A stretch of 64,000 nt of DNA from Achromobacter sp. Root83 (GCF_001428845.1 NZ_LMIU01000001.1:62984-126983); one strand, 5' to 3'; positions 1 to 64,000 are shown, counted from the first letter of the stretch. The notes: a model not told the origin generated them from the sequence alone. Numbers and translations: made by a program.

Positions 1-126
1 AAGGGCTGCCAGGTGCAGTTGGGCACGGACATGCTGTTCGAGATGATTCCCGCCTATCTGGAGTTCTTTGGCTTTGGCAGCGCCACGGCCGAAGAGTTGC
101 GGGCCATAGCGGCGATGGTTTACTGA
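1..126 (+). CDS. C-terminal end of a shikimate/quinate dehydrogenase-like protein (partial)
   Basis: Only the last 41 codons are in the window, read in frame from base 1 to a TGA at 124-126. The tail contains a Gly-Cys pair, a Met-Leu pair and a following helix with FFGF, then an EELR-containing end. This resembles the C-terminal helix of AroE-family shikimate dehydrogenases. The two genes 30 bp downstream form a 3-dehydroshikimate dehydratase pair, so a dehydrogenase supplying 3-dehydroshikimate would fit. The family call rests on a short tail and on context, so it is tentative. Confidence 0.45.
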   Translation, partial: KGCQVQLGTDMLFEMIPAYLEFFGFGSATAEELRAIAAMVY

Positions 127-155
127 CTTCCAGTCCTGAACCCGAGGAGATTTTC

Positions 156-1040
156 ATGCCAAATATCTCGTCCAACCGCGAAGCGGTTCCAGACATGCCC
201 AATCCCGCCGGGATCGAAGGCATCGAATTCATCGAATATGTCACCAGCCGCCCGCAGGCGCTGGGCCAGGCGCTGGAAATGATGGGCTTTTTCCCTGTGG
301 CCCGGCACCGGTCGCGCGAGGTGGTCCTGTACCGCCAGGGCAGCATGAATCTGGTGGTGAATGCGCATCTGGAAGACAGCCGGGTGTCCGCCACCGTTGA
401 CGGCTCTGCGGTGATTTCGGCCGTTGCCTTCCGGGTGCGGGATGCCTACAAGACCTTCCGGCGCTGCCTGGACCTGGGTGCGTGGGAAGTGACCAGCCAC
501 GCTCAGGCAATGGAGCTGCATATTCCGGCCATCCACGGCCCGGGAGGCAGCCGCTTCTACTTTGTCGACCGGTGGAAGGAGTTTTCCATCTACGACATAG
601 ATTTTGTGGCCATCCCCACGGTGGACCCGCACCCGCCGGCGATCGATGGCATGTCGTACTTCGGTGTCGTGCAGTACATCGGAGTCGACCGCAGCGCGGA
701 CTGGATCGCGTACTACCAGGAAATGTTCGGTTTTGATCTGATTCCTGACGATCAGCGTTTCGGCATCCTGCCCAAAGGCACGCTGATGCGCAGCCCTTGC
801 GGCCAGTTCCTGTGGCAGGTCATCGAGCCGGATCCCCGGATGGAGTCCGACGGCGCGCCGGAATGCCTGCCGCGAGTGGGCCTGGGCGTGCCAGATGTGG
901 CGGCGGCCATCGAGCATCTCAAGGCCAAGGGTATCGAGTTCATCGAGTCGTCCCAGTTGCACCCCGAAGACCGTGGTGCGCTGACCCGTCACCTGCCAGG
1001 TTCGGTAGCGTTCGAGCTGGTGCACCAGCCCGCTGATTGA
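156..1040 (+). CDS. HPPD-like (VOC superfamily) protein lacking the iron-binding histidines
   Basis: A 294-residue protein with the two-module fold pattern of 4-hydroxyphenylpyruvate dioxygenase (HPPD); the N-terminal GIEFIEY and the C-terminal FELVHQ segments are typical. A GAGGAG ribosome site 6-7 bp upstream supports the start at 156. By hand alignment with Pseudomonas HPPD, the three iron ligands His-His-Glu become Gln173, Arg240 and Glu287, so it should not be a normal HPPD. In known QuiC1-type 3-dehydroshikimate dehydratases an HPPD-like domain is fused behind the TIM-barrel domain. Here the equivalent is a separate gene, placed before the TIM-barrel gene and 11 bp from it. A role as partner or remnant of that enzyme is inferred. 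Confidence 0.75.
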   Translation: MPNISSNREAVPDMPNPAGIEGIEFIEYVTSRPQALGQALEMMGFFPVARHRSREVVLYRQGSMNLVVNAHLEDSRVSATVDGSAVISAVAFRVRDAYKTFRRCLDLGAWEVTSHAQAMELHIPAIHGPGGSRFYFVDRWKEFSIYDIDFVAIPTVDPHPPAIDGMSYFGVVQYIGVDRSADWIAYYQEMFGFDLIPDDQRFGILPKGTLMRSPCGQFLWQVIEPDPRMESDGAPECLPRVGLGVPDVAAAIEHLKAKGIEFIESSQLHPEDRGALTRHLPGSVAFELVHQPAD

Positions 1041-1051
1041 GGACGCAGACC

Positions 1052-1954
1052 ATGCAGATGCTCGACGCATACGGAATGGACACCATCACACTGACGGGTC
1101 CGCTGGAGGCCAAGCTGGTGGCGATGAAGGGGGCGGGTTTCTCGCAGGTCATGCTGAGCGCCCGGGATATCGCGGGCCATCCGCAGGGCCTGGCGGCGGC
1201 CGTGGCCGCCGTGCGCGCCAGTGGCCTGCGGCCCACGGGTTTTCAGGTGCTGCGCGATTTCGAAGGCCTGTCCGGCCATCTGCACCACTACAAGGTGGAT
1301 ATCGCCAAGTCGATGCTGGAGATGTGCGCCGCGCTCGACAGCAAGCTGCTACTGGCCTGCTCATCGACGTTGCGGCATGCCACGCAGGATCTGGACGCCA
1401 TTGCGCGCGATCTGCGCAAGCTGGCCATGCTGGCGTTGCCGCTGGGTATCAAGATCGCTTTCGAGGGCCTGTCCTGGGGGCGCACCGTCAACGAATTTAC
1501 CGCGGCCTGGGATGTAGTCTGCCGCGCCGACTGTCCGAATCTCGGCCTGGGACTGGATTCCTATCACGTGTTTGCCGCGCAGACCTCGCTGGACGCCATT
1601 GAAGACCTGGACCCGGACAAGATTTTCCTGGTGCAACTGGCCGACTTCATGTGGCAGGAAGCGCAGACTGTCGAAGAACGGATGACCACCGCTCGCACAT
1701 TTCGTGTATTCCCGGGTGAAGGGGTGCACAGCGAGCAGTTGGCTGATTTGGTGCTGCGGCTGCAGCGGCTGGGTTACCGGGGAGACTACAGCTTCGAGGT
1801 GTTCAACGACGACTACCAACAACTGCCGCTGGACACGGTTGCCCGCAGAGCGCGCCAAAGCGCGCTGTGGCTGAACGACGACGTGCTGCGCAGACCCGTG
1901 CAGTTGCCGGACTGGGTTGCGCCATACCGCCAAGGCGGGCGGCACGCTCGCTGA
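1052..1954 (+). CDS. 3-dehydroshikimate dehydratase, TIM-barrel type
   Basis: A 300-residue AP-endonuclease-2/sugar-isomerase-like TIM barrel. The metal set known for bacterial 3-dehydroshikimate dehydratases (Glu, Asp, Gln, Glu) is visible as Glu138 (in FEGLSWG), Asp169 (in GLGLDSYH), Gln195 (in VQLAD) and Glu249 (in FEVFND). The spacing of the first three (31 and 26 residues) equals that recalled for QuiC1. The expected reaction is 3-dehydroshikimate to protocatechuate in the cytosol, feeding ring cleavage. I chose ATG 1052 over an in-frame TTG at 1037 because TGAGGA sits 8 bp before it. It is co-transcribed with the HPPD-like gene. Confidence 0.82.
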   Translation: MQMLDAYGMDTITLTGPLEAKLVAMKGAGFSQVMLSARDIAGHPQGLAAAVAAVRASGLRPTGFQVLRDFEGLSGHLHHYKVDIAKSMLEMCAALDSKLLLACSSTLRHATQDLDAIARDLRKLAMLALPLGIKIAFEGLSWGRTVNEFTAAWDVVCRADCPNLGLGLDSYHVFAAQTSLDAIEDLDPDKIFLVQLADFMWQEAQTVEERMTTARTFRVFPGEGVHSEQLADLVLRLQRLGYRGDYSFEVFNDDYQQLPLDTVARRARQSALWLNDDVLRRPVQLPDWVAPYRQGGRHAR

Positions 1955-2003
1955 GCGGGCCATTGCCTGGGTGTTGCGGCCCTGAAGATCCGCGCCCTGG
2001 CGG

Positions 2004-3074
2004 TCAGGCCGGCCGTTTCGCGTCTTTGCTTTTGAACGCGGCGATCAGCGCGCGGGCCTGTTCGGCCACGTCCGGGTCATTGGGCCGAAAGTCCAGACGC
2101 AAGGCCTGCGGCAGTTGCACGAAGTGCGATTGCGAACTGCGTGCGTAGGCGGGGTCGTAGTGCCTGTCGATAAGTTCGCGGGCCAGCGCTTCGCGGCGGC
2201 CTTCGTCCACCAGCCTGACCCAGCCATTGATGGTGTCGCGGCTATGCAGGCCCAGCATGCGTTGCAGTTGCGCCTTGAGCCAGCCGGGATTGTCGAAGAG
2301 CCGCGCATAGTCCTGCTGCAGAAAGGCTGTCCTGTCTTCGCGCGTCGAATGCACTTCAATGCATGGGCCCTGATGCATGGCGTGAAGCAAAGAGGCGGGA
2401 ATCTCCACCGCGCCGATCTTGCGGCTTTCCGCTTCGACGAACACGGGCCGGCTGGCATCGAGTTCACGCAGGCGGGCCGCCAGCAGGGTGTCGAAGCGCT
2501 TCTGCGTAGGCTGTTGCGCGTCGGGTAGCGCGCCCAGCAGGGATCCTCGATGGGATGCAAGCTCCTCCAGGTCCAGCGTCTGCGCGCCTGCCTGGTGCAG
2601 GGCGTGCAGCAGGCGTGTCTTGCCGCTGCCGGTGGGGCCGGTCAGCACCACGCATTGCTGGGCCGAGGAAAGGGTTTCCAGGGCATCCAGCGTGGCGCGG
2701 CGGTAGGTCTTGTAGCCGCCGTCCAGTTGGCGGGCGCGCCAGCCTATCATGTTGAACATGAGCGTCATCGAGCCCGAGCGCTTGCCGCCTCGCCAGCAGT
2801 ACACCAGCGGACGCCAGCCCTGGGGGCGTTCAGCGAAGGTGGTCTCCAGGTGGCGGGCGATGTTGCGGGCGACGAGGGCGGCGCCCGCGCGGGATGCTTC
2901 GAATGGCGAAACCTGCTTGTACATCGTACCGATCAGCACGCGTTCGTCGTTGCTGAGCACGGGCGCGTTGCAGGCGCCGGGGATGTGATCGTCGGCATAC
3001 TCGAGCGGCGTGCGCACGTCGATGATTTCGTCGAAATCATGCAGTTTGTCCAGGCTGACGAGCAGGTGTTTCAC
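2004..3074 (-). CDS. mnmH: tRNA 2-selenouridine synthase (MnmH/SelU)
   Basis: A 356-residue protein that replaces sulfur by selenium at the wobble 2-thiouridine of some tRNAs, via a geranylated intermediate. It has an N-terminal rhodanese domain (about residues 1-130) with the active cysteine Cys93 in VYCWRGGKRSGS, then a P-loop domain with Walker A GPTGSGKT at 146-153. Length and domain order match the family. The start is GTG at 3074, chosen because GGAGG lies 8 bp upstream. It is convergent with the dehydratase gene, 49 bp apart, and has no operon partner. Confidence 0.93.
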   Translation of the reverse strand: MKHLLVSLDKLHDFDEIIDVRTPLEYADDHIPGACNAPVLSNDERVLIGTMYKQVSPFEASRAGAALVARNIARHLETTFAERPQGWRPLVYCWRGGKRSGSMTLMFNMIGWRARQLDGGYKTYRRATLDALETLSSAQQCVVLTGPTGSGKTRLLHALHQAGAQTLDLEELASHRGSLLGALPDAQQPTQKRFDTLLAARLRELDASRPVFVEAESRKIGAVEIPASLLHAMHQGPCIEVHSTREDRTAFLQQDYARLFDNPGWLKAQLQRMLGLHSRDTINGWVRLVDEGRREALARELIDRHYDPAYARSSQSHFVQLPQALRLDFRPNDPDVAEQARALIAAFKSKDAKRPA

Positions 3075-3221
3075 AAGAACCGCCTCCGAGTATCGATCCC
3101 GGATTTTCGCACGCGGCCACGCGTAGGAAGAAAGGGGAGGGCGGGCGGGGCGGATAGAATGGCGCCTTTCCAGCTACTCTGGCCGGCGAGGCCGACAGGG
3201 CCGCGCGGCACTTGCTCCATC

Positions 3222-3755
3222 ATGGATTTTTCCTTCAAATGCGCCTCGTGCGATGAGGTCCATCACGGCCTGCCGAGCTTCGGCGCCGATGCACCTCAAA
3301 CCTACTACGCCGTTGCACCGGAAGAGCGTGAGCAACGCTGCGATCTGGGCAGCGACGATTGCGTGATCGACGAGCAGTACTTCTACGTGCGCGGCTGCAT
3401 CGAGCTTCCGATTGAAGGGCATGCAGAACCCTTCGTGTGGGGTGTGTGGGTCTCGCTCAGCCTGGACAGCTACGAGACCTGGGTGCGGATGTCCGATGAG
3501 CCGAAGCGCTCGCAGACGCCGCCTCTGTTCGGTTGGCTTACGACGCGGCTCGACCCGTATCCGGGCACGATGGGATTGAAGACCCACGTCCATCTCAGGG
3601 ACGACGGCATCCGGCCGCTGATCGAGCTGGAGCCCACGAGCCATCCGCTGGCGGTCGAGCAGCGCGAGGGAATCACGATCGAACGCGTAGCGGAAATCTA
3701 TGCCTTGCTGGTCCACGGACAGGCGAGCGCGGTAGCGCCCCGGCAACCGGTCTGA
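3222..3755 (+). CDS. DUF2199 domain protein
   Basis: A 177-residue soluble protein of the DUF2199 family. It begins with a CxxC pair (Cys7, Cys10) before an EVHHGLPSFG motif and contains the family pattern RMSDEPKRSQTPPLFGWL in its middle. The function is unknown. The start at ATG 3222 gives the usual length; the reading frame runs further upstream but that part matches no family and lies in the promoter region of mnmH. It is divergent from mnmH, and three tRNA genes follow. Confidence 0.8.
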   Translation: MDFSFKCASCDEVHHGLPSFGADAPQTYYAVAPEEREQRCDLGSDDCVIDEQYFYVRGCIELPIEGHAEPFVWGVWVSLSLDSYETWVRMSDEPKRSQTPPLFGWLTTRLDPYPGTMGLKTHVHLRDDGIRPLIELEPTSHPLAVEQREGITIERVAEIYALLVHGQASAVAPRQPV

Positions 3756-3779
3756 CAGGCGCGGATCAGCCCGACACGC

Positions 3780-3808
3780 TTGCACAGTTATCGAAAGCAC
3801 GCTATTAT
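3780..3808 (+). promoter_or_regulatory. Sigma-70-like promoter of the first tRNA-Arg
   Basis: TTGCAC at 3780-3785 and TATTAT at 3803-3808 are separated by 17 bp. The tRNA begins 20 bp after the -10 box, so a short 5' leader is expected. Confidence 0.6.
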
Positions 3809-3827
3809 TCAAGGCTTGCTTTTTGAT

Positions 3828-3904
3828 GCGCCCGTAGCTCAGCTGGATAGAGTACCTGGCTACGAACCAGGGGGTCGTAGGTTCGAATCCTGCCGGGCGC
3901 ACCA
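3828..3904 (+). tRNA. tRNA-Arg (anticodon ACG), copy 1
   Basis: A 77-nt cloverleaf: acceptor GCGCCCG pairs with CGGGCGC, the anticodon stem CCTGG/CCAGG encloses loop CTACGAA (anticodon ACG), the T-arm contains GTTCGAATC, and the 3' CCA is encoded. ACG is expected to be edited to ICG by TadA and to read CGU, CGC and CGA. Two identical copies follow at 4036 and 4750. Confidence 0.97.
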
Positions 3905-4012
3905 GTCATATATTTGTTTATGCTTATATATGCCAATGTTCATACCAAAGTTTTTTGGTTTGGGCAGGGAAAGAAAAAAGCAAGGTCAGTAAATACGGCT
4001 TAATTATTCTGA

Positions 4013-4018
4013 TATAAT
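4013..4018 (+). promoter_or_regulatory. -10 box of the second tRNA-Arg
   Basis: A perfect TATAAT lies 17 bp before the tRNA at 4036. I see no convincing -35 hexamer 16-18 bp upstream; the preceding stretch is A/T-rich. The second copy therefore probably has its own start in addition to any read-through from copy 1. Confidence 0.55.
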
Positions 4019-4035
4019 TTTGCCTCTTTGCCGGA

Positions 4036-4112
4036 GCGCCCGTAGCTCAGCTGGATAGAGTACCTGGCTACGAACCAGGGGGTCGTAGGTTCGAATCCTG
4101 CCGGGCGCACCA
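4036..4112 (+). tRNA. tRNA-Arg (anticodon ACG), copy 2
   Basis: Base-for-base identical over 77 nt to the copy at 3828, including the encoded CCA, with the same anticodon loop CTACGAA. Flanks differ from the other copies. It is followed 18 bp downstream by an intrinsic terminator. Confidence 0.97.
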
Positions 4113-4130
4113 CTAAAGCAAAGAAAATGG

Positions 4131-4167
4131 AAAGGCCTTTGATCTTCGATCGAAGGCCTTTTTGTTT
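4131..4167 (+). terminator. Intrinsic terminator after tRNA-Arg copy 2
   Basis: Arms AAAGGCCTT (4131-4139) and AAGGCCTTT (4153-4161) form a 9-bp perfect stem with a 13-nt loop, followed by a T-rich tract ending in TTTTTG. Confidence 0.85.
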
Positions 4168-4200
4168 TGCCGCGCGCGGATTAGGGATGCAGGCGCTGGC

Positions 4201-4296
4201 GGGGCAACTGCGACCCAACTGCGGGGCAACTGCGGGGCAATTGCAGGACGCAACTGCAGGACGCAACTGCAGGACGCAACTGCAGGACGCAACTGC
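4201..4296. repeat. Tandem repeat with an 11-bp block then a 13-bp block
   Basis: Four 11-bp units of the type GGGGCAACTGC (4201-4244, two with substitutions) run directly into four perfect 13-bp units AGGACGCAACTGC (4245-4296). Both unit types share the core CAACTGC; the second is longer by two bases. It lies between a tRNA terminator and the 3' end of the DUF3079 gene and encodes nothing I recognise. It is probably a slippage-prone array. Confidence 0.85.
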
Positions 4297-4317
4297 GGGT
4301 ACAGCCACCGGACCCGA

Positions 4318-4551
4318 TCAATGCGCCGATTCTTCCGGCTCTTTTTCTTCTTCCTTGGCTTTCGGCTTTTCGTCGCCGTCTTCAAAGCCCCAGTCACCCA
4401 CCATGTACCAGTCGTCTCCGAGCGATTCCGCGGGATGCATGGTGCGTCCCGAGCCGTTGCCGCATGCCATCGAGTCCGTCGGACAATATCGGTCGCAGCC
4501 CCAGCAGATGCGTTCGGGGTGTTTGGGGTGCAGTGGAAACTTCTTGGCCAT
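4318..4551 (-). CDS. DUF3079 domain protein (small, cysteine-rich)
   Basis: A 77-residue protein starting MAKKFPLHPKHPERICWGCD, which is typical of DUF3079. Four cysteines (16, 19, 23, 30) are spaced like a small metal-binding knuckle, and the tail from about residue 60 is very acidic and Lys/Glu-rich. The function is unknown. I start at ATG 4551 rather than the longer frame to 4635 because the family begins there. The gene lies antisense to its tRNA neighbours, between copies 2 and 3. Confidence 0.82.
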   Translation of the reverse strand: MAKKFPLHPKHPERICWGCDRYCPTDSMACGNGSGRTMHPAESLGDDWYMVGDWGFEDGDEKPKAKEEEKEPEESAH

Positions 4552-4704
4552 GCTTTTGCCTGGTGAGTATGCGAGGCGCAGCGTCTGGCCTCTGTCTTCA
4601 GCGTACTGCGCGATGCGTGCGCGCATCCTTGACATGGCTCAAATACAGGGCAGGCGGCGTGCGTGAAAACGGAAGGGGAATAGAGGGCCGGCTTGCCTCT
4701 GGAT

Positions 4705-4734
4705 TTGCATGGCCGGATTCTTTCGTGTTATAAA
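4705..4734 (+). promoter_or_regulatory. Sigma-70-like promoter of the third tRNA-Arg
   Basis: TTGCAT at 4705-4710 and TATAAA at 4729-4734 are separated by 18 bp; the tRNA starts 16 bp after the -10 box. Confidence 0.6.
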
Positions 4735-4749
4735 CACGCCTCTTTCGGG

Positions 4750-4826
4750 GCGCCCGTAGCTCAGCTGGATAGAGTACCTGGCTACGAACCAGGGGGTCGT
4801 AGGTTCGAATCCTGCCGGGCGCACCA
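4750..4826 (+). tRNA. tRNA-Arg (anticodon ACG), copy 3
   Basis: Identical over 77 nt to the copies at 3828 and 4036. It has its own promoter-like sequence, and its 3' trailer carries a triple A-rich repeat before a strong terminator. Confidence 0.97.
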
Positions 4827-4860
4827 CCTTATTCAGACCCGCGCGCAACAGCGCGGTGTC

Positions 4861-4900
4861 AGCAAGAAAAAAGAGCAAGAAAAAAGAGCAAGAAAAAAAG
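4861..4900 (+). repeat. Triple A-rich direct repeat in the tRNA trailer
   Basis: AGCAAGAAAAAAG occurs at 4861-4873 and 4874-4886, then again with one extra A at 4887-4900. The last copy runs into the 5' arm of the terminator. Confidence 0.85.
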
Positions 4901-4936
4901 CGGCTTGATGGTCTTCCATCAAGCCGCTTTCTTTTG
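4897..4936 (+). terminator. Strong intrinsic terminator after tRNA-Arg copy 3
   Basis: A perfect 15-bp stem is formed by AAAGCGGCTTGATGG (4897-4911) and its complement (4916-4930), with a TCTT loop and a CTTTTG tail. Confidence 0.9.
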
Positions 4937-5095
4937 TCTTGCCGTGGGGGGAAGCCGCGGAAACAACGGCCGCCGGCGTTATGGCCGCGACCGTTGGGGC
5001 CGTGGTCTTTCGACCGGAGCGGGCGCGGGCAGGTCTTGCCCCAAGTCCTGGACTCTCAGGACGTCGAGGCGGCGGGCATTGGGAGGTGCTGCGCG

Positions 5096-5344
5096 TCAGC
5101 CGCGCCGCCGGTCCACCGCGGTCAGGGACGTGCCGCTCTTGAGCAATTGGTAGGTCTGTCCCCCCAGCCAGGCGACTTTTTCGCCTGAACTCGTGCGGCA
5201 GACGCAGTGGGTCTTGGGATCGAAGCGAGGCGTGCCCAGCGCGGAATAGGCGCCAGGATCGGAAACGAACCGTTCTATGCGGTAAAGCGTGCCGTCCGGC
5301 GACGTGGCGAGCACGTCGGTCAATCGTCTTGCGGTGCCGAGCAT
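5096..5344 (-). CDS. Small protein paralogous to the N-terminal domain of the adjacent HTH protein
   Basis: An 82-residue protein of no family I recognise. I start at ATG 5344 because GGAGG lies 8 bp upstream. Residues about 7-75 align with the first 80 residues of the protein at 5443-6045: RLTDVLATSPDG against RLPDVFVRSPDG, then C-x-C followed by SGE in both (CVCRTSSGE; CECKLDSGE), then WLGGQTYQLLKSG against WIGNGQYRQLKGG. It has no DNA-binding part. It is the second gene of a probable two-gene operon, 98 bp after the HTH gene. A role as antagonist or partner of the regulator is a guess. Confidence 0.7.
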   Translation of the reverse strand: MLGTARRLTDVLATSPDGTLYRIERFVSDPGAYSALGTPRFDPKTHCVCRTSSGEKVAWLGGQTYQLLKSGTSLTAVDRRRG

Positions 5345-5442
5345 ATTCAGTACCTCCATGCGCGGGCCGTTGTGTGTCGGCGCCAAAGTCGTTTGAACAG
5401 TTCATAGGGCAGGCGGGATGGAAGGCGATCCCGCGCGATGCG

Positions 5443-6045
5443 CTAGCGAAACTGTCCTCCTAGCAATGAATCATCGAGTTGTTCAGGCGAAACACCCAAG
5501 GCAGCCGATACGCGGTCCAGGATGATCTGCCGAGGCCGGGGGCGCGGGCGTTCCAAGTCGATATAGATGGCATGGTCCACGCCCAGCCGGGCGGCCATGT
5601 CCGCGGTGCTGATATTGAGGTGTTCGCGCCATGCCCGGATCAGGCTCCAGTCGTTGCCGGTTTTCAGATCGACGACAGCGGAGGGGACGCGCTCGTACGC
5701 CGAGGTGTGCTTCTTGCGCGACGCGCGCCGGGCGGCTGCGGTTTTTTCATGGCCGGGGGCGGCGTGGCTCTCAGGGCGTTCGCCGCGCGGCGTCGTGGTG
5801 GCGGATTCGGCAAGAAAGATGGCGCCGCCCTTCAACTGGCGATACTGGCCGTTGCCTATCCAGCACAGCGTTTCGCCGCTATCGAGCTTGCACTCGCAAT
5901 CCAGATGGTAATTGCTGGGCATGCCCTCGAGTTTGGCGATGGTGTCCGTGGTCGTGGCATGACGCACCACACGGTGCAGGACGCCGTCTGGCGAACGCAC
6001 GAACACATCGGGAAGCCTCCAGGAAAACGGAATGATCATCTCCAC
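5443..6045 (-). CDS. XRE-type HTH protein with an unrecognised N-terminal domain
   Basis: A 200-residue protein in three parts: an N-terminal domain (about 8-80) shared with the small protein downstream, a basic linker (about 85-120, containing RRASRKK), and a helix-turn-helix (about 132-192) with the Cro/CI pattern of WREHLN, then ADMAARLGVDHAIY, then DRVSAALGVSPEQL. The N-terminal domain has a CEC motif (50-52) and Trp62. The start is uncertain: GTG 6045 is used here, but ATG 6039 would align exactly with the paralogue, although its GGAG is then immediately adjacent. The function is unknown; regulation of its own operon is plausible. Confidence 0.7.
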   Translation of the reverse strand: MEMIIPFSWRLPDVFVRSPDGVLHRVVRHATTTDTIAKLEGMPSNYHLDCECKLDSGETLCWIGNGQYRQLKGGAIFLAESATTTPRGERPESHAAPGHEKTAAARRASRKKHTSAYERVPSAVVDLKTGNDWSLIRAWREHLNISTADMAARLGVDHAIYIDLERPRPRPRQIILDRVSAALGVSPEQLDDSLLGGQFR

Positions 6046-6192
6046 AATCGAAACCCATTACAACACTTTATCGCCCTGTCGCAGCGGTGAGATTTGGGGT
6101 TTCCCCTCGTCCCGCACCCCTGTCGTGGGACGGTGTGCATGCCTGCAACATCTTCACAAAACCTCACGCGCCGTTCCTTCCGGCCGGCACGC

Positions 6193-7005
6193 TCAACGTT
6201 GGGGGCCGCGCGCGGCAAAGCCCGCACTTGCCAGCACCCGTGGCATCACGTCGGCGGCCGCGCCACGCAGGTTGTGATGCGCTTGCGCATCCAGCGGGGT
6301 GGCGGCGGGATTGACCTGCACGAGGGTGGCGCCCGATGCCAGCGCATGCCCAGGCAGCTCCGCCGCGGGATGGACCAGGGCCGACGTGCCGATGCTGAAC
6401 ATCAGGTCGCATCGTTGCGCGGCGTGCACGGCGGCGCTCCAGGAATCGGCCGGCAGGCTTTCTCCGAACCACACGACGCCGGGCCGTACCGGCGCCGAAC
6501 AATGCGCGCAGGCGGGCGGCGCGATGCGCCGGCCGGTTTCCTGCTCATCGGCCACATCAGCCCCATCGGACACGTCGGTGGCAAAGGCATATGGCGATCC
6601 GCAAACCGAACAGCGTGGCGCGTGCAGGCTCCCGTGCAGATGCGTGACCCGAGGGCTGCCCGCGCGTTCGTGCAGGTCGTCCACGTTTTGGGTGATGACG
6701 GCGAGTTCGGGCACATGCCGCGCCAGTTCCGCGATGGCGCGGTGCGCGGCGTTGGGCATGGCGCGCAGGACCTGTGCGCGCCGCCATTCATACCAGCCCC
6801 ACACGATATCGGGATGTGCTCTGAACGCTTCGGGCGTCGCCAGCGCCTGCGCGTCGAAGCGGGACCACAGGCCCGTCAGCGCATCCCGAAAGGTGGCGAT
6901 GCCGCTTTCAGCCGAAACGCCGGCCCCCGTGAAGACGACGACGCGGCGCGCCTGGCGCAGCGCCTGCGCCAGTGCGGGCGGTATATCGTGATGCGTGTTT
7001 TTCAT
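6193..7005 (-). CDS. cobB: NAD-dependent protein deacylase, sirtuin family (CobB-like)
   Basis: A 270-residue sirtuin that removes acyl groups from lysines using NAD. Visible: GAGVSAESGI (27-36), TQNVDDLH (105-112), catalytic His124 in HLHGS, and four zinc cysteines (132, 135, 166, 169). Tyr72 and Arg75 in WYEWRR match the Tyr-x-x-Arg pair of class III (SIRT5-like) sirtuins, which favour succinyl and malonyl lysine, so desuccinylase activity is likely. The start at ATG 7005 has AAGG upstream; a longer frame to 7059 is less likely. It is divergent from the thiol dioxygenase gene. Confidence 0.92.
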   Translation of the reverse strand: MKNTHHDIPPALAQALRQARRVVVFTGAGVSAESGIATFRDALTGLWSRFDAQALATPEAFRAHPDIVWGWYEWRRAQVLRAMPNAAHRAIAELARHVPELAVITQNVDDLHERAGSPRVTHLHGSLHAPRCSVCGSPYAFATDVSDGADVADEQETGRRIAPPACAHCSAPVRPGVVWFGESLPADSWSAAVHAAQRCDLMFSIGTSALVHPAAELPGHALASGATLVQVNPAATPLDAQAHHNLRGAAADVMPRVLASAGFAARGPQR

Positions 7006-7173
7006 TACCAGCCTTGAAGACAGTCCGATACGCTGCACGCGCGGGCAGGGACGTGTCAAGCAGCGCTTTGCCGGGGTGGGCTGGCCCGCGCCATGGGCGC
7101 GCGTGCGCAGGCGTCCCGAATCGTGGATACTGTTTTTTCAATCTGGGATTTGAATACGCTCTGGAGATCTGCA

Positions 7174-7800
7174 ATGCCTGAATCGCTAACCGGACTGGAC
7201 CGCCTGCGCCGTTTTATCGCCACCGCGACACGGTTGGCGTCGCCGCAGGCGCTGGACCAGACGCCCGCGCTGGAAGCCGCCTTCGCGGACCTGATCAGCC
7301 ACGATGACTGGCTTCCCGAAGCCTGTACCGCGCCGCATCCGCAGTATTACCAGCAGTACCTGCTGCATTGCGACCCGCTGGAACGGTTTTCGCTGGTGAG
7401 CTTTGTATGGGGGGCCGGCCAGTTCACGCCTGTTCACGACCACGAAGTCTGGGGATATGTGGGCATGCTGCGCGGCGCCGAGGTCAATCAGCGATACACC
7501 CGGGACGCGGGCGGCGCGCTGGCGCTCGCGGGCGAGGCCACGACCCTGCGGCCCGGAGACATAGAGCGGCTGTCGCCGGTTGAAGGCGACATCCACCGCG
7601 TGTCCAATGCCTATCCCGACCGCGTCTCCATCAGCGTGCATCTCTATGGCGGCAATATCGGCGCGGTTTCGCGCCATGTCTACGACCCCGCCACCGGGCA
7701 GGCCAAGCCGTTCGTGTCGGGGTATTCGTCGGGCAGCCTGCCCAATCTGTGGGATCGGTCCGAAGCCGTGCGGGCCACGATTTCCGGCCTGAAGGCCTAG
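7174..7800 (+). CDS. Cysteine dioxygenase-family thiol dioxygenase (possibly 3-mercaptopropionate dioxygenase)
   Basis: A 208-residue cupin that oxidises a small thiol to the sulfinate with iron and O2. The iron ligands are His88 and His90 (PVHDHEVWG) and His141 (GDIHRVSN). Ser154-His156-Tyr158 (SVHLY) matches the outer-sphere Ser-His-Tyr triad of the family. The segment YYQQYLLHCDPLERFS has Gln where mammalian cysteine dioxygenase has its substrate Arg, which points to the Gln-type (3-mercaptopropionate) group; this is tentative. The start at ATG 7174 has CTGGAG 8 bp upstream. It is a single gene followed by iclR. Confidence 0.85.
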   Translation: MPESLTGLDRLRRFIATATRLASPQALDQTPALEAAFADLISHDDWLPEACTAPHPQYYQQYLLHCDPLERFSLVSFVWGAGQFTPVHDHEVWGYVGMLRGAEVNQRYTRDAGGALALAGEATTLRPGDIERLSPVEGDIHRVSNAYPDRVSISVHLYGGNIGAVSRHVYDPATGQAKPFVSGYSSGSLPNLWDRSEAVRATISGLKA

Positions 7801-7904
7801 GGTCCGTCAATACCAGAGGAATCTCTGTTGCTGCGCTGAGTGGCCCGCCTTGCGCCGTGCACGCAAAGCGCTGTTCCGGCGCGGCGTCCCGTGCTATGTT
7901 CTTG

Positions 7905-7919
7905 TCCTAAATATTAGGA
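7905..7919. promoter_or_regulatory. Operator-like inverted repeat before the IclR gene
   Basis: TCCTAAATATTAGGA: arms TCCTAA and TTAGGA are perfectly complementary around ATA. It ends 10 bp before the IclR start codon. The same 15-mer with one change recurs at 11311. Autoregulation is inferred. Confidence 0.7.
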
Positions 7920-7929
7920 AAATTCACGT

Positions 7930-8694
7930 ATGGACAAGACGCTGCTCAAAGGCCTGATGGTGTTGGAGGCGGTGACGGATGTGGACAATCCGCCGCGCAC
8001 GATCGACGCCCTGGCCGCGCGCGTGGGGCTGACCCGCAGCAACACGCATCGCACGCTGCAGACACTGATACATGCCGGCTACGTGATCAAGGACGACGAC
8101 GGCGGCGGATATCGCGGCGCCGTGCGTCTCTTCGAACTGGCGGCCCGGCAGCTTGCGCAACTCGACGTCCGCAAGCTGGCCGCGCCCTTCATGCGCACGC
8201 TGGCTGACCAGACCGGCGAAACCGTGCATCTGTCCGTGCTGGACGGCTTCGACGTGGTGTATGTGGACAAGATCGACAGCCCGCAGCCCATCCGCGCCTA
8301 TTCCATGGTCGGAGGGCGCGCGCCCGCGTACGCCGTGGCCACGGGCAAGGCTCTGCTGGCCTACCAGGCGGAAGGCTATGTCGAGCGCTATGCGGAGCAG
8401 ATGGTTCGCCACACGCCTTCCACCATCGTGTCCATGCCGCTGCTGAAGGACGAGCTGCGCAAGATCGCGCGCGCCGGCTATGCGGTCAATCGCGGCGAGT
8501 GGCGCGAGGGCGTGGGCGGACTGGCCGTGACCGTGTTCAACAGCCTGGACCAGCCCGTGGCGGCGGTGGGCATTTCCGGTCCGCTGGACCGGCTGAGCGC
8601 CGCTAGGATGAAGCAGCTGGCGCCGGACGTGGCGGCCTGTGCGCAGTCCATTTCGCAAGGGATGGGGTATCGCCGGGGTTTCCTGGACCAATAG
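7930..8694 (+). CDS. IclR-family transcriptional regulator
   Basis: A 254-residue protein with an N-terminal winged helix (about 1-65; LAARVGLTRSNTHRTLQTL) and a C-terminal effector-binding domain with the family signature LSVLDGFDVVYVDKIDS. The C-terminus ends in a GISGPLDRLS-containing segment typical of IclR proteins. The 15-bp inverted repeat before it and the matching copy between the two divergent operons at 11221-11534 suggest that it controls the flavoprotein/Bug operon and probably the CaiB operon. Its last 92 bp overlap the 3' end of the convergent flavoprotein gene. Confidence 0.92.
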   Translation: MDKTLLKGLMVLEAVTDVDNPPRTIDALAARVGLTRSNTHRTLQTLIHAGYVIKDDDGGGYRGAVRLFELAARQLAQLDVRKLAAPFMRTLADQTGETVHLSVLDGFDVVYVDKIDSPQPIRAYSMVGGRAPAYAVATGKALLAYQAEGYVERYAEQMVRHTPSTIVSMPLLKDELRKIARAGYAVNRGEWREGVGGLAVTVFNSLDQPVAAVGISGPLDRLSAARMKQLAPDVAACAQSISQGMGYRRGFLDQ

Positions 8695-10252
8695 CGGGCC
8701 GGGCGGCCAGCGCGGCCGCGATGCGTACCGCCTGGCCGTTGGCCAGCCGCGCATTGACGTCCATGGAGGTCGTCCAGAAGTAGGTGCCGCCGGCCAGGCT
8801 GCCCAGCACCGATATACCCGGATGCGCGTCCCCGCGGGCGTCCTTCAGGCAGCCGGTGCCGTAGTCCAGCGCCAGTCCGCCGTGGGCGTCGGCCTGTGCG
8901 TGGCCTTCGAGCAGCAACGTGGCGATCAGCGGGTCCGCCGTGCGCTGCGCGTCCACCGAAAAACTGGTGGCGTTGACGAGGTAGCGGCTGACATGCACGG
9001 CCTCGCCATCCGCCGTGCGCAGACGCGTATGGAACGTGCCGGCCGCGCTGTCGTGGCGGCTGCCGATGAAGCCGGAGGCCACTCGCAACTGGCCTGTCTT
9101 GAACAAGGCCTGCAGCTTCAGGGCATTGCGCATCGGGAAGGTGGCGCGCCGCGCCATCCATAGCGATCGCCATTGCGACTGGAAGCGCTTGCGCTCGGCA
9201 TCCGGCATCAGATGCCAGATCTGGTCCACTGCCGAGTTGGTGGCCGCGGCCACGGCCTGCCAGGGCCGGGCCGCATGCGCCGAACGCCGTATTTCCTCGT
9301 CCAGCGCGGTCGGCGCATCGCCCTGCAGCCCCAGCAGGTCGCCGCCGTCCAGGGAACCTCCGAGCGCCAGCACCTCGTCGCGCAGCGCCTGCCAGATCAC
9401 GTCGATCGAGAGGGCGCCGCCGTGCCGGGCGGCAAGCAGCAAGGCGCCGTCGCGGCTCAATTGCAGCAGCGTGTCCGGCGGCCGGTTGTGAGGACTGCGC
9501 ACGGACGGCAGCCGGCCATTGCGCGATACGCACACGATGGAGCCTTGATGGCCGGCCTGCTGCAGGGCCGCCACGGCGTCCACCGCGCTCAGGCTGGTGC
9601 CCACGATGCAGACCGAGGCATCGGGAGCGATGCCCCCGGCAAGCGCTGCCACCGGATAAGGACTGTTGAAATAGCCCGGAGCTTCTTCCAGCGCGGGAAA
9701 TGCCTGCGACGGCAGATTGCCATTGCACAGCACGGCGTGGCAAGCCACGCTAGCCGCGCCGCTGGGGGACTCGATGTCCACCCGCCCATCGGGGCGGGGC
9801 GCCACGCGGCTGACGCGGCAGGGCACATGCGTAAACGTTATGCCCGCGCTTTGCGCGAGTGCGCGGCAGCGGACGTAGACCGCGCGCATGTAGGCGCCGA
9901 ACAGCGGGCGGGGCAGGAAGTCCGCGGGATCGATCGCGTCCACGCCGTAGGCGCCCAGCCACGCGGGGTCCTGTTCCCGCAGCCATTCCACGAAGTCCAG
10001 CCGCCGGTCGGCCCGCGCCGACATGTTGCCGGCCGGGATGTTGAGCAGGTTGCTGGGCAGGTCGTCCTGGTAGGCGCCGCCCGGTCCCGGCTCGGCTTGC
10101 GGCTCGAACAGATGGATCGTCAGCGGACGCCGCACCGGATCCGCGTCCAGCGCCAGCAGGAACTGATAAAGAAAGCTGACCGCGACCGAGCCGCCGCCCA
10201 CGATGGCCAGGTCCACCGCAACCGGCGGGGCGGGCAGCGGACGCCGAGGCAT
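8603..10252 (-). CDS. FAD/NAD(P)-binding protein (NAD_binding_9-like)
   Basis: A 549-residue flavoprotein-like protein. A nucleotide-binding GGGSVAVS sits at about 19-26 after a beta strand, followed by FEPQAEPGPGGAY. A second nucleotide-binding stretch, VCIVGTSLSAVDAVAAL, lies near the middle. This resembles the FAD/NAD(P)-binding proteins related to lysine N-hydroxylases and HcpA; the substrate is unknown. It is translationally coupled to the Bug gene upstream (TAATG, one shared base). Its 3' end overlaps the IclR gene antisense by 92 bp. It may oxidise or hydroxylate the compound that the Bug receptor binds; this is inferred from the pairing only. Confidence 0.78.
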   Translation of the reverse strand: MPRRPLPAPPVAVDLAIVGGGSVAVSFLYQFLLALDADPVRRPLTIHLFEPQAEPGPGGAYQDDLPSNLLNIPAGNMSARADRRLDFVEWLREQDPAWLGAYGVDAIDPADFLPRPLFGAYMRAVYVRCRALAQSAGITFTHVPCRVSRVAPRPDGRVDIESPSGAASVACHAVLCNGNLPSQAFPALEEAPGYFNSPYPVAALAGGIAPDASVCIVGTSLSAVDAVAALQQAGHQGSIVCVSRNGRLPSVRSPHNRPPDTLLQLSRDGALLLAARHGGALSIDVIWQALRDEVLALGGSLDGGDLLGLQGDAPTALDEEIRRSAHAARPWQAVAAATNSAVDQIWHLMPDAERKRFQSQWRSLWMARRATFPMRNALKLQALFKTGQLRVASGFIGSRHDSAAGTFHTRLRTADGEAVHVSRYLVNATSFSVDAQRTADPLIATLLLEGHAQADAHGGLALDYGTGCLKDARGDAHPGISVLGSLAGGTYFWTTSMDVNARLANGQAVRIAAALAARPAIGPGNPGDTPSLAKWTAHRPPRPAPAASS

Positions 10253-11220
10253 TATTTGGCCCCCGACAGGCGCACGACATCCGCCCAGCGTGCGACCTCC
10301 TGCTTGAGCACGCGGCCGGTGTCCGGGGGCGAGGTGGCCACCGCATCCGCGCCCAGCTTCAGGGCGGCCTGCTGCACGGACGGCATGGCGGCGGCCTTCT
10401 GCATGCCGGCCGACAGCTTGTCGACCACCGCAGGCGGCGTGCCGGCCGGCGCCAGCAAGGCGTAGGTAGTGGCGACCGCGTAGTCCTTGACGCCCTGTTC
10501 CATCAGCGTGGGCAGATCGGGCAGGGCCGTGGCGCGCGTTGCGGTTGTCACGCCCAGCAGCCGGATCTTGCCGCTGGCCACTTGCGGCAGCAGCGCGGGC
10601 AGCGTTTCGATGACCATGTCGATCTGCCCGCCCAGGAGGTCGGTGATGGCCGGACCGCTGCCGCGATACGGCACATGCATGAGCTTGATGCCGGTGGCAA
10701 CCTGGAAGAGTTCGCCCGCCATGTGCTGCGACGTGCCAGGACCCGCCGATCCGAAAGTAATGGAGCCAGGCTTGCTCTTGGCCAGCGCGATCAGTTCCTG
10801 CACGTTCCGGGCGGGGATCTTGCCGCTGTTCACGGCCACCGCCATCGGCATGCTGGTCGCCATGGATACGCCGACGAAGGCGGTGCCGAAGTCATAGCCC
10901 GGCTTGTCGGGCATGGCCGCGTGGATCGCATGGCTGCCCACCGCGCCCATCAAGAGCGTGTAGCCGTCGGCCGGCGACTTGGCGACGAACTCCGCCCCGA
11001 TCTCGCCGCCCGCGCCGGCCTTGTTCTCCACCACCACGCTCTGGCCCAGGAAGTCGCCCAGGTGCTGCGCATAGATGCGCGCGGCCGCGTCCGTGGCGCC
11101 GCCCGGCGGGAATGGCACCACCATGCGCACGGGTTTCGCGGGCCAGGCGTCGGCCGCGGCGGGGTTGGCCGTCAGCGCCAGCACCGCGCTGGCCAGGGCA
11201 ATGCGCCACAACTGTTTCAT
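10252..11220 (-). CDS. Bug-family tripartite tricarboxylate transporter receptor
   Basis: A 322-residue periplasmic solute-binding protein of the Bug/TctC family. The signal peptide ends near residue 23 (NPAAA before DAWPAKPVRM). Family motifs are VVPFPPGGATD, VENKAGAGG, ADGYTLLMG and HVPYRGSGPA. It should bind a carboxylated compound in the periplasm. There is no TctA/TctB membrane pair in the window. I start at ATG 11220, which has AAGGAG upstream, not at the longer frame to 11361. It is the first gene of a two-gene operon with the flavoprotein and divergent from the CaiB operon. Confidence 0.93.
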   Translation of the reverse strand: MKQLWRIALASAVLALTANPAAADAWPAKPVRMVVPFPPGGATDAAARIYAQHLGDFLGQSVVVENKAGAGGEIGAEFVAKSPADGYTLLMGAVGSHAIHAAMPDKPGYDFGTAFVGVSMATSMPMAVAVNSGKIPARNVQELIALAKSKPGSITFGSAGPGTSQHMAGELFQVATGIKLMHVPYRGSGPAITDLLGGQIDMVIETLPALLPQVASGKIRLLGVTTATRATALPDLPTLMEQGVKDYAVATTYALLAPAGTPPAVVDKLSAGMQKAAAMPSVQQAALKLGADAVATSPPDTGRVLKQEVARWADVVRLSGAK

Positions 11221-11310
11221 GCAAGTCTCCTTGGGGGTTGGACGGGCCGGCATGCGCGGGGCGCCCCGCGATCGCGGGGGCGAACCAATCGCTGCTGCCC
11301 TTTGTGTGAA

Positions 11311-11325
11311 TCCTAAATAATAGGA
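11311..11325. promoter_or_regulatory. Second IclR operator-like site
   Basis: TCCTAAATAATAGGA differs in one of 15 bases from the site in front of the IclR gene at 7905. It lies 91 bp upstream of the Bug start codon. This is the strongest evidence that the IclR protein acts on this divergent region. Confidence 0.7.
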
Positions 11326-11395
11326 CTCGTATTTCAATAAATGGTTTACGTAGAATTCCACACGGTGATATGCTGGTCAACAATTAAGCGCGGCA

Positions 11396-11413
11396 CCTAG
11401 GGATTGCACTAGG
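11396..11413. promoter_or_regulatory. CCTAG-N8-CTAGG inverted repeat
   Basis: Arms CCTAG (11396-11400) and CTAGG (11409-11413) are complementary, in the middle of the divergent region. It may be a second, weaker regulator site; it shares only CCTA and TAGG with the 15-mer. Confidence 0.4.
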
Positions 11414-11482
11414 ATTCACGCGGGATATCGGTGAGATAGGCCCGACGGCCCTGAATGATGCCACCCACCCGCGCCGCGGCTT

Positions 11483-11510
11483 TATAATATTTTTCGCATC
11501 CCAAATATTG
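11483..11510 (+). promoter_or_regulatory. -10 box and operator half-site before the CaiB operon
   Basis: A perfect TATAAT at 11483-11488 has no recognisable -35 box, which fits an activator-dependent promoter. TCCCAAATATTG at 11499-11510 repeats the left half of the IclR 15-mer (10 of 15 positions match overall) and lies about where transcription should start. Confidence 0.5.
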
Positions 11511-11534
11511 TTTTTTTATATCGAGAGGTCAGAC

Positions 11535-12704
11535 ATGACACCCAGTTCGGCGCTTGCCGGCATCACCGTGCTAGAGATCTGCAACGTCGCGGCGGGACCT
11601 TTTTGCGGCATGTTGCTGGCCGACATGGGCGCGGACGTGATCAAGGTGGAACACCCGGAAGGCGGCGACACGTTGCGTAGCTGGCCGCCCATTTCCGACG
11701 GCTACAGCGAGAACTTCGCTTCGCTCAACCGCAACAAGCGTTCGGTGACGCTGAACCTGAAAGACCCCGCGGATCTGGCGCTGGCGCGCGAGCTGGCATT
11801 GACCGCGGACGTGCTGATCGAAAACAACCGGCCGGGCGTGATGGACCGCCTGGGCCTGGGCCATGCGGAACTGCGCGAGGCCAATCCCAAACTGGTGTAT
11901 TGCTCGATATCGGCCTATGGCCAGTCCGGTCCGCGTTCGCAGGAAGGCGGCTTCGACCTGACCATCCAGGCCATGAGCGGCATCATGAGCGTCACGGGCG
12001 AGGCCGGCGGCGAACCCGTCAAATGCGGCGTGCCGGTGGCGGACTTTTCGGCGGGCCTGTATGGCGCCTTCGCCATTGCGTCCGCGCTGCGCGCGGCCCA
12101 GGCCACCGGGCAAGGCACGCACATCGACGTGCCGATGCTGGGCGCCACGCTGGGCATCGCCGCCTTGCAGACATCGGAATTCTTCGGCAGCGGCAAGGAC
12201 CCCGTCAAGCTGGGCTCCGCGCACCCGCGCAATGCGCCGTACCAGGCGTTCCGCTGCAAGGACGGCTACTTCGGCATGGCGGCGGGCAACCAGGCTTTGT
12301 GGAAGAGCGTATGCGCGACCGTGGGCCGCGAAGACCTGCTGGCCGACCAGCGCTTCACGGACACCAGCGCGCGTGCGCGCAACCAGGCGGCGCTGCGCGA
12401 TATCCTGGAAGCGATCTTCGCCGAGGCCGATGCGCAGGCCTGGCTTCAGCGGTTTCGCGCGGCCGGCGTGCCGTGCGCGCCGATCAACACCTATTCCGAG
12501 GTGCTGGCCGATCCGCAGGTGGAACACATGGGCTGGGTGCAACAGGTGGAGCTGCCCAACGGCGTACAGACCCGCACCTTCGGCCTGCCGGTGCGCTTCG
12601 ACGGGGAAACCACGGCGCTGCGCCGCCGTCCTCCCGCGCTGGGCGAGCACAACGACGAAGTGCTGGGCGCGCTGCGCGCCGCCAGCAAGGAAGCGGCGGC
12701 ATGA
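11535..12704 (+). CDS. CaiB/BaiF family (type III) CoA transferase
   Basis: A 389-residue type III CoA transferase. Asp170 (in CGVPVADFSAG) is the expected catalytic aspartate that forms the aspartyl-CoA anhydride. The N-terminal EICNVAAGPFCGMLLADMGADV and RNKRSVTLNLKDP are family signatures. It should move CoA from an acyl-CoA donor to a carboxylic acid. I start at ATG 11535 after GAGAGGT, not at the ATT-rich upstream frame. It is the first of five co-directional genes; its stop overlaps the next start (ATGA). The substrate is unknown. Confidence 0.92.
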   Translation: MTPSSALAGITVLEICNVAAGPFCGMLLADMGADVIKVEHPEGGDTLRSWPPISDGYSENFASLNRNKRSVTLNLKDPADLALARELALTADVLIENNRPGVMDRLGLGHAELREANPKLVYCSISAYGQSGPRSQEGGFDLTIQAMSGIMSVTGEAGGEPVKCGVPVADFSAGLYGAFAIASALRAAQATGQGTHIDVPMLGATLGIAALQTSEFFGSGKDPVKLGSAHPRNAPYQAFRCKDGYFGMAAGNQALWKSVCATVGREDLLADQRFTDTSARARNQAALRDILEAIFAEADAQAWLQRFRAAGVPCAPINTYSEVLADPQVEHMGWVQQVELPNGVQTRTFGLPVRFDGETTALRRRPPALGEHNDEVLGALRAASKEAAA

Positions 12705-13420
12705 GCGTCCTGCGTATCGACAAGCAGGGCGCGCGGCACGTGCTGACCCTGGCCCGCCCCGAGAAGATGAATGCCTTGTCGGCCGACCTGGTCGAAGCGC
12801 TGATCCTGGCGCTGGACGAAGCCGAGGCGCAAGGCGCCAAGGTGATTGTGCTGAAAGGCGAGGGCAGGAACTTCAGCGCCGGCTTTGACTTCGGGGACTG
12901 GCAAGCACACAGCGAAGGCGATCTGCTTCTGCGCTTTGTCCGCATCGAGACGCTGCTGCAGCGGCTGGCCGGGTCGCCCTGCCTGACGCTCGCGCTGGCG
13001 CATGGCCGCAACTTCGGCGCGGGGGTGGATGTGTTCGGCGCCTGCAAGTGGCGCGTCTGCGCGCCGGATGCCTCGTTCCGCATGCCGGGCCTGAAGTTCG
13101 GCCTGGTGCTGGGCACGCGGCGCTTTGCCGCGCTGGTGGGCGCCGAGCGCGCGCGCACGATTCTGGAGCAGGCCGCGACGTTCGGCGCCGAAGACGCCTT
13201 GCGCGACGGATTCGCCAGCCGCCTTGCCGCGCCGGAAGAATGGCCGGAGATCGAGCAGCAGGCGCTGGATACGGCATCCGCCCTGACGGACGCCAGCCGC
13301 GCGCAGCTTTATGCGGCCTTGTCCCAGGAAGCGCCGGATGCGGATCTTGCGCGCCTGGTGCGCTCGGCGGCGCAGCCGGGCCTGAAAGACCGCGTGGCGG
13401 CATATCTGCAAGCGCGCTAG
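12701..13420 (+). CDS. Crotonase-fold protein with altered catalytic glutamates
   Basis: A 239-residue enoyl-CoA hydratase/isomerase-superfamily protein. The CoA oxyanion motif NFSAGFDFG (58-65) and the AHGRNFGAGVD strand are present. By comparison with mitochondrial crotonase, the two catalytic glutamates fall at Asp110 (GAGVD for GGGCE) and Gly130 (FRMPG for F-x-x-PE), so ordinary hydratase chemistry is unlikely. Isomerase, hydrolase, decarboxylase or ring-opening chemistry is possible. It overlaps the CaiB gene by 4 bp and precedes the CoA-transferase-like pair by 29 bp. Confidence 0.82.
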   Translation: MSVLRIDKQGARHVLTLARPEKMNALSADLVEALILALDEAEAQGAKVIVLKGEGRNFSAGFDFGDWQAHSEGDLLLRFVRIETLLQRLAGSPCLTLALAHGRNFGAGVDVFGACKWRVCAPDASFRMPGLKFGLVLGTRRFAALVGAERARTILEQAATFGAEDALRDGFASRLAAPEEWPEIEQQALDTASALTDASRAQLYAALSQEAPDADLARLVRSAAQPGLKDRVAAYLQAR

Positions 13421-13449
13421 CCGCAACAGACCAAGCAGGGAGGAAGACT

Positions 13450-14283
13450 ATGGCTTCGGGATTCAACCAAAAGAACAAGCAATGCTCGCTGTCGGAACTG
13501 GCGGCGCTGGTGCCGAATGGCGCCTCGATCGCGCTGGGCGGCAGCTTTCTGCATCGCGGACCCTTCGCCTTCGTGCGCGAACTGATCCGCCAGGAAAAGC
13601 GCGACCTTGAACTGATCAAGCAATCGCCCGGCTACGACGTGGACATCCTGTGCCGCGCGGGCGTGCTGCGCCGCGTGCGCGCGGGCATTGTCGCGATGGA
13701 AGGCAACTTCGGCCTGGCGCCCTGGTACCGGCGCGCGGTCGAGCGCCACGAGATCGAACTCGAGGAGCACGCTTGCGCCACGCTGACGGCGGGACTGCGG
13801 GCGGCGGCCTTCGGCGTGCCGTTCCAGCCTTGCGGCGGCCTGCATGGCAGCGGCCTGCCCGAGCTCAACGGATGGAAGTGCCTGGACGACCCCTACGGCA
13901 GCGGCCAGAAGACCTGGGTGGTGCCCGCCATCCGGCCCGACTTCACCGTGATCCAGGCGTCAGAAGTGGATGCACAGGGCAATGTGCGCGTGCATGGCAC
14001 GGCGCATTGGGACCGCATCATGTCGCGCGCGGCGGGCAGCGTGCTGGTGGTGGCCGAAAAACAGGTGGACAGCGCCGTATTCGAAGCGCAGCCGGAATCC
14101 ACGCTGGTGCCGTACTTCATGGTGCAGGCCTACGCGGTCGTGCCGCGCGGCGCGTGGCCCGGGTCATGCTGGCCGGACTACGCCATCGACTATCCGGCGG
14201 TAGAGGCCTACATGGACAAGAACAGCGATCTGCGTGCGCACATGGCTGCGGCGCCCGAAGCGGGGGAGGGCAATCATGGCTGA
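13450..14283 (+). CDS. CoA-transferase-like subunit A (GctA/IpdA type)
   Basis: A 277-residue class I CoA-transferase-like protein. The Gly-rich strand SIALGGSFLHRGPFAFVREL and the AGLRAAAFGVPF segment are typical of glutaconate CoA-transferase subunit A and its IpdA relatives. GGGAGGA before ATG 13450 supports the start. It overlaps subunit B by 8 bp, so the two are coupled and presumably form one enzyme. Whether it transfers CoA or hydrolyses a ring, as IpdAB does, cannot be told from the sequence. Confidence 0.85.
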   Translation: MASGFNQKNKQCSLSELAALVPNGASIALGGSFLHRGPFAFVRELIRQEKRDLELIKQSPGYDVDILCRAGVLRRVRAGIVAMEGNFGLAPWYRRAVERHEIELEEHACATLTAGLRAAAFGVPFQPCGGLHGSGLPELNGWKCLDDPYGSGQKTWVVPAIRPDFTVIQASEVDAQGNVRVHGTAHWDRIMSRAAGSVLVVAEKQVDSAVFEAQPESTLVPYFMVQAYAVVPRGAWPGSCWPDYAIDYPAVEAYMDKNSDLRAHMAAAPEAGEGNHG

Positions 14284-15010
14284 GCAATGGTCTGGCTTTT
14301 CATACATCGTGACCAACCTGGCGCGCTTCATCCGCCCGGATGAAATCACCTTCAGCGGCGTGAACTCCACCATGCCGATGTTGGCCTGCCTGCTGGCCAA
14401 GCGCGCCTACGACTGGGACTTCGTCTACATCAATGTCGCCGGGGGCGTGAACCCGCGGCCATCGCATATCCCGATCTCCAGCTCCGATCCCGTGCTGGCC
14501 GAGCACACGGCGTCGATCTTCTCCAACGAAGACTTCTACGACCTGTGCACGCGCGGGCGCATGGACCTGACCTTCCTGGGCGCCGCGCAGATCGACGGCG
14601 CGGGCTGCGCCAACAACTCCTGCATAGGCGACTGGCACCAGCCCAAGGTCCGCCTGCCGGGCGGCGGGGGCGGCGCGGTGATGCTGCCCACGGCCCGGCG
14701 GGCATGCACCTGGCGCACCGAACATTCAAGCCGCACCTTTGTGCCCAAGCTGGATTTCATGACGTCCTGGGGCGGATTCCATGGCGTGGTGACGCCGATT
14801 GCCGTGTTCGTCAAACGGGACGGGCGCCTGGCGCTGCAATCGTGGCACCCGGAATCCAGCCTGTCGGAAGTGCGTGAACGCACGGGCTTCGAGTTCGACG
14901 CCACCGGCGCTGCACCGACGGCGCCGCCGACCGCCGACGAAGCCCGCGCCTTGGGCGAGCTGGACGCCGACGGCCAGTTCGAACGCGACGCCGCCGTGGC
15001 GCTGCGCTAG
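14276..15010 (+). CDS. CoA-transferase-like subunit B (GctB/IpdB type)
   Basis: A 244-residue partner of the preceding gene. It has the subunit B patterns INVAGGVNPRPSHIPIS, FLGAAQIDGAGCANNSCIG and LPGGGGGA. The residue that is the catalytic Glu in true CoA transferases (Glu before AG/SG in the first motif) appears to be Val54 here by hand alignment. IpdAB-type ring hydrolases also lack that Glu. This suggests C-C bond hydrolysis of a cyclic acyl-CoA rather than CoA transfer, but this remains inference. Confidence 0.85.
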   Translation: MAEQWSGFSYIVTNLARFIRPDEITFSGVNSTMPMLACLLAKRAYDWDFVYINVAGGVNPRPSHIPISSSDPVLAEHTASIFSNEDFYDLCTRGRMDLTFLGAAQIDGAGCANNSCIGDWHQPKVRLPGGGGGAVMLPTARRACTWRTEHSSRTFVPKLDFMTSWGGFHGVVTPIAVFVKRDGRLALQSWHPESSLSEVRERTGFEFDATGAAPTAPPTADEARALGELDADGQFERDAAVALR

Positions 15011-15060
15011 GCCGCGTTCACACCGCAAGAAGCCTTGCACGGGCTCAGGGGGAGATAGTC

Positions 15061-16554
15061 ATGACGATTGCCGATGCCACGGTCGTGGCGGCGTTTGCGC
15101 GCTTGTGGAGCCAGCCCGGCTGGGCGGCGCGTCCCGCCATCGTGACCGCCGAGGAAACGCTGACCTATGCGGATCTGCGCCGCCGCGTGGGGCAGGCGGC
15201 GGGCGGGCTGCGTGCGGCCGGCGTCGCGCCGGGCCACTATGTGGCGGTCGCGATGGAACGCTCGCTGGCGCAGGTCGTGGCCATGCTGGGCGCGATGGCG
15301 GCGGGGGCTTGCCCGTGTCCGCTCGAACCGCGCCTGTCGGTCGCGGAAACGGCGCGCCGCGTGGCCGCGGTGGGCCTGACCTGGATGCTGCACGATGAGG
15401 CCAATGCGGCCAGCGCCGAAGCCTGCGGACTGGCGCCGGCGCGTCTGCTGCGGGCCGCCGATGTCGCCCAGGGCCCCGAAGACTGGTCGGGCTCGGGCGT
15501 CGCGCCGCGGGGGCCGGGCCTGCTGCTGTTCACCTCGGGCAGCACGGGCAATCCGAAGGGTGTGCTGCTGAGTCACCAGGGTCTGGCGAACAACGCGCGC
15601 GGCGTGCTGGCGCATACGGGCCTGACGCCCGCCGACCGCCTGCTGCATGTCATGCCGCTGCATCACACCAATGCGCTGAACAACCAGATATTCGCGCCGC
15701 TGCTGGCCGGCGCCAGCGTGGCGCTGGCCGGCCGGTTCCGGGCGGACGACATGCCCGGGCTGTTGACCGCGTTTCGCCCCACCATCATCACGGGCGTGCC
15801 CACCATGTACGCCCGCATGCTGGAACTGCCATTCGATCCGGCCGCCCTGGCCGGCCTGCGCTTCGCGCGCTGCGGTTCCGCGCCCATCACCGAGGCGCTG
15901 CATCGGCGCATAGAAGCGTTTCTGGGCTGCCCGCTGGTGGTGTCCTACGGCCTGTCGGAGGCCACCTGCACCTCCACCATGAACCCGCCCGCCGCGCGGC
16001 GCGTGGGGTCGGTGGGCACGGTGCTGGCCGGTCAGGAAGTGAGCTTGCGCCTGCCGGACGGCAGCCGGGCCGCGGCGGGCGGCGAGGGCGAGATCTGCAT
16101 CGCAGGCGACAGCCTGATGCTGGGCTATCTGGGCGTGGATGACGCAGACGATGGCGCGCCGGCGCTATTGCGCACGGGCGACCTGGGGCGATTCGACGAG
16201 CAAGGGTATCTGACCATCACCGGCCGCATCAAGGACGTCATCATCCGGGGCGGCGAGAACATCTCGCCGGCGTTGATCGAAGGCGTCGTGACCGGACTGC
16301 CCGGCGTGGCCGCCTGCTGCGTGGTGGGCGCGCCGGACGAGGACCTGGGCGAAGCGCCCGTGATCTTCGTGCAGCGCAACGGCGACGCCGCGCCCGACGC
16401 GCCGCGCATCCAGGCCGAAGTGCTGGCGCGCCTGGGCCGGATCTACGTGCCGCGCGAGGTCTTGTGGATCGAGCGCCTGCCCGAGAACGCGGTGGGCAAG
16501 GTCGACCGCAAGGCCCTGGCGCGGCAGGCCGCGGCCAAGGACGCCGTTCATTGA
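15061..16554 (+). CDS. AMP-forming acyl-CoA synthetase
   Basis: A 497-residue ANL-superfamily ligase that activates a carboxylic acid to its CoA ester with ATP. Motifs: P-loop LFTSGSTGNPKGVLLSH (about 159-175), SYGLSEATCTS, RTGDLGRFDEQGYLTITGR with the hinge, and the acylation lysine in NAVGKVDRK near the C-terminus. It is the last gene of the five-gene operon, 50 bp after subunit B, and probably performs the entry step of this pathway. The substrate is unknown. Confidence 0.92.
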   Translation: MTIADATVVAAFARLWSQPGWAARPAIVTAEETLTYADLRRRVGQAAGGLRAAGVAPGHYVAVAMERSLAQVVAMLGAMAAGACPCPLEPRLSVAETARRVAAVGLTWMLHDEANAASAEACGLAPARLLRAADVAQGPEDWSGSGVAPRGPGLLLFTSGSTGNPKGVLLSHQGLANNARGVLAHTGLTPADRLLHVMPLHHTNALNNQIFAPLLAGASVALAGRFRADDMPGLLTAFRPTIITGVPTMYARMLELPFDPAALAGLRFARCGSAPITEALHRRIEAFLGCPLVVSYGLSEATCTSTMNPPAARRVGSVGTVLAGQEVSLRLPDGSRAAAGGEGEICIAGDSLMLGYLGVDDADDGAPALLRTGDLGRFDEQGYLTITGRIKDVIIRGGENISPALIEGVVTGLPGVAACCVVGAPDEDLGEAPVIFVQRNGDAAPDAPRIQAEVLARLGRIYVPREVLWIERLPENAVGKVDRKALARQAAAKDAVH

Positions 16555-16558
16555 ACGG

Positions 16559-16597
16559 ACGGCGGCGGGCGCCCCTTGCCGCCCGGCGCCGTTATTC
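16559..16597 (+). terminator. Possible terminator after the CoA operon
   Basis: A GC-rich hairpin: CGGGCG (16566-16571) pairs with CGCCCG (16580-16585) and GGCG pairs with CGCC further out, with one mismatch between. It is followed by a weak TTATT tail and lies between convergent genes. Confidence 0.4.
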
Positions 16598-17563
16598 CAC
16601 CTTGCCTATTTTGTTCACCGCGGCTTCCAGCGATGCGGAATCTTTTTTCCAGTATTCGTCGAACGCCGGCGCGTCCAGGTATTGCACGGGGCTGCCGGTG
16701 CCGGCGATGCGGGTCTGCACGCCGGGGTCGTGAGCGATCTCCTTGACCGCCTGGCGCAGCCGGTCGATGACGGGTTGCGGCGTGCCGGCCAGGGCAAATA
16801 CGCCGGACCACTGCACGAAGCCGATGTCATAACCCTGCGATTTCAGCGATGGCACTTGCGGCAGGCTGTCGAGCTTGCCATCGCCCCAATGCGCCAGCGC
16901 CTTCACGCGTCCGCCCTGGATAAGCTGCATGACGCTGGACGGGCCGGTGGCGACCGCATCGACCTGCCCGCCCACCAGCGCCTGCACCGCGGGGCCCGCG
17001 CCCGTGAACGGCACGTGCATCATCTTGACCCCGGCCGCGCTCTGCAGCATCTCCATCGGCACGTGCATCGTGCCGTAGATGCCGGAACTGCCATAGCTCA
17101 GCTTGCCGCCCTGTTTCCGGGCCGCGTCGATGAACTCCCGCACCGTGTTGTACGGCGCGTCCGCCCGCACCACCAGCACGGTGGGATCCGCCGTGATCCG
17201 CGCGATGGGCACGAACTGTTCCAGTTGATAGGCAGGCTTGCGTTCCAGCAGGCGATCCGCCGCGGGCAGGATCGAAATGGACGACAGGCTCAGCAGCAGC
17301 GTGTAGCCATCCGGCTTGGCGCGCCCCGCCTGTCCTATGCCGATGGCGCCGCCCGCGCCGGCCTTGTTTTCAAGGACGATGGGCTGGCCCAGCTTGTCGC
17401 CCAGGGCCTGGGCCAGCGGCCGTGCGATGGTATCGGCGACGCCGCCGGGCGGGAACGGTACCACCATGGTCACGGCACGCTCGGGATAGCCGGCGGCCAT
17501 CGCGTTTGCCGCTCCGAACAATAGCAAGGCAGCCGCGGCCACCCCTTTGCAGCGCAGGTTCAT
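16592..17563 (-). CDS. Bug-family tripartite tricarboxylate transporter receptor
   Basis: A 323-residue periplasmic receptor. The signal peptide MNLRCKGVAAAALLLFGAAN is followed by a cleavage site near AMAAG. Family motifs are VVPFPPGGVADT, LENKAGAGGAIG, PDGYTLLLS and HVPFTGAGPAVQAL. AAAGGAG lies just before the start. It follows the FAH-family gene by 61 bp on the same strand, so the pair is likely an import-plus-hydrolysis unit controlled by the GntR regulator at 18686. It ends next to the convergent CoA operon. Confidence 0.93.
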   Translation of the reverse strand: MNLRCKGVAAAALLLFGAANAMAAGYPERAVTMVVPFPPGGVADTIARPLAQALGDKLGQPIVLENKAGAGGAIGIGQAGRAKPDGYTLLLSLSSISILPAADRLLERKPAYQLEQFVPIARITADPTVLVVRADAPYNTVREFIDAARKQGGKLSYGSSGIYGTMHVPMEMLQSAAGVKMMHVPFTGAGPAVQALVGGQVDAVATGPSSVMQLIQGGRVKALAHWGDGKLDSLPQVPSLKSQGYDIGFVQWSGVFALAGTPQPVIDRLRQAVKEIAHDPGVQTRIAGTGSPVQYLDAPAFDEYWKKDSASLEAAVNKIGKVE

Positions 17564-17624
17564 GTCTCACTCCTTTATGTATTTATGGACTGCGTCGCGC
17601 CGTGTTCACGCCAGGCGCGTTGGC

Positions 17625-18494
17625 TCAGACAAAGCGGTTTTCGATACTCCCGATGCCGTCGATCTCGATCCGCACCGTGTCCCCGTGCTTCAGGAATCGC
17701 GGCGGGTTGAGCCCCTGGCCCACGCCGGCGGGCGTGCCGGTGGCGATGACGTCACCCGGATACAGGGTGATGCCGCGCGAGCAGGTTTCGATCAGTGTGG
17801 GAATGTCGAAGATCAGGTCTTCGGTGTTGCCGTCCTGGCGCAGCTCGCCGTTCACCCAGCAGCGCACCCGGGTGTGCTGGCCGTCCAGTTCGTCGGCCGT
17901 GACCAGCCAGGGGCCCATGGGGCAGAAGGTGTCGAAGGATTTGCCCAGATCCCATTGCTGATGGCGCATCTGCACGTCGCGCGCCGTGACATCGTTGACC
18001 ACCGTATAGCCCATCACATGGCTCATGGCTTCGGCGCGGGAGATATCGCGGCCGCCCTTGCCGATCACGACGGCTAGCTCGGCCTCGTAGTCGATCTTGT
18101 CGGAGATGCCCTGGGGCAGCCGCACGTCCGCCCACGGCCCCACCACCGTCTGCGGCACCTTGGTGAATACGATGGGCCAGGATTCGGGGTTGGCGTCGTT
18201 GTCCTTGAACACGGAGTCGCGCAGTTCCTTGGCGTGGGCGTGATAGTTGCGCCCCACGCAGAACAGGTTGCGCCGCTGGGCGGGCAAGGGCGCTTCATGC
18301 TCGACTTGATCCCAGCGATACGACGGACCGGTCCTGGCCGGCAAGTCGCGGCCCTCGGCCAGCCATTCCACGGCCGTCAGCGCGCCCGCCGCCGCGAGTT
18401 CCCGGGGGAAGTCCAGGGCGGTCACCGCGCTGCCGTCCTCGGAGACCAGGCCCACCCGGCGCTCACCATCGATTCGAAATACCGCGATCTTCAT
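17625..18494 (-). CDS. Fumarylacetoacetate hydrolase-family protein
   Basis: A 289-residue FAH-fold enzyme. The core has FCVGRNYHAHAKE, the metal-binding IDYEAELAVVIGK, GYTVVNDVTARDVQ and the C-terminal PGDVIATGTPAGVG. These enzymes hydrolyse or decarboxylate acylpyruvate-like intermediates, with Mg or Mn bound by acidic residues. The substrate is unknown. AGGGAG before ATG 18494 supports the start. It is the first gene of an operon with the Bug receptor and divergent from a GntR gene, with operator-like repeats between. Confidence 0.92.
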   Translation of the reverse strand: MKIAVFRIDGERRVGLVSEDGSAVTALDFPRELAAAGALTAVEWLAEGRDLPARTGPSYRWDQVEHEAPLPAQRRNLFCVGRNYHAHAKELRDSVFKDNDANPESWPIVFTKVPQTVVGPWADVRLPQGISDKIDYEAELAVVIGKGGRDISRAEAMSHVMGYTVVNDVTARDVQMRHQQWDLGKSFDTFCPMGPWLVTADELDGQHTRVRCWVNGELRQDGNTEDLIFDIPTLIETCSRGITLYPGDVIATGTPAGVGQGLNPPRFLKHGDTVRIEIDGIGSIENRFV

Positions 18495-18530
18495 GCTTGC
18501 TCCCTGGGCGGCTGGCCGCCCTGTAATGGC

Positions 18531-18548
18531 ATACCAATAAATACCAAT
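18531..18548. promoter_or_regulatory. Double ATACCAAT site before the FAH operon
   Basis: ATACCAAT occurs at 18531-18538 and 18541-18548, exactly 10 bp apart, one helical turn. The complementary half-site occurs once near the GntR promoter at 18646. Binding by the GntR protein is inferred. Confidence 0.6.
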
Positions 18549-18645
18549 TGAGCATCAATTCAGGCCCAATTTCCGCAGAGCATAAACCAAATAAAACCTT
18601 CGAAGCCATGGGAATAATCCCGAGCTCAGGTTTTTATTGGACTGA

Positions 18646-18656
18646 TTTGGTATTAT
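18646..18656 (+). promoter_or_regulatory. Inverted half-site over the GntR gene -10 box
   Basis: TTTGGTAT (18646-18653) is the inverse of the ATACCAA half-site and overlaps a -10-like TATTAT (18651-18656), 30 bp before the GntR start codon. This is consistent with autorepression. Confidence 0.55.
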
Positions 18657-18685
18657 CTTGGCGCCAGGCCATTCAGGGAGCCAAC

Positions 18686-19354
18686 ATGGACAAAGCCTCC
18701 GCCATGCGCGCGGTCATCATCGAAAACCTGCAGTCCGGCATCTGGCCCGCCGGCCACCGGCTGCCGACGGAACGCGCCCTGAGCGAACAATTCGGCATCA
18801 GCCGTTCAACGGTGCGCCGCACTTTGTCGGCACTGAAGGACGAGGGCCTGATCTCGCAGCGGGTGGGCAGCGGCACGTACGCCAATCCGCCGTCCACGCT
18901 GACGCAGACCGAAGCGCTGCTGCGCGGCGAGGTGTTGGCCACCAGCCCGGCCGAGCTGATGGCCGCGCGCCTGGTTCTGGAGCCCGCCATCGCGGCGCTG
19001 GTGGTGCAGCATGGTTCACCGGCCGACTTCACCGCCATGCAGCATGCCTGCGACCAGGCGGAGGCCGCGGCCAGTTTTGAAGCCTTCGAAGTCTGGGACG
19101 CCAAGCTGCACGAACTGATGGCCACGGCCACCCACAATCTCTTCATTCAAAAGGTGTTTGCCTTGATGACGGCGGCGCGTTCACAAGCCACGTGGGGCGC
19201 CCTCAAGCGAAAAAGCCTGACGCCGGAACGGCGCCAGGCGTACCAGGCCGAGCATCGGGAGATCGTCGAGGCGCTGCATGACCGTGACGCCGAACGCGCC
19301 ATGGCGGCCGTTCGGCGGCATCTGTTGCACGTGAGGGATAACTTGCTGGGTTAG
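18686..19354 (+). CDS. GntR-family regulator, FadR subfamily (FCD domain)
   Basis: A 222-residue regulator with an N-terminal winged helix (PTERALSEQFGISRSTVRRTLSAL, then GLISQRVGSGTYAN) and an all-helical FCD effector domain ending in AMAAVRRHLLHVRDN. I start at ATG 18686 because CAGGGAG precedes it; the frame continues to 18548 but that part covers the promoter. It is divergent from the FAH/Bug operon, whose control region carries matching half-sites. Its stop overlaps the convergent amidase stop by 4 bp. Confidence 0.9.
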   Translation: MDKASAMRAVIIENLQSGIWPAGHRLPTERALSEQFGISRSTVRRTLSALKDEGLISQRVGSGTYANPPSTLTQTEALLRGEVLATSPAELMAARLVLEPAIAALVVQHGSPADFTAMQHACDQAEAAASFEAFEVWDAKLHELMATATHNLFIQKVFALMTAARSQATWGALKRKSLTPERRQAYQAEHREIVEALHDRDAERAMAAVRRHLLHVRDNLLG

Positions 19355-20652
19355 GCGTGCGGGCGCTTGCCGGCGCCGCGCGCATCCAGCAAGGGGTGAG
19401 CCAAGTCTGCCATGGCCAGCAGCGCGCCATCCCCGCCCTGTCTGCTCACCAGTTGCACGCCCAGCGGCAGGCCGTTGCCGGACCAGGCCGTGGGCAATTG
19501 CACGGCGGGCCATCCCAGCACCGACCAGACCCGGTTGAAGGTCGATTCGCCCGTGCTGGCCAGCCCGAACGGGGCCTCGCCGGCCGCGCCGGGGGTCAGG
19601 ATGAAGTCGAAGTCCGCAAGCGCCTGTTCGAACACGCGGCGTTCGCGTGCCGAGCGCTCCAGGGCCTCGCGATACTGCGCGGCATCAATCGCCAGACCGT
19701 CAGCGATCGCGCGGTGCAGCAGGGTGCTCAGGTCCCTTGGCCGCGCCCGGCCCAATGGCAGCAGCGTTCGCGCCAGTTCGTACAGCATGATTATTCGATG
19801 GCACTGCGCCAGCACGAGCAGGCTGGGCCCCATGGCGGCCGGCACGACCTCGTGGCCGGCATGGCGCAGTGCCGCCGCCGCGGCGTGCAGCACGCGCTCG
19901 GCTTGCGGTTCGAGCGGGCCCAGTTGTTCGGACGCCAGCAGCATGACGCGCCACGTGGCGGGCGGCGGTGCGGCCTGTCCCGGCAACAACACCCGTCCTA
20001 CGGCGATGGCGTCCGCCACATTGCGCGTGAACCAGCCCAGGCAGTCCAGGCTGGCGGCCACGGCGGCGACGCCGTCCAGCGGCACCGCGCCCACCGAGGT
20101 CTTGACGCCGACGACGCCGCAATAGGCCGCCGGGCGTATCACTGAGCCGCCCGTCTGCGTGCCCAGCGCCAGCGGAACCACGCCGGCGGCGACTGCGGCC
20201 GCGGATCCGCTGGACGATCCGCCAGGGGTACGGTCCGCGGCGTGGGGATTGCGAGTGGGACCGGGGTAAGAGAAGGCATGCTCGGCGGTCACCGTCTTGC
20301 CCACCGGCACTGCGCCCGCGGCACGCAGCAATGCCACGCATGCGGCGTCGCGCGCCGCTGGGTCCGGCCCGACGCCGGGCAGTCCCAGTCCGGTGGGCAT
20401 GCCGGCCACATCGATCACGTCCTTGACGCCCAGCGGCACACCCAGCAGGGGCAGGTCCGGGCCCGACGGCAGCCGGCGGTAGGCCGCGTCGACCTGCGCC
20501 GGTTCGAACCAGCTCCATGCCCGCAGCGCGGGCTCGCATCGGGCATGGGCCGAGATAAGGCCGCTGGCGATCCCGGCGGGCTTCAGGGTGTTCTGGCGCA
20601 GGGCGCGAGCGATGTCGTGCGCGCAGGCTTGAGATGGGTGTAGGGCTTGCAT
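19351..20652 (-). CDS. Amidase, amidase-signature family
   Basis: A 433-residue amide hydrolase. The Ser-cisSer-Lys triad of the family is visible: Lys in LGVKDVID, the cis-Ser in GGSSSGSAAAV, and the nucleophilic Ser region GTQTGGSVIRPAAYCGVVG. Its substrate may be a small amide or carbamoyl compound. The start at ATG 20652 has only a weak GGGG upstream. It is a single gene between the GntR gene (convergent) and the PrpF operon (divergent, 137 bp away), so its pathway is not shown by context. Confidence 0.9.
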   Translation of the reverse strand: MQALHPSQACAHDIARALRQNTLKPAGIASGLISAHARCEPALRAWSWFEPAQVDAAYRRLPSGPDLPLLGVPLGVKDVIDVAGMPTGLGLPGVGPDPAARDAACVALLRAAGAVPVGKTVTAEHAFSYPGPTRNPHAADRTPGGSSSGSAAAVAAGVVPLALGTQTGGSVIRPAAYCGVVGVKTSVGAVPLDGVAAVAASLDCLGWFTRNVADAIAVGRVLLPGQAAPPPATWRVMLLASEQLGPLEPQAERVLHAAAAALRHAGHEVVPAAMGPSLLVLAQCHRIIMLYELARTLLPLGRARPRDLSTLLHRAIADGLAIDAAQYREALERSARERRVFEQALADFDFILTPGAAGEAPFGLASTGESTFNRVWSVLGWPAVQLPTAWSGNGLPLGVQLVSRQGGDGALLAMADLAHPLLDARGAGKRPHA

Positions 20653-20789
20653 GGGCCCCAGTATGGGTCAGGCGCCGCGCCGGCGAGCGGTTCCGGGGGC
20701 ATGAAATTTCTTCGCGCCCCTCGCGCCAAATGCTCGTTTGCCTGCGGCACATCCTGGGGGCCAGACTTGCCAGCGCCAAGGAGGACACC

Positions 20790-21917
20790 ATGCGAGAATT
20801 TTCCGATCAACTGGGCCTGCGCTGCGTGCTGATGCGCGGCGGCACGTCCAAGGGGCCATTTTTCGTGGCCGAAGACCTGCCCGCGCCCGGCCCGCGCCGC
20901 GACGCCGCGCTGCTGCGCCTGATGGGCGCCGTGGAACCGCGCCGCATCGACGGCATCGGCGGCATCGACTCGCTCACCAACAAGGTGGCGATCATCGCCC
21001 GCAGCAGTATGCCGGATGTGGACGTGGACTATCTGTTCGCCCAGATCTGCGTACACAAGAACACCGTCGACTATTCGGTGAACTGCGGCAACATGCTGGC
21101 GGCGGTGGGACCCTTCGCCATCGATGAAGGGCTGGTGCCGGCGACAGGGGAATCCACCGAGGTGGCGATCTTCAACGTCAACACCCGCAAGCGCATCGTC
21201 GCGACGGTCCGCACCCGCGGCGGCCTCACGGTCTACGACGGCCAGGCCGCCATCGACGGCGTGGCCGGAAGCGCCGCGCCGGTGTGGCTGAAATTCCACG
21301 AGGTCGCGGGCGCCAAGACGGGCAAGCTGCTGCCCACGGGCCGGGCGGTCGACATGATCGAGGGCGTGCCGGTAAGCTGCGTCGACGCGGCAGTGCCGAT
21401 GGCCATCGTCGAGGCCTCGGCTTTCGGCATCACGGGCCATGAGACGGCCGAAGAGATAAACGCCCGCCCCGAGCTGCTTGCCCACGTCGAGCGGGTGCGT
21501 TGCGCCGCCGGCCTGGCGATGGGGCTGGGCGATGTGTCCAGGCTTGAAATGCCCAAGCTTGTGACGGTGGCGCCGCCGCTCAGAGGCGGAACCCTGAGCG
21601 CCAGGTATTTCATGCCGTACACCTGCCATACCTCGTTCGCGGTGACAGGAGCGGTATGCCTGGCCGCCGCCGCGCGGATTCCCGGTTCCGTGGCGGCGCG
21701 GGCCGGGGGGGAAGAAGGGTCGGGCAGCGTGGACATCGAGCACCCGGCGGGTACGCTGCAGGTGGGCATAGAGGCTGTCGATGGCGCGGCCGGCATCGAG
21801 ATCAGGTCGGCCAGCCTGCTGCGAACCGCAAGGCGCCTGTTCGCGGGAACCGTTTATTTACCCCAAGAGACCTTGGCGGCGTTCCAACCGGAAGCAACAG
21901 AGAAAACCACCCTATGA
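20790..21917 (+). CDS. PrpF-family isomerase (4-oxalomesaconate tautomerase-like)
   Basis: A 375-residue PrpF/GalD-type protein. The N-terminal RCVLMRGGTSKGPFF and SVNCGNMLAAVGPF, each with a key residue (Lys; Cys), and the C-terminal IEHPAGTLQVGIE are family signatures. Members move a C=C bond in aconitate-like or oxalomesaconate-like acids. GGAGGACACC before ATG 20790 supports the start. It overlaps the Bug gene by 4 bp, suggesting that the receptor takes up a matching di- or tricarboxylate. GalD activity is possible; no other gallate genes are near. Confidence 0.87.
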   Translation: MREFSDQLGLRCVLMRGGTSKGPFFVAEDLPAPGPRRDAALLRLMGAVEPRRIDGIGGIDSLTNKVAIIARSSMPDVDVDYLFAQICVHKNTVDYSVNCGNMLAAVGPFAIDEGLVPATGESTEVAIFNVNTRKRIVATVRTRGGLTVYDGQAAIDGVAGSAAPVWLKFHEVAGAKTGKLLPTGRAVDMIEGVPVSCVDAAVPMAIVEASAFGITGHETAEEINARPELLAHVERVRCAAGLAMGLGDVSRLEMPKLVTVAPPLRGGTLSARYFMPYTCHTSFAVTGAVCLAAAARIPGSVAARAGGEEGSGSVDIEHPAGTLQVGIEAVDGAAGIEIRSASLLRTARRLFAGTVYLPQETLAAFQPEATEKTTL

Positions 21918-22891
21918 AATCCATTCGCATTTTCTTGACCGCGGCCATGGGTATCGCCCTGGGCTGCGGCAATGCCGCGCTGGCGGCCGATACGTATCCT
22001 TCCGCGCCCATCCGGCTGGTGGTTCCGTTTCCCGCCGGCGGCGGCACCGACATTCTGGCTCGGGAGCTGGCGCGCGAACTGGACGAGCAGTGGGGCCAGC
22101 GCGTCGTGGTCGAGAACCGGCCGGGCGCGGGCGGCGCCATCGGCGCCACCGCGGTGGCGAACGCCAAGCCCGACGGCTACACCATGCTGATGACCACCGC
22201 GGGCGTTGCGGCCATCAATCCCAGCCTGTACAAGGCACTGACCTATGACCCGGACGCGCAGTTCACGCCGGTGAGCCGCGTGGCCGCCACGGTGTTCGGG
22301 GTGCTGGTGCATCCTTCGCTGCCGGTGAATTCAATGGAAGAACTCATCGCCCTGGCGAAAAGCAAGCCGGGCACGCTGACGTTCGGCTCGGCCGGCAACG
22401 GCGCGGCTGGCCATCTGCCGGCCGAACTGTTCCGGTCGATGGCGAAGGTCGACATACGCCATGTGCCTTATCGCGGCACGACCCCGGCGTTGAACGACCT
22501 GCTGGGCGGACAGATCTCAATGATGTTCGCCATCCTGGGACCGGCGGCGCCCTACGTCAAAGCGGGCAAGGTCAAGTTGCTGGCCACGACAGGCGCCACC
22601 CGTTCGACCAGTTTTCCCGACGTGCCCACCGTGGCCGAAGCCGGCCTGCCGGGTTATGTCGCGGACGAGTGGTGGGGCGTGGCGGCGCCCAAGGCCACGC
22701 CCGCGGCGGTCGTCGAAAAATGGAACGCGGCGATGCAGGCGTATGTGGCTCGGCCGGAAGTGCGGCAGAAGCTGATCGAGAGCGGCTACGAACCCGCCGC
22801 GGATTCGGTGGCGGCGTTCACCGAGCTGATCGCGGCGGACAAGGCCAAGTGGGGCAAGGTGGTGCGGGACGCGGCGGTCAGCATCGACTGA
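21914..22891 (+). CDS. Bug-family tripartite tricarboxylate transporter receptor
   Basis: A 325-residue periplasmic receptor. The signal peptide of about 24 residues ends AALA before ADTYPSAPIR. Motifs: VVPFPAGGGTDILAR, VENRPGAGGAIGA, PDGYTMLMTTAG and HVPYRGTTPALNDLLGG. It is translationally coupled to the PrpF-family gene (ATGA), so the ligand is probably an unsaturated polycarboxylate. Its 3' end faces the LysR gene, 23 bp away. Confidence 0.93.
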   Translation: MKSIRIFLTAAMGIALGCGNAALAADTYPSAPIRLVVPFPAGGGTDILARELARELDEQWGQRVVVENRPGAGGAIGATAVANAKPDGYTMLMTTAGVAAINPSLYKALTYDPDAQFTPVSRVAATVFGVLVHPSLPVNSMEELIALAKSKPGTLTFGSAGNGAAGHLPAELFRSMAKVDIRHVPYRGTTPALNDLLGGQISMMFAILGPAAPYVKAGKVKLLATTGATRSTSFPDVPTVAEAGLPGYVADEWWGVAAPKATPAAVVEKWNAAMQAYVARPEVRQKLIESGYEPAADSVAAFTELIAADKAKWGKVVRDAAVSID

Positions 22892-22914
22892 GGAGCGCCG
22901 GCGGGCCGGCCGAT

Positions 22915-23811
22915 TCAAGCGCCGGCCTGCTCCCGCAGCGCGTGCAGCAGCCGCGACGCCGCCGGAGTGGGAACGACGCCAGGATCCACCACCAGCCGCA
23001 GTTCGAAACTGGCCCAGTCGTCCGACAGGGCGATGAGCCGGACGTTGGCCGGCACATGCCAGGACGCGGGCGCGGCGGGCACCACCGCCACGCCCAGCCC
23101 CGCGCTCACCAGCGAGAACACCGCGGGAAAGCTGGTCACCTGCGTCGTCACCGCGGCGGCGTTGTCGGTCTGTCCGGCCGATGAGCCCGAAAACTGCGCC
23201 AGCGCGCTGCCCGCGGCGCGGGCAAGGTGCGGGTAGACCAGGGTCTCGGCATAGGTTACCGAGGCCCGGTGCGCCAATTCATGGCCGCCAGGCACCGCCA
23301 GCACCAGCGGCGTGCGCGTGTACGGCATGGAGACCAGGGCGCCCTTGTCGGCGCTGGCATGGGCAATGCCTATGTCCGCCGATCCATTGGCCACGGCCTC
23401 GGCCACGGCGGCGCTGGTGGCTTCCACCACCGATATGCGGATGGCGGGGAAGTCGGCCGAAAATCTGACCAGCAGTTCCGCCAGTCCCGCGGACAGGCCG
23501 GAAGTATTGGATGCCACCCGGACCTGGCCCGCGGTGCCTTCGGCAAAGCCGGCCAGGTCGGCATGCAGTTCCCGCAGTTGTTCCAGCACGCGTTCGCTGC
23601 GCTGTGCCACCTTGTGGCCGGCCGGGGTCAGGCATGCGCCTTCGGGCCGCCGCAGAAGCAGGGCGATCCCCAGTTGCGTTTCCAGTTCCAGGATGCGCTT
23701 GCTGGCGGCGGAGGCGGTCAGATGTATGGTTTCGGCGGCGCGCGCTACGCTGCCGGTCTCGTCGACCTTGCGCAGCAGTTGCAGTGTCAATAGGTCGAAT
23801 CGAGGGTTCAT
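22915..23811 (-). CDS. LysR-family transcriptional regulator
   Basis: A 298-residue LysR protein: an N-terminal winged helix (residues about 4-62; VARAAETIHLTASAASKRILELETQLG) and a type 2 periplasmic-binding effector domain (about 90-295). It is unusual in being convergent with the PrpF/Bug operon rather than divergent, so the target is not obvious. Upstream (23812-23985) there is no divergent gene, only the end of the threonate-type operon. It may act on the PrpF operon or elsewhere. Confidence 0.92.
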   Translation of the reverse strand: MNPRFDLLTLQLLRKVDETGSVARAAETIHLTASAASKRILELETQLGIALLLRRPEGACLTPAGHKVAQRSERVLEQLRELHADLAGFAEGTAGQVRVASNTSGLSAGLAELLVRFSADFPAIRISVVEATSAAVAEAVANGSADIGIAHASADKGALVSMPYTRTPLVLAVPGGHELAHRASVTYAETLVYPHLARAAGSALAQFSGSSAGQTDNAAAVTTQVTSFPAVFSLVSAGLGVAVVPAAPASWHVPANVRLIALSDDWASFELRLVVDPGVVPTPAASRLLHALREQAGA

Positions 23812-23985
23812 GCCGGCTGTCCGTGCGAGATGCGCTTTGCGTGTGCATGCCCGGCGGTGGCGCGGCCGGGAGGTTCCTCAATTCTACCGGCACGCATACG
23901 CGCAAGGGGGCTCGGCAGCCGCGTCGGTAGGCCTGCGCGCGATACGCCTGGGGGCGGTGTGTAGCGGGAAGAAGGGCGGCGGCCC

Positions 23986-24876
23986 TCAGGACTGGCCGCG
24001 CAGCCTTGCCAGTTCGGCCGAAAGCTCGGCCACCAGGGCCTGGGCGCGCGCCAGCGGATCCTGCCCGCCGGGCAGGGCATCCGCCTGGACGGCGGCATCC
24101 TGCAGCCGGGGCTGCACGCTTTCGTGGCCCATGCTGACATCCACGTCGAACACGAGCTGTTCCGCGCGGTGCCAGGTCGTGAACCATTCCAGCGGCTTTC
24201 CGTGCTGGTCCATGCCCTGTCCTTGCAGCATCAGCAGGGGAGTGCCGGCCTGGGTGTCCAGCAGCTCGGCCAATGCCGCGTCGGCGGCCACCGCCCGGAT
24301 CTGATTGCGGCCCGCGCCGGGGCGCAGGCCGAACTGGCGTGTCAGCACGCCGTGCAGGGACGCGTCGACCAGGTGCTCGGCACGCAGGCCCGGCACGGCG
24401 TCGGCGGGCAGCCAGGTGCGCACATAGGCCAGCGGCGCCTCGGCCACGTGGCGCAGGCGTTCCAGCATCAGCAGGCGGGACGTGCCGAAGAACCCGGCCA
24501 CGTCGGCGGGCGGTTCGGCCCGGCCCAGCGCCAGGACGCGGGTCTGCAGGGATACGCCCGATTGCGCGAATTGCTCGTAGAGGCCCGTGGACCGCTGCAC
24601 CAGGCGCCGGTGCTCCTGGGGCGCCGCCACCGTGGCAGGGCGTCCCGTTTCGCGCTGAATCATTCCTTCGGCGGCCAGCGCCGCCAGCGCCTGGCGCACC
24701 ACGCTGCGGGCCACGCCGAAGCGTTCGCAGAGCGCGGCCTCGCTGGGCAGCACGGCGCCGGCCGCGAGCTTGTTCGTGCGGATGTATCCGCGCAGCATGG
24801 CCGCCACCTGGGCGTGCAGCGGGATATCGCCGGAGCGGTCAAGAACGGGCAATGCGTCGTGCGTGGCGGGCGCCAT
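23986..24876 (-). CDS. GntR-family regulator, HutC subfamily (UTRA domain)
   Basis: A 296-residue regulator with an N-terminal winged helix (PSEAALCERFGVARSVVRQAL, then GMIQRETGRPATVA) and a C-terminal UTRA ligand domain (about 90-240) typical of sugar and acid-sugar sensors. GGAGG before ATG 24876 fixes the start. It is the last gene of the operon, 5 bp after pdxA2, so it is probably autoregulated. The two TGTACGTACA palindromes in front of the operon resemble HutC-type operators and are the likely target. Confidence 0.9.
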   Translation of the reverse strand: MAPATHDALPVLDRSGDIPLHAQVAAMLRGYIRTNKLAAGAVLPSEAALCERFGVARSVVRQALAALAAEGMIQRETGRPATVAAPQEHRRLVQRSTGLYEQFAQSGVSLQTRVLALGRAEPPADVAGFFGTSRLLMLERLRHVAEAPLAYVRTWLPADAVPGLRAEHLVDASLHGVLTRQFGLRPGAGRNQIRAVAADAALAELLDTQAGTPLLMLQGQGMDQHGKPLEWFTTWHRAEQLVFDVDVSMGHESVQPRLQDAAVQADALPGGQDPLARAQALVAELSAELARLRGQS

Positions 24877-24881
24877 GGAAA

Positions 24882-25934
24882 TCAACCTCCGGTTTGTGCC
24901 CGCGCAGTTTCCCATACATGCGTCCAGCCCGGGGCCAGATGCGCGGCGCGCTCGGCGGCCAGGATCAGGCTGTCTTCGCGGGCGATACCCTTGCCGGCGA
25001 TGTCGAAGGCGGTGCCGTGGTCCACGGACACGCGCACGACCGGCAGGCCCACGGTGATGTTCACGCCGTCGTCGCCGTACACAGCCTTGAAGGGGGCGTG
25101 GCCCTGGTCGTGATAACAGGCGATCACGAACTTCCACTTGCCGCGCACGGCCTGCGGGAACAGCGCGTCGGCGGGGATGGGGCCGGCGGCCAGGATGCCG
25201 GCGGCGTTGGCCTCGGCCACGGCGGGCGCAAGGATGTCGGCGTCTTCGCTGCCGAAGATGCCGTTTTCACCGGCGTGCGGGTTCAGGCCCGACACCGCCA
25301 CCGGCTCGTCGCCGCGGCCCAGCGCCTTGGCGAACGATCCGGCCAGGCGCAGCACGGCGCGCATGCGCGCCGGAGTCAGGTCGTCGATGGCCTGGCGCAG
25401 CGACACGTGGGTGGTGGCGTGGAAGATGTACAGATCGCCGGCCGACAGCACCAGCGAGAAGGTCTTGACGCCGAACTCGTGGGCCAGCAGTTCGGTGTGG
25501 CCGGGCCACTTGTGGCCGGCGGCGTGCATGGCGGCCTTGTTCAGCGGCGCGGTGACGATGCCGTCGACCTCGCCGGCGCGCGCCAGGGCGCAGGCCGTGG
25601 TGACGAAGCGCACCGAGCCGTCGCCGGCGTCCGCGCTGATCTCGCCCAGCTTCACGTGGGCCAGCGACGGGCCGGCCTGCAGCACTTCGATCGTGCCGGG
25701 GGTGTTGCTCGTGTCGGCCGCGCGCTCCAGCTTGCGCACGATGGCGGGGTCGCCGCCCAGATTGCGCACGGCATTGATCATGACGTCCACGTCGCCCACC
25801 ACCAGCAGGCGGGCCTTCTGGCGCAGGTCGTCGTGGCCCATGAGCATCTTGGCGGTGATTTCCGGCCCGATGCCCGCCACGTCGCCCAGGGTCACGGCCA
25901 GCAGGGGCAGCTTCGTGGAAAGGGTTTGTGTCAT
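24882..25934 (-). CDS. pdxA2: PdxA2-type 4-phosphate dehydrogenase (D-threonate/D-erythronate pathway)
   Basis: A 350-residue member of the PdxA family (4-hydroxythreonine-4-phosphate dehydrogenase). Metal-binding His residues lie in WPGHTELLAHEFG and CYHDQGHAPFK, and the N-terminal LGDVAGIGPEI is diagnostic. Next to a DUF1537 kinase, PdxA homologues are known to act as PdxA2, oxidising and decarboxylating D-threonate- or D-erythronate-4-phosphate to dihydroxyacetone phosphate. The context therefore favours that role over vitamin B6 synthesis. It overlaps the kinase gene by 4 bp. Confidence 0.88.
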   Translation of the reverse strand: MTQTLSTKLPLLAVTLGDVAGIGPEITAKMLMGHDDLRQKARLLVVGDVDVMINAVRNLGGDPAIVRKLERAADTSNTPGTIEVLQAGPSLAHVKLGEISADAGDGSVRFVTTACALARAGEVDGIVTAPLNKAAMHAAGHKWPGHTELLAHEFGVKTFSLVLSAGDLYIFHATTHVSLRQAIDDLTPARMRAVLRLAGSFAKALGRGDEPVAVSGLNPHAGENGIFGSEDADILAPAVAEANAAGILAAGPIPADALFPQAVRGKWKFVIACYHDQGHAPFKAVYGDDGVNITVGLPVVRVSVDHGTAFDIAGKGIAREDSLILAAERAAHLAPGWTHVWETARAQTGG

Positions 25935-27148
25935 CGCTTGAATCTCCTGTCGCGGATCGCGCGCACCGCGCGAACCAGTACGTCTTCGGTGCCAAAGCCG
26001 CCGGCCTTGGTCACCACGGGCAGGCCAGCGGCCGTGCCTCCGGTCAGCGTGCCAAGGGGCACGCCGCCCATGACTTCATCCACCAGCGCAATGCCGCTGG
26101 CGTTCAGCGCCACCAGCACGCTGCGCGCGCCGTCGCCACCCGTGGCGACGACGCCAGCCGCGCGCGAGGCGGCAATCAATTGCGCGGCCAGGCTGCCGAG
26201 CCGGTCCGCCACCTTCTCGGAATCCAGGCCGTCGAGCTGCCCTTCGGGAGCCAGCAGCAACACGGTGCCGGCTTCGGTGGGGGCCTGTGCGTGCGTTTGC
26301 AGCAGGGGCTGGCTCCAGGCCTGCCATGCGGCGTCGTCCGCCAGTTGCGCGAGGGAGGGCGTCCAGGTGTCGGCGCCCGAGGCCCGCAGGGCGGCGGCTT
26401 GCGCGCGCGCCGCGCTGTGCTGCGACGTGACGACGACCACGACGGGCGCGGTCTGGTCGGCCCCGGCCCACACGCGGGCCAGCGGCACGGCCAGGCCGCC
26501 CGCGCCCACGGGCAGGGCGCGCACGCCCAGCAGCCCGATGGCGCGCGCCAGCCGTTCCAGGTCGCCATCGCTGGCGGCGTCGACCACCACGGTGTTGCCA
26601 GCCTGCGCGATGCGCGCCGCCAGCGATTCCGCGGTGTCGCTGTCCAGGGGCGCGACATGGGCGCAGCCCAGCAGGGTGGGAATATGGCTTTCGGTCACCG
26701 GGGTGACGGGATCGGTGGCCGCCGAGGTCTCGGTGACCGGCTTGCCGTTCACGTAGAGGATGCCTTGTTCGACGGTGCGGCCGGTGGCGGGGAAGGCGGG
26801 GCAGATCACCGCCACCGTGTCCGCGCCCCAGGCTTCGCGCGCCGCGTCGATCTCGGCCTTGAACGCGCCGCGCAAGGTGGAGTCCACTTTCTTGTACAGG
26901 CGCGACACGCCGGCCGCGCGCAGCAGCCCCACGTTCTGGCGGATCACCTGGGCGGCGTCGGCGGCGTTCAGCGCGCGGCTGTTGGTCGTGACGGCCAGCA
27001 CTTCGACGCCGGCCGTGGCCGGCCCCGAAAGGGCCTCGTCGGCGCCGCCGATCGACAGATGCGTGCTCCAGCCGGCGCGCACGAACTGCACGGCGGTGTC
27101 GCCGGACCCGGTCAGGTCATCCGCGACGATGGCGATGACGGGTTTCAC
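25931..27148 (-). CDS. DUF1537 four-carbon acid sugar kinase (D-threonate/D-erythronate kinase)
   Basis: A 405-residue kinase of the DUF1537 family. The N-terminal domain starts with IVADDLTGSGDTAVQF (substrate and metal side) and has YKKVDSTLRG; the C-terminal nucleotide-binding domain has VVATGGDGARSVL and GGVPLGTLTGG. Known members phosphorylate D-threonate (DtnK), D-erythronate (DenK) or 3-oxotetronate (OtnK). The PdxA2 partner excludes the OtnK route and favours DtnK or DenK. It overlaps both neighbours by 4 bp, so translation of the operon is coupled. Confidence 0.9.
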   Translation of the reverse strand: MKPVIAIVADDLTGSGDTAVQFVRAGWSTHLSIGGADEALSGPATAGVEVLAVTTNSRALNAADAAQVIRQNVGLLRAAGVSRLYKKVDSTLRGAFKAEIDAAREAWGADTVAVICPAFPATGRTVEQGILYVNGKPVTETSAATDPVTPVTESHIPTLLGCAHVAPLDSDTAESLAARIAQAGNTVVVDAASDGDLERLARAIGLLGVRALPVGAGGLAVPLARVWAGADQTAPVVVVVTSQHSAARAQAAALRASGADTWTPSLAQLADDAAWQAWSQPLLQTHAQAPTEAGTVLLLAPEGQLDGLDSEKVADRLGSLAAQLIAASRAAGVVATGGDGARSVLVALNASGIALVDEVMGGVPLGTLTGGTAAGLPVVTKAGGFGTEDVLVRAVRAIRDRRFKR

Positions 27149-28170
27149 AGGGCCTCTCCGCGCGCTTCGGTCAGGGGCGGGGCCACGCGGACGTCGGCAT
27201 CCTCGGATTTGAGTTCACCGGCACGCTTCAGGAAATACGAGGCCAGGATCGGCGCCAGGATGGAACTGATCAGCACGCAGGCGGCGACCTGCGCGGTGGC
27301 GGTCGACACGTATTGCTGGAAGTTGGGATCGGCCGCCGCGACCACGGCGGGCGTAGCGATGGCGTTGCCAGCCGTGGTGCCCGCCGCGAAGCCCAGGCCG
27401 CTCTTGCCGCCGCGGCGCAGGATCATGCGATAGCCCAGGTAGACCAGGCCGCCGGTGATGGGGCTGATGATCAGGCCCAGGATCAGGCCGGTTGCGCCGC
27501 CGCTGACGACCGCGCCCAGATTGATGCCGGTGCCCAGCGCGAACGCGAAGAACGGGATGACGATGTTGGGCACGGGCTTGAGCACGTCGCGCCACTTGGG
27601 GTCCAGGTTGCCGACCACCACGCCCAGCAGGAACGGCACCAGCGCCGCCACCAGGGCGATCATCGGAATGTCGGCCAGGCCGGAGGCGCCCAGGAACAGC
27701 AGGCTGAAGAAGGGGCCGTCGTTGACCGCGCTGGCCACATAGGCGCCGCGGTCGCGGGCATCGCCGTATTGGCCGGTGTAGGCCAGCCACAGGCCGCCAT
27801 TGCTGTTGTCGAAGGCGGCCAGCATCGCCAGGATCGACACGCCCATGACGCCGTCCAGGCCGACATAGCTGCCCAGGATGATGATCAGGGTGGCGGGCAC
27901 CAGGGTCTTCATCAGCAGGATGGTGCCGGCGGTGGCGAGGATGGGGCCGCCCGTGCGGGCGTTGACCTGCGTGCCCGTCGCGAAGATCAGCAGCGCGATC
28001 AGCGGCAGGGCGCTGTTCTTGAACAAGGCGGTGGTGAAGCCGCCGATGGCGAGCGCATCAGGGGCGAAGGTGCCGATCAGGGAACCCAGGATCAGCGGCA
28101 CCAGCATCAATCCACCGGGGATTTTTTGCATCGTGCCAAAAAAGGGCGAGCGGGAAGTTTCGGTCGACAC
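27145..28170 (-). CDS. KdgT-like 2-keto-3-deoxygluconate permease family transporter
   Basis: A 341-residue, strongly hydrophobic protein with about ten membrane segments, of the KdgT family. Signatures are KIPGGLMLVPLILGSLIGT near the N-terminus and GFAAGTTAGNAIATP near the end. It probably imports the acid sugar (D-threonate or D-erythronate) by proton symport. I start at GTG 28170 because GGAG lies 9 bp upstream; ATG 28131 is possible but has no ribosome site. It is the first gene of the four-gene operon. Confidence 0.87.
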   Translation of the reverse strand: MSTETSRSPFFGTMQKIPGGLMLVPLILGSLIGTFAPDALAIGGFTTALFKNSALPLIALLIFATGTQVNARTGGPILATAGTILLMKTLVPATLIIILGSYVGLDGVMGVSILAMLAAFDNSNGGLWLAYTGQYGDARDRGAYVASAVNDGPFFSLLFLGASGLADIPMIALVAALVPFLLGVVVGNLDPKWRDVLKPVPNIVIPFFAFALGTGINLGAVVSGGATGLILGLIISPITGGLVYLGYRMILRRGGKSGLGFAAGTTAGNAIATPAVVAAADPNFQQYVSTATAQVAACVLISSILAPILASYFLKRAGELKSEDADVRVAPPLTEARGEAL

Positions 28171-28250
28171 TATCGGGGTCTCCAGGACGATTTTTCTGGG
28201 TTGCAGACGTTCATGCGTGCGTCTGTCGGGCGGGTGAAAAACCGTAGTGT

Positions 28251-28283
28251 ACACCTGTACGTACAGCATGTACGTACAGGTGT
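28251..28283. promoter_or_regulatory. 33-bp perfect inverted repeat before the threonate-type operon
   Basis: ACACCTGTACGTAC (28251-28264) and its exact complement (28270-28283) flank AGCAT. Nested inside are two copies of the palindrome TGTACGTACA (28256-28265 and 28269-28278), 13 bp apart. The size and form fit HutC-subfamily GntR operators; the UTRA-GntR regulator of this operon is the likely binder. It lies about 80-115 bp before the permease start. Confidence 0.75.
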
Positions 28284-28325
28284 CAGGCCTGCTGGAGACC
28301 GCCCCCGAGCGGGAGGGTTACCCGG

Positions 28326-30446
28326 TCAGAACCGGTAGGTGCCGCTCAGCATCACCGTGCGGCGCGCGCCGTAGAAGCAGTCGCCGCGGTCCAGGCAAAC
28401 GACCTCGTACGTCCGGTCCGCGATGTTGTTGACGTTCAGTGCATAGCGCCACGGACCGTTGTCGTAGCTGACCATGGCATCGAACAGGGTGACCGAAGGC
28501 GTTTCCGGCGCGCCGCCGTCGGTGAACGCGGACAGGTAACGTACCCCCGCGCCCACCGCGAAGCCCGGCTGGTTGGCGATGGCGAAGCGGTACTTGCCCC
28601 ACAGCGAGGCCATGTGCTTGGGCACGGGCTCCAACTGCGGATCGATATCGGTGTAGATGTAGTTGGCGATCACGTCCACTTGCTTGGTGACGCGGCCGCG
28701 CAATTCGAGTTCCACGCCGCGCGTGCGCGTCTTGCCCGCCTGGATCTGATTGTTGGGGTTTTCGGGGTCGTTGGTCTGGCGGTTGCTTTCGCGCAGGTCA
28801 TAGGCGGCCGCCGTGAACTCCATGGCGACGTCCGTGGGCATGTACTTGATGCCGGCTTCCCATTGCTTGCCGCGCATGGGCTTCCAGCGTTGGTTGTAGA
28901 AGTCGGCGCCCGCGATCGGCGTGAACGATTCGCTATAGCTCACATACGGAGACCAGCCATTGTCGGCCGCATACATCAGGCCAAAACGCTTGGTGGTGGC
29001 CAGATCGGTCTCTTTGTCCTGGCCGTCGGTCGTGCTTTCGGCGCGGTCGCGCCGGAGGCCGGCCAGGAAGATCCAGTTCTTGTCGAACTTGATCTGGTCC
29101 TGCGCATAGAAGCCCAGTTGCGTCTGCCTTTGCTTGGGCGAGTCGGTAAGTTCGTATTCCGGCGCGTTGCCGTAGACCGGGTGGTAAAGATTGAGGGGCG
29201 CGCCCAGCCCGGTGGCGGTCTGGTCGGTCTCGCGATAGCGCGAATAGTCCATCCCCACGATGACGGTGTGTTCCGTGCGGCCCCAGTTCAGCTTGCCTTC
29301 CAGGTTCTGGTCGGCCAGCAAGGTGCGCATGCGCGGCTTCTCGATGTAGAAGTAGCGGTCGGTGGTGGTCTGTTCGGGATCGATGAACGAATCGCCGCGT
29401 CTGTCGCCGTAGACGTTCGGGTACAGCGACTTGTAGTCCACGCTGCTGACGGTATTGCGGAAGTTCTGACGGAATGTCCAGGTGTCGTTGAACTTGTGTT
29501 CGAACAGCCAGCCCACGTTGAACTGCTCGGTATCGTAGGCGTCGAAGCCGGGTTCACTGGCAAAGCGCCGGGTCGGGATGCGGCCATTCGGATTGTGCTG
29601 CACGGTCCCGCTCCAAGGCAGGAACGACTGCGTGGTGCCCGCCCGGTCTTTCTGCCAGGAGGCCTGCAGCGTGAGCGTCGTGGCCGCGCTGGGCTGCCAC
29701 GTGAGGGACGGCGCCAGCATCAGGCGGTCGTCCTGCGCATATTGGACCTGGGTATCGCTGTCGCGGGCCACGGCGACCACGCGGTACAGCCACTGGCCAT
29801 CCTCGGTCAGCGGGCCGGTCAGGTCGGCATGGATCTCGCGGCGGTTGTAGTTGCCCAGCACCACGCCGATCTCCCGTTGCGCCTCGGGCAGGGGGCGCTT
29901 GCTGACGAGGTTGACGATGCCCCCGGTGCTGCCCTGGCCGTAAAGCATGGAGGCCGGGCCGCGCAGCACTTCCACGCGCTCCATTCCGTAAATCTCGGTG
30001 CGCGGGTTGTTGAAGCTGAAGAACTGGCGCAGGCTGTCGAGGTATTGCACCGGCTCGACGCCGCGGACCCGCACGTAGTCCGCGCGGTTGTCCACGCCAT
30101 ACGCATTGGGCCGCACGCCCGCGGCGTAATTCATCGTGTCCTGGACGTTCTGCGCGCCCTGGTCGACGATCTGTTCGCGCGGGATCACGGTGATGGCCTG
30201 CGGCGTTTCGGACAGCGGTGTATCGGTTTTCGTGGCGGTCGCGCTGCGCGTGGCCACATAGCCGTCGACCGGACTGGTGGCCGTTTCACTGGTGCCTGTG
30301 ACCTGTACGGCAGGCAGCGTGGTGGGTTGCCCGGCGGGCTGCGCGTGCGCGGGCGCAACCCCCAGGCAGGCTGCCAGCGCCGCGGCGGCGGGCAGGCGGG
30401 AATGGGCGCGCGCGCGGTGCGCGGCCCGGGACTGATGGCGTTTCAA
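28326..30446 (-). CDS. TonB-dependent siderophore receptor
   Basis: A 706-residue outer-membrane receptor for ferric siderophore uptake, energised by TonB. The signal peptide ends near AHA (about residue 35), then comes a plug domain (about 60-190; ETPQAITVIPREQI, RVRGVEPVQYLDSL, RVEVLRGPASMLYGQGSTGG) and a 22-strand barrel ending in Phe (GTYRF). The start is TTG at 30446, chosen because GGGGAG precedes it and no ATG fits. A Fur-box-like site lies 57 bp upstream. The siderophore is unknown; no synthesis genes are near. Confidence 0.93.
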   Translation of the reverse strand: MKRHQSRAAHRARAHSRLPAAAALAACLGVAPAHAQPAGQPTTLPAVQVTGTSETATSPVDGYVATRSATATKTDTPLSETPQAITVIPREQIVDQGAQNVQDTMNYAAGVRPNAYGVDNRADYVRVRGVEPVQYLDSLRQFFSFNNPRTEIYGMERVEVLRGPASMLYGQGSTGGIVNLVSKRPLPEAQREIGVVLGNYNRREIHADLTGPLTEDGQWLYRVVAVARDSDTQVQYAQDDRLMLAPSLTWQPSAATTLTLQASWQKDRAGTTQSFLPWSGTVQHNPNGRIPTRRFASEPGFDAYDTEQFNVGWLFEHKFNDTWTFRQNFRNTVSSVDYKSLYPNVYGDRRGDSFIDPEQTTTDRYFYIEKPRMRTLLADQNLEGKLNWGRTEHTVIVGMDYSRYRETDQTATGLGAPLNLYHPVYGNAPEYELTDSPKQRQTQLGFYAQDQIKFDKNWIFLAGLRRDRAESTTDGQDKETDLATTKRFGLMYAADNGWSPYVSYSESFTPIAGADFYNQRWKPMRGKQWEAGIKYMPTDVAMEFTAAAYDLRESNRQTNDPENPNNQIQAGKTRTRGVELELRGRVTKQVDVIANYIYTDIDPQLEPVPKHMASLWGKYRFAIANQPGFAVGAGVRYLSAFTDGGAPETPSVTLFDAMVSYDNGPWRYALNVNNIADRTYEVVCLDRGDCFYGARRTVMLSGTYRF

Positions 30447-30502
30447 GAAATCTCCCCACTGGCTTCGGATAGGAACTGCCAGTTACGTATAGAAGTAACA
30501 AC

Positions 30503-30520
30503 GATAATTATTATTAATTG
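30503..30520. promoter_or_regulatory. Fur-box-like site before the siderophore receptor
   Basis: GATAATTATTATTAATTG shares GATAAT and the overall A/T spacing with the Fur consensus (about two thirds of 19 positions). It is 57-74 bp before the receptor start. Iron repression is inferred. Confidence 0.6.
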
Positions 30521-30562
30521 CAGTAATGGTCCCAGCCAATAGCCACGGCCCAATCAAGTTGT

Positions 30563-30585
30563 AAAAAAGCCCCGCGATCCGGGGC
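30563..30585 (-). terminator. Intrinsic terminator of the fad block
   Basis: On the minus strand, GCCCCG (30585-30580) pairs with CGGGGC (30574-30569) over a 5-base loop, followed by six T. It separates the fad genes from the siderophore receptor. Confidence 0.85.
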
Positions 30586-30741
30586 GCTGGCCGGGCCGAA
30601 GCCGGGAATTCCGATTGTTTTCAGCAGCTTGACCGCGATTGCTCGGGCGAGCCCGGGGCAAGGCTGTTGTTGGTGCGGCGCGACATCGGCGGATCCCGTT
30701 TGGGCTTGTCCGCCCGCCGCGCCGTCTCGGGCCTTGATCGA

Positions 30742-32436
30742 CTAGGGGGATTCGGGCGAGGCCGGGGCCGACTGGGGCGCCACCGGCTTGAGTTCGCGCC
30801 GCAGGATCTTGCCGACATTGGTGCGCGGCAGGTCGTCGCGGAACTCGATGTAGCGCGGCACCTTGTAGCCCGTCAGTTGGGTGCGGCAGTGCGCGATCAG
30901 CGTCTCGGCGTCCAGCGCGGGATCCTTGCGGATGACGAACAGCTTGACCGCCTCGCCCGAGCGTTCGTCCGGCACGCCCACCGCCGCCACCTCGCGCACG
31001 CCGGGGTGCAGCGCGGCCACGTCCTCGACCTCGTTCGGGTAGACGTTGAAGCCGGACACCAGGATCATGTCCTTCTTGCGGTCGACCAGGAACACGTAGC
31101 CCGTTTCGTCGACATAGCCGATGTCGCCGGTGCGCAGAAAGCCGTCCGGGTACATGACCAGCGCCGTTTCGTCCGGACGGTTCCAGTAGCCCTGCGTGAC
31201 CTGGGGACCCCGCACGCAGATCTCGCCGCTTTCGCCGATGCCCAGCTCGCGGCCCTCGTCGTCGCGGATCGAGAGCTCGGTGGATGGCACCGGCAGGCCG
31301 ATCGACCCGGTGAAGACCTTGGTGTCCAGGTGGTTGATGGTGACGGCGGGCGAGGTTTCGGTCAGCCCGTAGGCCTGCGCGATGGATATGCCCGTCACGG
31401 CGCGCCAGCGGTCGGCGACCGAGCGCTGCACCGCCATGCCTCCGCCCATGGTCAGGCGCAGGCGCGAAAAATCCAGGCGCGCGAAGTCGGGGTTGTTGAG
31501 CAGGGCGTTGAACAGCGTGTTCACGCCGGTGAAGGCCGAAAACGGCACCTTGGACATTTCCTTGACCAGGCCGGGGATGTCGCGCGGATTGATGATGAGC
31601 AGGTTGCTCGCGCCCATCTTCATGAAGGTCAGGCAGTTCGCCGTGAGCGCGAAGATGTGATACAGCGGCAGGGCCGTCACGATGCACTCTTCGCCGTCTT
31701 TGACCAGCGGCCTGACCCAGGCGTAGGCCTGGCTGACGTTTGCGACCAGATTGCCGTGCGACAGCATGGCGGCCTTGGCGACGCCGGTCGTGCCGCCCGT
31801 GTATTGCAGGAAAGCCAGGTCGCCTGGCGTGAGCGGCGCCTCGGTGTAGGGGAGGTTGCGTCCGGCGCGCAGCGCATCGCCCAGCCGGACGGCGCCCGGC
31901 AGCGACCAGGCCGGCACCATGCGCTTGACGCGCCGGACCACGAAGTCCACCAGGCGGCCCTTCACCGGTCCCAGCATTTCGCCGATGGAGGTGACCAGCA
32001 CGCGTTCTATCGACGTGCGGGGCAGGGCCTTTTGCAAGGTGGCCGCGAAGTTGTCCGCCACGACGATGGCGCGGGCGCCCGAGTCGGCGAGTTGATGTTC
32101 AAGTTCGTGCGCGGTGTAGAGCGGGTTGCAGTTGACCACGACGCAGCCGGCGCGCAGCGCGCCGAACAGGCAGACGGGGTATTGAAGCAGATTGGGCATC
32201 ATCATGGCGATGCGGTCGCCGGGCGAAAAGCCGTTGGCGTGCAGCCATGCCGCGAAGCCGCGGGTAAGGCCGTCGAGCTCCGCGTAGGTGATCGACTTGC
32301 CCATGCTGATGTAGGCGGTCTTGTCCGCAAACCGCCGGCAGCTTTCCTGGACGATGGACACCAGCGTCGTCGCGCCGTCGGTCTCGATCTCGGCGGGCAC
32401 GCCGTAGGGATAGCTCTTGTGCCAGATTCGTTCCAT
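30742..32436 (-). CDS. fadD: Long-chain fatty acid-CoA ligase
   Basis: A 564-residue AMP-forming ligase that activates fatty acids at the inner face of the membrane. Motifs: P-loop QYTGGTTGVAKAAMLSH, YGLTETSPAV, the FACS-type GDIGYVDETGYVFLVDRKKD, and the catalytic Lys in RTNVGKILRREL. Length and motifs match FadD. It is the last gene of the fad block, 14 bp after the chalcone-isomerase-like gene. A 157-bp gap and a terminator follow. Confidence 0.93.
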   Translation of the reverse strand: MERIWHKSYPYGVPAEIETDGATTLVSIVQESCRRFADKTAYISMGKSITYAELDGLTRGFAAWLHANGFSPGDRIAMMMPNLLQYPVCLFGALRAGCVVVNCNPLYTAHELEHQLADSGARAIVVADNFAATLQKALPRTSIERVLVTSIGEMLGPVKGRLVDFVVRRVKRMVPAWSLPGAVRLGDALRAGRNLPYTEAPLTPGDLAFLQYTGGTTGVAKAAMLSHGNLVANVSQAYAWVRPLVKDGEECIVTALPLYHIFALTANCLTFMKMGASNLLIINPRDIPGLVKEMSKVPFSAFTGVNTLFNALLNNPDFARLDFSRLRLTMGGGMAVQRSVADRWRAVTGISIAQAYGLTETSPAVTINHLDTKVFTGSIGLPVPSTELSIRDDEGRELGIGESGEICVRGPQVTQGYWNRPDETALVMYPDGFLRTGDIGYVDETGYVFLVDRKKDMILVSGFNVYPNEVEDVAALHPGVREVAAVGVPDERSGEAVKLFVIRKDPALDAETLIAHCRTQLTGYKVPRYIEFRDDLPRTNVGKILRRELKPVAPQSAPASPESP

Positions 32437-32450
32437 GTTGTGCGTTCCGC

Positions 32451-33041
32451 CTAATTGCCCAACAGGGCATTCTTCAGGGAGGCCTGCGCGGGGCTGTCGC
32501 CCAGCCAGACGCGCAGCAAGGCGCGGGCGAACTCGGGGCTGTCGATGCGGCCGCGCGGCTTGCCGTTGCCGGTGACCGCGACGCCTCGGGCATCGAAGTC
32601 CAGGTCGATGACATCGCCTTCGCGGACGGTGCCGATCTCTGCCATCAGACCGGACAGGCGCTGCGCGGGTTCCTTCAGCGCGGCCAATTCGCGCGCGGAT
32701 GTATTGTCGCGCAATCCGTCCTGCAGTGCGCCGTCCAGGCTTTTGCCGTCCACGTCCCGCAGAAGCTGCAGGCGCAGGCGGCGCGGTTCCGCGCTATTGA
32801 TCAACGCGGCTGCGTCGCGGGTCTTGGCGGTGGCATACAGCGCGGCGACGTAGACCTTCACGACGAACCGGGTGCGCAGGCCGGCGCCGTTGAGCACCAG
32901 GGCATGCCCGCCTTCGGACAGTTGTTCGGGCACGCGCACGCCAGCCACCATCATGTCGGCGGACCAGGCGGGCGCGCCCGCCAGGCTGGCGGCAAGGACA
33001 AGGCTCAGGGCGGCGGTTCGCCCTCCAGAGGTGCGATGCAT
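32451..33041 (-). CDS. Chalcone isomerase-like exported protein
   Basis: A 196-residue protein with a signal peptide (about 1-28, cleaved near PAWSA) and the chalcone_isomerase-like pattern: RTRFVVKVYVAALYATAKT, then PRRLRLQLLRDVDGKSLD and LLRVWLGDSPAQASLK. Bacterial members are periplasmic and of unknown enzymatic role; some are fatty-acid binding. CAGGAGGAGA before ATG 33041 is a strong ribosome site. It overlaps the end of the thioesterase-like gene by 37 bp. Confidence 0.85.
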   Translation of the reverse strand: MHRTSGGRTAALSLVLAASLAGAPAWSADMMVAGVRVPEQLSEGGHALVLNGAGLRTRFVVKVYVAALYATAKTRDAAALINSAEPRRLRLQLLRDVDGKSLDGALQDGLRDNTSARELAALKEPAQRLSGLMAEIGTVREGDVIDLDFDARGVAVTGNGKPRGRIDSPEFARALLRVWLGDSPAQASLKNALLGN

Positions 33042-33550
33042 TTGTCTCCTCCTGTGTTCTTCTGCTTGTAGAACTTCTTGTCTGCGATGTAGATCGTGCG
33101 TTCCACGACGGCGTAGACGACGCCGTCCTTGTCCTTCAGTTCCACCGTGTACGTCCGGGTGGTTTCGTGGTGCTGCGCGAGGATCTCGCGGATCTCGGCG
33201 ATTTCCCCCGGCGGCAGCCGGAAGTCCACGTACAGCGTGGTGTAGGCGGGCTTGCGAAAGCGGATCGACGCCGCCTTGTCCCAGACGATGTGATCCGCGC
33301 CCAGCGCCGACATCAGCATCGTGGGGTGGGCGCCGTCGGTGACCGCGAACAGCGAACCGCCATACATCGATCCCACGATATTGCGGGTGCGCCTCAGCAG
33401 CGGCAGCTTGACGCGGATGTGCTGGAAGTCCGGCGACACATGCAGCACCCGGCCGCCGGTGGCGCGAAACGCCGGGTGCAGGTTGAATCCCACCCGCATC
33501 AGGCGCGCGCGCCATTCCGGCGACAGGCTCTTGAACCAATAAGGCTTCAC
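33005..33550 (-). CDS. DUF4442/PaaI-like hotdog-fold protein (possible acyl-CoA thioesterase)
   Basis: A 181-residue hotdog-fold protein of the DUF4442 family, with the hotdog helix region NIVGSMYGGSLFAVTDGAHP. Relatives hydrolyse or bind acyl-CoA. I use GTG 33550, 17 bp after the thiolase stop, since nothing upstream fits; the ribosome site (GGGACGG) is weak. The overlap with the next gene and the place inside the fad block suggest control of acyl-CoA levels during beta-oxidation. Confidence 0.8.
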   Translation of the reverse strand: MKPYWFKSLSPEWRARLMRVGFNLHPAFRATGGRVLHVSPDFQHIRVKLPLLRRTRNIVGSMYGGSLFAVTDGAHPTMLMSALGADHIVWDKAASIRFRKPAYTTLYVDFRLPPGEIAEIREILAQHHETTRTYTVELKDKDGVVYAVVERTIYIADKKFYKQKNTGGDKCIAPLEGEPPP

Positions 33551-33567
33551 GCTGGCGGCCGTCCCGG

Positions 33568-34767
33568 CTACATGGCCTCGAACAGGCCGGCCGCGCCCAT
33601 GCCGGTGCCGATGCACATCGTCACCAGTCCGTACTTGCCGCCGGTGCGGCGCAGCCCGTGCGTGATGGTGGCCGTGCGGATCGCGCCGGTCGCGCCCAAG
33701 GGGTGGCCCAGCGCGATGGCGCCGCCCAGCGGGTTGATCTTGGCGGGATCCAGCTTGAGTTCGCGGATGACGGCCAGCGACTGGGCGGCGAAGGCCTCGT
33801 TCAGTTCGATCCAGTCCAGCGCGTCCTGCGTGATGCCGGCGCGCTCCAGCACCTTGGGGATGGCGGCGACGGGCCCGATTCCCATGATCTCGGGCGGGAC
33901 CCCGGCGACGGCGAAGCTCACGAAGCGGGCCAGGGGGCTCAGGTTGAACTCGCGCAGGATGCGTTCGGACACCAGGATCACGGCGGCGGCGCCGTCGGAC
34001 ATCTGCGAGCTGTTGCCGGCCGTGACGCTGCCGCGCGTCGAGAACACGGGCTTCAGGCGCGCCAGCGCCTGGGCGCTGCTGTCGGGGCGGGGGCCTTCGT
34101 CGACCTCGACCAGGCGGCGCACGACGCGCACGGCGCCGCTGGCGCCATCCGGCAGGTGCGACACGACCTCATAGGGCGTGGTCTCGGCGCGGAAATGGCC
34201 CGCGGCGATGGCGGCGCAGGCCTTCTGATGCGAGGCCAGCGCGAAGGCGTCCTGGTCTTCGCGCGACACCTTCCAGCGCTCGGCGACCTTTTCGCCCGTC
34301 AAGCCCATGCCGAAGGCCATGCCGATGTTCTCTTCGTGCGCGAAGATGGCGGGGTTCATCGACACCTTGTTGCCCATGATCTGCGGCATGGCGCTCATGG
34401 ATTCGGTGCCCGCGCCGATCATGATGTCGGCTTCGCCCGTGCGGATGCGCGCCGCGGCGTCGGCCACGGCCTGCAGCCCGGATGCGCAGAAGCGGTTCAC
34501 GGTCACGCCCGCGACGCTTTGCGGCAGGCCCGCCAGCAGCAGGCTGATGCGCGCCACGTTCATGCCCTGTTCGGCTTCCGGCATGGCGCAGCCGGCGATG
34601 ACGTCGTCGATGCGCGCCGGGTCCAGGCCGGGCGCCTGCGCCAGCGCGCCGTTCAGCGCGGCGGCCAGCATGTCGTCGGGACGGGTGGTGAGATAGGCGC
34701 CGTTGCGCTTGCCCACCGGCAGGCGCGTGGCGGCGACGATGTAGGCGTCTTGGATCTGCTTCGTCAT
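33568..34767 (-). CDS. Acetyl-CoA acyltransferase (3-ketoacyl-CoA thiolase)
   Basis: A 399-residue thiolase that cleaves 3-ketoacyl-CoA to acetyl-CoA and a shortened acyl-CoA. The nucleophile Cys94 lies in NRFCASGLQA; the active His is in ALGHPLGATGA and the second Cys in CIGTGMGAAG. Length matches FadA. It follows the dehydrogenase/hydratase gene by 9 bp, so the two probably form the working pair of this half of the block. Confidence 0.94.
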   Translation of the reverse strand: MTKQIQDAYIVAATRLPVGKRNGAYLTTRPDDMLAAALNGALAQAPGLDPARIDDVIAGCAMPEAEQGMNVARISLLLAGLPQSVAGVTVNRFCASGLQAVADAAARIRTGEADIMIGAGTESMSAMPQIMGNKVSMNPAIFAHEENIGMAFGMGLTGEKVAERWKVSREDQDAFALASHQKACAAIAAGHFRAETTPYEVVSHLPDGASGAVRVVRRLVEVDEGPRPDSSAQALARLKPVFSTRGSVTAGNSSQMSDGAAAVILVSERILREFNLSPLARFVSFAVAGVPPEIMGIGPVAAIPKVLERAGITQDALDWIELNEAFAAQSLAVIRELKLDPAKINPLGGAIALGHPLGATGAIRTATITHGLRRTGGKYGLVTMCIGTGMGAAGLFEAM

Positions 34768-34776
34768 GATCGTTCC

Positions 34777-37167
34777 TTAGTTGCGCAGCGGCTTGCCGGT
34801 TTCCAGGGTGTGGCGGATGCGGGCCTGGGTTTCGGGCGTGCGCAGCAATGCCACGAACTCCTTGCGCTCCACGGCCAGCAGCCATTCCTCGTCGACCTTG
34901 GTGCCGGTCTCGACCTCGCCGCCGCACAGCGCCACGGCCGCGCTGCGCGCCACGCGGTAGTCGTGGGCGCTGATCATGCCGCCTTCGCGCATGTTGACCA
35001 GCACCATCTCGAAGTTGGCGATGCCGTTGCGGCCCGCCACGGGCACGCCCTGCAGGCGGGCGGGCGGCGTGTAGCCGGCCTGGGCCGCGGCGCGCGCCTG
35101 GCCGATCGCGACGTACAGCAGTTCGTCGGGATGGAACAGCACGATGTCGTGTTCGCGGGCGAAGCCGGCATCGATGGCTTCCAGGGCGCTCTTGGCCACC
35201 TGCGCCATGGCGATGGTCTGGAACACGGGCTGCAGGTAGGGGAAGACCTCGCCCGGCGTGGCCGTCCTGGCCGCCAGGGCCGCGGCGCGGCCGGCGAATT
35301 CCTTGCTGCCGCCACCTGCGGGGATCAGGCCCACGCCCGCCTCGACCAGGCCGATGTAGCTTTCCAGCGCCAGCACCCGGTGCGACGCGTGCATCAGGAA
35401 CTCGCACCCGCCGCCCAGCGCCATGCCCTGCACGGCCGCCACGGTGGGAATCTGCGCGTACTTGAAGGCCTGGGAGGCACGCTGGAATTTCTCGACCGTG
35501 GCCTCCAGCATGTCCCACTGGCCGGCGGCGCAGGCTTCGACGACCTGCTGCAGGTTCGCGCCCACGGCAAAGGGCGGCTCGTGCCAGATGACCAGGCCGT
35601 CGAATTCGCGCTCGGCCTTCGCGACGGCCTGGAGCACGCCTTCCAGCACTTCGGCGCCCAGCGTGTGGTTGCGGGACGTGACGGACAGGATGGCGATGCC
35701 CGCGTCCACGCGGGGCAGGTTCCACAGGCGCACGCCTTCGTTTTCCCATACCGTGACGCCGCGGTCAGCGGGCGCCTCGCCGAACACGCGTTCGGGGAAG
35801 AGCTGGCGCGCATAGACAGGCAAGGAGGAACGGGGATGCAGCTTGCCCGTGCGCGCGGAATACGAGCCTTCCGGGGCATGCACGCCCTCGCGCGCGGGCT
35901 CCAGGGCCCAGGCGGGCAGGGGCGCGTCGCTCATGGCGCGGCCGGCGGCGATGTCCTCGGCGACGGCGGCGGCGATGGCCTGCCAGCCGGCCGCCTGCCA
36001 GGTTTCGAACGGGCCTTGCGACCAGCCGAATCCCCAGCGCATCGCCAGGTCCAGGTCGCGCGCGTTGTCGGCGACGTGCTCGAGCTGCACGGCGCTGTAG
36101 TGGAAGATGTCGCGGAACAGGCTCCAGAGGAACTGCGCCTGCGGGTGCGCGCTGGCGCGCAGCGCGGCGAAGCGCTTGGCGGGATCGCGTTCCTTGAGCA
36201 GCGCGGCGACTTCATCGGCCAGCTTGCCGCCGCTGGGCACGTAGTCCTGTGACTTCAGGTCCAGCACCTGGATCTCGCGGCCCTGCTTGCGATAGACGCC
36301 GGCGCCGGTCTTCTGGCCCAGCGCGCCCTTGCCGATCAATGCCGCCAGCCAGTCCGGCAGCGCGAAATAGCGGTGCCAGGGGTCGTCGGGAAGATTCTTT
36401 TCCATGGTGCCCACGACGTGGGCCAGCGTGTCCAGGCCGACCACGTCGGCGGTGCGGTAGGTGGCGCTCTTGGGGCGGCCGATCTTCGGGCCGGTCAGCG
36501 TATCGACCTCGTCGAAGCCCAGGCCCAGGCGCGCCGTGTGGTGCATGGCGGCCAGGATGGAAAACACGCCGATGCGGTTGGCGACGAAGTTCGGCGTGTC
36601 CAGCGCACGGATCACGCCCTTGCCCAGCGTGGACGTCAGCCAGGTTTCAAGCTGATCGGGCACCAACGCCTGCGTATGGGACGTGGCGATGATCTCCACC
36701 AGCCGCATGTAGCGGGGCGGATTGAAGAAATGGATGCCGCAGAAGCGGCCGCGCAGCGCGGCGGGCAGCGCATTGGCCAGCGCGTCGATGGACAGGCCGG
36801 AGGTATTGGAGGCGATGATGGCGCCGGGCGAGACATGCGGCGCGATGCGTTCATACAGGGCCGTCTTCCAGTCCATGCGCTCGGCGATGGCTTCGATGAC
36901 CAGGTCGCAGCCGCGCAGGCGTTCCAGGTCATCGTCGTAGTTCGCGGGCGCGATCAGCGCCATGCGGGCGGCGCCCGCCAGCGGCGCGGGCTCCAGTTTC
37001 TTCAGGCCGGCCAGCGCTTTCTTGACGGTGCCGTTGCGGTCGCCTTCCGGCGCGGCCAGGTCGAACAGCGTGACGGGCACGCCAGCGTTGGCAAGGTGGG
37101 CGGCGATCTGCGCGCCCATGACGCCGGCACCCAGGACGGCGACGTGTTTGACGACGAACTTGCTCAA
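34777..37167 (-). CDS. 3-hydroxyacyl-CoA dehydrogenase/enoyl-CoA hydratase, dehydrogenase-first type
   Basis: A 796-residue bifunctional beta-oxidation enzyme. The NAD-binding domain comes first (VAVLGAGVMGAQIAAHLA, about 8-25), with catalytic His in GIHFFNPPRYMRLVEI; the crotonase domain is C-terminal, with both glutamates present (GGGCEF and YIGLVEAGVGLIP). This order is opposite to FadB/FadJ and to the second copy at 38670. The start is TTG 37167 with AGGAGA upstream; no ATG fits. It lies 55 bp downstream of fadL. Confidence 0.92.
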   Translation of the reverse strand: MSKFVVKHVAVLGAGVMGAQIAAHLANAGVPVTLFDLAAPEGDRNGTVKKALAGLKKLEPAPLAGAARMALIAPANYDDDLERLRGCDLVIEAIAERMDWKTALYERIAPHVSPGAIIASNTSGLSIDALANALPAALRGRFCGIHFFNPPRYMRLVEIIATSHTQALVPDQLETWLTSTLGKGVIRALDTPNFVANRIGVFSILAAMHHTARLGLGFDEVDTLTGPKIGRPKSATYRTADVVGLDTLAHVVGTMEKNLPDDPWHRYFALPDWLAALIGKGALGQKTGAGVYRKQGREIQVLDLKSQDYVPSGGKLADEVAALLKERDPAKRFAALRASAHPQAQFLWSLFRDIFHYSAVQLEHVADNARDLDLAMRWGFGWSQGPFETWQAAGWQAIAAAVAEDIAAGRAMSDAPLPAWALEPAREGVHAPEGSYSARTGKLHPRSSLPVYARQLFPERVFGEAPADRGVTVWENEGVRLWNLPRVDAGIAILSVTSRNHTLGAEVLEGVLQAVAKAEREFDGLVIWHEPPFAVGANLQQVVEACAAGQWDMLEATVEKFQRASQAFKYAQIPTVAAVQGMALGGGCEFLMHASHRVLALESYIGLVEAGVGLIPAGGGSKEFAGRAAALAARTATPGEVFPYLQPVFQTIAMAQVAKSALEAIDAGFAREHDIVLFHPDELLYVAIGQARAAAQAGYTPPARLQGVPVAGRNGIANFEMVLVNMREGGMISAHDYRVARSAAVALCGGEVETGTKVDEEWLLAVERKEFVALLRTPETQARIRHTLETGKPLRN

Positions 37168-37222
37168 GGAAGTCTCCTGTAAAGACGGGCGGACGGCACG
37201 GTGGCCGTCCGCCCGCGCTAGG

Positions 37223-38545
37223 CTAGAAGCGGGTCGACAACTGCAGGCCGAAGATGTGGGCGTTGCTGTCATACGTTCCCGCGACGCGGCCCTTGGTCGC
37301 TGGGCTGCCGGACGTCGTGTCGATGTCCGTATCGCGCAGGTACAGATAGGTATAGCCCACGTCGAGCGTGGTGTTCTTGGTGGCGGCCCATTGCACGCCC
37401 GTCGAGAACCAGTAGCGGTTGTTGTCGGGAAGGGACGTCGGGCGGTCGGCGGCGTTGTGAACCGGGGATTGGTCATACGCCAGGCCGAATTTCCACTTCC
37501 AGTCCGGCGCGAACTTGTAGTTGGCGCCCAGCGCCACCCGCCAGGTATCGCGGAAATTCAGCGGCAGGTCGTCGTCGCGCGCACCCGGGCCCGAGTTGCG
37601 GATCTTCAGCTCGGGGATGCTGCTCCAGCCCGTCCAGGAGACGTCGCCCAGCAGTTCCCATTTTTCATTGAGCTGGTGCGCGGCGCTCAGGATCAGCGTG
37701 TCCGGCAGGTCGACCGAAGCCTTGGCGTCGAACGACACCGATTGCCGCGCGGGGCCGATGTTGGTGATGTCGGTGTCGCCGGAGGCCTTGTGCTTGATCT
37801 TCGAGCGATAGGACAGGCCGATCCGCGTGTCTTCCGTCGGCTGCAGCATGAAGCCCACGTTCCAGCCCCAGGCGTCGCCCTTCAGGTTCAGGTCGGCGTC
37901 GCCGTTCGTGGCGAGAGGCAGACCGGCGATGGGCACCACGGTCTTTTTCTTGTAGTTGGCGTCGATGTGTTGCCAGTTCACGCCGAAGCCCATCGAGAAT
38001 TTCTCGTTGACCTTGTAGGCGATGGACGGGTTGACGTTGATGGTCTTGATTTCGAATTTGTTGGAGTGGTACTGGCCCACCCAGCCGTCGTCGTATTCGG
38101 TCATCAGGCCGAAGGGGGCGCCCACGCCCAGGCCGATGAACCACTGCTCGTTCAATTGCCAGGAGGCATACAGGTTGGGCACGACGCCCAGGTTGCCGGC
38201 GTCTCCGCCATTGCCGCCGGTGGGGACCGAGCCGTTCAGTCCCGAGCCGGGGATGCCCGGCGCGCTGGGATTGCGGCTATTGCCGTTGTCCGAGAACTTG
38301 AACGAGGGCCTGATCAGGTTGACCCCGCCGGAAAAATTGGCGCCCGGCAGGTAGGTCATGCCCGCCGGGTTGAAGTAGATGATGCTGGCGTTTTCCGGAT
38401 TTGCCGCCGAGCCCGCGTACGCGTTGCCCAGGCCGCTGGCGTTCTGCTCCAAAAGCTGAAAGCCGGCGGCGTAAGACGTTGCGGACGCGCCCAAGCCGAC
38501 CACGATGGCCGACAAGGTGCTCAGGGACAATGAACGTCTGCGCAT
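37223..38545 (-). CDS. fadL: FadL-family outer membrane transport protein
   Basis: A 440-residue outer-membrane channel for long-chain fatty acids or other hydrophobic compounds. The signal peptide ends near SYA; the mature protein starts AGFQLLEQNASGLGNAYAGS, typical of FadL, and ends in Phe (LQLSTRF). The NPAG motif of the family is at IYFNPAGMTYLPG. CGAGGAGG before ATG 38545 supports the start. It lies inside the beta-oxidation block, with a 124-bp gap upstream that may hold its own promoter. Confidence 0.92.
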   Translation of the reverse strand: MRRRSLSLSTLSAIVVGLGASATSYAAGFQLLEQNASGLGNAYAGSAANPENASIIYFNPAGMTYLPGANFSGGVNLIRPSFKFSDNGNSRNPSAPGIPGSGLNGSVPTGGNGGDAGNLGVVPNLYASWQLNEQWFIGLGVGAPFGLMTEYDDGWVGQYHSNKFEIKTINVNPSIAYKVNEKFSMGFGVNWQHIDANYKKKTVVPIAGLPLATNGDADLNLKGDAWGWNVGFMLQPTEDTRIGLSYRSKIKHKASGDTDITNIGPARQSVSFDAKASVDLPDTLILSAAHQLNEKWELLGDVSWTGWSSIPELKIRNSGPGARDDDLPLNFRDTWRVALGANYKFAPDWKWKFGLAYDQSPVHNAADRPTSLPDNNRYWFSTGVQWAATKNTTLDVGYTYLYLRDTDIDTTSGSPATKGRVAGTYDSNAHIFGLQLSTRF

Positions 38546-38669
38546 GGTACTGCCTCCTCGAGTTGGATTTGTGTCTCTCTTCCACTGCCGGTCTTGGTGC
38601 TCCGGTCTATCCGGCGCGAGCCGGTGTCCTGCGGTGCTGCGTACAGCGGTGCTGCGTAGCGCGGTGGTG

Positions 38670-40601
38670 CTAGGTCCTGCTGTCTTCGTAATGCAAGGGG
38701 CCGCCCGTGAAGGGGGCAAAGCCCGTTCCAAAAATGACGCCGGCGTCGGCCAGGTCGGCATCGGCCACGATGCCGGCGTCCACGCGCTGCCGGGTGGCGT
38801 CGATGAGCGGCTGGATCAGGCGCTTGGCCAGGCCGGCGGGCGCGGCGGCGGCGTCGCCGCTCTGCTTGACGGGCTTGCCGTCGCGCCAGGTGTAAAAGCC
38901 CTTGCCGCTTTTCTTGCCCAGTTCATTGCGCGCCAGCCGCTCGGCGAGGCAGCGGGGTGGAGCGGCGCCGCCGGCCAGCTCCTCGCCCGCCGCGCGCGCG
39001 ATGTCCAGTCCCACGGTATCGGCCAGCTCCAGCGGTCCCATGGGCATGCCGAAGGCCACCATGGCCGCGTCCACGGTTTGCGGCGCGAGGCCTTCGTCCA
39101 CGCTGCGCATGGCCTCGAGCATATAGGGCGCCAGGACGGCGTTCACCAGAAAGCCGGGCGCGCTGCGCACCGGCAGCGCCAGCTTGTCGATCTGGCCGAC
39201 GAAGGCGCACGCGCGGGCGTGGGCCTCGGAGGCGTCGCCCTCGGCATGCACCACTTCCACGAGCGGCATCTTGGCGACCGGATTGAAGAAATGGATGCCC
39301 AGCAGCCGGTCGGGACGCGCCAGGCCGGCGCGCAAGGTTTCCAGCGACAGGCTGGAGGTATTGGTGGCCAGCAGCGCATCCGCCTTCATGCGGGGTTCGA
39401 GCGAGGCGTACAGCGCGCGCTTGGCCTCCGGCTGTTCGCTGATGGCCTCGATGACGATGTCGGCCAGCGGCACCCCGGCACCGGCCGGGTCGGGGATCAG
39501 CCGGTCGAATGCGGCGCGCGCCAGGCGCGGATCCTTCAGGCGCCGCGTAAACAGTTCGGCGGCGCGCTCGATGGCGGGCGCGATGCGCGCCATGTCCTGG
39601 TCCTGCAGCGTGACGGTCATGCCCTTGAGCGCGCACCAGGCCGCGATGTCGCCGCCCATCACGCCAGCGCCCACCACGTGCACGCGGCGCGCGGCCGCGA
39701 TGCCGGCCTGCTTGCCGTTGGCCTTCAGGCGCTCCTGCAGCCGGAACACGCGCAGCAGGTTGCGGGCGGTGCCCGACGCGATGATGCCGTCGATCAGTTC
39801 GGGAGCCTTCAACGCGTTGCCGCCGTGCTTCTCCCAGATCGTGACGATGGCGGGCGCGGCGGGGTAGTGCCCCAGGGGGTCCTTGGCCGCGATCTGCTTG
39901 CGGGCGCGATTGGCCACGACGGACTTCAGCGGCCAGCGGTTTGCCCAGCCGGCCGGGCCGCGCGCGCGCCGGGCGGGCTTGCGCGACAGCACGGTCTGGC
40001 GTGCCGCCGCCAGCAGCAGGCGGGGCGGCACGCGGGCGTCGGCCAAGCCCAGCGCGGCGGCGCGGCGGGCGTCGGCGCCGCGGCCGGTCAGCATCATGTC
40101 CAGCGCGGCGGGCGCGCCGATTACCTGCGGCAGCCGCAGCATGCCGCCCCAGCCGGGGAAGATGCCCAGCATGACCTCGGGCAGCGCGAGCGAGGTGCCC
40201 GGCTGGTCGGCCACCAGCCGGTAGCGGCAGGCCAGCGCCAGTTCCAGGCCGCCGCCCAGACAGTTGCCCTGGATCAAGGCCAGGGTGGGATAGCGCACGG
40301 CGGCCAGGCGGTTCATGAGGTTCCAGCCGCGCGCCACCAGCGCGCGCCCCTGCTCGGGCGTGTCGAGACTGGCGAATTCGTTGATGTCGGCGCCCACGAT
40401 GAAACCCGTGGCCTTGCCGGACTGGATGATCAGCCCCTTCGGCGGATCGGCGTCCAGCGCGTCCAGCACCACGGCCAGCTCGGCCATGGTGTCGGCAGAC
40501 AGGGCGTTGACCGCACTGCCCGCGCGGTCGAACGTCAGCCAGGCCAGGCCGTCGGGATCGCGGTCCAGGCGCCAGTGGGAAAGCGTGTCCAGTGTCGTCA
40601 T
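38670..40601 (-). CDS. Enoyl-CoA hydratase/3-hydroxyacyl-CoA dehydrogenase, hydratase-first type
   Basis: A 643-residue bifunctional enzyme in the FadJ-like order: an N-terminal crotonase domain with both catalytic glutamates (GGGLELALACRYR and LALPEVMLGIFPG), then the NAD-binding domain (VHVVGAGVMGGDIAAW) with His in GIHFFNPVAKMPLVEVV. It overlaps the thiolase gene by 4 bp. It is somewhat shorter than E. coli FadJ (about 714). With fadE and the second thiolase it can complete a full beta-oxidation turn. Confidence 0.92.
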   Translation of the reverse strand: MTTLDTLSHWRLDRDPDGLAWLTFDRAGSAVNALSADTMAELAVVLDALDADPPKGLIIQSGKATGFIVGADINEFASLDTPEQGRALVARGWNLMNRLAAVRYPTLALIQGNCLGGGLELALACRYRLVADQPGTSLALPEVMLGIFPGWGGMLRLPQVIGAPAALDMMLTGRGADARRAAALGLADARVPPRLLLAAARQTVLSRKPARRARGPAGWANRWPLKSVVANRARKQIAAKDPLGHYPAAPAIVTIWEKHGGNALKAPELIDGIIASGTARNLLRVFRLQERLKANGKQAGIAAARRVHVVGAGVMGGDIAAWCALKGMTVTLQDQDMARIAPAIERAAELFTRRLKDPRLARAAFDRLIPDPAGAGVPLADIVIEAISEQPEAKRALYASLEPRMKADALLATNTSSLSLETLRAGLARPDRLLGIHFFNPVAKMPLVEVVHAEGDASEAHARACAFVGQIDKLALPVRSAPGFLVNAVLAPYMLEAMRSVDEGLAPQTVDAAMVAFGMPMGPLELADTVGLDIARAAGEELAGGAAPPRCLAERLARNELGKKSGKGFYTWRDGKPVKQSGDAAAAPAGLAKRLIQPLIDATRQRVDAGIVADADLADAGVIFGTGFAPFTGGPLHYEDSRT

Positions 40602-41890
40602 GGGCGGTCCTCGTCCAGGGTTTCGACCAGCATCGCGCCGCCTTGGCCGCCGCCGATGCAGATGGCCGCCATGCCGCGCCGGCCGCCTCGGCGCTTGAGC
40701 GCGTCGAGCAAATGCAGCACGATGCGGGCGCCGGATGCGCCCACGGGATGGCCGATCGCGATGGCGCCGCCATCCACGTTGAGCTTGCCGGGGTCCAGTT
40801 CGCCCCACGCGGGCGTGCCGAAATTCTCTTGGCAATAGGCCTCGTCCCGCCACGCGGCCAGGCAGCCTAGCACCTGCGCGGCGAAGGCCTCGTTGATTTC
40901 CCACAAGTCCAGGTCATTGAGGCCCAGGCCGTGGCGCTGCAGGATGGGGGTGGCGGCATGCACCGGGCCCAGGCCCATTTGCGCGGGATCCAGGCCGGCC
41001 CACTGGCTGTCGACGATGCGGCCCAGCGGGCGCAGGTTCCATTTGCGCACGGCCTCTTCCGAGGCCAGCACCAGCATGGCCGCGCCGTCGGTCACCTGCG
41101 AACTGTTGCCCGCGGTGATGTTGCCCCAGGGCTTGTCGAAGACGGGCTTGAGCTTGGCCAGTTTCTCGGGCGTGGAGTCGTCGCGCACGCCGTCGTCTTC
41201 GGCGTGAAGCTTGCCCCGCGTGTCGATCAGCGGCGTGATCTCGGGCATGCCGGCCGCGCGCGCCGCCAGCGTGCGCCGATGGCTGCCGGCGGCATAGGCG
41301 TCCATCGCGGCGCGGTCGATACCGAAGAGGGTGGCGATGTTCTCGGCGGTCTGTCCCATCGACAGGCCCACGACCGGGTCCGTCAGGCCCTTGAGCAGGC
41401 CGATGACCGGCGCCAGGTACTTCAGACGCAAGCCGCGCAACGCCGCCAGCTTCGCGCCCGGGCCGCGCGCCGCGTACCAGCGCGACAGCCAGCGCACCAT
41501 GTCGTCGGAGAACAACACGGGCGCGCGCGAAAGCGCGTCCGTGCCGCCCGCCAGCACCAGTTGCGAGCGGCCCGACTGGATGTTGGCGATGCCCGAGTCC
41601 AGCGCCTGCATGCCCGACGCGCAGTTGCGCATCACGGTCCAGCCGGGCACGCGGTTGCCGCAGCCCAGGCGCAAGGCGATGACGCGGCCGATGTTGACTT
41701 CATCGGGCGAGGGCGCGGCGCAGCCCACGATGACCTCATCCAGGTCGGTGGGCGCATAGGGCTGGCGCAGCAGCAGGGCGCGGCCTGCCTGCACGGCAAG
41801 GTCGCCGGCGGAGAAGGGGCCCGGCCCGCTGCGCGCCTTCAGGAAGGGCGTGCGCGTGCCATCGACGACGTAAACCGGTTTGAATGCCAT
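40598..41890 (-). CDS. Acetyl-CoA acetyltransferase/thiolase (FadI-like)
   Basis: A 430-residue thiolase. The nucleophilic Cys is in VMRNCASGMQA, the active His in AIGHPVGASGA, and the final Cys in CIGGGQGGA. Its length and partner gene resemble FadI. It overlaps the hydratase/dehydrogenase gene (ATGA) and follows fadE by 12 bp, so these three are one translational unit. Confidence 0.92.
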   Translation of the reverse strand: MAFKPVYVVDGTRTPFLKARSGPGPFSAGDLAVQAGRALLLRQPYAPTDLDEVIVGCAAPSPDEVNIGRVIALRLGCGNRVPGWTVMRNCASGMQALDSGIANIQSGRSQLVLAGGTDALSRAPVLFSDDMVRWLSRWYAARGPGAKLAALRGLRLKYLAPVIGLLKGLTDPVVGLSMGQTAENIATLFGIDRAAMDAYAAGSHRRTLAARAAGMPEITPLIDTRGKLHAEDDGVRDDSTPEKLAKLKPVFDKPWGNITAGNSSQVTDGAAMLVLASEEAVRKWNLRPLGRIVDSQWAGLDPAQMGLGPVHAATPILQRHGLGLNDLDLWEINEAFAAQVLGCLAAWRDEAYCQENFGTPAWGELDPGKLNVDGGAIAIGHPVGASGARIVLHLLDALKRRGGRRGMAAICIGGGQGGAMLVETLDEDRP

Positions 41891-41902
41891 CCGTTCTGTT
41901 CC

Positions 41903-44251
41903 TTAGGCGACCTTGCGTTCGGCCGCGGCCTGGGCCGCGCTGGCGGCGCCAAGGTCAAAGGGGAAATCATCCACTTTCACGACGGTATCGCGCAAGCGGT
42001 TGCGGCGTTTCACGACCGCGTATTCTTCGGCCGTGATGCCGCCGATCGTGACCGCGGCATCGGCGACGTCGCGCACGTTGGCCTGCGGATTGCCGTCCAG
42101 CGCGCCACGTTTTTCAAGCTCGCGGATCTTGGCTTCGATGGGTTCGGCTTCGAGCGTGGCGGCCAGCGCCTGTTCGATCGCGCCCACGGGCTCGTCGGCG
42201 GTGGCGGGCAGATGGCAGCCGGCCGTCAGCCGGTCGCGCGTGGCGCCGGGGTTGATGAGCAGCCGCGCCACGTCCTGGCCAAGCTGGTCGGACGGCAGCG
42301 TCTGGCCATGGCCCCACGGGAAGATGATGCGGCGCAGGCTCCAGGCGACGAAACGGTTCGGGAAGTTATCCAGCACGCCGTCGAAGGCTTCTTGCGCCTT
42401 GAACAGCGCGTCCTGGATGGACCAGTGCGCAAGCGGCGCGTCGGCCGCCTGCCGGCCTTCGTCCTCGAAGCGCTTGAGCGTGGCGCTGATCAGGTACATC
42501 TGCGACAGCACGTCGCCCAGCCGCCCCGACAGGCGCTCGCGGCGTTTCAGGCTGCCGCCCAGCACCAGCATCGAGGCATCCGCCAGCAAGGCAAAGGCCG
42601 CCGAGTAGCGGCTGAGCAACTGGTAGTAGCGTTTCATGGAGGGCGCCACGTCGGCGTTCACGGCGACAAAGCGCGCGCCGGTCAGCGCGGCGCCCAGCGC
42701 GCGCAGCGTGTTCTTCACGACAAAGCCCACATGGCCCCAGAAGGCGCGGTCGAAGTCGTCCAGTCCCTGCCGGCGGTCGGACGACTGCGCGGCCTGCATT
42801 TCCGCCAGCACGTAGGGATGGCAGCGGATCGCGCCCTGGCCGAAGATGATCAGGCTGCGCGTCAGGATGTTGGCGCCCTCGACGGTGATGCCGATCGGGA
42901 TCTGCTGGTAGGCGCGCCCCAGGAAGTTGGACGGTCCCAGGCAGATGCCCTTGCCGCCGATCACATCCATGCCGTCGTTGACGACCTGGCGCGCGCGTTC
43001 GGTGACGTGGTACTTGACGATGGCCGACACGACGGACGGCTTTTCGCCCAGGTCCACGGCGCCGGCCGTCATGCTGCGCGCGGCGTCCATCATGTAGGTG
43101 TGGCCGCCGATGCGCGCCAGCGCCTCTTCCACGCCTTCGAACTTGCCGACGGGCGTGCGGAATTGGCTGCGCACCCGCGCATAGCCGCCCACGGCGCGCG
43201 CCGTGAGCTTGGACATGCCGGTGTTGGAAGAGGGCAGCGATATCGAACGGCCAGCCGCCAGGCATTCCATCAACATGCGCCAGCCCTGGCCGGCCATGGC
43301 GGGGCCGCCGATGATGAAGTCCAGCGGCATGAAGACGTCGGCGCCACGCGTGGGGCCATTCATGAACATGGCGTTCAGGGGGAAGTGGCGGCGGCCGGTG
43401 TCCACGCCGGGATGGTCGTGCGGCACCAGCGCGCAGGTGATGCCCAGGTCTTTCTTGCCGCCCAGCAGCCCGTCCGGGTCGTACAGGCGGAACGCCAGGC
43501 CCAGCAAGGTGCAGACGGGCGCCAGCGTGATGTAGCGCTTGTCCCAGGTGACCCGCATGCCGATCACTTCGCGGCCCTGCCATTCGCCCTTGCACACGAT
43601 GCCGCTGTCGGGAATGGCGGCCGCGTCGGAGCCCGCCCAGGGGCTGGTCAGCGCGAAGGCGGGGACCTCTTCGCCGCGCGCCAGGCGCGGCAGGTAATGG
43701 TTCTTCTGCTCTTCGGTGCCGTAATGCAGCAGCAGTTCGGCCGGCCCCAGCGAGTTCGGCACCATGACCGAGACGGCCAGCGCCGACGAGCGCGTGGACA
43801 GCTTGGTCACGATCTCGGAGTGGGCGTAGGCCGAGAAGGCCAGACCACCGTATTCCTTGGGAATGATCATGCCCAGAAAGCCCTCGGCCTTCAGGTAGTT
43901 CCAGACCTCGGGGGGCAGGTCGTAGCGCTCTTGCGTGACGCTCCAGTCATTGACCATGCGGCAGGCGGTTTCGGCCTGATTGTCCAGGAAGCGCTGTTCC
44001 TCGTCGGTCAGGCGCGGGCGGGGATAGGCCAGCAGGCGGCTCCAGTCGGGCCGGCCGCGGAACAGTTCGCCTTCCCACCACACCGTGCCCGCTTCCAGCG
44101 CATCGCGCTCGGTGTCCGACATCTGCGGCAGCACCTTGCGATACAGATTGAAGATCGGCGCGGTCAGCAAGGCCCGCCGGATGGGGCGCACGGCCAGCGT
44201 GACGGCGATCAGGAGCGCGATGACGACCAGCGCGAGGATGACTGCGTTCAT
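41903..44251 (-). CDS. fadE: Acyl-CoA dehydrogenase FadE
   Basis: A 782-residue protein of the FadE type, much longer than usual acyl-CoA dehydrogenases. The N-terminus is a membrane segment (residues 1-21), then the flavin-binding dehydrogenase core (PKEYGGLAFSAYAHSEIV, LTSPWAGSDAA, FVCKG-like lid), and the long C-terminal FadE-specific region. It performs the first oxidation of beta-oxidation at the membrane. It follows the TetR gene by 50 bp, so both may be transcribed together. Confidence 0.94.
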   Translation of the reverse strand: MNAVILALVVIALLIAVTLAVRPIRRALLTAPIFNLYRKVLPQMSDTERDALEAGTVWWEGELFRGRPDWSRLLAYPRPRLTDEEQRFLDNQAETACRMVNDWSVTQERYDLPPEVWNYLKAEGFLGMIIPKEYGGLAFSAYAHSEIVTKLSTRSSALAVSVMVPNSLGPAELLLHYGTEEQKNHYLPRLARGEEVPAFALTSPWAGSDAAAIPDSGIVCKGEWQGREVIGMRVTWDKRYITLAPVCTLLGLAFRLYDPDGLLGGKKDLGITCALVPHDHPGVDTGRRHFPLNAMFMNGPTRGADVFMPLDFIIGGPAMAGQGWRMLMECLAAGRSISLPSSNTGMSKLTARAVGGYARVRSQFRTPVGKFEGVEEALARIGGHTYMMDAARSMTAGAVDLGEKPSVVSAIVKYHVTERARQVVNDGMDVIGGKGICLGPSNFLGRAYQQIPIGITVEGANILTRSLIIFGQGAIRCHPYVLAEMQAAQSSDRRQGLDDFDRAFWGHVGFVVKNTLRALGAALTGARFVAVNADVAPSMKRYYQLLSRYSAAFALLADASMLVLGGSLKRRERLSGRLGDVLSQMYLISATLKRFEDEGRQAADAPLAHWSIQDALFKAQEAFDGVLDNFPNRFVAWSLRRIIFPWGHGQTLPSDQLGQDVARLLINPGATRDRLTAGCHLPATADEPVGAIEQALAATLEAEPIEAKIRELEKRGALDGNPQANVRDVADAAVTIGGITAEEYAVVKRRNRLRDTVVKVDDFPFDLGAASAAQAAAERKVA

Positions 44252-44301
44252 TACTTTGTCTCCGTGGATGTTCTGTTCTGGCTGCCCGCTCGACGAACCC
44301 G

Positions 44302-44973
44302 TCAGGTTCCCGGCAAGTGCGGCAGCGGCGAGCGCAAGCCGCCCAGCAGGAAGCTCATCAGCCGGGGCAGCAGCAGGTCGGGGTTATTGGGCTGTTCGGC
44401 TTCGTCGACGGTCAACCCGGTGACGGACCGCAGCAGGTCGGTGCCGATGATGGCGTACGAGGTGGCGCCCAGCATGAACTGGAAACGCCAGATGATTTCG
44501 GCCTTGGGCACATCGGGCAGCGCGGCGAACAGCGCCTTCCGATAGCGGCCGAGCACGTCCGCGTATTCCTCCGCGAACAGTGCGCGTATGAAATCGGAAG
44601 GATCCGTCATGGTCCGTTCCAGCAGCGGCAGGAAGGTGCTGCCCGCCTGGGCGGGGTCGGCGGCCAGGCGCAGCAGGGTGCCGAAGAAGGCATCCACGAT
44701 CTGCGAGGGCTTGAGAGGCTTGCCCGCGGCTTGCGCCTCGAGTTCGTCCAAAAGGCGCAGGCGCTCGCGGTTCAGCACTTCCAGGCGCCGTTTTAGCACC
44801 GCCTGCACGAGTGACTCTTTGGAGCCGAAGTGGTAGTTCACCGAAGCCAGGTTCACGCCGGCGGCGCCGGTGATCTGACGCATGGAGGTGCCGTCGTGCC
44901 CTTGTTGCGCGAACAGGGCTTCGGCGGTGTCCAGGATCGTTTCCCGGGTAGTGATCGATCTGATTTCTTGCAT
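44302..44973 (-). CDS. TetR-family regulator of the fad block
   Basis: A 223-residue regulator. The helix-turn-helix (about 8-55) contains ETILDTAEALFAQQGHDGTS and NLASVNYHFGSKESL; the rest is helical and ligand-binding. The start at ATG 44973 has no clear ribosome site. A perfect 10-bp palindrome, CAAACGTTTG, lies 12 bp upstream of the start. As the first gene of the fad block it is likely to sense acyl-CoA and repress the block, as PsrA and FadR-type TetR proteins do; this is inferred. Confidence 0.88.
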   Translation of the reverse strand: MQEIRSITTRETILDTAEALFAQQGHDGTSMRQITGAAGVNLASVNYHFGSKESLVQAVLKRRLEVLNRERLRLLDELEAQAAGKPLKPSQIVDAFFGTLLRLAADPAQAGSTFLPLLERTMTDPSDFIRALFAEEYADVLGRYRKALFAALPDVPKAEIIWRFQFMLGATSYAIIGTDLLRSVTGLTVDEAEQPNNPDLLLPRLMSFLLGGLRSPLPHLPGT

Positions 44974-44984
44974 ATGGTTGAATT

Positions 44985-44994
44985 CAAACGTTTG
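44985..44994. promoter_or_regulatory. CAAACGTTTG palindrome before tetR
   Basis: A perfect 10-bp palindrome 12 bp before the TetR start codon, within the longer run AAACGTTTGTTTAAA. It resembles CAAAC...GTTTG sites of fatty-acid-linked TetR regulators. Autoregulation is likely. Confidence 0.55.
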
Positions 44995-45050
44995 TTTAAA
45001 AACGATTATGCGTGAGGGATGGACGAGAAGCGAGCCTCGGCTATCCCCAA

Positions 45051-45065
45051 TAGGGTTTACCCCTA
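45051..45065. promoter_or_regulatory. TAGGG-N5-CCCTA inverted repeat
   Basis: TAGGG (45051-45055) and CCCTA (45061-45065) are perfectly complementary with a TTTAC spacer. It lies 290 bp before the gene at 45353. A LuxR-type regulator site is possible; evidence is weak. Confidence 0.35.
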
Positions 45066-45352
45066 ATCGCGCGTGGCATATGCGAGACGGACATCGAGAC
45101 CGGCCTGCGCTCGGCCGGATGGATGACGTCAACCCGGACGGACGGATGAACGGATTTCAGAGAGGGAGGGTGAGGCTGAGCCGTTCGTCCTCGGACACCG
45201 GCCCTAGGATGAATGTGGTCTGGAAGGCAGGCGCAAAACGCCGCAGTATCAGCGCGAGGACATGAATGCATTGCCCCCGCGTGTGTGCCTGGCGTGCCGG
45301 TCCGCCGCCTTGGCGCCGCAGGCCAATCGCCCTGATACAGGAGCACGAGAAA

Positions 45353-46957
45353 ATGAAGACCTACCGAGTGGGACTGCTGGTTGACGGGTATGAGCAACCC
45401 GGCTGGATGCATGAGATGGTTGAGTGGCTCGTCCATAGCCAGGATTTCGAGATCGCGGCGTTGCTGGTGATGAATTCGGAAGGGATCGACAAGGCACCGC
45501 GTCTGGGTGTGAAGGCGTTGTTCGGCACGCTGTCGCGCCTGGAGGCCAGGCTGCTGCCTCAAAAGCAGCGTGTGATGCTGGCTTGCGGCGACATGCGCGA
45601 CAGCCTGCCGTCTGCGCAGGTATCGGTGGTGCCGTTGGCGCCCGGCGCGGAGGATGCGCAAGCGCAGCGCGAGGTGGATGCACTGGATCTGGACCTGGTG
45701 ATCACCTTGGGCGCTTCGCTGGCGACACGCGCGCAAATGACAAGCTGGGCCCGCCTGGGCGTGTGGCAATTGAGCTATTCGGATATCGCGGTGGCGACCA
45801 GCCGCTACGCGGGGTTTTGGGAGGTCTTCCAGCGCGAGGATCACACTACCGTAAAACTCTGGCGGGTGGGCGCGAATGCGGACGAGGACGAGCTGCTGGA
45901 CCAGCGCAGTTTCAACACGGAAGTCTTCTGGCTGAAGAATCAGGCGCGCGCATTCAGTTTGGGAAATTTCATGGTCTACGACGCCCTGCAGGCGCTGGCC
46001 CGCGCCAGGCAAAGCGTGGCGCCGCCCGCCATGCAGATCATGAGCGGCCCGCGCCGCGCGGATCCGGCGGAGTGGGACAGCGCCGCTTATATCGCGCGTC
46101 AGGCATGGTTAATGTCGGATTTGATTGTGCGGCGCGTCATGAAGCGCAATGTGCGCTGGCGGATTGGTATGTTTCCCTCTGCCCGGCAGCAGGCGGTGGT
46201 TTCGGAGGCCATGGTATTGCAACCGCCGAAAGGAAGGTTTTTCGCGGATCCGTTTGTTTATACCCACGATAAGAAGCCGTATATATTCTTCGAAGATTAC
46301 GACTTCACTTCCCGAAAGGGCACGATCTCGGTTGCGACCTACTCCGACGGGGCTTTCCGGCTGTTAGGCACGGCCCTGAACCTGCCTTATCACCTGTCCT
46401 TTCCGTATATATTCGAACACGACGGCGTAACCTACATGGTGCCGGAAACGTGTGGAAATCGCAGTATCGAGCTCTGGAAATGCACGGAATTTCCACTTAA
46501 ATGGGAGCTCGACGTTAATCTGATGACTAATATATCGGCCGTCGATACCATTATTTTCAAGCACGGAGAATATTGGTGGTTATTAACAAACATCGACCGG
46601 ACGGATGGCCAGAGCCATTGCGACGAACTGTTCGCATTTTTCTCGGATTCGCCGCGTTCGACTGAATGGACGCCGCACGCCTGCAACCCGATCGTGCGCA
46701 ACCCGATGCGCGCCCGCAACGCCGGGATCGTTGTGTCGCCTAGCGGAGACGTGATCCGCTGCGCGCAGTACCAGGGCTTCTGCCACTATGGCAAGGGCGT
46801 CTCGCTGAACCGGATCGAAGAACTGACGCCTTCCACCTACGTCGAAACGGACGGCGAAATCCACTACGCGAGCTTCCTCAGAAAACGTCATGCTTCAATG
46901 CACCATTGGCATCATCAAGGCGGACACACGGTATTTGACTTCGCCTATATGGAGTAA
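45353..46957 (+). CDS. Two-domain protein: formyltransferase-like N-terminus, GINT1-like glucosyltransferase-related C-terminus
   Basis: A 534-residue protein. The first 190 residues have a Rossmann-like layout with a central ALDLDLVITLGASLATR and WQLSYSDIAVATSRYAGFW, recalling formyltransferase-type proteins. From about residue 285 it has five-bladed-propeller-like repeats (FFADPFVYTHDKKPYIFFED, FPYIFEHDGVTYMVPETCG, WWLLTNIDRTDG), as in the N-terminal domain of glucosamine inositolphosphorylceramide transferase. AGGAGCACG before ATG 45353 supports the start. The 3' half (about 46200-46620) is clearly richer in A/T than its neighbours. A role in the polysaccharide is inferred from position. 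Confidence 0.7.
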   Translation: MKTYRVGLLVDGYEQPGWMHEMVEWLVHSQDFEIAALLVMNSEGIDKAPRLGVKALFGTLSRLEARLLPQKQRVMLACGDMRDSLPSAQVSVVPLAPGAEDAQAQREVDALDLDLVITLGASLATRAQMTSWARLGVWQLSYSDIAVATSRYAGFWEVFQREDHTTVKLWRVGANADEDELLDQRSFNTEVFWLKNQARAFSLGNFMVYDALQALARARQSVAPPAMQIMSGPRRADPAEWDSAAYIARQAWLMSDLIVRRVMKRNVRWRIGMFPSARQQAVVSEAMVLQPPKGRFFADPFVYTHDKKPYIFFEDYDFTSRKGTISVATYSDGAFRLLGTALNLPYHLSFPYIFEHDGVTYMVPETCGNRSIELWKCTEFPLKWELDVNLMTNISAVDTIIFKHGEYWWLLTNIDRTDGQSHCDELFAFFSDSPRSTEWTPHACNPIVRNPMRARNAGIVVSPSGDVIRCAQYQGFCHYGKGVSLNRIEELTPSTYVETDGEIHYASFLRKRHASMHHWHHQGGHTVFDFAYME

Positions 46958-47518
46958 ATTCGCCCGCGGGCGCCAAAATAAAAATGTTACCTATATTTCG
47001 AATACAGGGAACGCTACCGGGCATAATGTGTCCGCGGATACATATAGATAGTTTTCCCTTCAAATCCGGCTACTGTGTGCCGCGTCCGGCGGATGTCCCG
47101 GCGCGGCATTTTTTCGTCTGTAACAATGGCCCGAACGGGCCGGAGAGCGGCCCTGCGAGCCGCTTTGCTAGGGAAAACCTGAGCAGGGCGCCGCCCGCGC
47201 TGGTGGAAACCCTAGCGGCAAAAAGGACGAGATGGCTGTCTCATCCATATTTAGGATCGTGATTAAGGCTAACGAATGATTTCTGATTTTATCGGATTAT
47301 ATCGCCCTGAAACGTCTTGATTTTGACAAATCCGAACCATAAGATGGGTTCATGCCATCCGTTATGTTGGCTACGAAAGTCTCCCAGCCCAAATGCCCCG
47401 GTCCGGCTTCATTAGATATTCCGGGATATGCGGACCACCCCCGCGGGGCTGGAAAAAAAAATAGTCTTCAGCACAGCGAAGATCCCTTCTAGGCCCGTCG
47501 AAAAACCGGGAGGACACC
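46958..47518. other. 561-bp intergenic region, A/T-rich in part
   Basis: No gene is supported; open frames here lack ribosome sites and known motifs. An inverted repeat (GCTAGGG/CCCTAGC) lies at 47167-47216, and A/T-rich stretches at 46960-47060 and 47260-47350 may contain promoters for the regulator at 47519. Confidence 0.6.
47167..47216. promoter_or_regulatory. GCTAGGG/CCCTAGC inverted repeat
   Basis: GCTAGGG (47167-47173) and CCCTAGC (47210-47216) are perfectly complementary, 36 nt apart, about 300 bp before the LuxR-type gene. It may be a paired binding site or an RNA hairpin. Confidence 0.35.
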
Positions 47519-48268
47519 ATGGCCAAGATGGTCCTGATTGAAGCTCATCCGCTCTTGCGGTTGGGTTTGTGGCAGATACTGAGCAAGTTGGACGATGTGT
47601 GGGAAATCGAGGGAATGGGCTTGGCGGACGTGTCCAAGGCCGACGGCGTGCATGCTGGCGCCGATCTCCTGATCTATGGGTTGCCGGTGGATACCGATGA
47701 AGCCTGGAGCGCCTTGCACGAGATTCAGCGCGTGCTGACGCCCAAGCGCATCCTGCTGTTGACGGACGTCATGCCCTTGCCGATGCCCGTGCAAGGTCTG
47801 CCTGGCGCAAGCGTTTACGGCTGCCTGATGAAAACGGCTTCCGTCGAAATCCTTGAAGCAGCGATCCGCCTGGTCATGGCGGGCGGGCAATGCTTCCCTA
47901 GCGAACAGGCGTTGCAGGCTCCGGCCTCGACCGTTTGCGCCCTGCCGGCACGGGACGCGGACGATGCGGGCGGCAAGGGCTCGATGCCCGTCAGCGCGGG
48001 CGCCCAGTTGCTTCAGATCACACCGCGTCAATACGAAGTACTGGTGCTGCTTGCCAGGGGTTATCCGATCAAGACCGTCAGCCGCATGCTGAATATTTCC
48101 GTGGCAACTGCCAAGACGCACGCGTGCACGCTCTACCAGCGCCTGCATGTCAAGAACAAGGGCGAAGCCGTATACGCGGCGCTGCAACGCGGCGCGACCT
48201 TGGAATGGCATGAACCGAATGGCAGGGATGTGGACGCCGGGCAGATCTATGGGCGCAAGCTCGGGTAG
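47519..48268 (+). CDS. LuxR-type regulator with a degenerate receiver domain (copy 1)
   Basis: A 249-residue protein: a receiver-like N-terminus and a LuxR/NarL helix-turn-helix (about 166-224; ITPRQYEVLVLLARGYPIKTVSRML). The acidic pair of receivers is Glu8-Ala9, and the phospho-acceptor Asp is replaced (strand DLLIYGLP, Tyr53/Gly54). The distal Lys (Lys105) remains. It cannot be controlled by normal aspartyl phosphorylation. GGGAGG before ATG 47519 supports the start. A second degenerate copy follows; both precede the polysaccharide operon and may regulate it. Confidence 0.85.
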   Translation: MAKMVLIEAHPLLRLGLWQILSKLDDVWEIEGMGLADVSKADGVHAGADLLIYGLPVDTDEAWSALHEIQRVLTPKRILLLTDVMPLPMPVQGLPGASVYGCLMKTASVEILEAAIRLVMAGGQCFPSEQALQAPASTVCALPARDADDAGGKGSMPVSAGAQLLQITPRQYEVLVLLARGYPIKTVSRMLNISVATAKTHACTLYQRLHVKNKGEAVYAALQRGATLEWHEPNGRDVDAGQIYGRKLG

Positions 48269-48288
48269 TCGACGGTTTGCGTTGCCTG

Positions 48289-48327
48289 CCCGGCAGCCTG
48301 GAACACTGTTGTTCCGCCGCTGCCGGG
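48289..48327 (+). terminator. Long hairpin after LuxR-type copy 1
   Basis: CCCGGCAGC (48289-48297) pairs with GCTGCCGGG (48319-48327), and an inner stem GGAAC/GTTCC continues it. There is no T-run after it, so it is either a Rho-assisted terminator or an mRNA-stabilising hairpin. Confidence 0.45.
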
Positions 48328-48421
48328 TTCGCGCATAGCCGACACGGCTAAGGCTTACACAGCAGTATCCGCGCTTGCAGTGCTGCTGCTTTCCTCCACC
48401 AATCATCCTCCTGAACGAGAT

Positions 48422-48441
48422 TCAGCGGACGTAGCCGCTGA
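48422..48441. promoter_or_regulatory. TCAGCGG-N6-CCGCTGA inverted repeat before LuxR-type copy 2
   Basis: Perfect 7-bp arms with a 6-bp spacer (ACGTAG), about 185 bp before the second LuxR-type gene. It is a candidate regulator site. Confidence 0.4.
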
Positions 48442-48626
48442 TAGCATGGGTTGTGTCCGCAAGCATGGATTGAGAGGGCGAATCACTTAGTCTCGCCACC
48501 GCGATTCGATGTAGCGGACGAGATTCCCTTGAGGTCTGGCGGCGCGCGTGAACCGCGCATCGCGCCGCGATGCGCCAGCGTCATGGGAACCGTGTGTGGG
48601 CCATGCGTCACAAGGTTCTTCCCGGG

Positions 48627-49289
48627 ATGACAACCGTACTGATCGAAGACTACGCTCTGCTTCGTGTCGCCATTCAGCATGTGCTGGAACGTGTACGCAA
48701 CGCCGACGATATCCTGGCCATCTCGCCAGCTCACCTGCTCAACATGTCAAGCTCGATCAACCGTCCAGTGGAATTGCTGGTGGTGGGTTGCGGCGGCGTG
48801 GCGGAACAGGACATAGGGCTGTTGTCGCAGGCGATGGCCTTCTTCATGCCCCGGCTGGTGCTGGTGCTGTATTCCGCGCTGGACCCGAGCGTGATGGGCG
48901 CGTGCGCGCGGGCGGGGGTGGCGGGCTATCTGCCCAAGGCCTCCAGCCCGGACGCACTGGCCGCGGCGGTGAGCCTGGTGATCGCGGGGGGCGAATGCTA
49001 TCCGCAACCCGCGGGCAGGCCGCAAGGGGCGCCGCACACCTCGGTGCAGGAACTGCGCGAACTGACGCAGCGCCAGGAAGAGATCCTGCAGTTGCTGGTA
49101 CAGGGCAAGACCATGCGCGAAATCGGGCAGCAGGTAGGCATATCGGTGGCCACCGTGAAAAGCCACGCGCGCACGCTCTACTGGAAACTGAACGCGCGCA
49201 ACCAGGCCGAGGCGGCCTACATCGCGGTGCAGATGGGATTGGTCAGAAGCGCCAACGGCCCCGCGCCGGGCAAAGGCGAGACGGGCTGA
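48627..49289 (+). CDS. LuxR-type regulator with a degenerate receiver domain (copy 2)
   Basis: A 220-residue paralogue of the gene at 47519. The receiver-like half has Glu7-Asp8, but the acceptor Asp position is Gly54 (strand ELLVVGCGG); Lys104 in GYLPKASS remains. The LuxR helix-turn-helix is at about 144-204 (LTQRQEEILQLLVQGKTMREIG). The start is uncertain: ATG 48627 gives the closest match to the copy 1 N-terminus, ATG 48603 is also possible. It is convergent with the polysaccharide operon, with a hairpin between. Confidence 0.83.
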   Translation: MTTVLIEDYALLRVAIQHVLERVRNADDILAISPAHLLNMSSSINRPVELLVVGCGGVAEQDIGLLSQAMAFFMPRLVLVLYSALDPSVMGACARAGVAGYLPKASSPDALAAAVSLVIAGGECYPQPAGRPQGAPHTSVQELRELTQRQEEILQLLVQGKTMREIGQQVGISVATVKSHARTLYWKLNARNQAEAAYIAVQMGLVRSANGPAPGKGETG

Positions 49290-49302
49290 GGCGCAATGGA
49301 GT

Positions 49303-49344
49303 CAGGGCCTGTGCGGGTTGCGATGGCAGCCCCCACAGGCCCTG
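49303..49344. terminator. Hairpin between convergent genes
   Basis: CAGGGCCTGTG (49303-49313) pairs perfectly with CACAGGCCCTG (49334-49344), with GGG/CCC continuing inside. No T-run on either side; it probably works as a bidirectional, Rho-assisted end for both operons. Confidence 0.5.
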
Positions 49345-49400
49345 GTTCGTTCAGAAGGAATGGACCCTCGGACCCGCGATGTCCGTGGCTCCGCGGTCGA

Positions 49401-50672
49401 TCAGATATCGCCTTCGCGGGCGCGCGTATCCGCCGGCGCGGGCTTGCCCTTCGATGCCACGATGGCCGCGAATTCGCGTTCCGCGGCGCTCAGCACGGCA
49501 TCCACGTGCAGATGGGCAAGGGCGTACTGGCGCGCGGCCGCGCCCAGGGTCTCGCGGATCTGCGAGTTGTAGCTCAACTTGCGCACGGCTTCGGCCATGG
49601 CCACCGCGTCTTCGGGCGGCGTCAGCAGGCCGCAGTGCGCCACCACGCCAGCCAGCTCCGTGCCCCGCGCCGCGCCGCACACCACGGGCCGGCCGCTGGC
49701 CAGCATGCCGGTCAGCTTGGACGGCATGACCAGGTCCGCCGCGCCGGCCCGTTGCGGCAATAAATGGATATCCGCCGTGTTGAGCAGCGCGCCCAGGCGG
49801 TCGGCCGGTTGCAGGTCCAGGAAGACGACGCGGGGCAGGCCCTTGCATTTTTCTTCGAGTGGCGCGCGTTCCGGGCCCTGTCCGCAGAAGATGAACCACA
49901 GCCTGTCCTCGCGGCTCAGCCTGCGGGCCACCTCCGCCAGCGTCTGCAAGCCCTGTTTGCCGCCCATGTTTCCGGAATACAGGGCGACGATGGCGCTGTC
50001 GGGGATGCCGAGCTGGGCGCGGTACGCACCGCGCTCGGCATGCGGCGTGATGGCGTTGACGTCGATCCAGTTGGGCAGCAGCACGGCGCGGTCGGGGGCC
50101 ACGCCCTTGGCCAGCGCCAGTTCCAGCATGCGGTTCGATATGGTGGAGACGCGGTCGAAACGGCGCATCAGCCAGCGCTCCGCGCGCTTGACCAACGCGC
50201 GCAGGCCCGCGCCCTTGAGCAGGCCCAGCTCGAACGCGGCGTCCACTTCATAGTCCTGGATGTGCAGCCAGGCACGGGCGCCGCAGAGCCGCGCGGCAAG
50301 CCAGGCGCCCGGCGCGCAAAAGAGCGCGGGCTCCACCACGAGGATGACATCGGGCCTGCGCGCGGCCGCACGCAGCAGCGACGGCAGGCTGGACAGGGCG
50401 AAGCTGGCCAGGTGGACCAGGCGCTTCGCGCCGCCCGGCCTGGCGGGCACCCACAGCGGCGCCCGCCGCACCGTCACGCCCCGGCGTTCTTCCGTGGCGT
50501 AGCGGCCGGCCCGGTAGCCGTCGTGGACCCGCCATTGCGGATAGTAGGGCGGGGCGGTCACGACGCTGACCTCATGGCCGCGCGCGGCCAGCCATTCGGC
50601 CATCTCGGCGCTGTACTTTCCGATGCCGGTCAGTTCGGGCGCGTAGTTGATGCCGTAGATGAGTATTTTCAT
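49401..50672 (-). CDS. wcaI: WcaI-family glycosyltransferase
   Basis: A 423-residue GT4-type glycosyltransferase. The N-terminus MKILIYGINYAPELTGIGKY is typical of WcaI (colanic acid type). A two-Rossmann GT-B fold is expected; the C-terminal donor-binding part has LYSGNMGGKQGLQTL and the acidic region around MPSKLTGMLASGRPVV. It acts in the cytoplasm on a lipid-linked sugar. It overlaps wcaF by 4 bp and is the last gene of the polysaccharide operon. Confidence 0.88.
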   Translation of the reverse strand: MKILIYGINYAPELTGIGKYSAEMAEWLAARGHEVSVVTAPPYYPQWRVHDGYRAGRYATEERRGVTVRRAPLWVPARPGGAKRLVHLASFALSSLPSLLRAAARRPDVILVVEPALFCAPGAWLAARLCGARAWLHIQDYEVDAAFELGLLKGAGLRALVKRAERWLMRRFDRVSTISNRMLELALAKGVAPDRAVLLPNWIDVNAITPHAERGAYRAQLGIPDSAIVALYSGNMGGKQGLQTLAEVARRLSREDRLWFIFCGQGPERAPLEEKCKGLPRVVFLDLQPADRLGALLNTADIHLLPQRAGAADLVMPSKLTGMLASGRPVVCGAARGTELAGVVAHCGLLTPPEDAVAMAEAVRKLSYNSQIRETLGAAARQYALAHLHVDAVLSAAEREFAAIVASKGKPAPADTRAREGDI

Positions 50673-51229
50673 GTCGACGTGGCCGCCCGGGGCCGGATGG
50701 GGCGGCACGGGTTGCCGTGGCAGACCATGGCCGACGGCATGTTGCGGAACACCGAGCTGCGCGCACCGACCACGGCCTCGCGCCCGATGGTCACGCCCGG
50801 ACCGACAAACACGTCGGTCGCCACCCATGCGCCTTCCTCGATTCGCACGGCCCGTTCGCGCAAGGGAAAATCGGGCTGCCCGGCGTCGTGGTCCGCCGCG
50901 CACAGGTAGCTGCGCTGGGACACCACGGCATGCGCGCCGATGTGGATCGGGCCCAGGCTGTATATCACCGCGTCGTCCCCGATCCAGGCGTAGTCTCCGA
51001 TCTCCACCTTCCAGGGGTAGGTCACGGTGGCGGTGGGCCGGATCAGCACCTTGCGGCCCACGCGGGCGCCGAAGCGGCGCAGCAGCCAGCGGCGAAAGCC
51101 GTAGGCCACCTGGGGCGACCAGCGGAACAGCGTCCCTTGCACCATCCACCAGAGCTGCACGGTCAGCGCCGAACGGCCGCGCTGCCCCGGCGCCAGCGCA
51201 AACTGGTCCAGGCGTTGCAGTGCGCTCAT
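50669..51229 (-). CDS. wcaF: WcaF-type putative acetyltransferase
   Basis: A 186-residue left-handed beta-helix acetyltransferase, probably O-acetylating a sugar of the repeat unit with acetyl-CoA. Hexapeptide repeats are visible from about residue 60 (KVLIRPTATVTYPWKVEIGD; AWIGDDAVIYSLGPIHIG; WVATDVFVGPGVTIGREAVV), with the family motif CAADHDAG holding the likely active His. It overlaps both neighbours by 4 bp. Confidence 0.87.
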   Translation of the reverse strand: MSALQRLDQFALAPGQRGRSALTVQLWWMVQGTLFRWSPQVAYGFRRWLLRRFGARVGRKVLIRPTATVTYPWKVEIGDYAWIGDDAVIYSLGPIHIGAHAVVSQRSYLCAADHDAGQPDFPLRERAVRIEEGAWVATDVFVGPGVTIGREAVVGARSSVFRNMPSAMVCHGNPCRPIRPRAATST

Positions 51230-52113
51230 TTGGTCGCTCCCGCCACGGCGTCGCGCTGGGAGGCCGCCGCGCTGGCCCGCCGCGCCTTCAGGATCTCTTC
51301 GGTCTTGATGCGGATCTGCCAGTAATACATGGCGCGCGCGACCGCGTAGTCATAGCCGGCCTTGCCGTCCAGGAAGCCCAGCCGGAAGACATAGGAATGC
51401 AGGAACGAGATCGGCGCCTTGAACGGCATGGCCTGGAAGATCCGCTTGAGCAGGGCGCGCCCGCCCACGTTGGCTTCGCGCGGGTCGTTCATCAGCCCCT
51501 TGGTGCGCAGATTGGCCTCCCAGTCCGAATAGCGGTTGTGCTTGTCGAAATAGTGGTAGAGCGAATCATGATCGTTGTGGACCATGCGCTGGCGCAAGGC
51601 GAACGTCTCGCCTTCGACCTGCGGCTGATAGTGGCCTTCCACTTCCCACATGTTGGCGACGTCCAGGTCGTCATAGTCCAGGAAGCGGGAGCGGTCGCGC
51701 GCCAGCAGCGCCAGCTTGTATACGCGGTGGCCGTGTTCCAGCTTCTTGCCGCAGAACACATAGTCGAACGGCACGAAGGCGCCGCCAGCGCCCGCCGCGA
51801 AGCGCGGCAGCGTTTCGCGTATCTCGGCGGCCAGGCCGGGCGTCATTTCCTCGTCGGCGTCGACGTACAGCACGACGGGATGCGTGAACGGCAATTGCTC
51901 CAGGCACCATTGCTTCTTCTTGGGGTACTTGCCGTCCCACTGGAAGTTCGAGACGCGGGCGCCCAGCGCGGTGGCCATCGCGCAGGTGGCGTCCGTGCTG
52001 TTGGAGTCCACCACAAAGACTTCGTCAAATTCCACCAGCGCTTTCAGGCACTTGGTGATGTTGCGTTCCTCATTCTTCGTCATGACCACGACGGATACCG
52101 GTATCTTCTGCAT
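51226..52113 (-). CDS. Family 2 glycosyltransferase (WcaE/KpsE-like leader type)
   Basis: A 295-residue GT-A glycosyltransferase. The nucleotide-sugar site starts VSVVVMTKNEERNITKCL; the metal-binding acidic motif is VLYVDADEEM; GGAFVPFDYVFCGKK and the Trp/Tyr-rich end (YDYAVARAMYYWQIRIKTEE) are typical of capsule-type GT2 proteins near wcaF. AGGACAGC precedes ATG 52113. Which sugar it transfers is unknown. It overlaps wcaF and lies 13 bp after the next GT gene. Confidence 0.85.
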   Translation of the reverse strand: MQKIPVSVVVMTKNEERNITKCLKALVEFDEVFVVDSNSTDATCAMATALGARVSNFQWDGKYPKKKQWCLEQLPFTHPVVLYVDADEEMTPGLAAEIRETLPRFAAGAGGAFVPFDYVFCGKKLEHGHRVYKLALLARDRSRFLDYDDLDVANMWEVEGHYQPQVEGETFALRQRMVHNDHDSLYHYFDKHNRYSDWEANLRTKGLMNDPREANVGGRALLKRIFQAMPFKAPISFLHSYVFRLGFLDGKAGYDYAVARAMYYWQIRIKTEEILKARRASAAASQRDAVAGATK

Positions 52114-52126
52114 GATGCTGTCCTGT

Positions 52127-53257
52127 TCAGGGCGTGCCGCGCTGCATGAGGGGCTGAAATAGCTCGATGACGTTGCGGCAGTGCCGCTCCAGGGAAAATG
52201 CGTCCGCGCGCTCCGGCCCCTGGGCCGCCAGCTTTTCGCGCATGTCGCCGTCGTAGGCCAGGCGCCGTACCGCCGCGGCCAGTGCCTCGGCGTCGCCCAC
52301 CGGCACCAGCAGGCCGTATCGGCCCGCGTCCAGGATCTCGGCGGGGCCGTGGGGACAGTCGGTCGAGATCACGGGCACGCCCAGGCACAGGGCTTCCACC
52401 AGCACGTTGCCGAAACTCTCCCGGATGGACGTCAGCGCGAACGCGCCGGCGCCGGCGATGAACGGAAATGGATTGTCGATGTGGCCCGCCAGGGTGACCG
52501 GACTGCGCGACGCCTTGTCGTCGATCCGCTTCTGCAGGGCGGCGTGTTCGGACCCTTCACCCAGGATCGTGAAGCTGATCCCGGGATCGTCCAACAGGGC
52601 GGCGGCGTCGATCAGCGTGGCGTAATCCTTGACGGCCTCCAGCCGGCCGACGGCCACCACCTGATAGGGCGCGTCGCGGGTGGCGCTGTCCTGCTGGCGC
52701 GCGCCCTGCTGCCGCACGTTGTCCAGCGGCACGCCGTTGTAGATGGTGTGGACCTTGCCCCGCAGCGGCGGAAACATGCTGACCAGGTCTTCCTTCACGC
52801 CGCGCGACACGCCCACCACGGCGTCGTGCCGCCGGTAGGTCTGGCTGACCAACCAGCACTTCAGGCGCCGCATGCGGGAAGCGCCGTAGTGGATGGCGGG
52901 GCTGCTGTGTTCGAAGGCCACGGTGCTGAAGTTGCCGCGCAGGATCTTCTTGGCCAGCACGACCAGCATGTTGCACAGCAGGCCGTGCGAGCAGACGATG
53001 GCCGGTTTGTCGCGGCGTATCTGGGCAAGCAGTTGGAAGAACGCAAAAGGCAGCCTGAGCCGCAACTGGGTCGGGGACTCGATGATGGGTAATGCGCGCG
53101 TGACTTTGGGGTTGGCGATGGGATATTCGCGGTTGCGTGAGCGCAACAGGAACAGGGCGGAATCGACTCCCTGTTCCGGCAGGGCATCCACGATGAAGGC
53201 GACGCATCTTCCGACGCCACCGTGCAAGTCCGGCGCGACAAACAAAACATCAGGCAT
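52127..53257 (-). CDS. Family 4 glycosyltransferase
   Basis: A 376-residue GT-B enzyme. The N-terminal DLHGGVGRCVAFIVDAL holds the acceptor loop; VVAVGRLEAVKDYATLIDAA, FTILGEGSEHAAL and SIRESFGNVLVEALCLGVPV (the E-x7-E region) are classic GT4 donor motifs. I start at MPDVLF (ATG 53257), which overlaps the polymerase stop by 8 bp; the longer frame to 53503 is inside that gene. The donor sugar is unknown. Confidence 0.9.
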   Translation of the reverse strand: MPDVLFVAPDLHGGVGRCVAFIVDALPEQGVDSALFLLRSRNREYPIANPKVTRALPIIESPTQLRLRLPFAFFQLLAQIRRDKPAIVCSHGLLCNMLVVLAKKILRGNFSTVAFEHSSPAIHYGASRMRRLKCWLVSQTYRRHDAVVGVSRGVKEDLVSMFPPLRGKVHTIYNGVPLDNVRQQGARQQDSATRDAPYQVVAVGRLEAVKDYATLIDAAALLDDPGISFTILGEGSEHAALQKRIDDKASRSPVTLAGHIDNPFPFIAGAGAFALTSIRESFGNVLVEALCLGVPVISTDCPHGPAEILDAGRYGLLVPVGDAEALAAAVRRLAYDGDMREKLAAQGPERADAFSLERHCRNVIELFQPLMQRGTP

Positions 53258-54542
53258 GGGGTAGTACTCGCGGTGGCACCCGGCGCATGACGTCCGGGCG
53301 AGGGCTGGGAACGGACGGTTCTTGATGAGGCACGGGCATCGCCTGCGCATTGCGCATGAGCGACAGGCAATAGCACAGCAGGAATCCGGTGAAGGCGGTC
53401 TTGGGCGCGTAGGCCAGGCCGCCGGACAGCGAATCGATGAAGATGTAGATGGGAGCCGTTGCCAGCAGGTAGCGCCGGTGCATGTCCAGGCCGGGATGGG
53501 CATAGCGCCTGAACAGCGTGAGCAGCAGGATCAGCAGGGGCGGCAGCATGATCATGATCGTGCCCACCACGCCGAACTTCATCAGGTAGAAGGCCCAGGA
53601 ATTGTGCGCGAACGTGCTCAGCTCGAACCCGTTCTCGCCCATGACCCAGCTACGGAAACCCGCGCCCTTGCCGAACACGGGGCTTTCCGCGAAGAAGTCC
53701 ATCTGCCCTTGCATTTCCTGGACGCGCGCGCCGTAGCTGGAGTCCTCGTCCAGCTTTTCGACGCTGAAGATCCGGTTGGCCAGCACGTCCAGGTAGCCGA
53801 TGCTGGCGAATATCAGCACACCGGCCACGGCGGCGGGCGCGAACACCAGCACGGCGCGGCGCCGGATGTCGGCGCTGCCCGCCAGCAGCACGGCGATCAG
53901 GACCGAGATCGCAAGCTGCAGGTACTGGCTGCGGTTCAGCGAGAAGACCAGCGCCATCACCATGTACAGGGTCAGCGCGTAAGCCTTCGGGCCCGACACA
54001 TTCAGGGTGCGGCGGAAGTACAGCAGCGACACCACGCCCATCGGGATGGCCCAGACGCCCAGCCGCACGTTGCGCAGCGGGTTGGCCACGCTGAAGCCCT
54101 GCATCTGCTCCAGCAGCATCAGCGTGGCCACCGCCAGGCAGGCGGCCACGATGTACTTCTGCAGCACCGCGTAAGCGCCCGGACTGTCGATGTCCTTGTA
54201 GCAAAGAAAGGGCGTGCACAGGAAATAGAACACGATGCGTAGATCCCGCGCCACATCGCCGGCTTCTATGCCCGGGTGGTCGATGGACACCAGCAGCAGG
54301 TAGATCACCGACATGGCCTGGAACGCCAGCAACATGCCCAGCATGCCTCGCGGCAGCGAGTAGGCGCGGGGGTCGGCCAGCCTCAGCGCCTTGACTACCA
54401 GCATCGCGACGAACAGCACATCGAAGGGCGACAGCTTGAAGCTGCCCACCCCGACGATGAACCGGTCGTCGTTCAGCGCAAGCGCGGTGAACACGAAAAG
54501 GCCCAGCAGGTGCAGGGTGGAGAGGCGGCGGCGCGTTTTCAT
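53250..54542 (-). CDS. O-antigen polymerase/ligase-like membrane protein (Wzy candidate)
   Basis: A 430-residue polytopic membrane protein with about ten to twelve hydrophobic segments and a large central loop (about 240-310; FGKGAGFRSWVMGENGF, FAHNSWAFYLMKFG), the layout of Wzy polymerases and O-antigen ligases. It would join lipid-linked repeat units at the periplasmic face. Sequence identity in this family is low, so the call rests on topology, the loop motif and its place between GT genes and wzx. Confidence 0.8.
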   Translation of the reverse strand: MKTRRRLSTLHLLGLFVFTALALNDDRFIVGVGSFKLSPFDVLFVAMLVVKALRLADPRAYSLPRGMLGMLLAFQAMSVIYLLLVSIDHPGIEAGDVARDLRIVFYFLCTPFLCYKDIDSPGAYAVLQKYIVAACLAVATLMLLEQMQGFSVANPLRNVRLGVWAIPMGVVSLLYFRRTLNVSGPKAYALTLYMVMALVFSLNRSQYLQLAISVLIAVLLAGSADIRRRAVLVFAPAAVAGVLIFASIGYLDVLANRIFSVEKLDEDSSYGARVQEMQGQMDFFAESPVFGKGAGFRSWVMGENGFELSTFAHNSWAFYLMKFGVVGTIMIMLPPLLILLLTLFRRYAHPGLDMHRRYLLATAPIYIFIDSLSGGLAYAPKTAFTGFLLCYCLSLMRNAQAMPVPHQEPSVPSPRPDVMRRVPPRVLPHA

Positions 54543-54570
54543 TGCAGCTCCGTTTCAGGATGAGCCGGCG

Positions 54571-55473
54571 CTAGTGCGCGGCCCAGTCGTCGCGCCCGAA
54601 AATCTTGGTGGTCAATTTTTCGAGCAGGTACGACAGGTCTCCCTGGCGCGCATGGGCCGCCACCTTGGATGCGCGGCAGGACAGTTCGAACATCCGCCCC
54701 AGGCCCGGTTCGGTGCGCCGGATCCGATTGACGATCTGTTCGCGCTCTTCCAGCAGCACGTCCTGCATCAGCGCGGTCTTGGTTTCGTCGTGGGCGGTGT
54801 AGACGCCCAGCGCATCCGGAACGATCAGGTTCTTGCCGTCGCGCAGCAGGCGGCTCCAGAGTTCCAGGTCCATGCAGTAGCGCATGCTCTCCTGCAGCAG
54901 CCCGTACTTGCGCAGCAGGTCGCGGCGGAAGATGGCGGACTGGTTGGGGATGGACGCCTTCACCACCGTCAGCGTGCCGCGGTTGACGGGGGTGTAGTGG
55001 ATCTTGCGGAAGATGCGGTTGTCGGCGTCCGCCACGAAGAGATTGCCGCTCACGATGGGCGCGCGGCCGCGCGCCGCCGCCGTGCCCAGCTTGCGCAACG
55101 CGCCCGGGAAGTACAAGTCGTCCGAATTCTGCCAGCCCACGTAGTCGCCGGTGGCGCGCTCGAACCCCTTGTTGATGGCGTGCGACTGGCCGCGGTCAGG
55201 GGTGCTTTCCCAGTACGTCAGGTAACGCTCGTACTTCTTGATGATGTCCACGCTGCCGTCGGTCGAGCCGCCGTCGATGATGATGTATTCCAGCCGCGGA
55301 TAGCCCTGGTTCAGCACGGACAGGATGGTGCGCTCCAGGAACTTGGCCTGATTGAACGAGGGCGTCACGATCGTCACTTTGGGCAGCAGGCCGCTGGCGA
55401 TCGGCGCTGGCGGGCGGAGCTCGCGGACGAAGTCGATGAGCTGGCGTGAATACTCGTTGTGGCGCTTGCGCAT
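54571..55473 (-). CDS. Family 2 glycosyltransferase
   Basis: A 300-residue GT-A enzyme. VTIVTPSFNQAKFLERTILS starts the nucleotide-binding domain; EYIIIDGGSTDGSVD and GWQNSDDLYFPGAL are the acidic motifs binding the metal and sugar nucleotide. I start at ATG 55473, with GAGG 7 bp upstream; ATG 55488 is possible. It lies between the wzx and wzy candidates, 28 bp from wzy and 20 bp from wzx. Confidence 0.88.
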   Translation of the reverse strand: MRKRHNEYSRQLIDFVRELRPPAPIASGLLPKVTIVTPSFNQAKFLERTILSVLNQGYPRLEYIIIDGGSTDGSVDIIKKYERYLTYWESTPDRGQSHAINKGFERATGDYVGWQNSDDLYFPGALRKLGTAAARGRAPIVSGNLFVADADNRIFRKIHYTPVNRGTLTVVKASIPNQSAIFRRDLLRKYGLLQESMRYCMDLELWSRLLRDGKNLIVPDALGVYTAHDETKTALMQDVLLEEREQIVNRIRRTEPGLGRMFELSCRASKVAAHARQGDLSYLLEKLTTKIFGRDDWAAH

Positions 55474-55493
55474 GTAGGACCTCAGCATGTTGG

Positions 55494-56810
55494 TTAACGG
55501 GTGGCCGCAGGCATGGCGCCCGGGAAGTCGGGGCGGGATTGACGGATGGCGAGTGCCACGCCGGCCAGCGTGATCGCCGCATAGGCCATGCGGCCCCAAG
55601 CCGCGGCGTGTTCGCCCGCCACGTGTACCAGTCCCGCCATGACGCACAGCATCGCCAGGCCGCCCAGTCCGTTCAGGATCGCGACGGCGCGGGAGTTGCC
55701 GAGCCCAAGGAGGGAGAAATGCGCCGCGGCGTTCAGGGACAGCAGGCCCGAGGCCACGATGAGCAACTGGAAGGTGCCGAGATGGCCGCTGGCGACGTTA
55801 TCGCCCAGCAGCAGGTTCAACAGCGGCCGGCTGACCGCCAGCACCGCGAGCGTCGCGCCCGCCGAAAGCGCCAGGTTCCACAGCATCATGCGGCGGATCT
55901 CGCGTTCGGCGGCGCCGGCATAGGGAGGCGACACGGACAGGCGGCTGATGCGCGGCATGGCCTTCTGGAAAATGGCGACCGACGCGGTATGGATGATCTG
56001 GCCTACCTGCACGCCGACGGTATAGATGGCCAGCGCGGCGGGGCCCATCAGGCTGCCCACCAGCACCCGGTCCACCGAGCCGAACGCCAGCGCGCTCAGG
56101 CTGTTCAGCCAAGACCAGCGCGAGAACTTGAAGGCGTCCATCATGGCGCCGCGGTCACGCACCGGGCGCACCAGAATGTGGCCATAGGCGCGGGAGAACA
56201 CACGCATCTTCACGGTGCCGGCAAGCAGCAGGCCGGCCGCCTGGGCCAGGCCGGTCCAGGTGGGCGACGCCGTCAACGTGGCCGCCGCGCAGGCCAGCGC
56301 CATCGTGCCGGCGCGGCTGAAGACCTCGCACAGCGCGGTGGAGCGGAAGTCCTCGCGCCCCTTCAGGCAGCCCGAGAATAGCTGGTCATACTGCTGCGTC
56401 AGATAGATGGCGAGCGCCGGCATGGCCAGCATCGTCACCGCCACGCCGCCGAACGTGGCGGCGGGCCAGCCCAGGCCGACCACCCCCCACAGAAGAACCG
56501 CCGCCAGTGTCACCACGGCCAGCGCGCAGCCGATCAACGACATGCTGACGCCCGCCGCGCGGTAGGCGCCGCCCGGCTTGTGCATGCTCTCGGACACCAG
56601 CTTGGTCGCGGTCACGGCGGCGCCCAGGTTGGCGGCATTGCCGAACCCGGCCAGGGCAATGATCATGGAGTACTGGCCAAAGCCCACCGTCCCAAGCTGC
56701 CGGAACAGGATGGGCAGCGCCACCAGCGCCGCCACGGGGCCGATGCCGTATTCCACCAGCCCCCAGAAGGAAGCATTGCCGGCGATGTGTTTCCGTACGA
56801 ACCCAAGCAT
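55494..56810 (-). CDS. Polysaccharide repeat-unit flippase (Wzx-like)
   Basis: A 438-residue membrane protein with about twelve to fourteen hydrophobic segments of the MATE/PST exporter superfamily. Features seen: an N-terminal amphipathic start, LGAAVTATKLVSES, an AYGHILVRP loop, and VDRVLVGSLMGPAALAIYTVG, typical of Wzx. It should flip the undecaprenyl-linked repeat unit across the inner membrane. It follows the GDP-fucose synthase gene by 31 bp. Confidence 0.85.
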   Translation of the reverse strand: MLGFVRKHIAGNASFWGLVEYGIGPVAALVALPILFRQLGTVGFGQYSMIIALAGFGNAANLGAAVTATKLVSESMHKPGGAYRAAGVSMSLIGCALAVVTLAAVLLWGVVGLGWPAATFGGVAVTMLAMPALAIYLTQQYDQLFSGCLKGREDFRSTALCEVFSRAGTMALACAAATLTASPTWTGLAQAAGLLLAGTVKMRVFSRAYGHILVRPVRDRGAMMDAFKFSRWSWLNSLSALAFGSVDRVLVGSLMGPAALAIYTVGVQVGQIIHTASVAIFQKAMPRISRLSVSPPYAGAAEREIRRMMLWNLALSAGATLAVLAVSRPLLNLLLGDNVASGHLGTFQLLIVASGLLSLNAAAHFSLLGLGNSRAVAILNGLGGLAMLCVMAGLVHVAGEHAAAWGRMAYAAITLAGVALAIRQSRPDFPGAMPAATR

Positions 56811-56841
56811 CGGGAATCCTATTGTTCATGCTGCGCGGTTG

Positions 56842-57795
56842 TCAGGCCACGGGCAGCGCATGGTGGGTGCGCTCACGCAGGAAGTGCCCATAGGCCAGCG
56901 TGATGCCGTGCGTCAGCGAGATCTCCGGCCTCCAGCCCAGCGACTGCACGCGGGACGAATCCATCAGCTTGCGCGGTGTTCCGTCGGGCTTGCCGGTGTC
57001 GTAGACGATGTTGCCGCCGTAGCCCACGACGCGCGCCACCAGCCGCGCCAGATCGGCGATGGAGATGTCCTGGCCGGCGCCGATGTTGTAGATGCCCTCG
57101 GCGTCCGGATGCTCCATCAGCATCACGCAGGCCTGCGCCAGATCGTCCACGTACAGGAACTCGCGCAACGGCGTGCCGGTGCCCCAGATCGTCACGCTTT
57201 CCTGCCCGGCCTCGCGGCCCTCGTGGAACTTGCGGATCAGGGCGGGCAGCACGTGGCTGCTGTGCAGGTCATAGTTGTCGTGCGGGCCATACAGGTTGGT
57301 CGGCATGGCGCAGATGAAGCGCGCGCCATACTGCCGCTGGTAGGCCTCGCACAGCTTCAGGCCCGCGATCTTGGCGATGGCGTAGGGCTCGTTGGTGGCT
57401 TCCAGCGGGCCGGTCAGCAGGGCGTCTTCGCGGAGCGGCTGCGGCGCCTCGCGGGGATAGATGCATGACGAACCCAGAAACAGCAGCTTGCGCACGCCCG
57501 CCGCATACGCGGCGCGGATCACATTGCACTGGATCATCAGGTTCTTGTAGAGGAAGTCCACCGGATGCGTCTGGTTGGCCAGGATGCCGCCCACCTTGGC
57601 GGCAGCCAGATACACCACGTCTACCGGCGTCGTCGAAAAGAAGCGGTGGACCTGGTTCTGGTTCTCCAGGTCCAGTTCTTCCCGGCTGCGCGTCAGCACG
57701 TTGGGGTAGCCGCGGCGGTGCAGTTCGCGGGTGATCGCCGCGCCCACCATGCCGCGATGGCCGGCGACAAACACGCGTTGGTCCAGGTTCGTCAT
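56842..57795 (-). CDS. fcl: GDP-L-fucose synthase
   Basis: A 317-residue short-chain-type epimerase/reductase making GDP-L-fucose from GDP-4-keto-6-deoxymannose. NADP site [14 protein letters not shown] (about 8-21); Ser in FLGSSCIYP, Tyr and Lys in [10 protein letters not shown] form the catalytic triad. Length matches WcaG/Fcl. AAGGAG before ATG 57795. It lies 6 bp after gmd. Confidence 0.95.
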
Positions 57796-57801
57796 GTCTG
57801 A

Positions 57802-58911
57802 CTACTCCTTGTAGGCGTAGATTTCGTAGCCGTTCTGCTCGACCAGCGCATCGCGCCGCGCGTCCTTCAGATCGCTTTCGACCATTTCCTTGACCAGTTC
57901 CGCGAACGTGGTGCGCGGCGACCAGCCGAGCTTTTCACGGGCCTTGGTGGGATCGCCCAACAGGGTCTCGACTTCGGTCGGGCGGAAGTAGCGCGGATCC
58001 ACGCGCACGATGACCTGGCCGGGCTTGATGTCGTGGACCGGCGAGAACAGCACGGTCGCCGTTTCTTCCAGGCCTTCGCCTTCCCAGGCCAGCAGGATGC
58101 CGAGTTCGCGCGCGGCGGTGTTGATGAATTCCCGCACGCTGTATTGCATGCCGGTCGCGATGACGTAGTCCTCGGGCGTGTCCTGTTGCAGCATCAGCCA
58201 CTGCATTTCGACGTAGTCCCGGGCGTGGCCCCAGTCGCGCAGCGCGGACAGATTGCCCAGGTACAGGCATTCCTGCAGTCCCAGCACGATGCGCGCCAGG
58301 CCGCGGGTGATCTTGCGCGTGACGAAGGTTTCGCCGCGCTTGGGCGATTCATGGTTGAACAGGATGCCGTTGCACGCATACATGCCATAGGCTTCGCGGT
58401 AGTTCACGCTGATCCAGTAGGCGTACAGCTTGGCGGCCGCGTAGGGGCTGCGCGGATAGAACGGCGTCGTTTCCTTCTGCGGCGTTTCCTGCACCAGACC
58501 GTACAGCTCGGAGGTCGACGCCTGATAGAAGCGCGACTTGTTCTCCAGCTTCAGGATGCGGATGGCTTCCAGCAGGCGCAGGGTGCCCAGGCCGTCGGCG
58601 TTGGCGGTGTATTCCGGTTCTTCGAACGACACCCCGACGTGGCTCTGCGCGGCCAGGTTGTAGATCTCGTCGGGCTGCACCGACTGGACGATGCGGATCA
58701 GGCTGCAAGAGTCGGTCATGTCGCCGTGGTGCAGCACGAAATTGCGGGGCTGGTCGTGCGGATCCTGGTACAGATGGTCGATGCGCGCGGTATTGAACAG
58801 CGAAGCGCGCCGCTTGATGCCGTGAACCTCATAGCCCTTGGCGAGCAGCAGCTCCGCCAGATAGGCCCCGTCTTGGCCAGTAACGCCGGTAATCAGTGCC
58901 CGTTTTGGCAT
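57802..58911 (-). CDS. gmd: GDP-mannose 4,6-dehydratase
   Basis: A 369-residue dehydratase that makes GDP-4-keto-6-deoxymannose from GDP-mannose. The NAD(P) site is [18 protein letters not shown], and STSELYG and [11 protein letters not shown] hold the catalytic Thr/Ser, Tyr and Lys. I start at ATG 58911, after AAGGACACAACC; the longer frame to 58941 is not needed. With fcl it commits GDP-mannose to GDP-fucose, so the polymer should contain fucose or a related 6-deoxy sugar. Confidence 0.95.
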
Positions 58912-58921
58912 GGTTGTGTCC

Positions 58922-59401
58922 TTAAGACTTAGTAACTGCACGAAAGGAGCCGATGGCTGCGGTAGCTATGTGCAATGAGATTACTGTTGCACCAGCCGCT
59001 AAGATATCGGCCAAAAGGTCTAAGAGTTCAGCCTGTCGGTAGGGAAAAAAGGACTGGATTGATTCATCCAGCGCACCCATGGCGGTGGCCGCCAGCATGG
59101 CCACCAGCGCGGGGCGCCGGTTGACCGAGACGTAGATGAGCCCGGTCAGGAAGGCGTAGGCGGCCAGATGCAGCCGCTTGTCGCCAAAGGCGTCCGACAT
59201 GTCCGCCGCCAGCCCGGGCACGTTGCCCACCGTCACCAGCACGGCGAAGAACAGCGCCGCCACGGGCAGGCAGATGCGGGCCATCCCCGGCCGCCAAAAG
59301 GGGGCGGGCTCGGCTACGCCTTTGCGCCGCTCCGCGACCGCGGGATTGGAGACCGGCGGTTCATACACGGCCGTACATGTCCTGGAATCGGACGATGTCA
59401 T
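58922..59401 (-). CDS. VanZ-like membrane protein
   Basis: A 159-residue protein with about four hydrophobic segments and the VanZ-type pattern: [18 protein letters not shown], then [26 protein letters not shown]. The role of the family is unclear; some members sit in exopolysaccharide loci. The start is uncertain (ATG 59401, which overlaps manC by 41 bp, or ATG 59284). It lies between gmd and manC in the same operon. Confidence 0.8.
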
Positions 59402-60791
59402 CCTCGCCGAGGTAGGCGCCCGATTGGACCTCGATGATCTCCAGGGGGATCTTTCCGGGGTTTTCCAGGCTGTGGATCTCGCCCAGCGGGATGTAGGTCG
59501 ACTGGTTCTCCGTCAGCAGGTATTGCTTGTCGCCGTTGTAGATGCGCGCGGTGCCGGACACCACGATCCAGTGCTCGGCCCGGTGATGATGCATCTGCGA
59601 GGACAGGCGCGCGCCCGGCTTGACCGTGATGCGCTTGACCTGATAGCGGGGGCCCTGGCCCACCGAGTCGTAGGAACCCCAAGGCCGCTGCACCTCGCGG
59701 TGGTGGTTCAATTCGGACCGGTGCTGGGCCTTGAATATCTCGACCAGGCGCTTGACGTCCTGCGATCTGGACTTGTGCGCCACCAGCACGGCATCGGCCG
59801 TTTCGATGACCACGATGTCGTCCAGGCCCACGGAGGCGACCAGGCGGCTGGTGGAATGGATCAGGCAGTTGCGGGAGTCCTCGACCATGACGTCGCCGGT
59901 GGTGGAATTGCCCTCCAGGTTCTTCTGGGCGATGCCCCAGACCGCGTCCCAGGCCCCCACGTCGCTCCAGGAGGCCGCCAGCGGGATCACCACGGCGCTG
60001 TCGGTGCGTTCCATGATGGCGTAGTCCATCGAGTCGCTGGGGCAAGCCTCGAAGGACGGGCCGTCCAGGTGGAACAGGGCGTTCTCGCCGTGGCCCGTGG
60101 CCACGGCGGCCTGCACCTGCTCCAGCATCTTGGGCGCCAGGCGCGCCAGCTCGGACAGGAAGACGGACGCCTGGAAGGCGAACATGCCGCTGTTCCAGTA
60201 GTAGCCGCCGTCCTCGATGAAGCGCTGCGCGACCTCCGGCGAGGGCTTTTCGACAAAGCGGCGCACACGGCGCGCGGGCGCCATCGCGCCGGGCTCGTCG
60301 GCCTGGATGTAGCCATAGCCGCTGAGCGGGGCGGTAGGCGTAATCCCGAAGGTCACCAGGGCGCCCTGGCGGGCGGCCTGATAGGCCTCCGCAAACGCCG
60401 CGCTCAGCACCTCGCCGTTTTCGAGCACATGGTCGGACGGCATGATGAGCATGATGGGGTCTTCGCCGTCTCGCATGGCCCGCAGCGTGGCGGCGGCAAT
60501 GGCCGGCGCCGTGTTGCGCGCGAACGGCTCCAGGATCACCTCGACGTCCTTGATGCCCAGTTCCAGCGCCTGCTCCGCGGCGATGTAGCGATGGGCGTCG
60601 TTGCACACGAGCGTGGGCCTGGCCTGGGCGCCCGCCGCGCCCAGGCGCAGCAGCGTGTTCTGCAGCAGGCTGCGGTCATCGGTCAGACGGATGAACTGCT
60701 TCGGCAGCAGTTCGCGCGACAACGGCCACAGGCGCGAGCCTGAACCGCCGCAGAGGATGACTGCCCGGTACGGGGGAGGGGGATTCGTCAT
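59361..60791 (-). CDS. manC: Mannose-1-phosphate guanylyltransferase/mannose-6-phosphate isomerase
   Basis: A 476-residue bifunctional enzyme. The N-terminal GDP-mannose pyrophosphorylase has AVILCGGSGSRLWPLSREL and FVEKPSPEVAQRF; the C-terminal cupin isomerase has QRPWGSYDSVG and KPGARLSSQMHHHRAEHWI with the metal-binding histidines. It makes GDP-mannose for gmd. I start at ATG 60791, with AAGGAG 8 bp upstream; the frame begins at GTG 60800, too close to that site. It follows gmm by 5 bp. Confidence 0.94.
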   Translation of the reverse strand: MTNPPPPYRAVILCGGSGSRLWPLSRELLPKQFIRLTDDRSLLQNTLLRLGAAGAQARPTLVCNDAHRYIAAEQALELGIKDVEVILEPFARNTAPAIAAATLRAMRDGEDPIMLIMPSDHVLENGEVLSAAFAEAYQAARQGALVTFGITPTAPLSGYGYIQADEPGAMAPARRVRRFVEKPSPEVAQRFIEDGGYYWNSGMFAFQASVFLSELARLAPKMLEQVQAAVATGHGENALFHLDGPSFEACPSDSMDYAIMERTDSAVVIPLAASWSDVGAWDAVWGIAQKNLEGNSTTGDVMVEDSRNCLIHSTSRLVASVGLDDIVVIETADAVLVAHKSRSQDVKRLVEIFKAQHRSELNHHREVQRPWGSYDSVGQGPRYQVKRITVKPGARLSSQMHHHRAEHWIVVSGTARIYNGDKQYLLTENQSTYIPLGEIHSLENPGKIPLEIIEVQSGAYLGEDDIVRFQDMYGRV

Positions 60792-60796
60792 GGCGC

Positions 60797-61306
60797 TCAC
60801 TCCTTGAAGTAGGCCTGGGTGTACGGATGCACGCCGGGGTCGGCGGCGATCACTTCCGCGGGCAGCCAGCGGTAACCGTTGTGCTGGACCAGGGGAAGGC
60901 TTGCGGTATCCAACGAAAGCTCGGCCTCATAGGCGAGGACGACATAGTGGGTGGAGCGTCCGGCTTCACCCGCGAAATTGGTGCCATAGAAGTGCTCGTA
61001 CACGCCGCGAGGCTTCCATGCGTGCTCCGGCAAGGACAGGCCCAGCTCGTCATGGACGATGCGGCGCAATGCGTCGCGCAGGGACTCGTTCTTTCGGATC
61101 CGCCCGCCCGGCACGAACCATGCGCCCTGGGCCGGGGGATTGGCGCGCAGGCCGGTCAGGTAGTGCCCCGCGGCATCGCGCAGCAGCAGGTCGATCGATA
61201 CCAGCGGCAGCATCTCCACCGCCTGGCGGAAGTCCGACTGGGCCAGCACGCCGCCGCGCGTCACGGGCGCTTCCCGCACGGGCCATCCCAACGGTTTAGT
61301 AGACAT
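60797..61306 (-). CDS. gmm: GDP-mannose mannosyl hydrolase (Nudix family)
   Basis: A 169-residue Nudix protein. The modified Nudix segment GGRIRKNESLRDALRRIV, with HDELGL, and the N-terminal LVSIDLLLRDAAGHYLTGLR are typical of WcaH/Gmm, which hydrolyse GDP-mannose or GDP-fucose with inversion. It may balance GDP-mannose pools. It overlaps the wcaJ end by 11 bp. Confidence 0.9.
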   Translation of the reverse strand: MSTKPLGWPVREAPVTRGGVLAQSDFRQAVEMLPLVSIDLLLRDAAGHYLTGLRANPPAQGAWFVPGGRIRKNESLRDALRRIVHDELGLSLPEHAWKPRGVYEHFYGTNFAGEAGRSTHYVVLAYEAELSLDTASLPLVQHNGYRWLPAEVIAADPGVHPYTQAYFKE

Positions 61307-62705
61307 TGCGGCCCGTCCATCCCGATACCGCCGTGCGGGCGATGATCAGCAGGTCCATCCTGAACGTCCAGTGCTGGATGTAGTAGATGTCGTGTTCGAC
61401 CCGGTCGCTCATCTTGCGCAGCGTGTCGGTCTGCCCGCGGAAACCGTTGACCTGCGCCCAGCCAGTGATGCCCGGCTTGACGCGGTGGCGCATCATGTAG
61501 CGCTGCACCAGGTCCTTGTACAGTTCGTTGTGCTCCAGCGCGTGGGGGCGCGGCCCCACGACCGACATGTCGCCCATCAGCACATTGAGGAACTGGGGCA
61601 GCTCATCCAGGCTGGTGCGCCGCAGGAAGCCGCCGATCCGCGTGATGCGGTTGTCGTTGCGCGTGGCCTGCGTGACCACGCCGTGCTCCTGGTGCACGGT
61701 CATGGTGCGGAACTTGTAGACGTGGAACACCTTGCCGTCCACGCCCAGCCGGGGCTGGGTGAAGAAGACCGGGCCGCGCGAGGTGACCTTGACCAGCAGG
61801 GCCACGGTCAGCATCACGGGAGACAGGCCGATCAGCGCGCAGAACGCGAAGCTGCGGTCGAAGACCTCCTTGGCCCAGCCGCGCACGCCGGCCGCGGGCA
61901 GGCTGTTGAGCTGGATGGCGGGCAGGCCCAGGAACTCGCCGATGCGGTGTCCCAGCAACTGGATGGACATCACGTCGGGAATCCAGCGGATGTCCACCAG
62001 GTCGTTGCGCAGGTGATACAGCACTTCGCGCAGCTCCTGGCCTGCCTCCATCGGCAGCACGATCCAGATCTCGCGCACATTGTTCTCGTGCACGAAGCCG
62101 TGCAGATGGTCGAGATCATGCAGGCGGCGGACCTGCGGCGGCAGGATCTCATGCGGTTCCGCATAGATGCCGGCCACTTCATAGCCGGCTTCCCGATATC
62201 TTTCGACGCGGCGCCACAGGTCATGCCCCAGGGCGCCGAAGCCCACCAGCAGCACGCGCTTCTTGTTCAGGCCGCGATCGCGCGCGGCGCCCAGCACCGC
62301 ATAGACGGCAATGCGTACACCGGCCAGCGCCAGCGCCGCCATGCCGAACCAGGTAGCCGCCCATATGCGGGATACCGCGCCGGTCTGGTGCATGAGAAAA
62401 CTGACGAATATGCCCAACGCGAAAACCGTGGCCCACGCCGCCAGGCTGCGCACCACCAGATCGGTCAGCAGGCGGCCGCGCCAGGACACGTACAACCGGA
62501 AGGCCGGGAAGATGGCGATCACGCCCAGGCCGCAAAGATAGATCAGGAACAGATGAATCTGCGGAGGTTCGGCCAGCGCATCTTCAGCGAATTTCAAGCC
62601 GGTGGCAGTCAGGCCGCAGGTGATGACTATCGCGGCGTCGAGCAAGCGATAGAGATAGCTTGCCCCGCTGAACCTTGCCGACGTGTCCGTTTGGGACGGG
62701 TCCAT
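61296..62705 (-). CDS. wcaJ: Undecaprenyl-phosphate glucose phosphotransferase (WcaJ-like)
   Basis: A 469-residue polyprenyl phosphate hexose-1-phosphate transferase that starts the repeat unit on undecaprenyl phosphate. The N-terminal half has four membrane segments and a CoA-binding-like domain (KKRVLLVGFGALGHDL); the C-terminal catalytic domain has FDRSFAFCALIGLSPVML, KFRTMTV, RRTSLDELPQFLNVLMGDMS and VGPRPHALEHNE. I start at ATG 62705 after CAGGAG. It is the first gene of the polysaccharide operon. Confidence 0.94.
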   Translation of the reverse strand: MDPSQTDTSARFSGASYLYRLLDAAIVITCGLTATGLKFAEDALAEPPQIHLFLIYLCGLGVIAIFPAFRLYVSWRGRLLTDLVVRSLAAWATVFALGIFVSFLMHQTGAVSRIWAATWFGMAALALAGVRIAVYAVLGAARDRGLNKKRVLLVGFGALGHDLWRRVERYREAGYEVAGIYAEPHEILPPQVRRLHDLDHLHGFVHENNVREIWIVLPMEAGQELREVLYHLRNDLVDIRWIPDVMSIQLLGHRIGEFLGLPAIQLNSLPAAGVRGWAKEVFDRSFAFCALIGLSPVMLTVALLVKVTSRGPVFFTQPRLGVDGKVFHVYKFRTMTVHQEHGVVTQATRNDNRITRIGGFLRRTSLDELPQFLNVLMGDMSVVGPRPHALEHNELYKDLVQRYMMRHRVKPGITGWAQVNGFRGQTDTLRKMSDRVEHDIYYIQHWTFRMDLLIIARTAVSGWTGRNVY

Positions 62706-63136
62706 CGTGCACTCCTGTTCGCGTGGAGCCGGTCTTCGCACAAGTCTTCAACTCGTACTCCACATAGAAAAAGCCTCTGGCTCGAGGGAATTTGCCTGCC
62801 GTCCGAGTAGCGGCATTGCGGACTATCAAACTAAAGCTTGCGAAGGGCGAAAGACATCAGACATGTCAGATTTCTTCGCTGGAAAGCCGCAGCTATCATG
62901 GCGGTCCCCTGAGCCTGATCCCCCTGCAAAAAGCGAAATAGCGCAGCGCCGCAATGCCTGTGGCTACCGACAAAATCTTATTGAGTGCGCGGCTTACCCG
63001 AAACCTCCAAACGATGTAGGAGAAGGCTTAGGACATCCGTCGAATGTGCGGGCCTAGGAAAAGAGAGTGGAATGTCGCAACCCGTTACGCATCGGGCTCC
63101 TTTCCAAGCAACGAAGTCATTCACTGTGGATTTGCC
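62706..63136. other. Divergent control region between wcaJ and wza
   Basis: A 431-bp gene-free stretch that must carry promoters for both the 13-gene operon to the left and wza to the right. I see no clear -35/-10 pair or JUMPstart/ops element. Open frames here lack ribosome sites. Confidence 0.6.
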
Positions 63137-64000
63137 ATGACTACATTTTTCGGAACGTTGAGCCGAGCCATAGCCGCTATCGCGCTCGTGTCCTCGCTGG
63201 GCGCTTGCGCCTTGTCTCCCGGTATGACGTTCAACGCCAACCAGCTCGCGGATCCGCTGGACCCGAACTCCAAGGCGGTCATCAAGGAAATCACGCCATC
63301 CCTGGTTCTCGAAGATCAGCGCGCGCGCATGGCGCTGCTCGACAACGAGGGTATCGGCCATCTGATCGGCAAGCCGGGGCCTTACCTCATCGGGCCGGGA
63401 GACATCCTCTCGATCGTGGTGTGGGATCACCCCGAGCTCGTGCTTCCGACGCAAACCTACGCCATTGGTTCTGGGGCAACGGAACTAGCCATTGGGGATA
63501 CCGCCTCGGGCATTCCGGGCTATACGGTCTCATCCACTGGATATATCCAGTTTCCGTATACCGGACTGCTGAAAGTGGCGGGGTTGACGGAACTTCAGGC
63601 GCGCAATCTCATAGTCAATAGTTCGGGCAAGTACATACAGGACCCGCAGATCACCGTCCGTGTTCTGGGATTTCGCAGCAAGCGCATTTTCGTCGATGGC
63701 GCGGTGACGACGCCGGGTACGGTCGCTATCAACGATGTCCCGATGACCCTGTTGGAAGCGATCAACAGGGCCGGCGGCATTCTGCCGACCGGAGACCGCA
63801 GTGCGGTCTACGTGATCCGCGACGGCCGGCGTACTCGCGTGAACCTGCCCGCGCTGATCGAGCGTGGCCAGGACCTGAACCAAGTGATGCTGAAGTCGGG
63901 CGACATCGTAAGAGTCACGCCGCGCGACGACAGCAAGGTATTCGTGATGGGCGAAGTGTTCGTGCCCAGCGCGCCAGTGATGCGTGACGGACGCATGTCG
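63137..64000 (+). CDS. wza: Polysaccharide export lipoprotein (Wza-like), partial at the right edge
   Basis: The first 288 residues are seen; the frame is open at base 64000. Lipoprotein signal with lipobox LGAC, Cys24. The polysaccharide export domain starts at YLIGPGDILSIVVWDHPEL; then SLBB-type domains follow (KRIFVDGAVTTPGTVAIND, SKVFVMGEVFVPSAPVM). It forms the outer-membrane export channel of Wzx/Wzy-type polymers. It is divergent from wcaJ and likely heads a wza-wzb-wzc operon beyond the window. Confidence 0.93.
   Translation, partial: MTTFFGTLSRAIAAIALVSSLGACALSPGMTFNANQLADPLDPNSKAVIKEITPSLVLEDQRARMALLDNEGIGHLIGKPGPYLIGPGDILSIVVWDHPELVLPTQTYAIGSGATELAIGDTASGIPGYTVSSTGYIQFPYTGLLKVAGLTELQARNLIVNSSGKYIQDPQITVRVLGFRSKRIFVDGAVTTPGTVAINDVPMTLLEAINRAGGILPTGDRSAVYVIRDGRRTRVNLPALIERGQDLNQVMLKSGDIVRVTPRDDSKVFVMGEVFVPSAPVMRDGRMS

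Follow-up and report, generated by a model that had tools for sequence, protein, structure and literature searches.

A CoA operon with an altered crotonase, repeatedly linked to the thiol dioxygenase Mdo, probably breaks down sulfur-containing acids

The closest described counterpart of the locus analysed here is the Act (or SucCD)/AcdA/Mdo pathway of Advenella mimigardefordensis DPN7 and Variovorax paradoxus TBEA6. The dithiodipropionate (DTDP) cluster of A. mimigardefordensis contains, in order, genes for a class III CoA-transferase, the desulfinase Acd, the 3-mercaptopropionate dioxygenase Mdo, AhpD, TctC and a second TctC (PMC5373536). The thiodipropionate (TDP) cluster of V. paradoxus TBEA6 contains mdo, act and acdA together with several crotonases (PMC6370202).

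The stretch of DNA analysed, referred to as the window, comprises 64,000 nucleotides of Achromobacter sp. Root83 (GCF_001428845.1; NZ_LMIU01000001.1:62984-126983), and the loci nearest to it are likewise from Achromobacter species. Within it, five co-directional genes encode a CaiB transferase, a crotonase, GctA-like and GctB-like proteins and an AMP ligase; they are separated, in gene order, by a 4-base overlap, 29 bases, an 8-base overlap and 50 bases. A scan for sigma-70 promoters returned none on the plus strand, and a terminator scan returned none at the operon end. An initial annotation had read these genes as an operon for CoA-dependent catabolism, two of its enzymes being without their usual catalytic glutamates, with a Bug receptor and a flavoprotein alongside. 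The genes, their coordinates and strand and the expected Pfam families were all borne out, as was the loss of glutamates from two enzymes, and both neighbouring genes were found. The AlphaFold2 model of the flavoprotein (pLDDT 85.7) has as its top PDB fold match the aspartate N-hydroxylase FzmM (8cp2, TM 0.70), with ornithine N-hydroxylases next; judged from this model, the enzyme might oxygenate sulfur or nitrogen.

Features of the operon (11535..16554, plus strand) and its flanking genes, in window coordinates
Feature	Coordinates	Strand	Evidence
Mdo homologue, cupin thiol dioxygenase	7174..7800	+	PDB 3uss/4tlf E=4e-69
IclR-family regulator, conserved partner	7930..8694	+	NCBIfam IclR-family matches
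Predicted class B flavoprotein monooxygenase (NAD_binding_9)	8603..10252	-	Pfam PF13454; AlphaFold2 model
Bug/TctC periplasmic receptor, adjoins flavoprotein gene	10252..11220	-	PF03401
Family III (CaiB) CoA-transferase, proposed sulfinate CoA-transferase	11535..12704	+	PF02515 E=1.8e-131
Crotonase-fold enzyme with Asp110/Gly130, proposed C-S-bond-cleaving (desulfinase-like)	12701..13420	+	PF00378 (ECH_1) E=2.7e-27; PDB 3isa E=5e-83
GCT-fold A subunit (GctA-like), Cys109 at IpdA Glu105 position	13450..14283	+	PF01144 (CoA_trans)
GCT-fold B subunit (GctB-like), Val54 at catalytic Glu54 position	14276..15010	+	PF01144 (CoA_trans)
AMP-forming acyl-CoA ligase, motifs intact	15061..16554	+	PF00501, PF13193

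The crotonase belongs to its superfamily by fold, as indicated by the Pfam match and by a solved member, 3ISA, but lacks the two catalytic glutamates of enoyl-CoA hydratases. Alignment to EchA6 and 3ISA places Asp110 and Gly130 at these two sites, which correspond to rat Glu144 and Glu164; the initial annotation had read the substitutions correctly. Asp63, Asp110 and Gly130 are present in 115 of 115 relatives. The substitutions therefore reflect neither a sequencing error nor a decayed copy, and the lack of any variation at the three positions points to an active site that is changed yet working. The same reasoning, applied to altered residues that are invariant in 82 to 115 relatives, ruled out non-functional paralogues. 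The closest solved structure, 3ISA from Bordetella parapertussis, is of the same subfamily, matches over almost the whole length and shares the motifs GAGVD and MPGLKFGL; it has no assigned function beyond its database name, 'putative enoyl-CoA hydratase/isomerase'. A biofilm gene of A. xylosoxidans, echA, was considered as a possible equivalent of the window crotonase (PMC6684605). Its two reported insertions lie 942 bases apart, which implies a length above the 720 bases of the crotonase gene, and it is described as DspI-like; on both grounds echA was judged to be a different gene.

The enzymes at the two ends of the operon retain the residues expected of their families. The CaiB protein matches Pfam CoA_transf_3 and has the catalytic Asp170 of class III CoA-transferases, which is present without variation in 109 of 109 relatives; it is 36-39% identical to the family III (Act-like) transferases that adjoin acdA. 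In the ligase, the motifs FTSGSTG, YGLSE, TGD and GRIKD and Lys480 are conserved in the alignment of relatives.

The Mdo gene, located 4 kb upstream of the operon and not named in the initial annotation, has no second copy in the genome (a single match at E<=1e-30). Its product has the three-His iron site, the Ser-His-Tyr motif, the carboxylate-binding Arg and the Gln that replaces the Arg of CDO; His88, His90, His141, Gln61, Ser154-His156-Tyr158 and Arg167 are found in 56 of 56 relatives. Genes were called de novo and clustered in 120 related loci. CaiB and the crotonase occur together in almost all of them, an IclR gene in 90, Mdo in 53 and the flavoprotein in 28, with Bug another frequent partner. 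Mdo, CaiB and the crotonase are combined in at least eight gene arrangements, among them CaiB-Mdo-ECH and CaiB-ECH-Mdo: Mdo lies between CaiB and the crotonase, directly after the pair, after the ligase, divergently or upstream. Among 151 genomes from the same family, 72 encode the crotonase, 78 Mdo and 65 both (65/72; Fisher odds ratio 47, p 3e-21), and in an order-wide sample that leaves out this family and is largely separate (approximately 290 genomes in total) the corresponding numbers are 31, 47 and 27 (27/31; odds ratio 81), by tests that take no account of phylogeny; the variety of arrangements and families is independent of that limit. The two genes are also often close together: Mdo lies no more than 12 kb away for 45 of the 76 crotonase genes in the same-family sample and for 16 of 31 in the order-wide sample, the latter spread across eight other families. 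The link between the operon and organosulfur metabolism is strong, and because the linkage to Mdo recurs across many genera, we conclude that sulfur-containing acids are the probable substrates of the operon.

Many five-gene clusters, including most of those in Methylobacterium and several others, reside in genomes without Mdo. The operon is thus able to work without the dioxygenase. This occurrence would suit a division of labour in which the operon handles a sulfur-free carbon half, such as acids of the acrylate or 3-hydroxypropionate type, by CoA transfer and hydration, while Mdo treats the sulfur half separately; pairs of CaiB and crotonase of this kind are known, as in AcuN-AcuK systems. 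We consider such a division improbable, since both glutamates needed by a hydratase are missing from all 115 relatives and the Asp110 crotonase is very tightly linked to Mdo.

We next compared the crotonase clusters with those encoding AcdA, a desulfinase of the acyl-CoA-dehydrogenase type, using the 3-sulfinopropionyl-CoA desulfinase profile NF042439 with its cut-off of 600 bits. No recognisable AcdA is encoded in the genome of strain Root83, in which the best score is 283 bits. AcdA exceeds the cut-off in only six of the 151 same-family genomes and in two of 81 genomes of the genus Variovorax; AcdA thus leaves most of the 78 same-family genomes with Mdo lacking an explanation for what becomes of the sulfinate that Mdo produces. 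The cluster of V. paradoxus TBEA6, sought for a comparison of VPARA_05510/05520/05530 with the window crotonase, was not found among the 81 Variovorax genomes sampled. No crotonase locus examined contains an intact acdA, although a Caballeronia locus (L074) retains an AcdA remnant covering about 120 residues. The two kinds of cluster share Mdo and a set of accessory genes, namely AhpD, an enolase-superfamily enzyme, a second crotonase, an ADP-forming ligase, Bug and a GCT-like pair. From this shared list of neighbours and the lack of intact AcdA, the pair of CaiB and crotonase appears to replace the pair of Act and AcdA.

These comparisons lead to our preferred reading, to which we give slightly less than an even chance: within an island devoted to organosulfur acids, Mdo makes a sulfinate, CaiB activates it and the crotonase breaks the C-S bond in place of AcdA. 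This reading builds on four observations: the altered residues are conserved, Mdo is linked to the crotonase in varied arrangements across many families, the clusters share their neighbours with AcdA clusters, and AcdA is absent from this genome and, in intact form, from the crotonase loci. Several observations count against it. In addition to the clusters in Mdo-less genomes, the Mdo proteins that adjoin AcdA form a separate clade, and the crotonase system is retained alongside AcdA in five of the six genomes that encode the latter, so AcdA and the crotonase may differ in substrate.

In the preferred reading, the Bug receptor would help in the uptake of a sulfur-containing acid. Another CoA intermediate would be the substrate of the ligase and the GCT-like pair, which would probably provide the thiol or sulfinate by processing a larger acid. 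The least certain step is the one in which these enzymes, perhaps with the flavoprotein monooxygenase, would free a 3-mercaptopropionate-like thiol or its sulfinate. Mdo, whose 3MDO active site is intact, would oxidise the thiol to the sulfinate, and CaiB, judged by homology and context, would place CoA on the carboxylate of the sulfinate, as Act does with 3-sulfinopropionate. The genomic replacement of AcdA suggests that the crotonase would then cleave the C-S bond of the CoA ester to yield sulfite and a C3 acyl-CoA, the role of AcdA in Advenella and Variovorax, with Asp110 as its likely acid/base.

Removing sulfinate from the beta position does not fall naturally within the enolate chemistry of crotonases, which would be better suited to an alpha-sulfinate, a beta-sulfonate or a thioether. 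Because of this mismatch, we also considered a pathway in which the crotonase precedes Mdo. Either the ligase or CaiB would convert a thioether acid, for example 3,3'-thiodipropionate, to its CoA ester, the crotonase would release 3-mercaptopropionate by beta-elimination, leaving an acrylyl-CoA-type product, Mdo would oxidise the thiol, and another enzyme would remove the sulfur. Beta-elimination is natural crotonase chemistry, and in TBEA6 two enoyl-CoA hydratases of the mdo-act-acdA cluster are required for growth on TDP, TDP-CoA stabilises one of them, and a crotonase-family gene in the cluster affects growth (PMC6370202). CaiB is nevertheless paired with the crotonase much as Act is with AcdA, and elimination from a thioether leaves the removal of 3-sulfinopropionate unexplained in the many AcdA-less genomes; we regard this upstream role as unlikely, though it is the likeliest of the alternatives.

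The GCT-like pair also departs from described enzymes. Cys109 of the A subunit aligns with a site at which IpdA is present in the PDB with and without a Glu-to-Ala change (MDEG in 6co6 and MDAG in 6coj), a residue that we take to be Glu105. Cys109 in the A subunit and Val54 in the B subunit, the latter at the Glu54 position of GCT and noted in the initial annotation, are each present in 82 of 82 relatives. The pair thus has neither the catalytic B-subunit Glu54 of glutaconate-type class I CoA-transferases nor the A-subunit Glu105 of the ring-opening hydrolase IpdAB, and with this pattern it is neither a Glu-type transferase nor a canonical IpdAB; we refer to it as Cys-type. It differs as well from AibA/AibB, the 3-methylglutaconyl-CoA decarboxylase (5MZW-5N03), which provides the nearest solved relatives of both subunits and has a GCT fold without the catalytic Glu. 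Where AibAB has B-subunit Cys56 and Glu72 and an A-subunit Gly, the window pair has Val54, Ser70 and Cys109. Cys56 of AibB occupies the Glu54 position, and the C56V mutant is still active (PMC7756340). Among distant GCT paralogues in same-family genomes, three pairs with B-subunit Glu54 lack the A-subunit Cys, and the pairs without Glu54 (L231-L233, L238, L240 and the acdA-adjoining L222-L224) have it; in L231, L238, L240 and L222-L224 the B-subunit site is absent or badly aligned, and these rows were partly read by eye. One pair, L237, fits neither class. In this small set of paralogues, loss of B-subunit Glu54 goes with A-subunit Cys109.

The initial annotation had likened the pair to IpdAB and proposed a complete route for the activation and opening of an acid of cyclic or branched structure; in such a route the pair would serve as an IpdAB-type ring hydrolase. 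The likeness holds for the GCT fold, for relatedness to IpdAB and AibAB and for the absence of B-subunit Glu54; it fails in that IpdB of RHA1 has Gly57 at this position (PMC5380842) and that the catalytic Glu105 of IpdA, the COCHEA-CoA hydrolase, is replaced by an invariant Cys. A Cys at that site could still permit hydrolysis. However, we saw no ring-processing partner genes in the neighbourhoods and none of the steroid genes ipdC, ipdF or echA20 beside the pair, and the conserved neighbours are instead of organosulfur type (Mdo, AhpD and, in a few loci, sulfite dehydrogenase, SauS, a sulfate exporter or TauE). Hydrolytic ring opening is therefore very improbable, and we abandoned the cyclic-acid route.

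Some related loci are accompanied by other sulfur genes. The SorT sulfite dehydrogenase adjoins the cluster in Pseudorhodoferax (L092; 603 bits, cut-off 570), and a 64% homologue of SorT does so in A. aestuarii (L064); in strain Root83 SorT is encoded elsewhere than the operon. A partial SorA and YeiH-type exporters are encoded in Methylobacterium (L107, L102), the acylating sulfoacetaldehyde dehydrogenase SauS lies beside the operon in L108 (776 bits, cut-off 600), and TauE follows the GctAB-ligase set in L231. Such genes accompany few of the loci and are used here purely as supporting evidence; the TauE and YeiH genes, being too few, were rejected as proof by themselves.

A broader proposal, which we advance tentatively and think somewhat doubtful as a whole, is that a crotonase-fold desulfinase with an invariant Asp provides a second, non-homologous means of CoA-level C-S cleavage that displaces AcdA, and that it is accompanied by a Cys-type GCT subclass in which catalysis has moved from B-subunit Glu54 to A-subunit Cys109. 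If the preferred reading is true, a widespread crotonase would fill the sulfinate gap and would explain how many bacteria, both soil-dwelling and opportunistic, recycle organosulfur compounds. The crotonase superfamily would gain a new reaction type, in a route relevant to polythioester precursors, and the generic labels 'enoyl-CoA hydratase' and 'CoA-transferase' would be corrected in many genomes.

The initial annotation knew of no described pathway with exactly this set of enzymes, and among open-access full texts we found no publication on the gene set or on a crotonase desulfinase. The gene list nevertheless matches that of the DTDP cluster with the crotonase in the place of Acd. Like the Act/AcdA/Mdo pathway, the window combines a family III CoA-transferase, an Mdo with an intact active site and a TctC/Bug receptor, all three encoded between positions 7174 and 12704, and the AhpD of the DTDP cluster recurs in loci related to the window operon. 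It differs from that pathway in that AcdA is absent and the Asp110/Gly130 crotonase adjoins the transferase, and in the additional presence of a Cys-type GCT pair and an AMP ligase.

Among the Achromobacter loci compared, genes for a Bug receptor, an FAH-family hydrolase and a GntR regulator lie downstream of the five-gene operon in only 8, and the genes directly after the operon in the window therefore look like a catabolic unit separate from it. Of the three gene groups farther along, the first is probably a separate sugar-acid unit; the second was read as a fatty-acid beta-oxidation block and the third as a polysaccharide biosynthesis cluster.

Coordinates of gene groups in the window and of features in compared loci
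Source	Position	Content
Window	16592-21917	Second Bug receptor, FAH-family hydrolase, GntR regulator, amidase, PrpF-like protein; 3' of the operon
Window	23986-28269	GntR regulator, PdxA2-like gene, OtnK-like gene (four-carbon acid kinase); names assigned by eye
Window	30742-44973	Long-chain ligase, thiolases, FadB-like proteins, FadL-like porin, acyl-CoA dehydrogenase; names assigned by eye
Window	49401-62645	Glycosyltransferases, GDP-mannose dehydratase-like and fucose synthase-like genes; names assigned by eye
L074 (Caballeronia)	14690-15194	acdA remnant, ~120 residues at 72%
L241	18428-19899	Mdo, then rhodanese-like protein

The Caballeronia locus carries an intact five-gene cluster ∼8 kb from the acdA remnant, a picture that would fit loss of the desulfinase in this lineage.

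Variovorax loci, together with locus L241, hold another Mdo context, which contains neither CaiB nor the crotonase and in which the dioxygenase is followed by a rhodanese-like protein, with an ABC importer nearby. A putative molybdoenzyme, judged by eye from its sequence to resemble biotin/DMSO-sulfoxide reductases, is encoded close to the Mdo clusters of four compared loci (L140, L190, L223 and L224), among which both the AcdA kind and the crotonase kind of cluster are represented.
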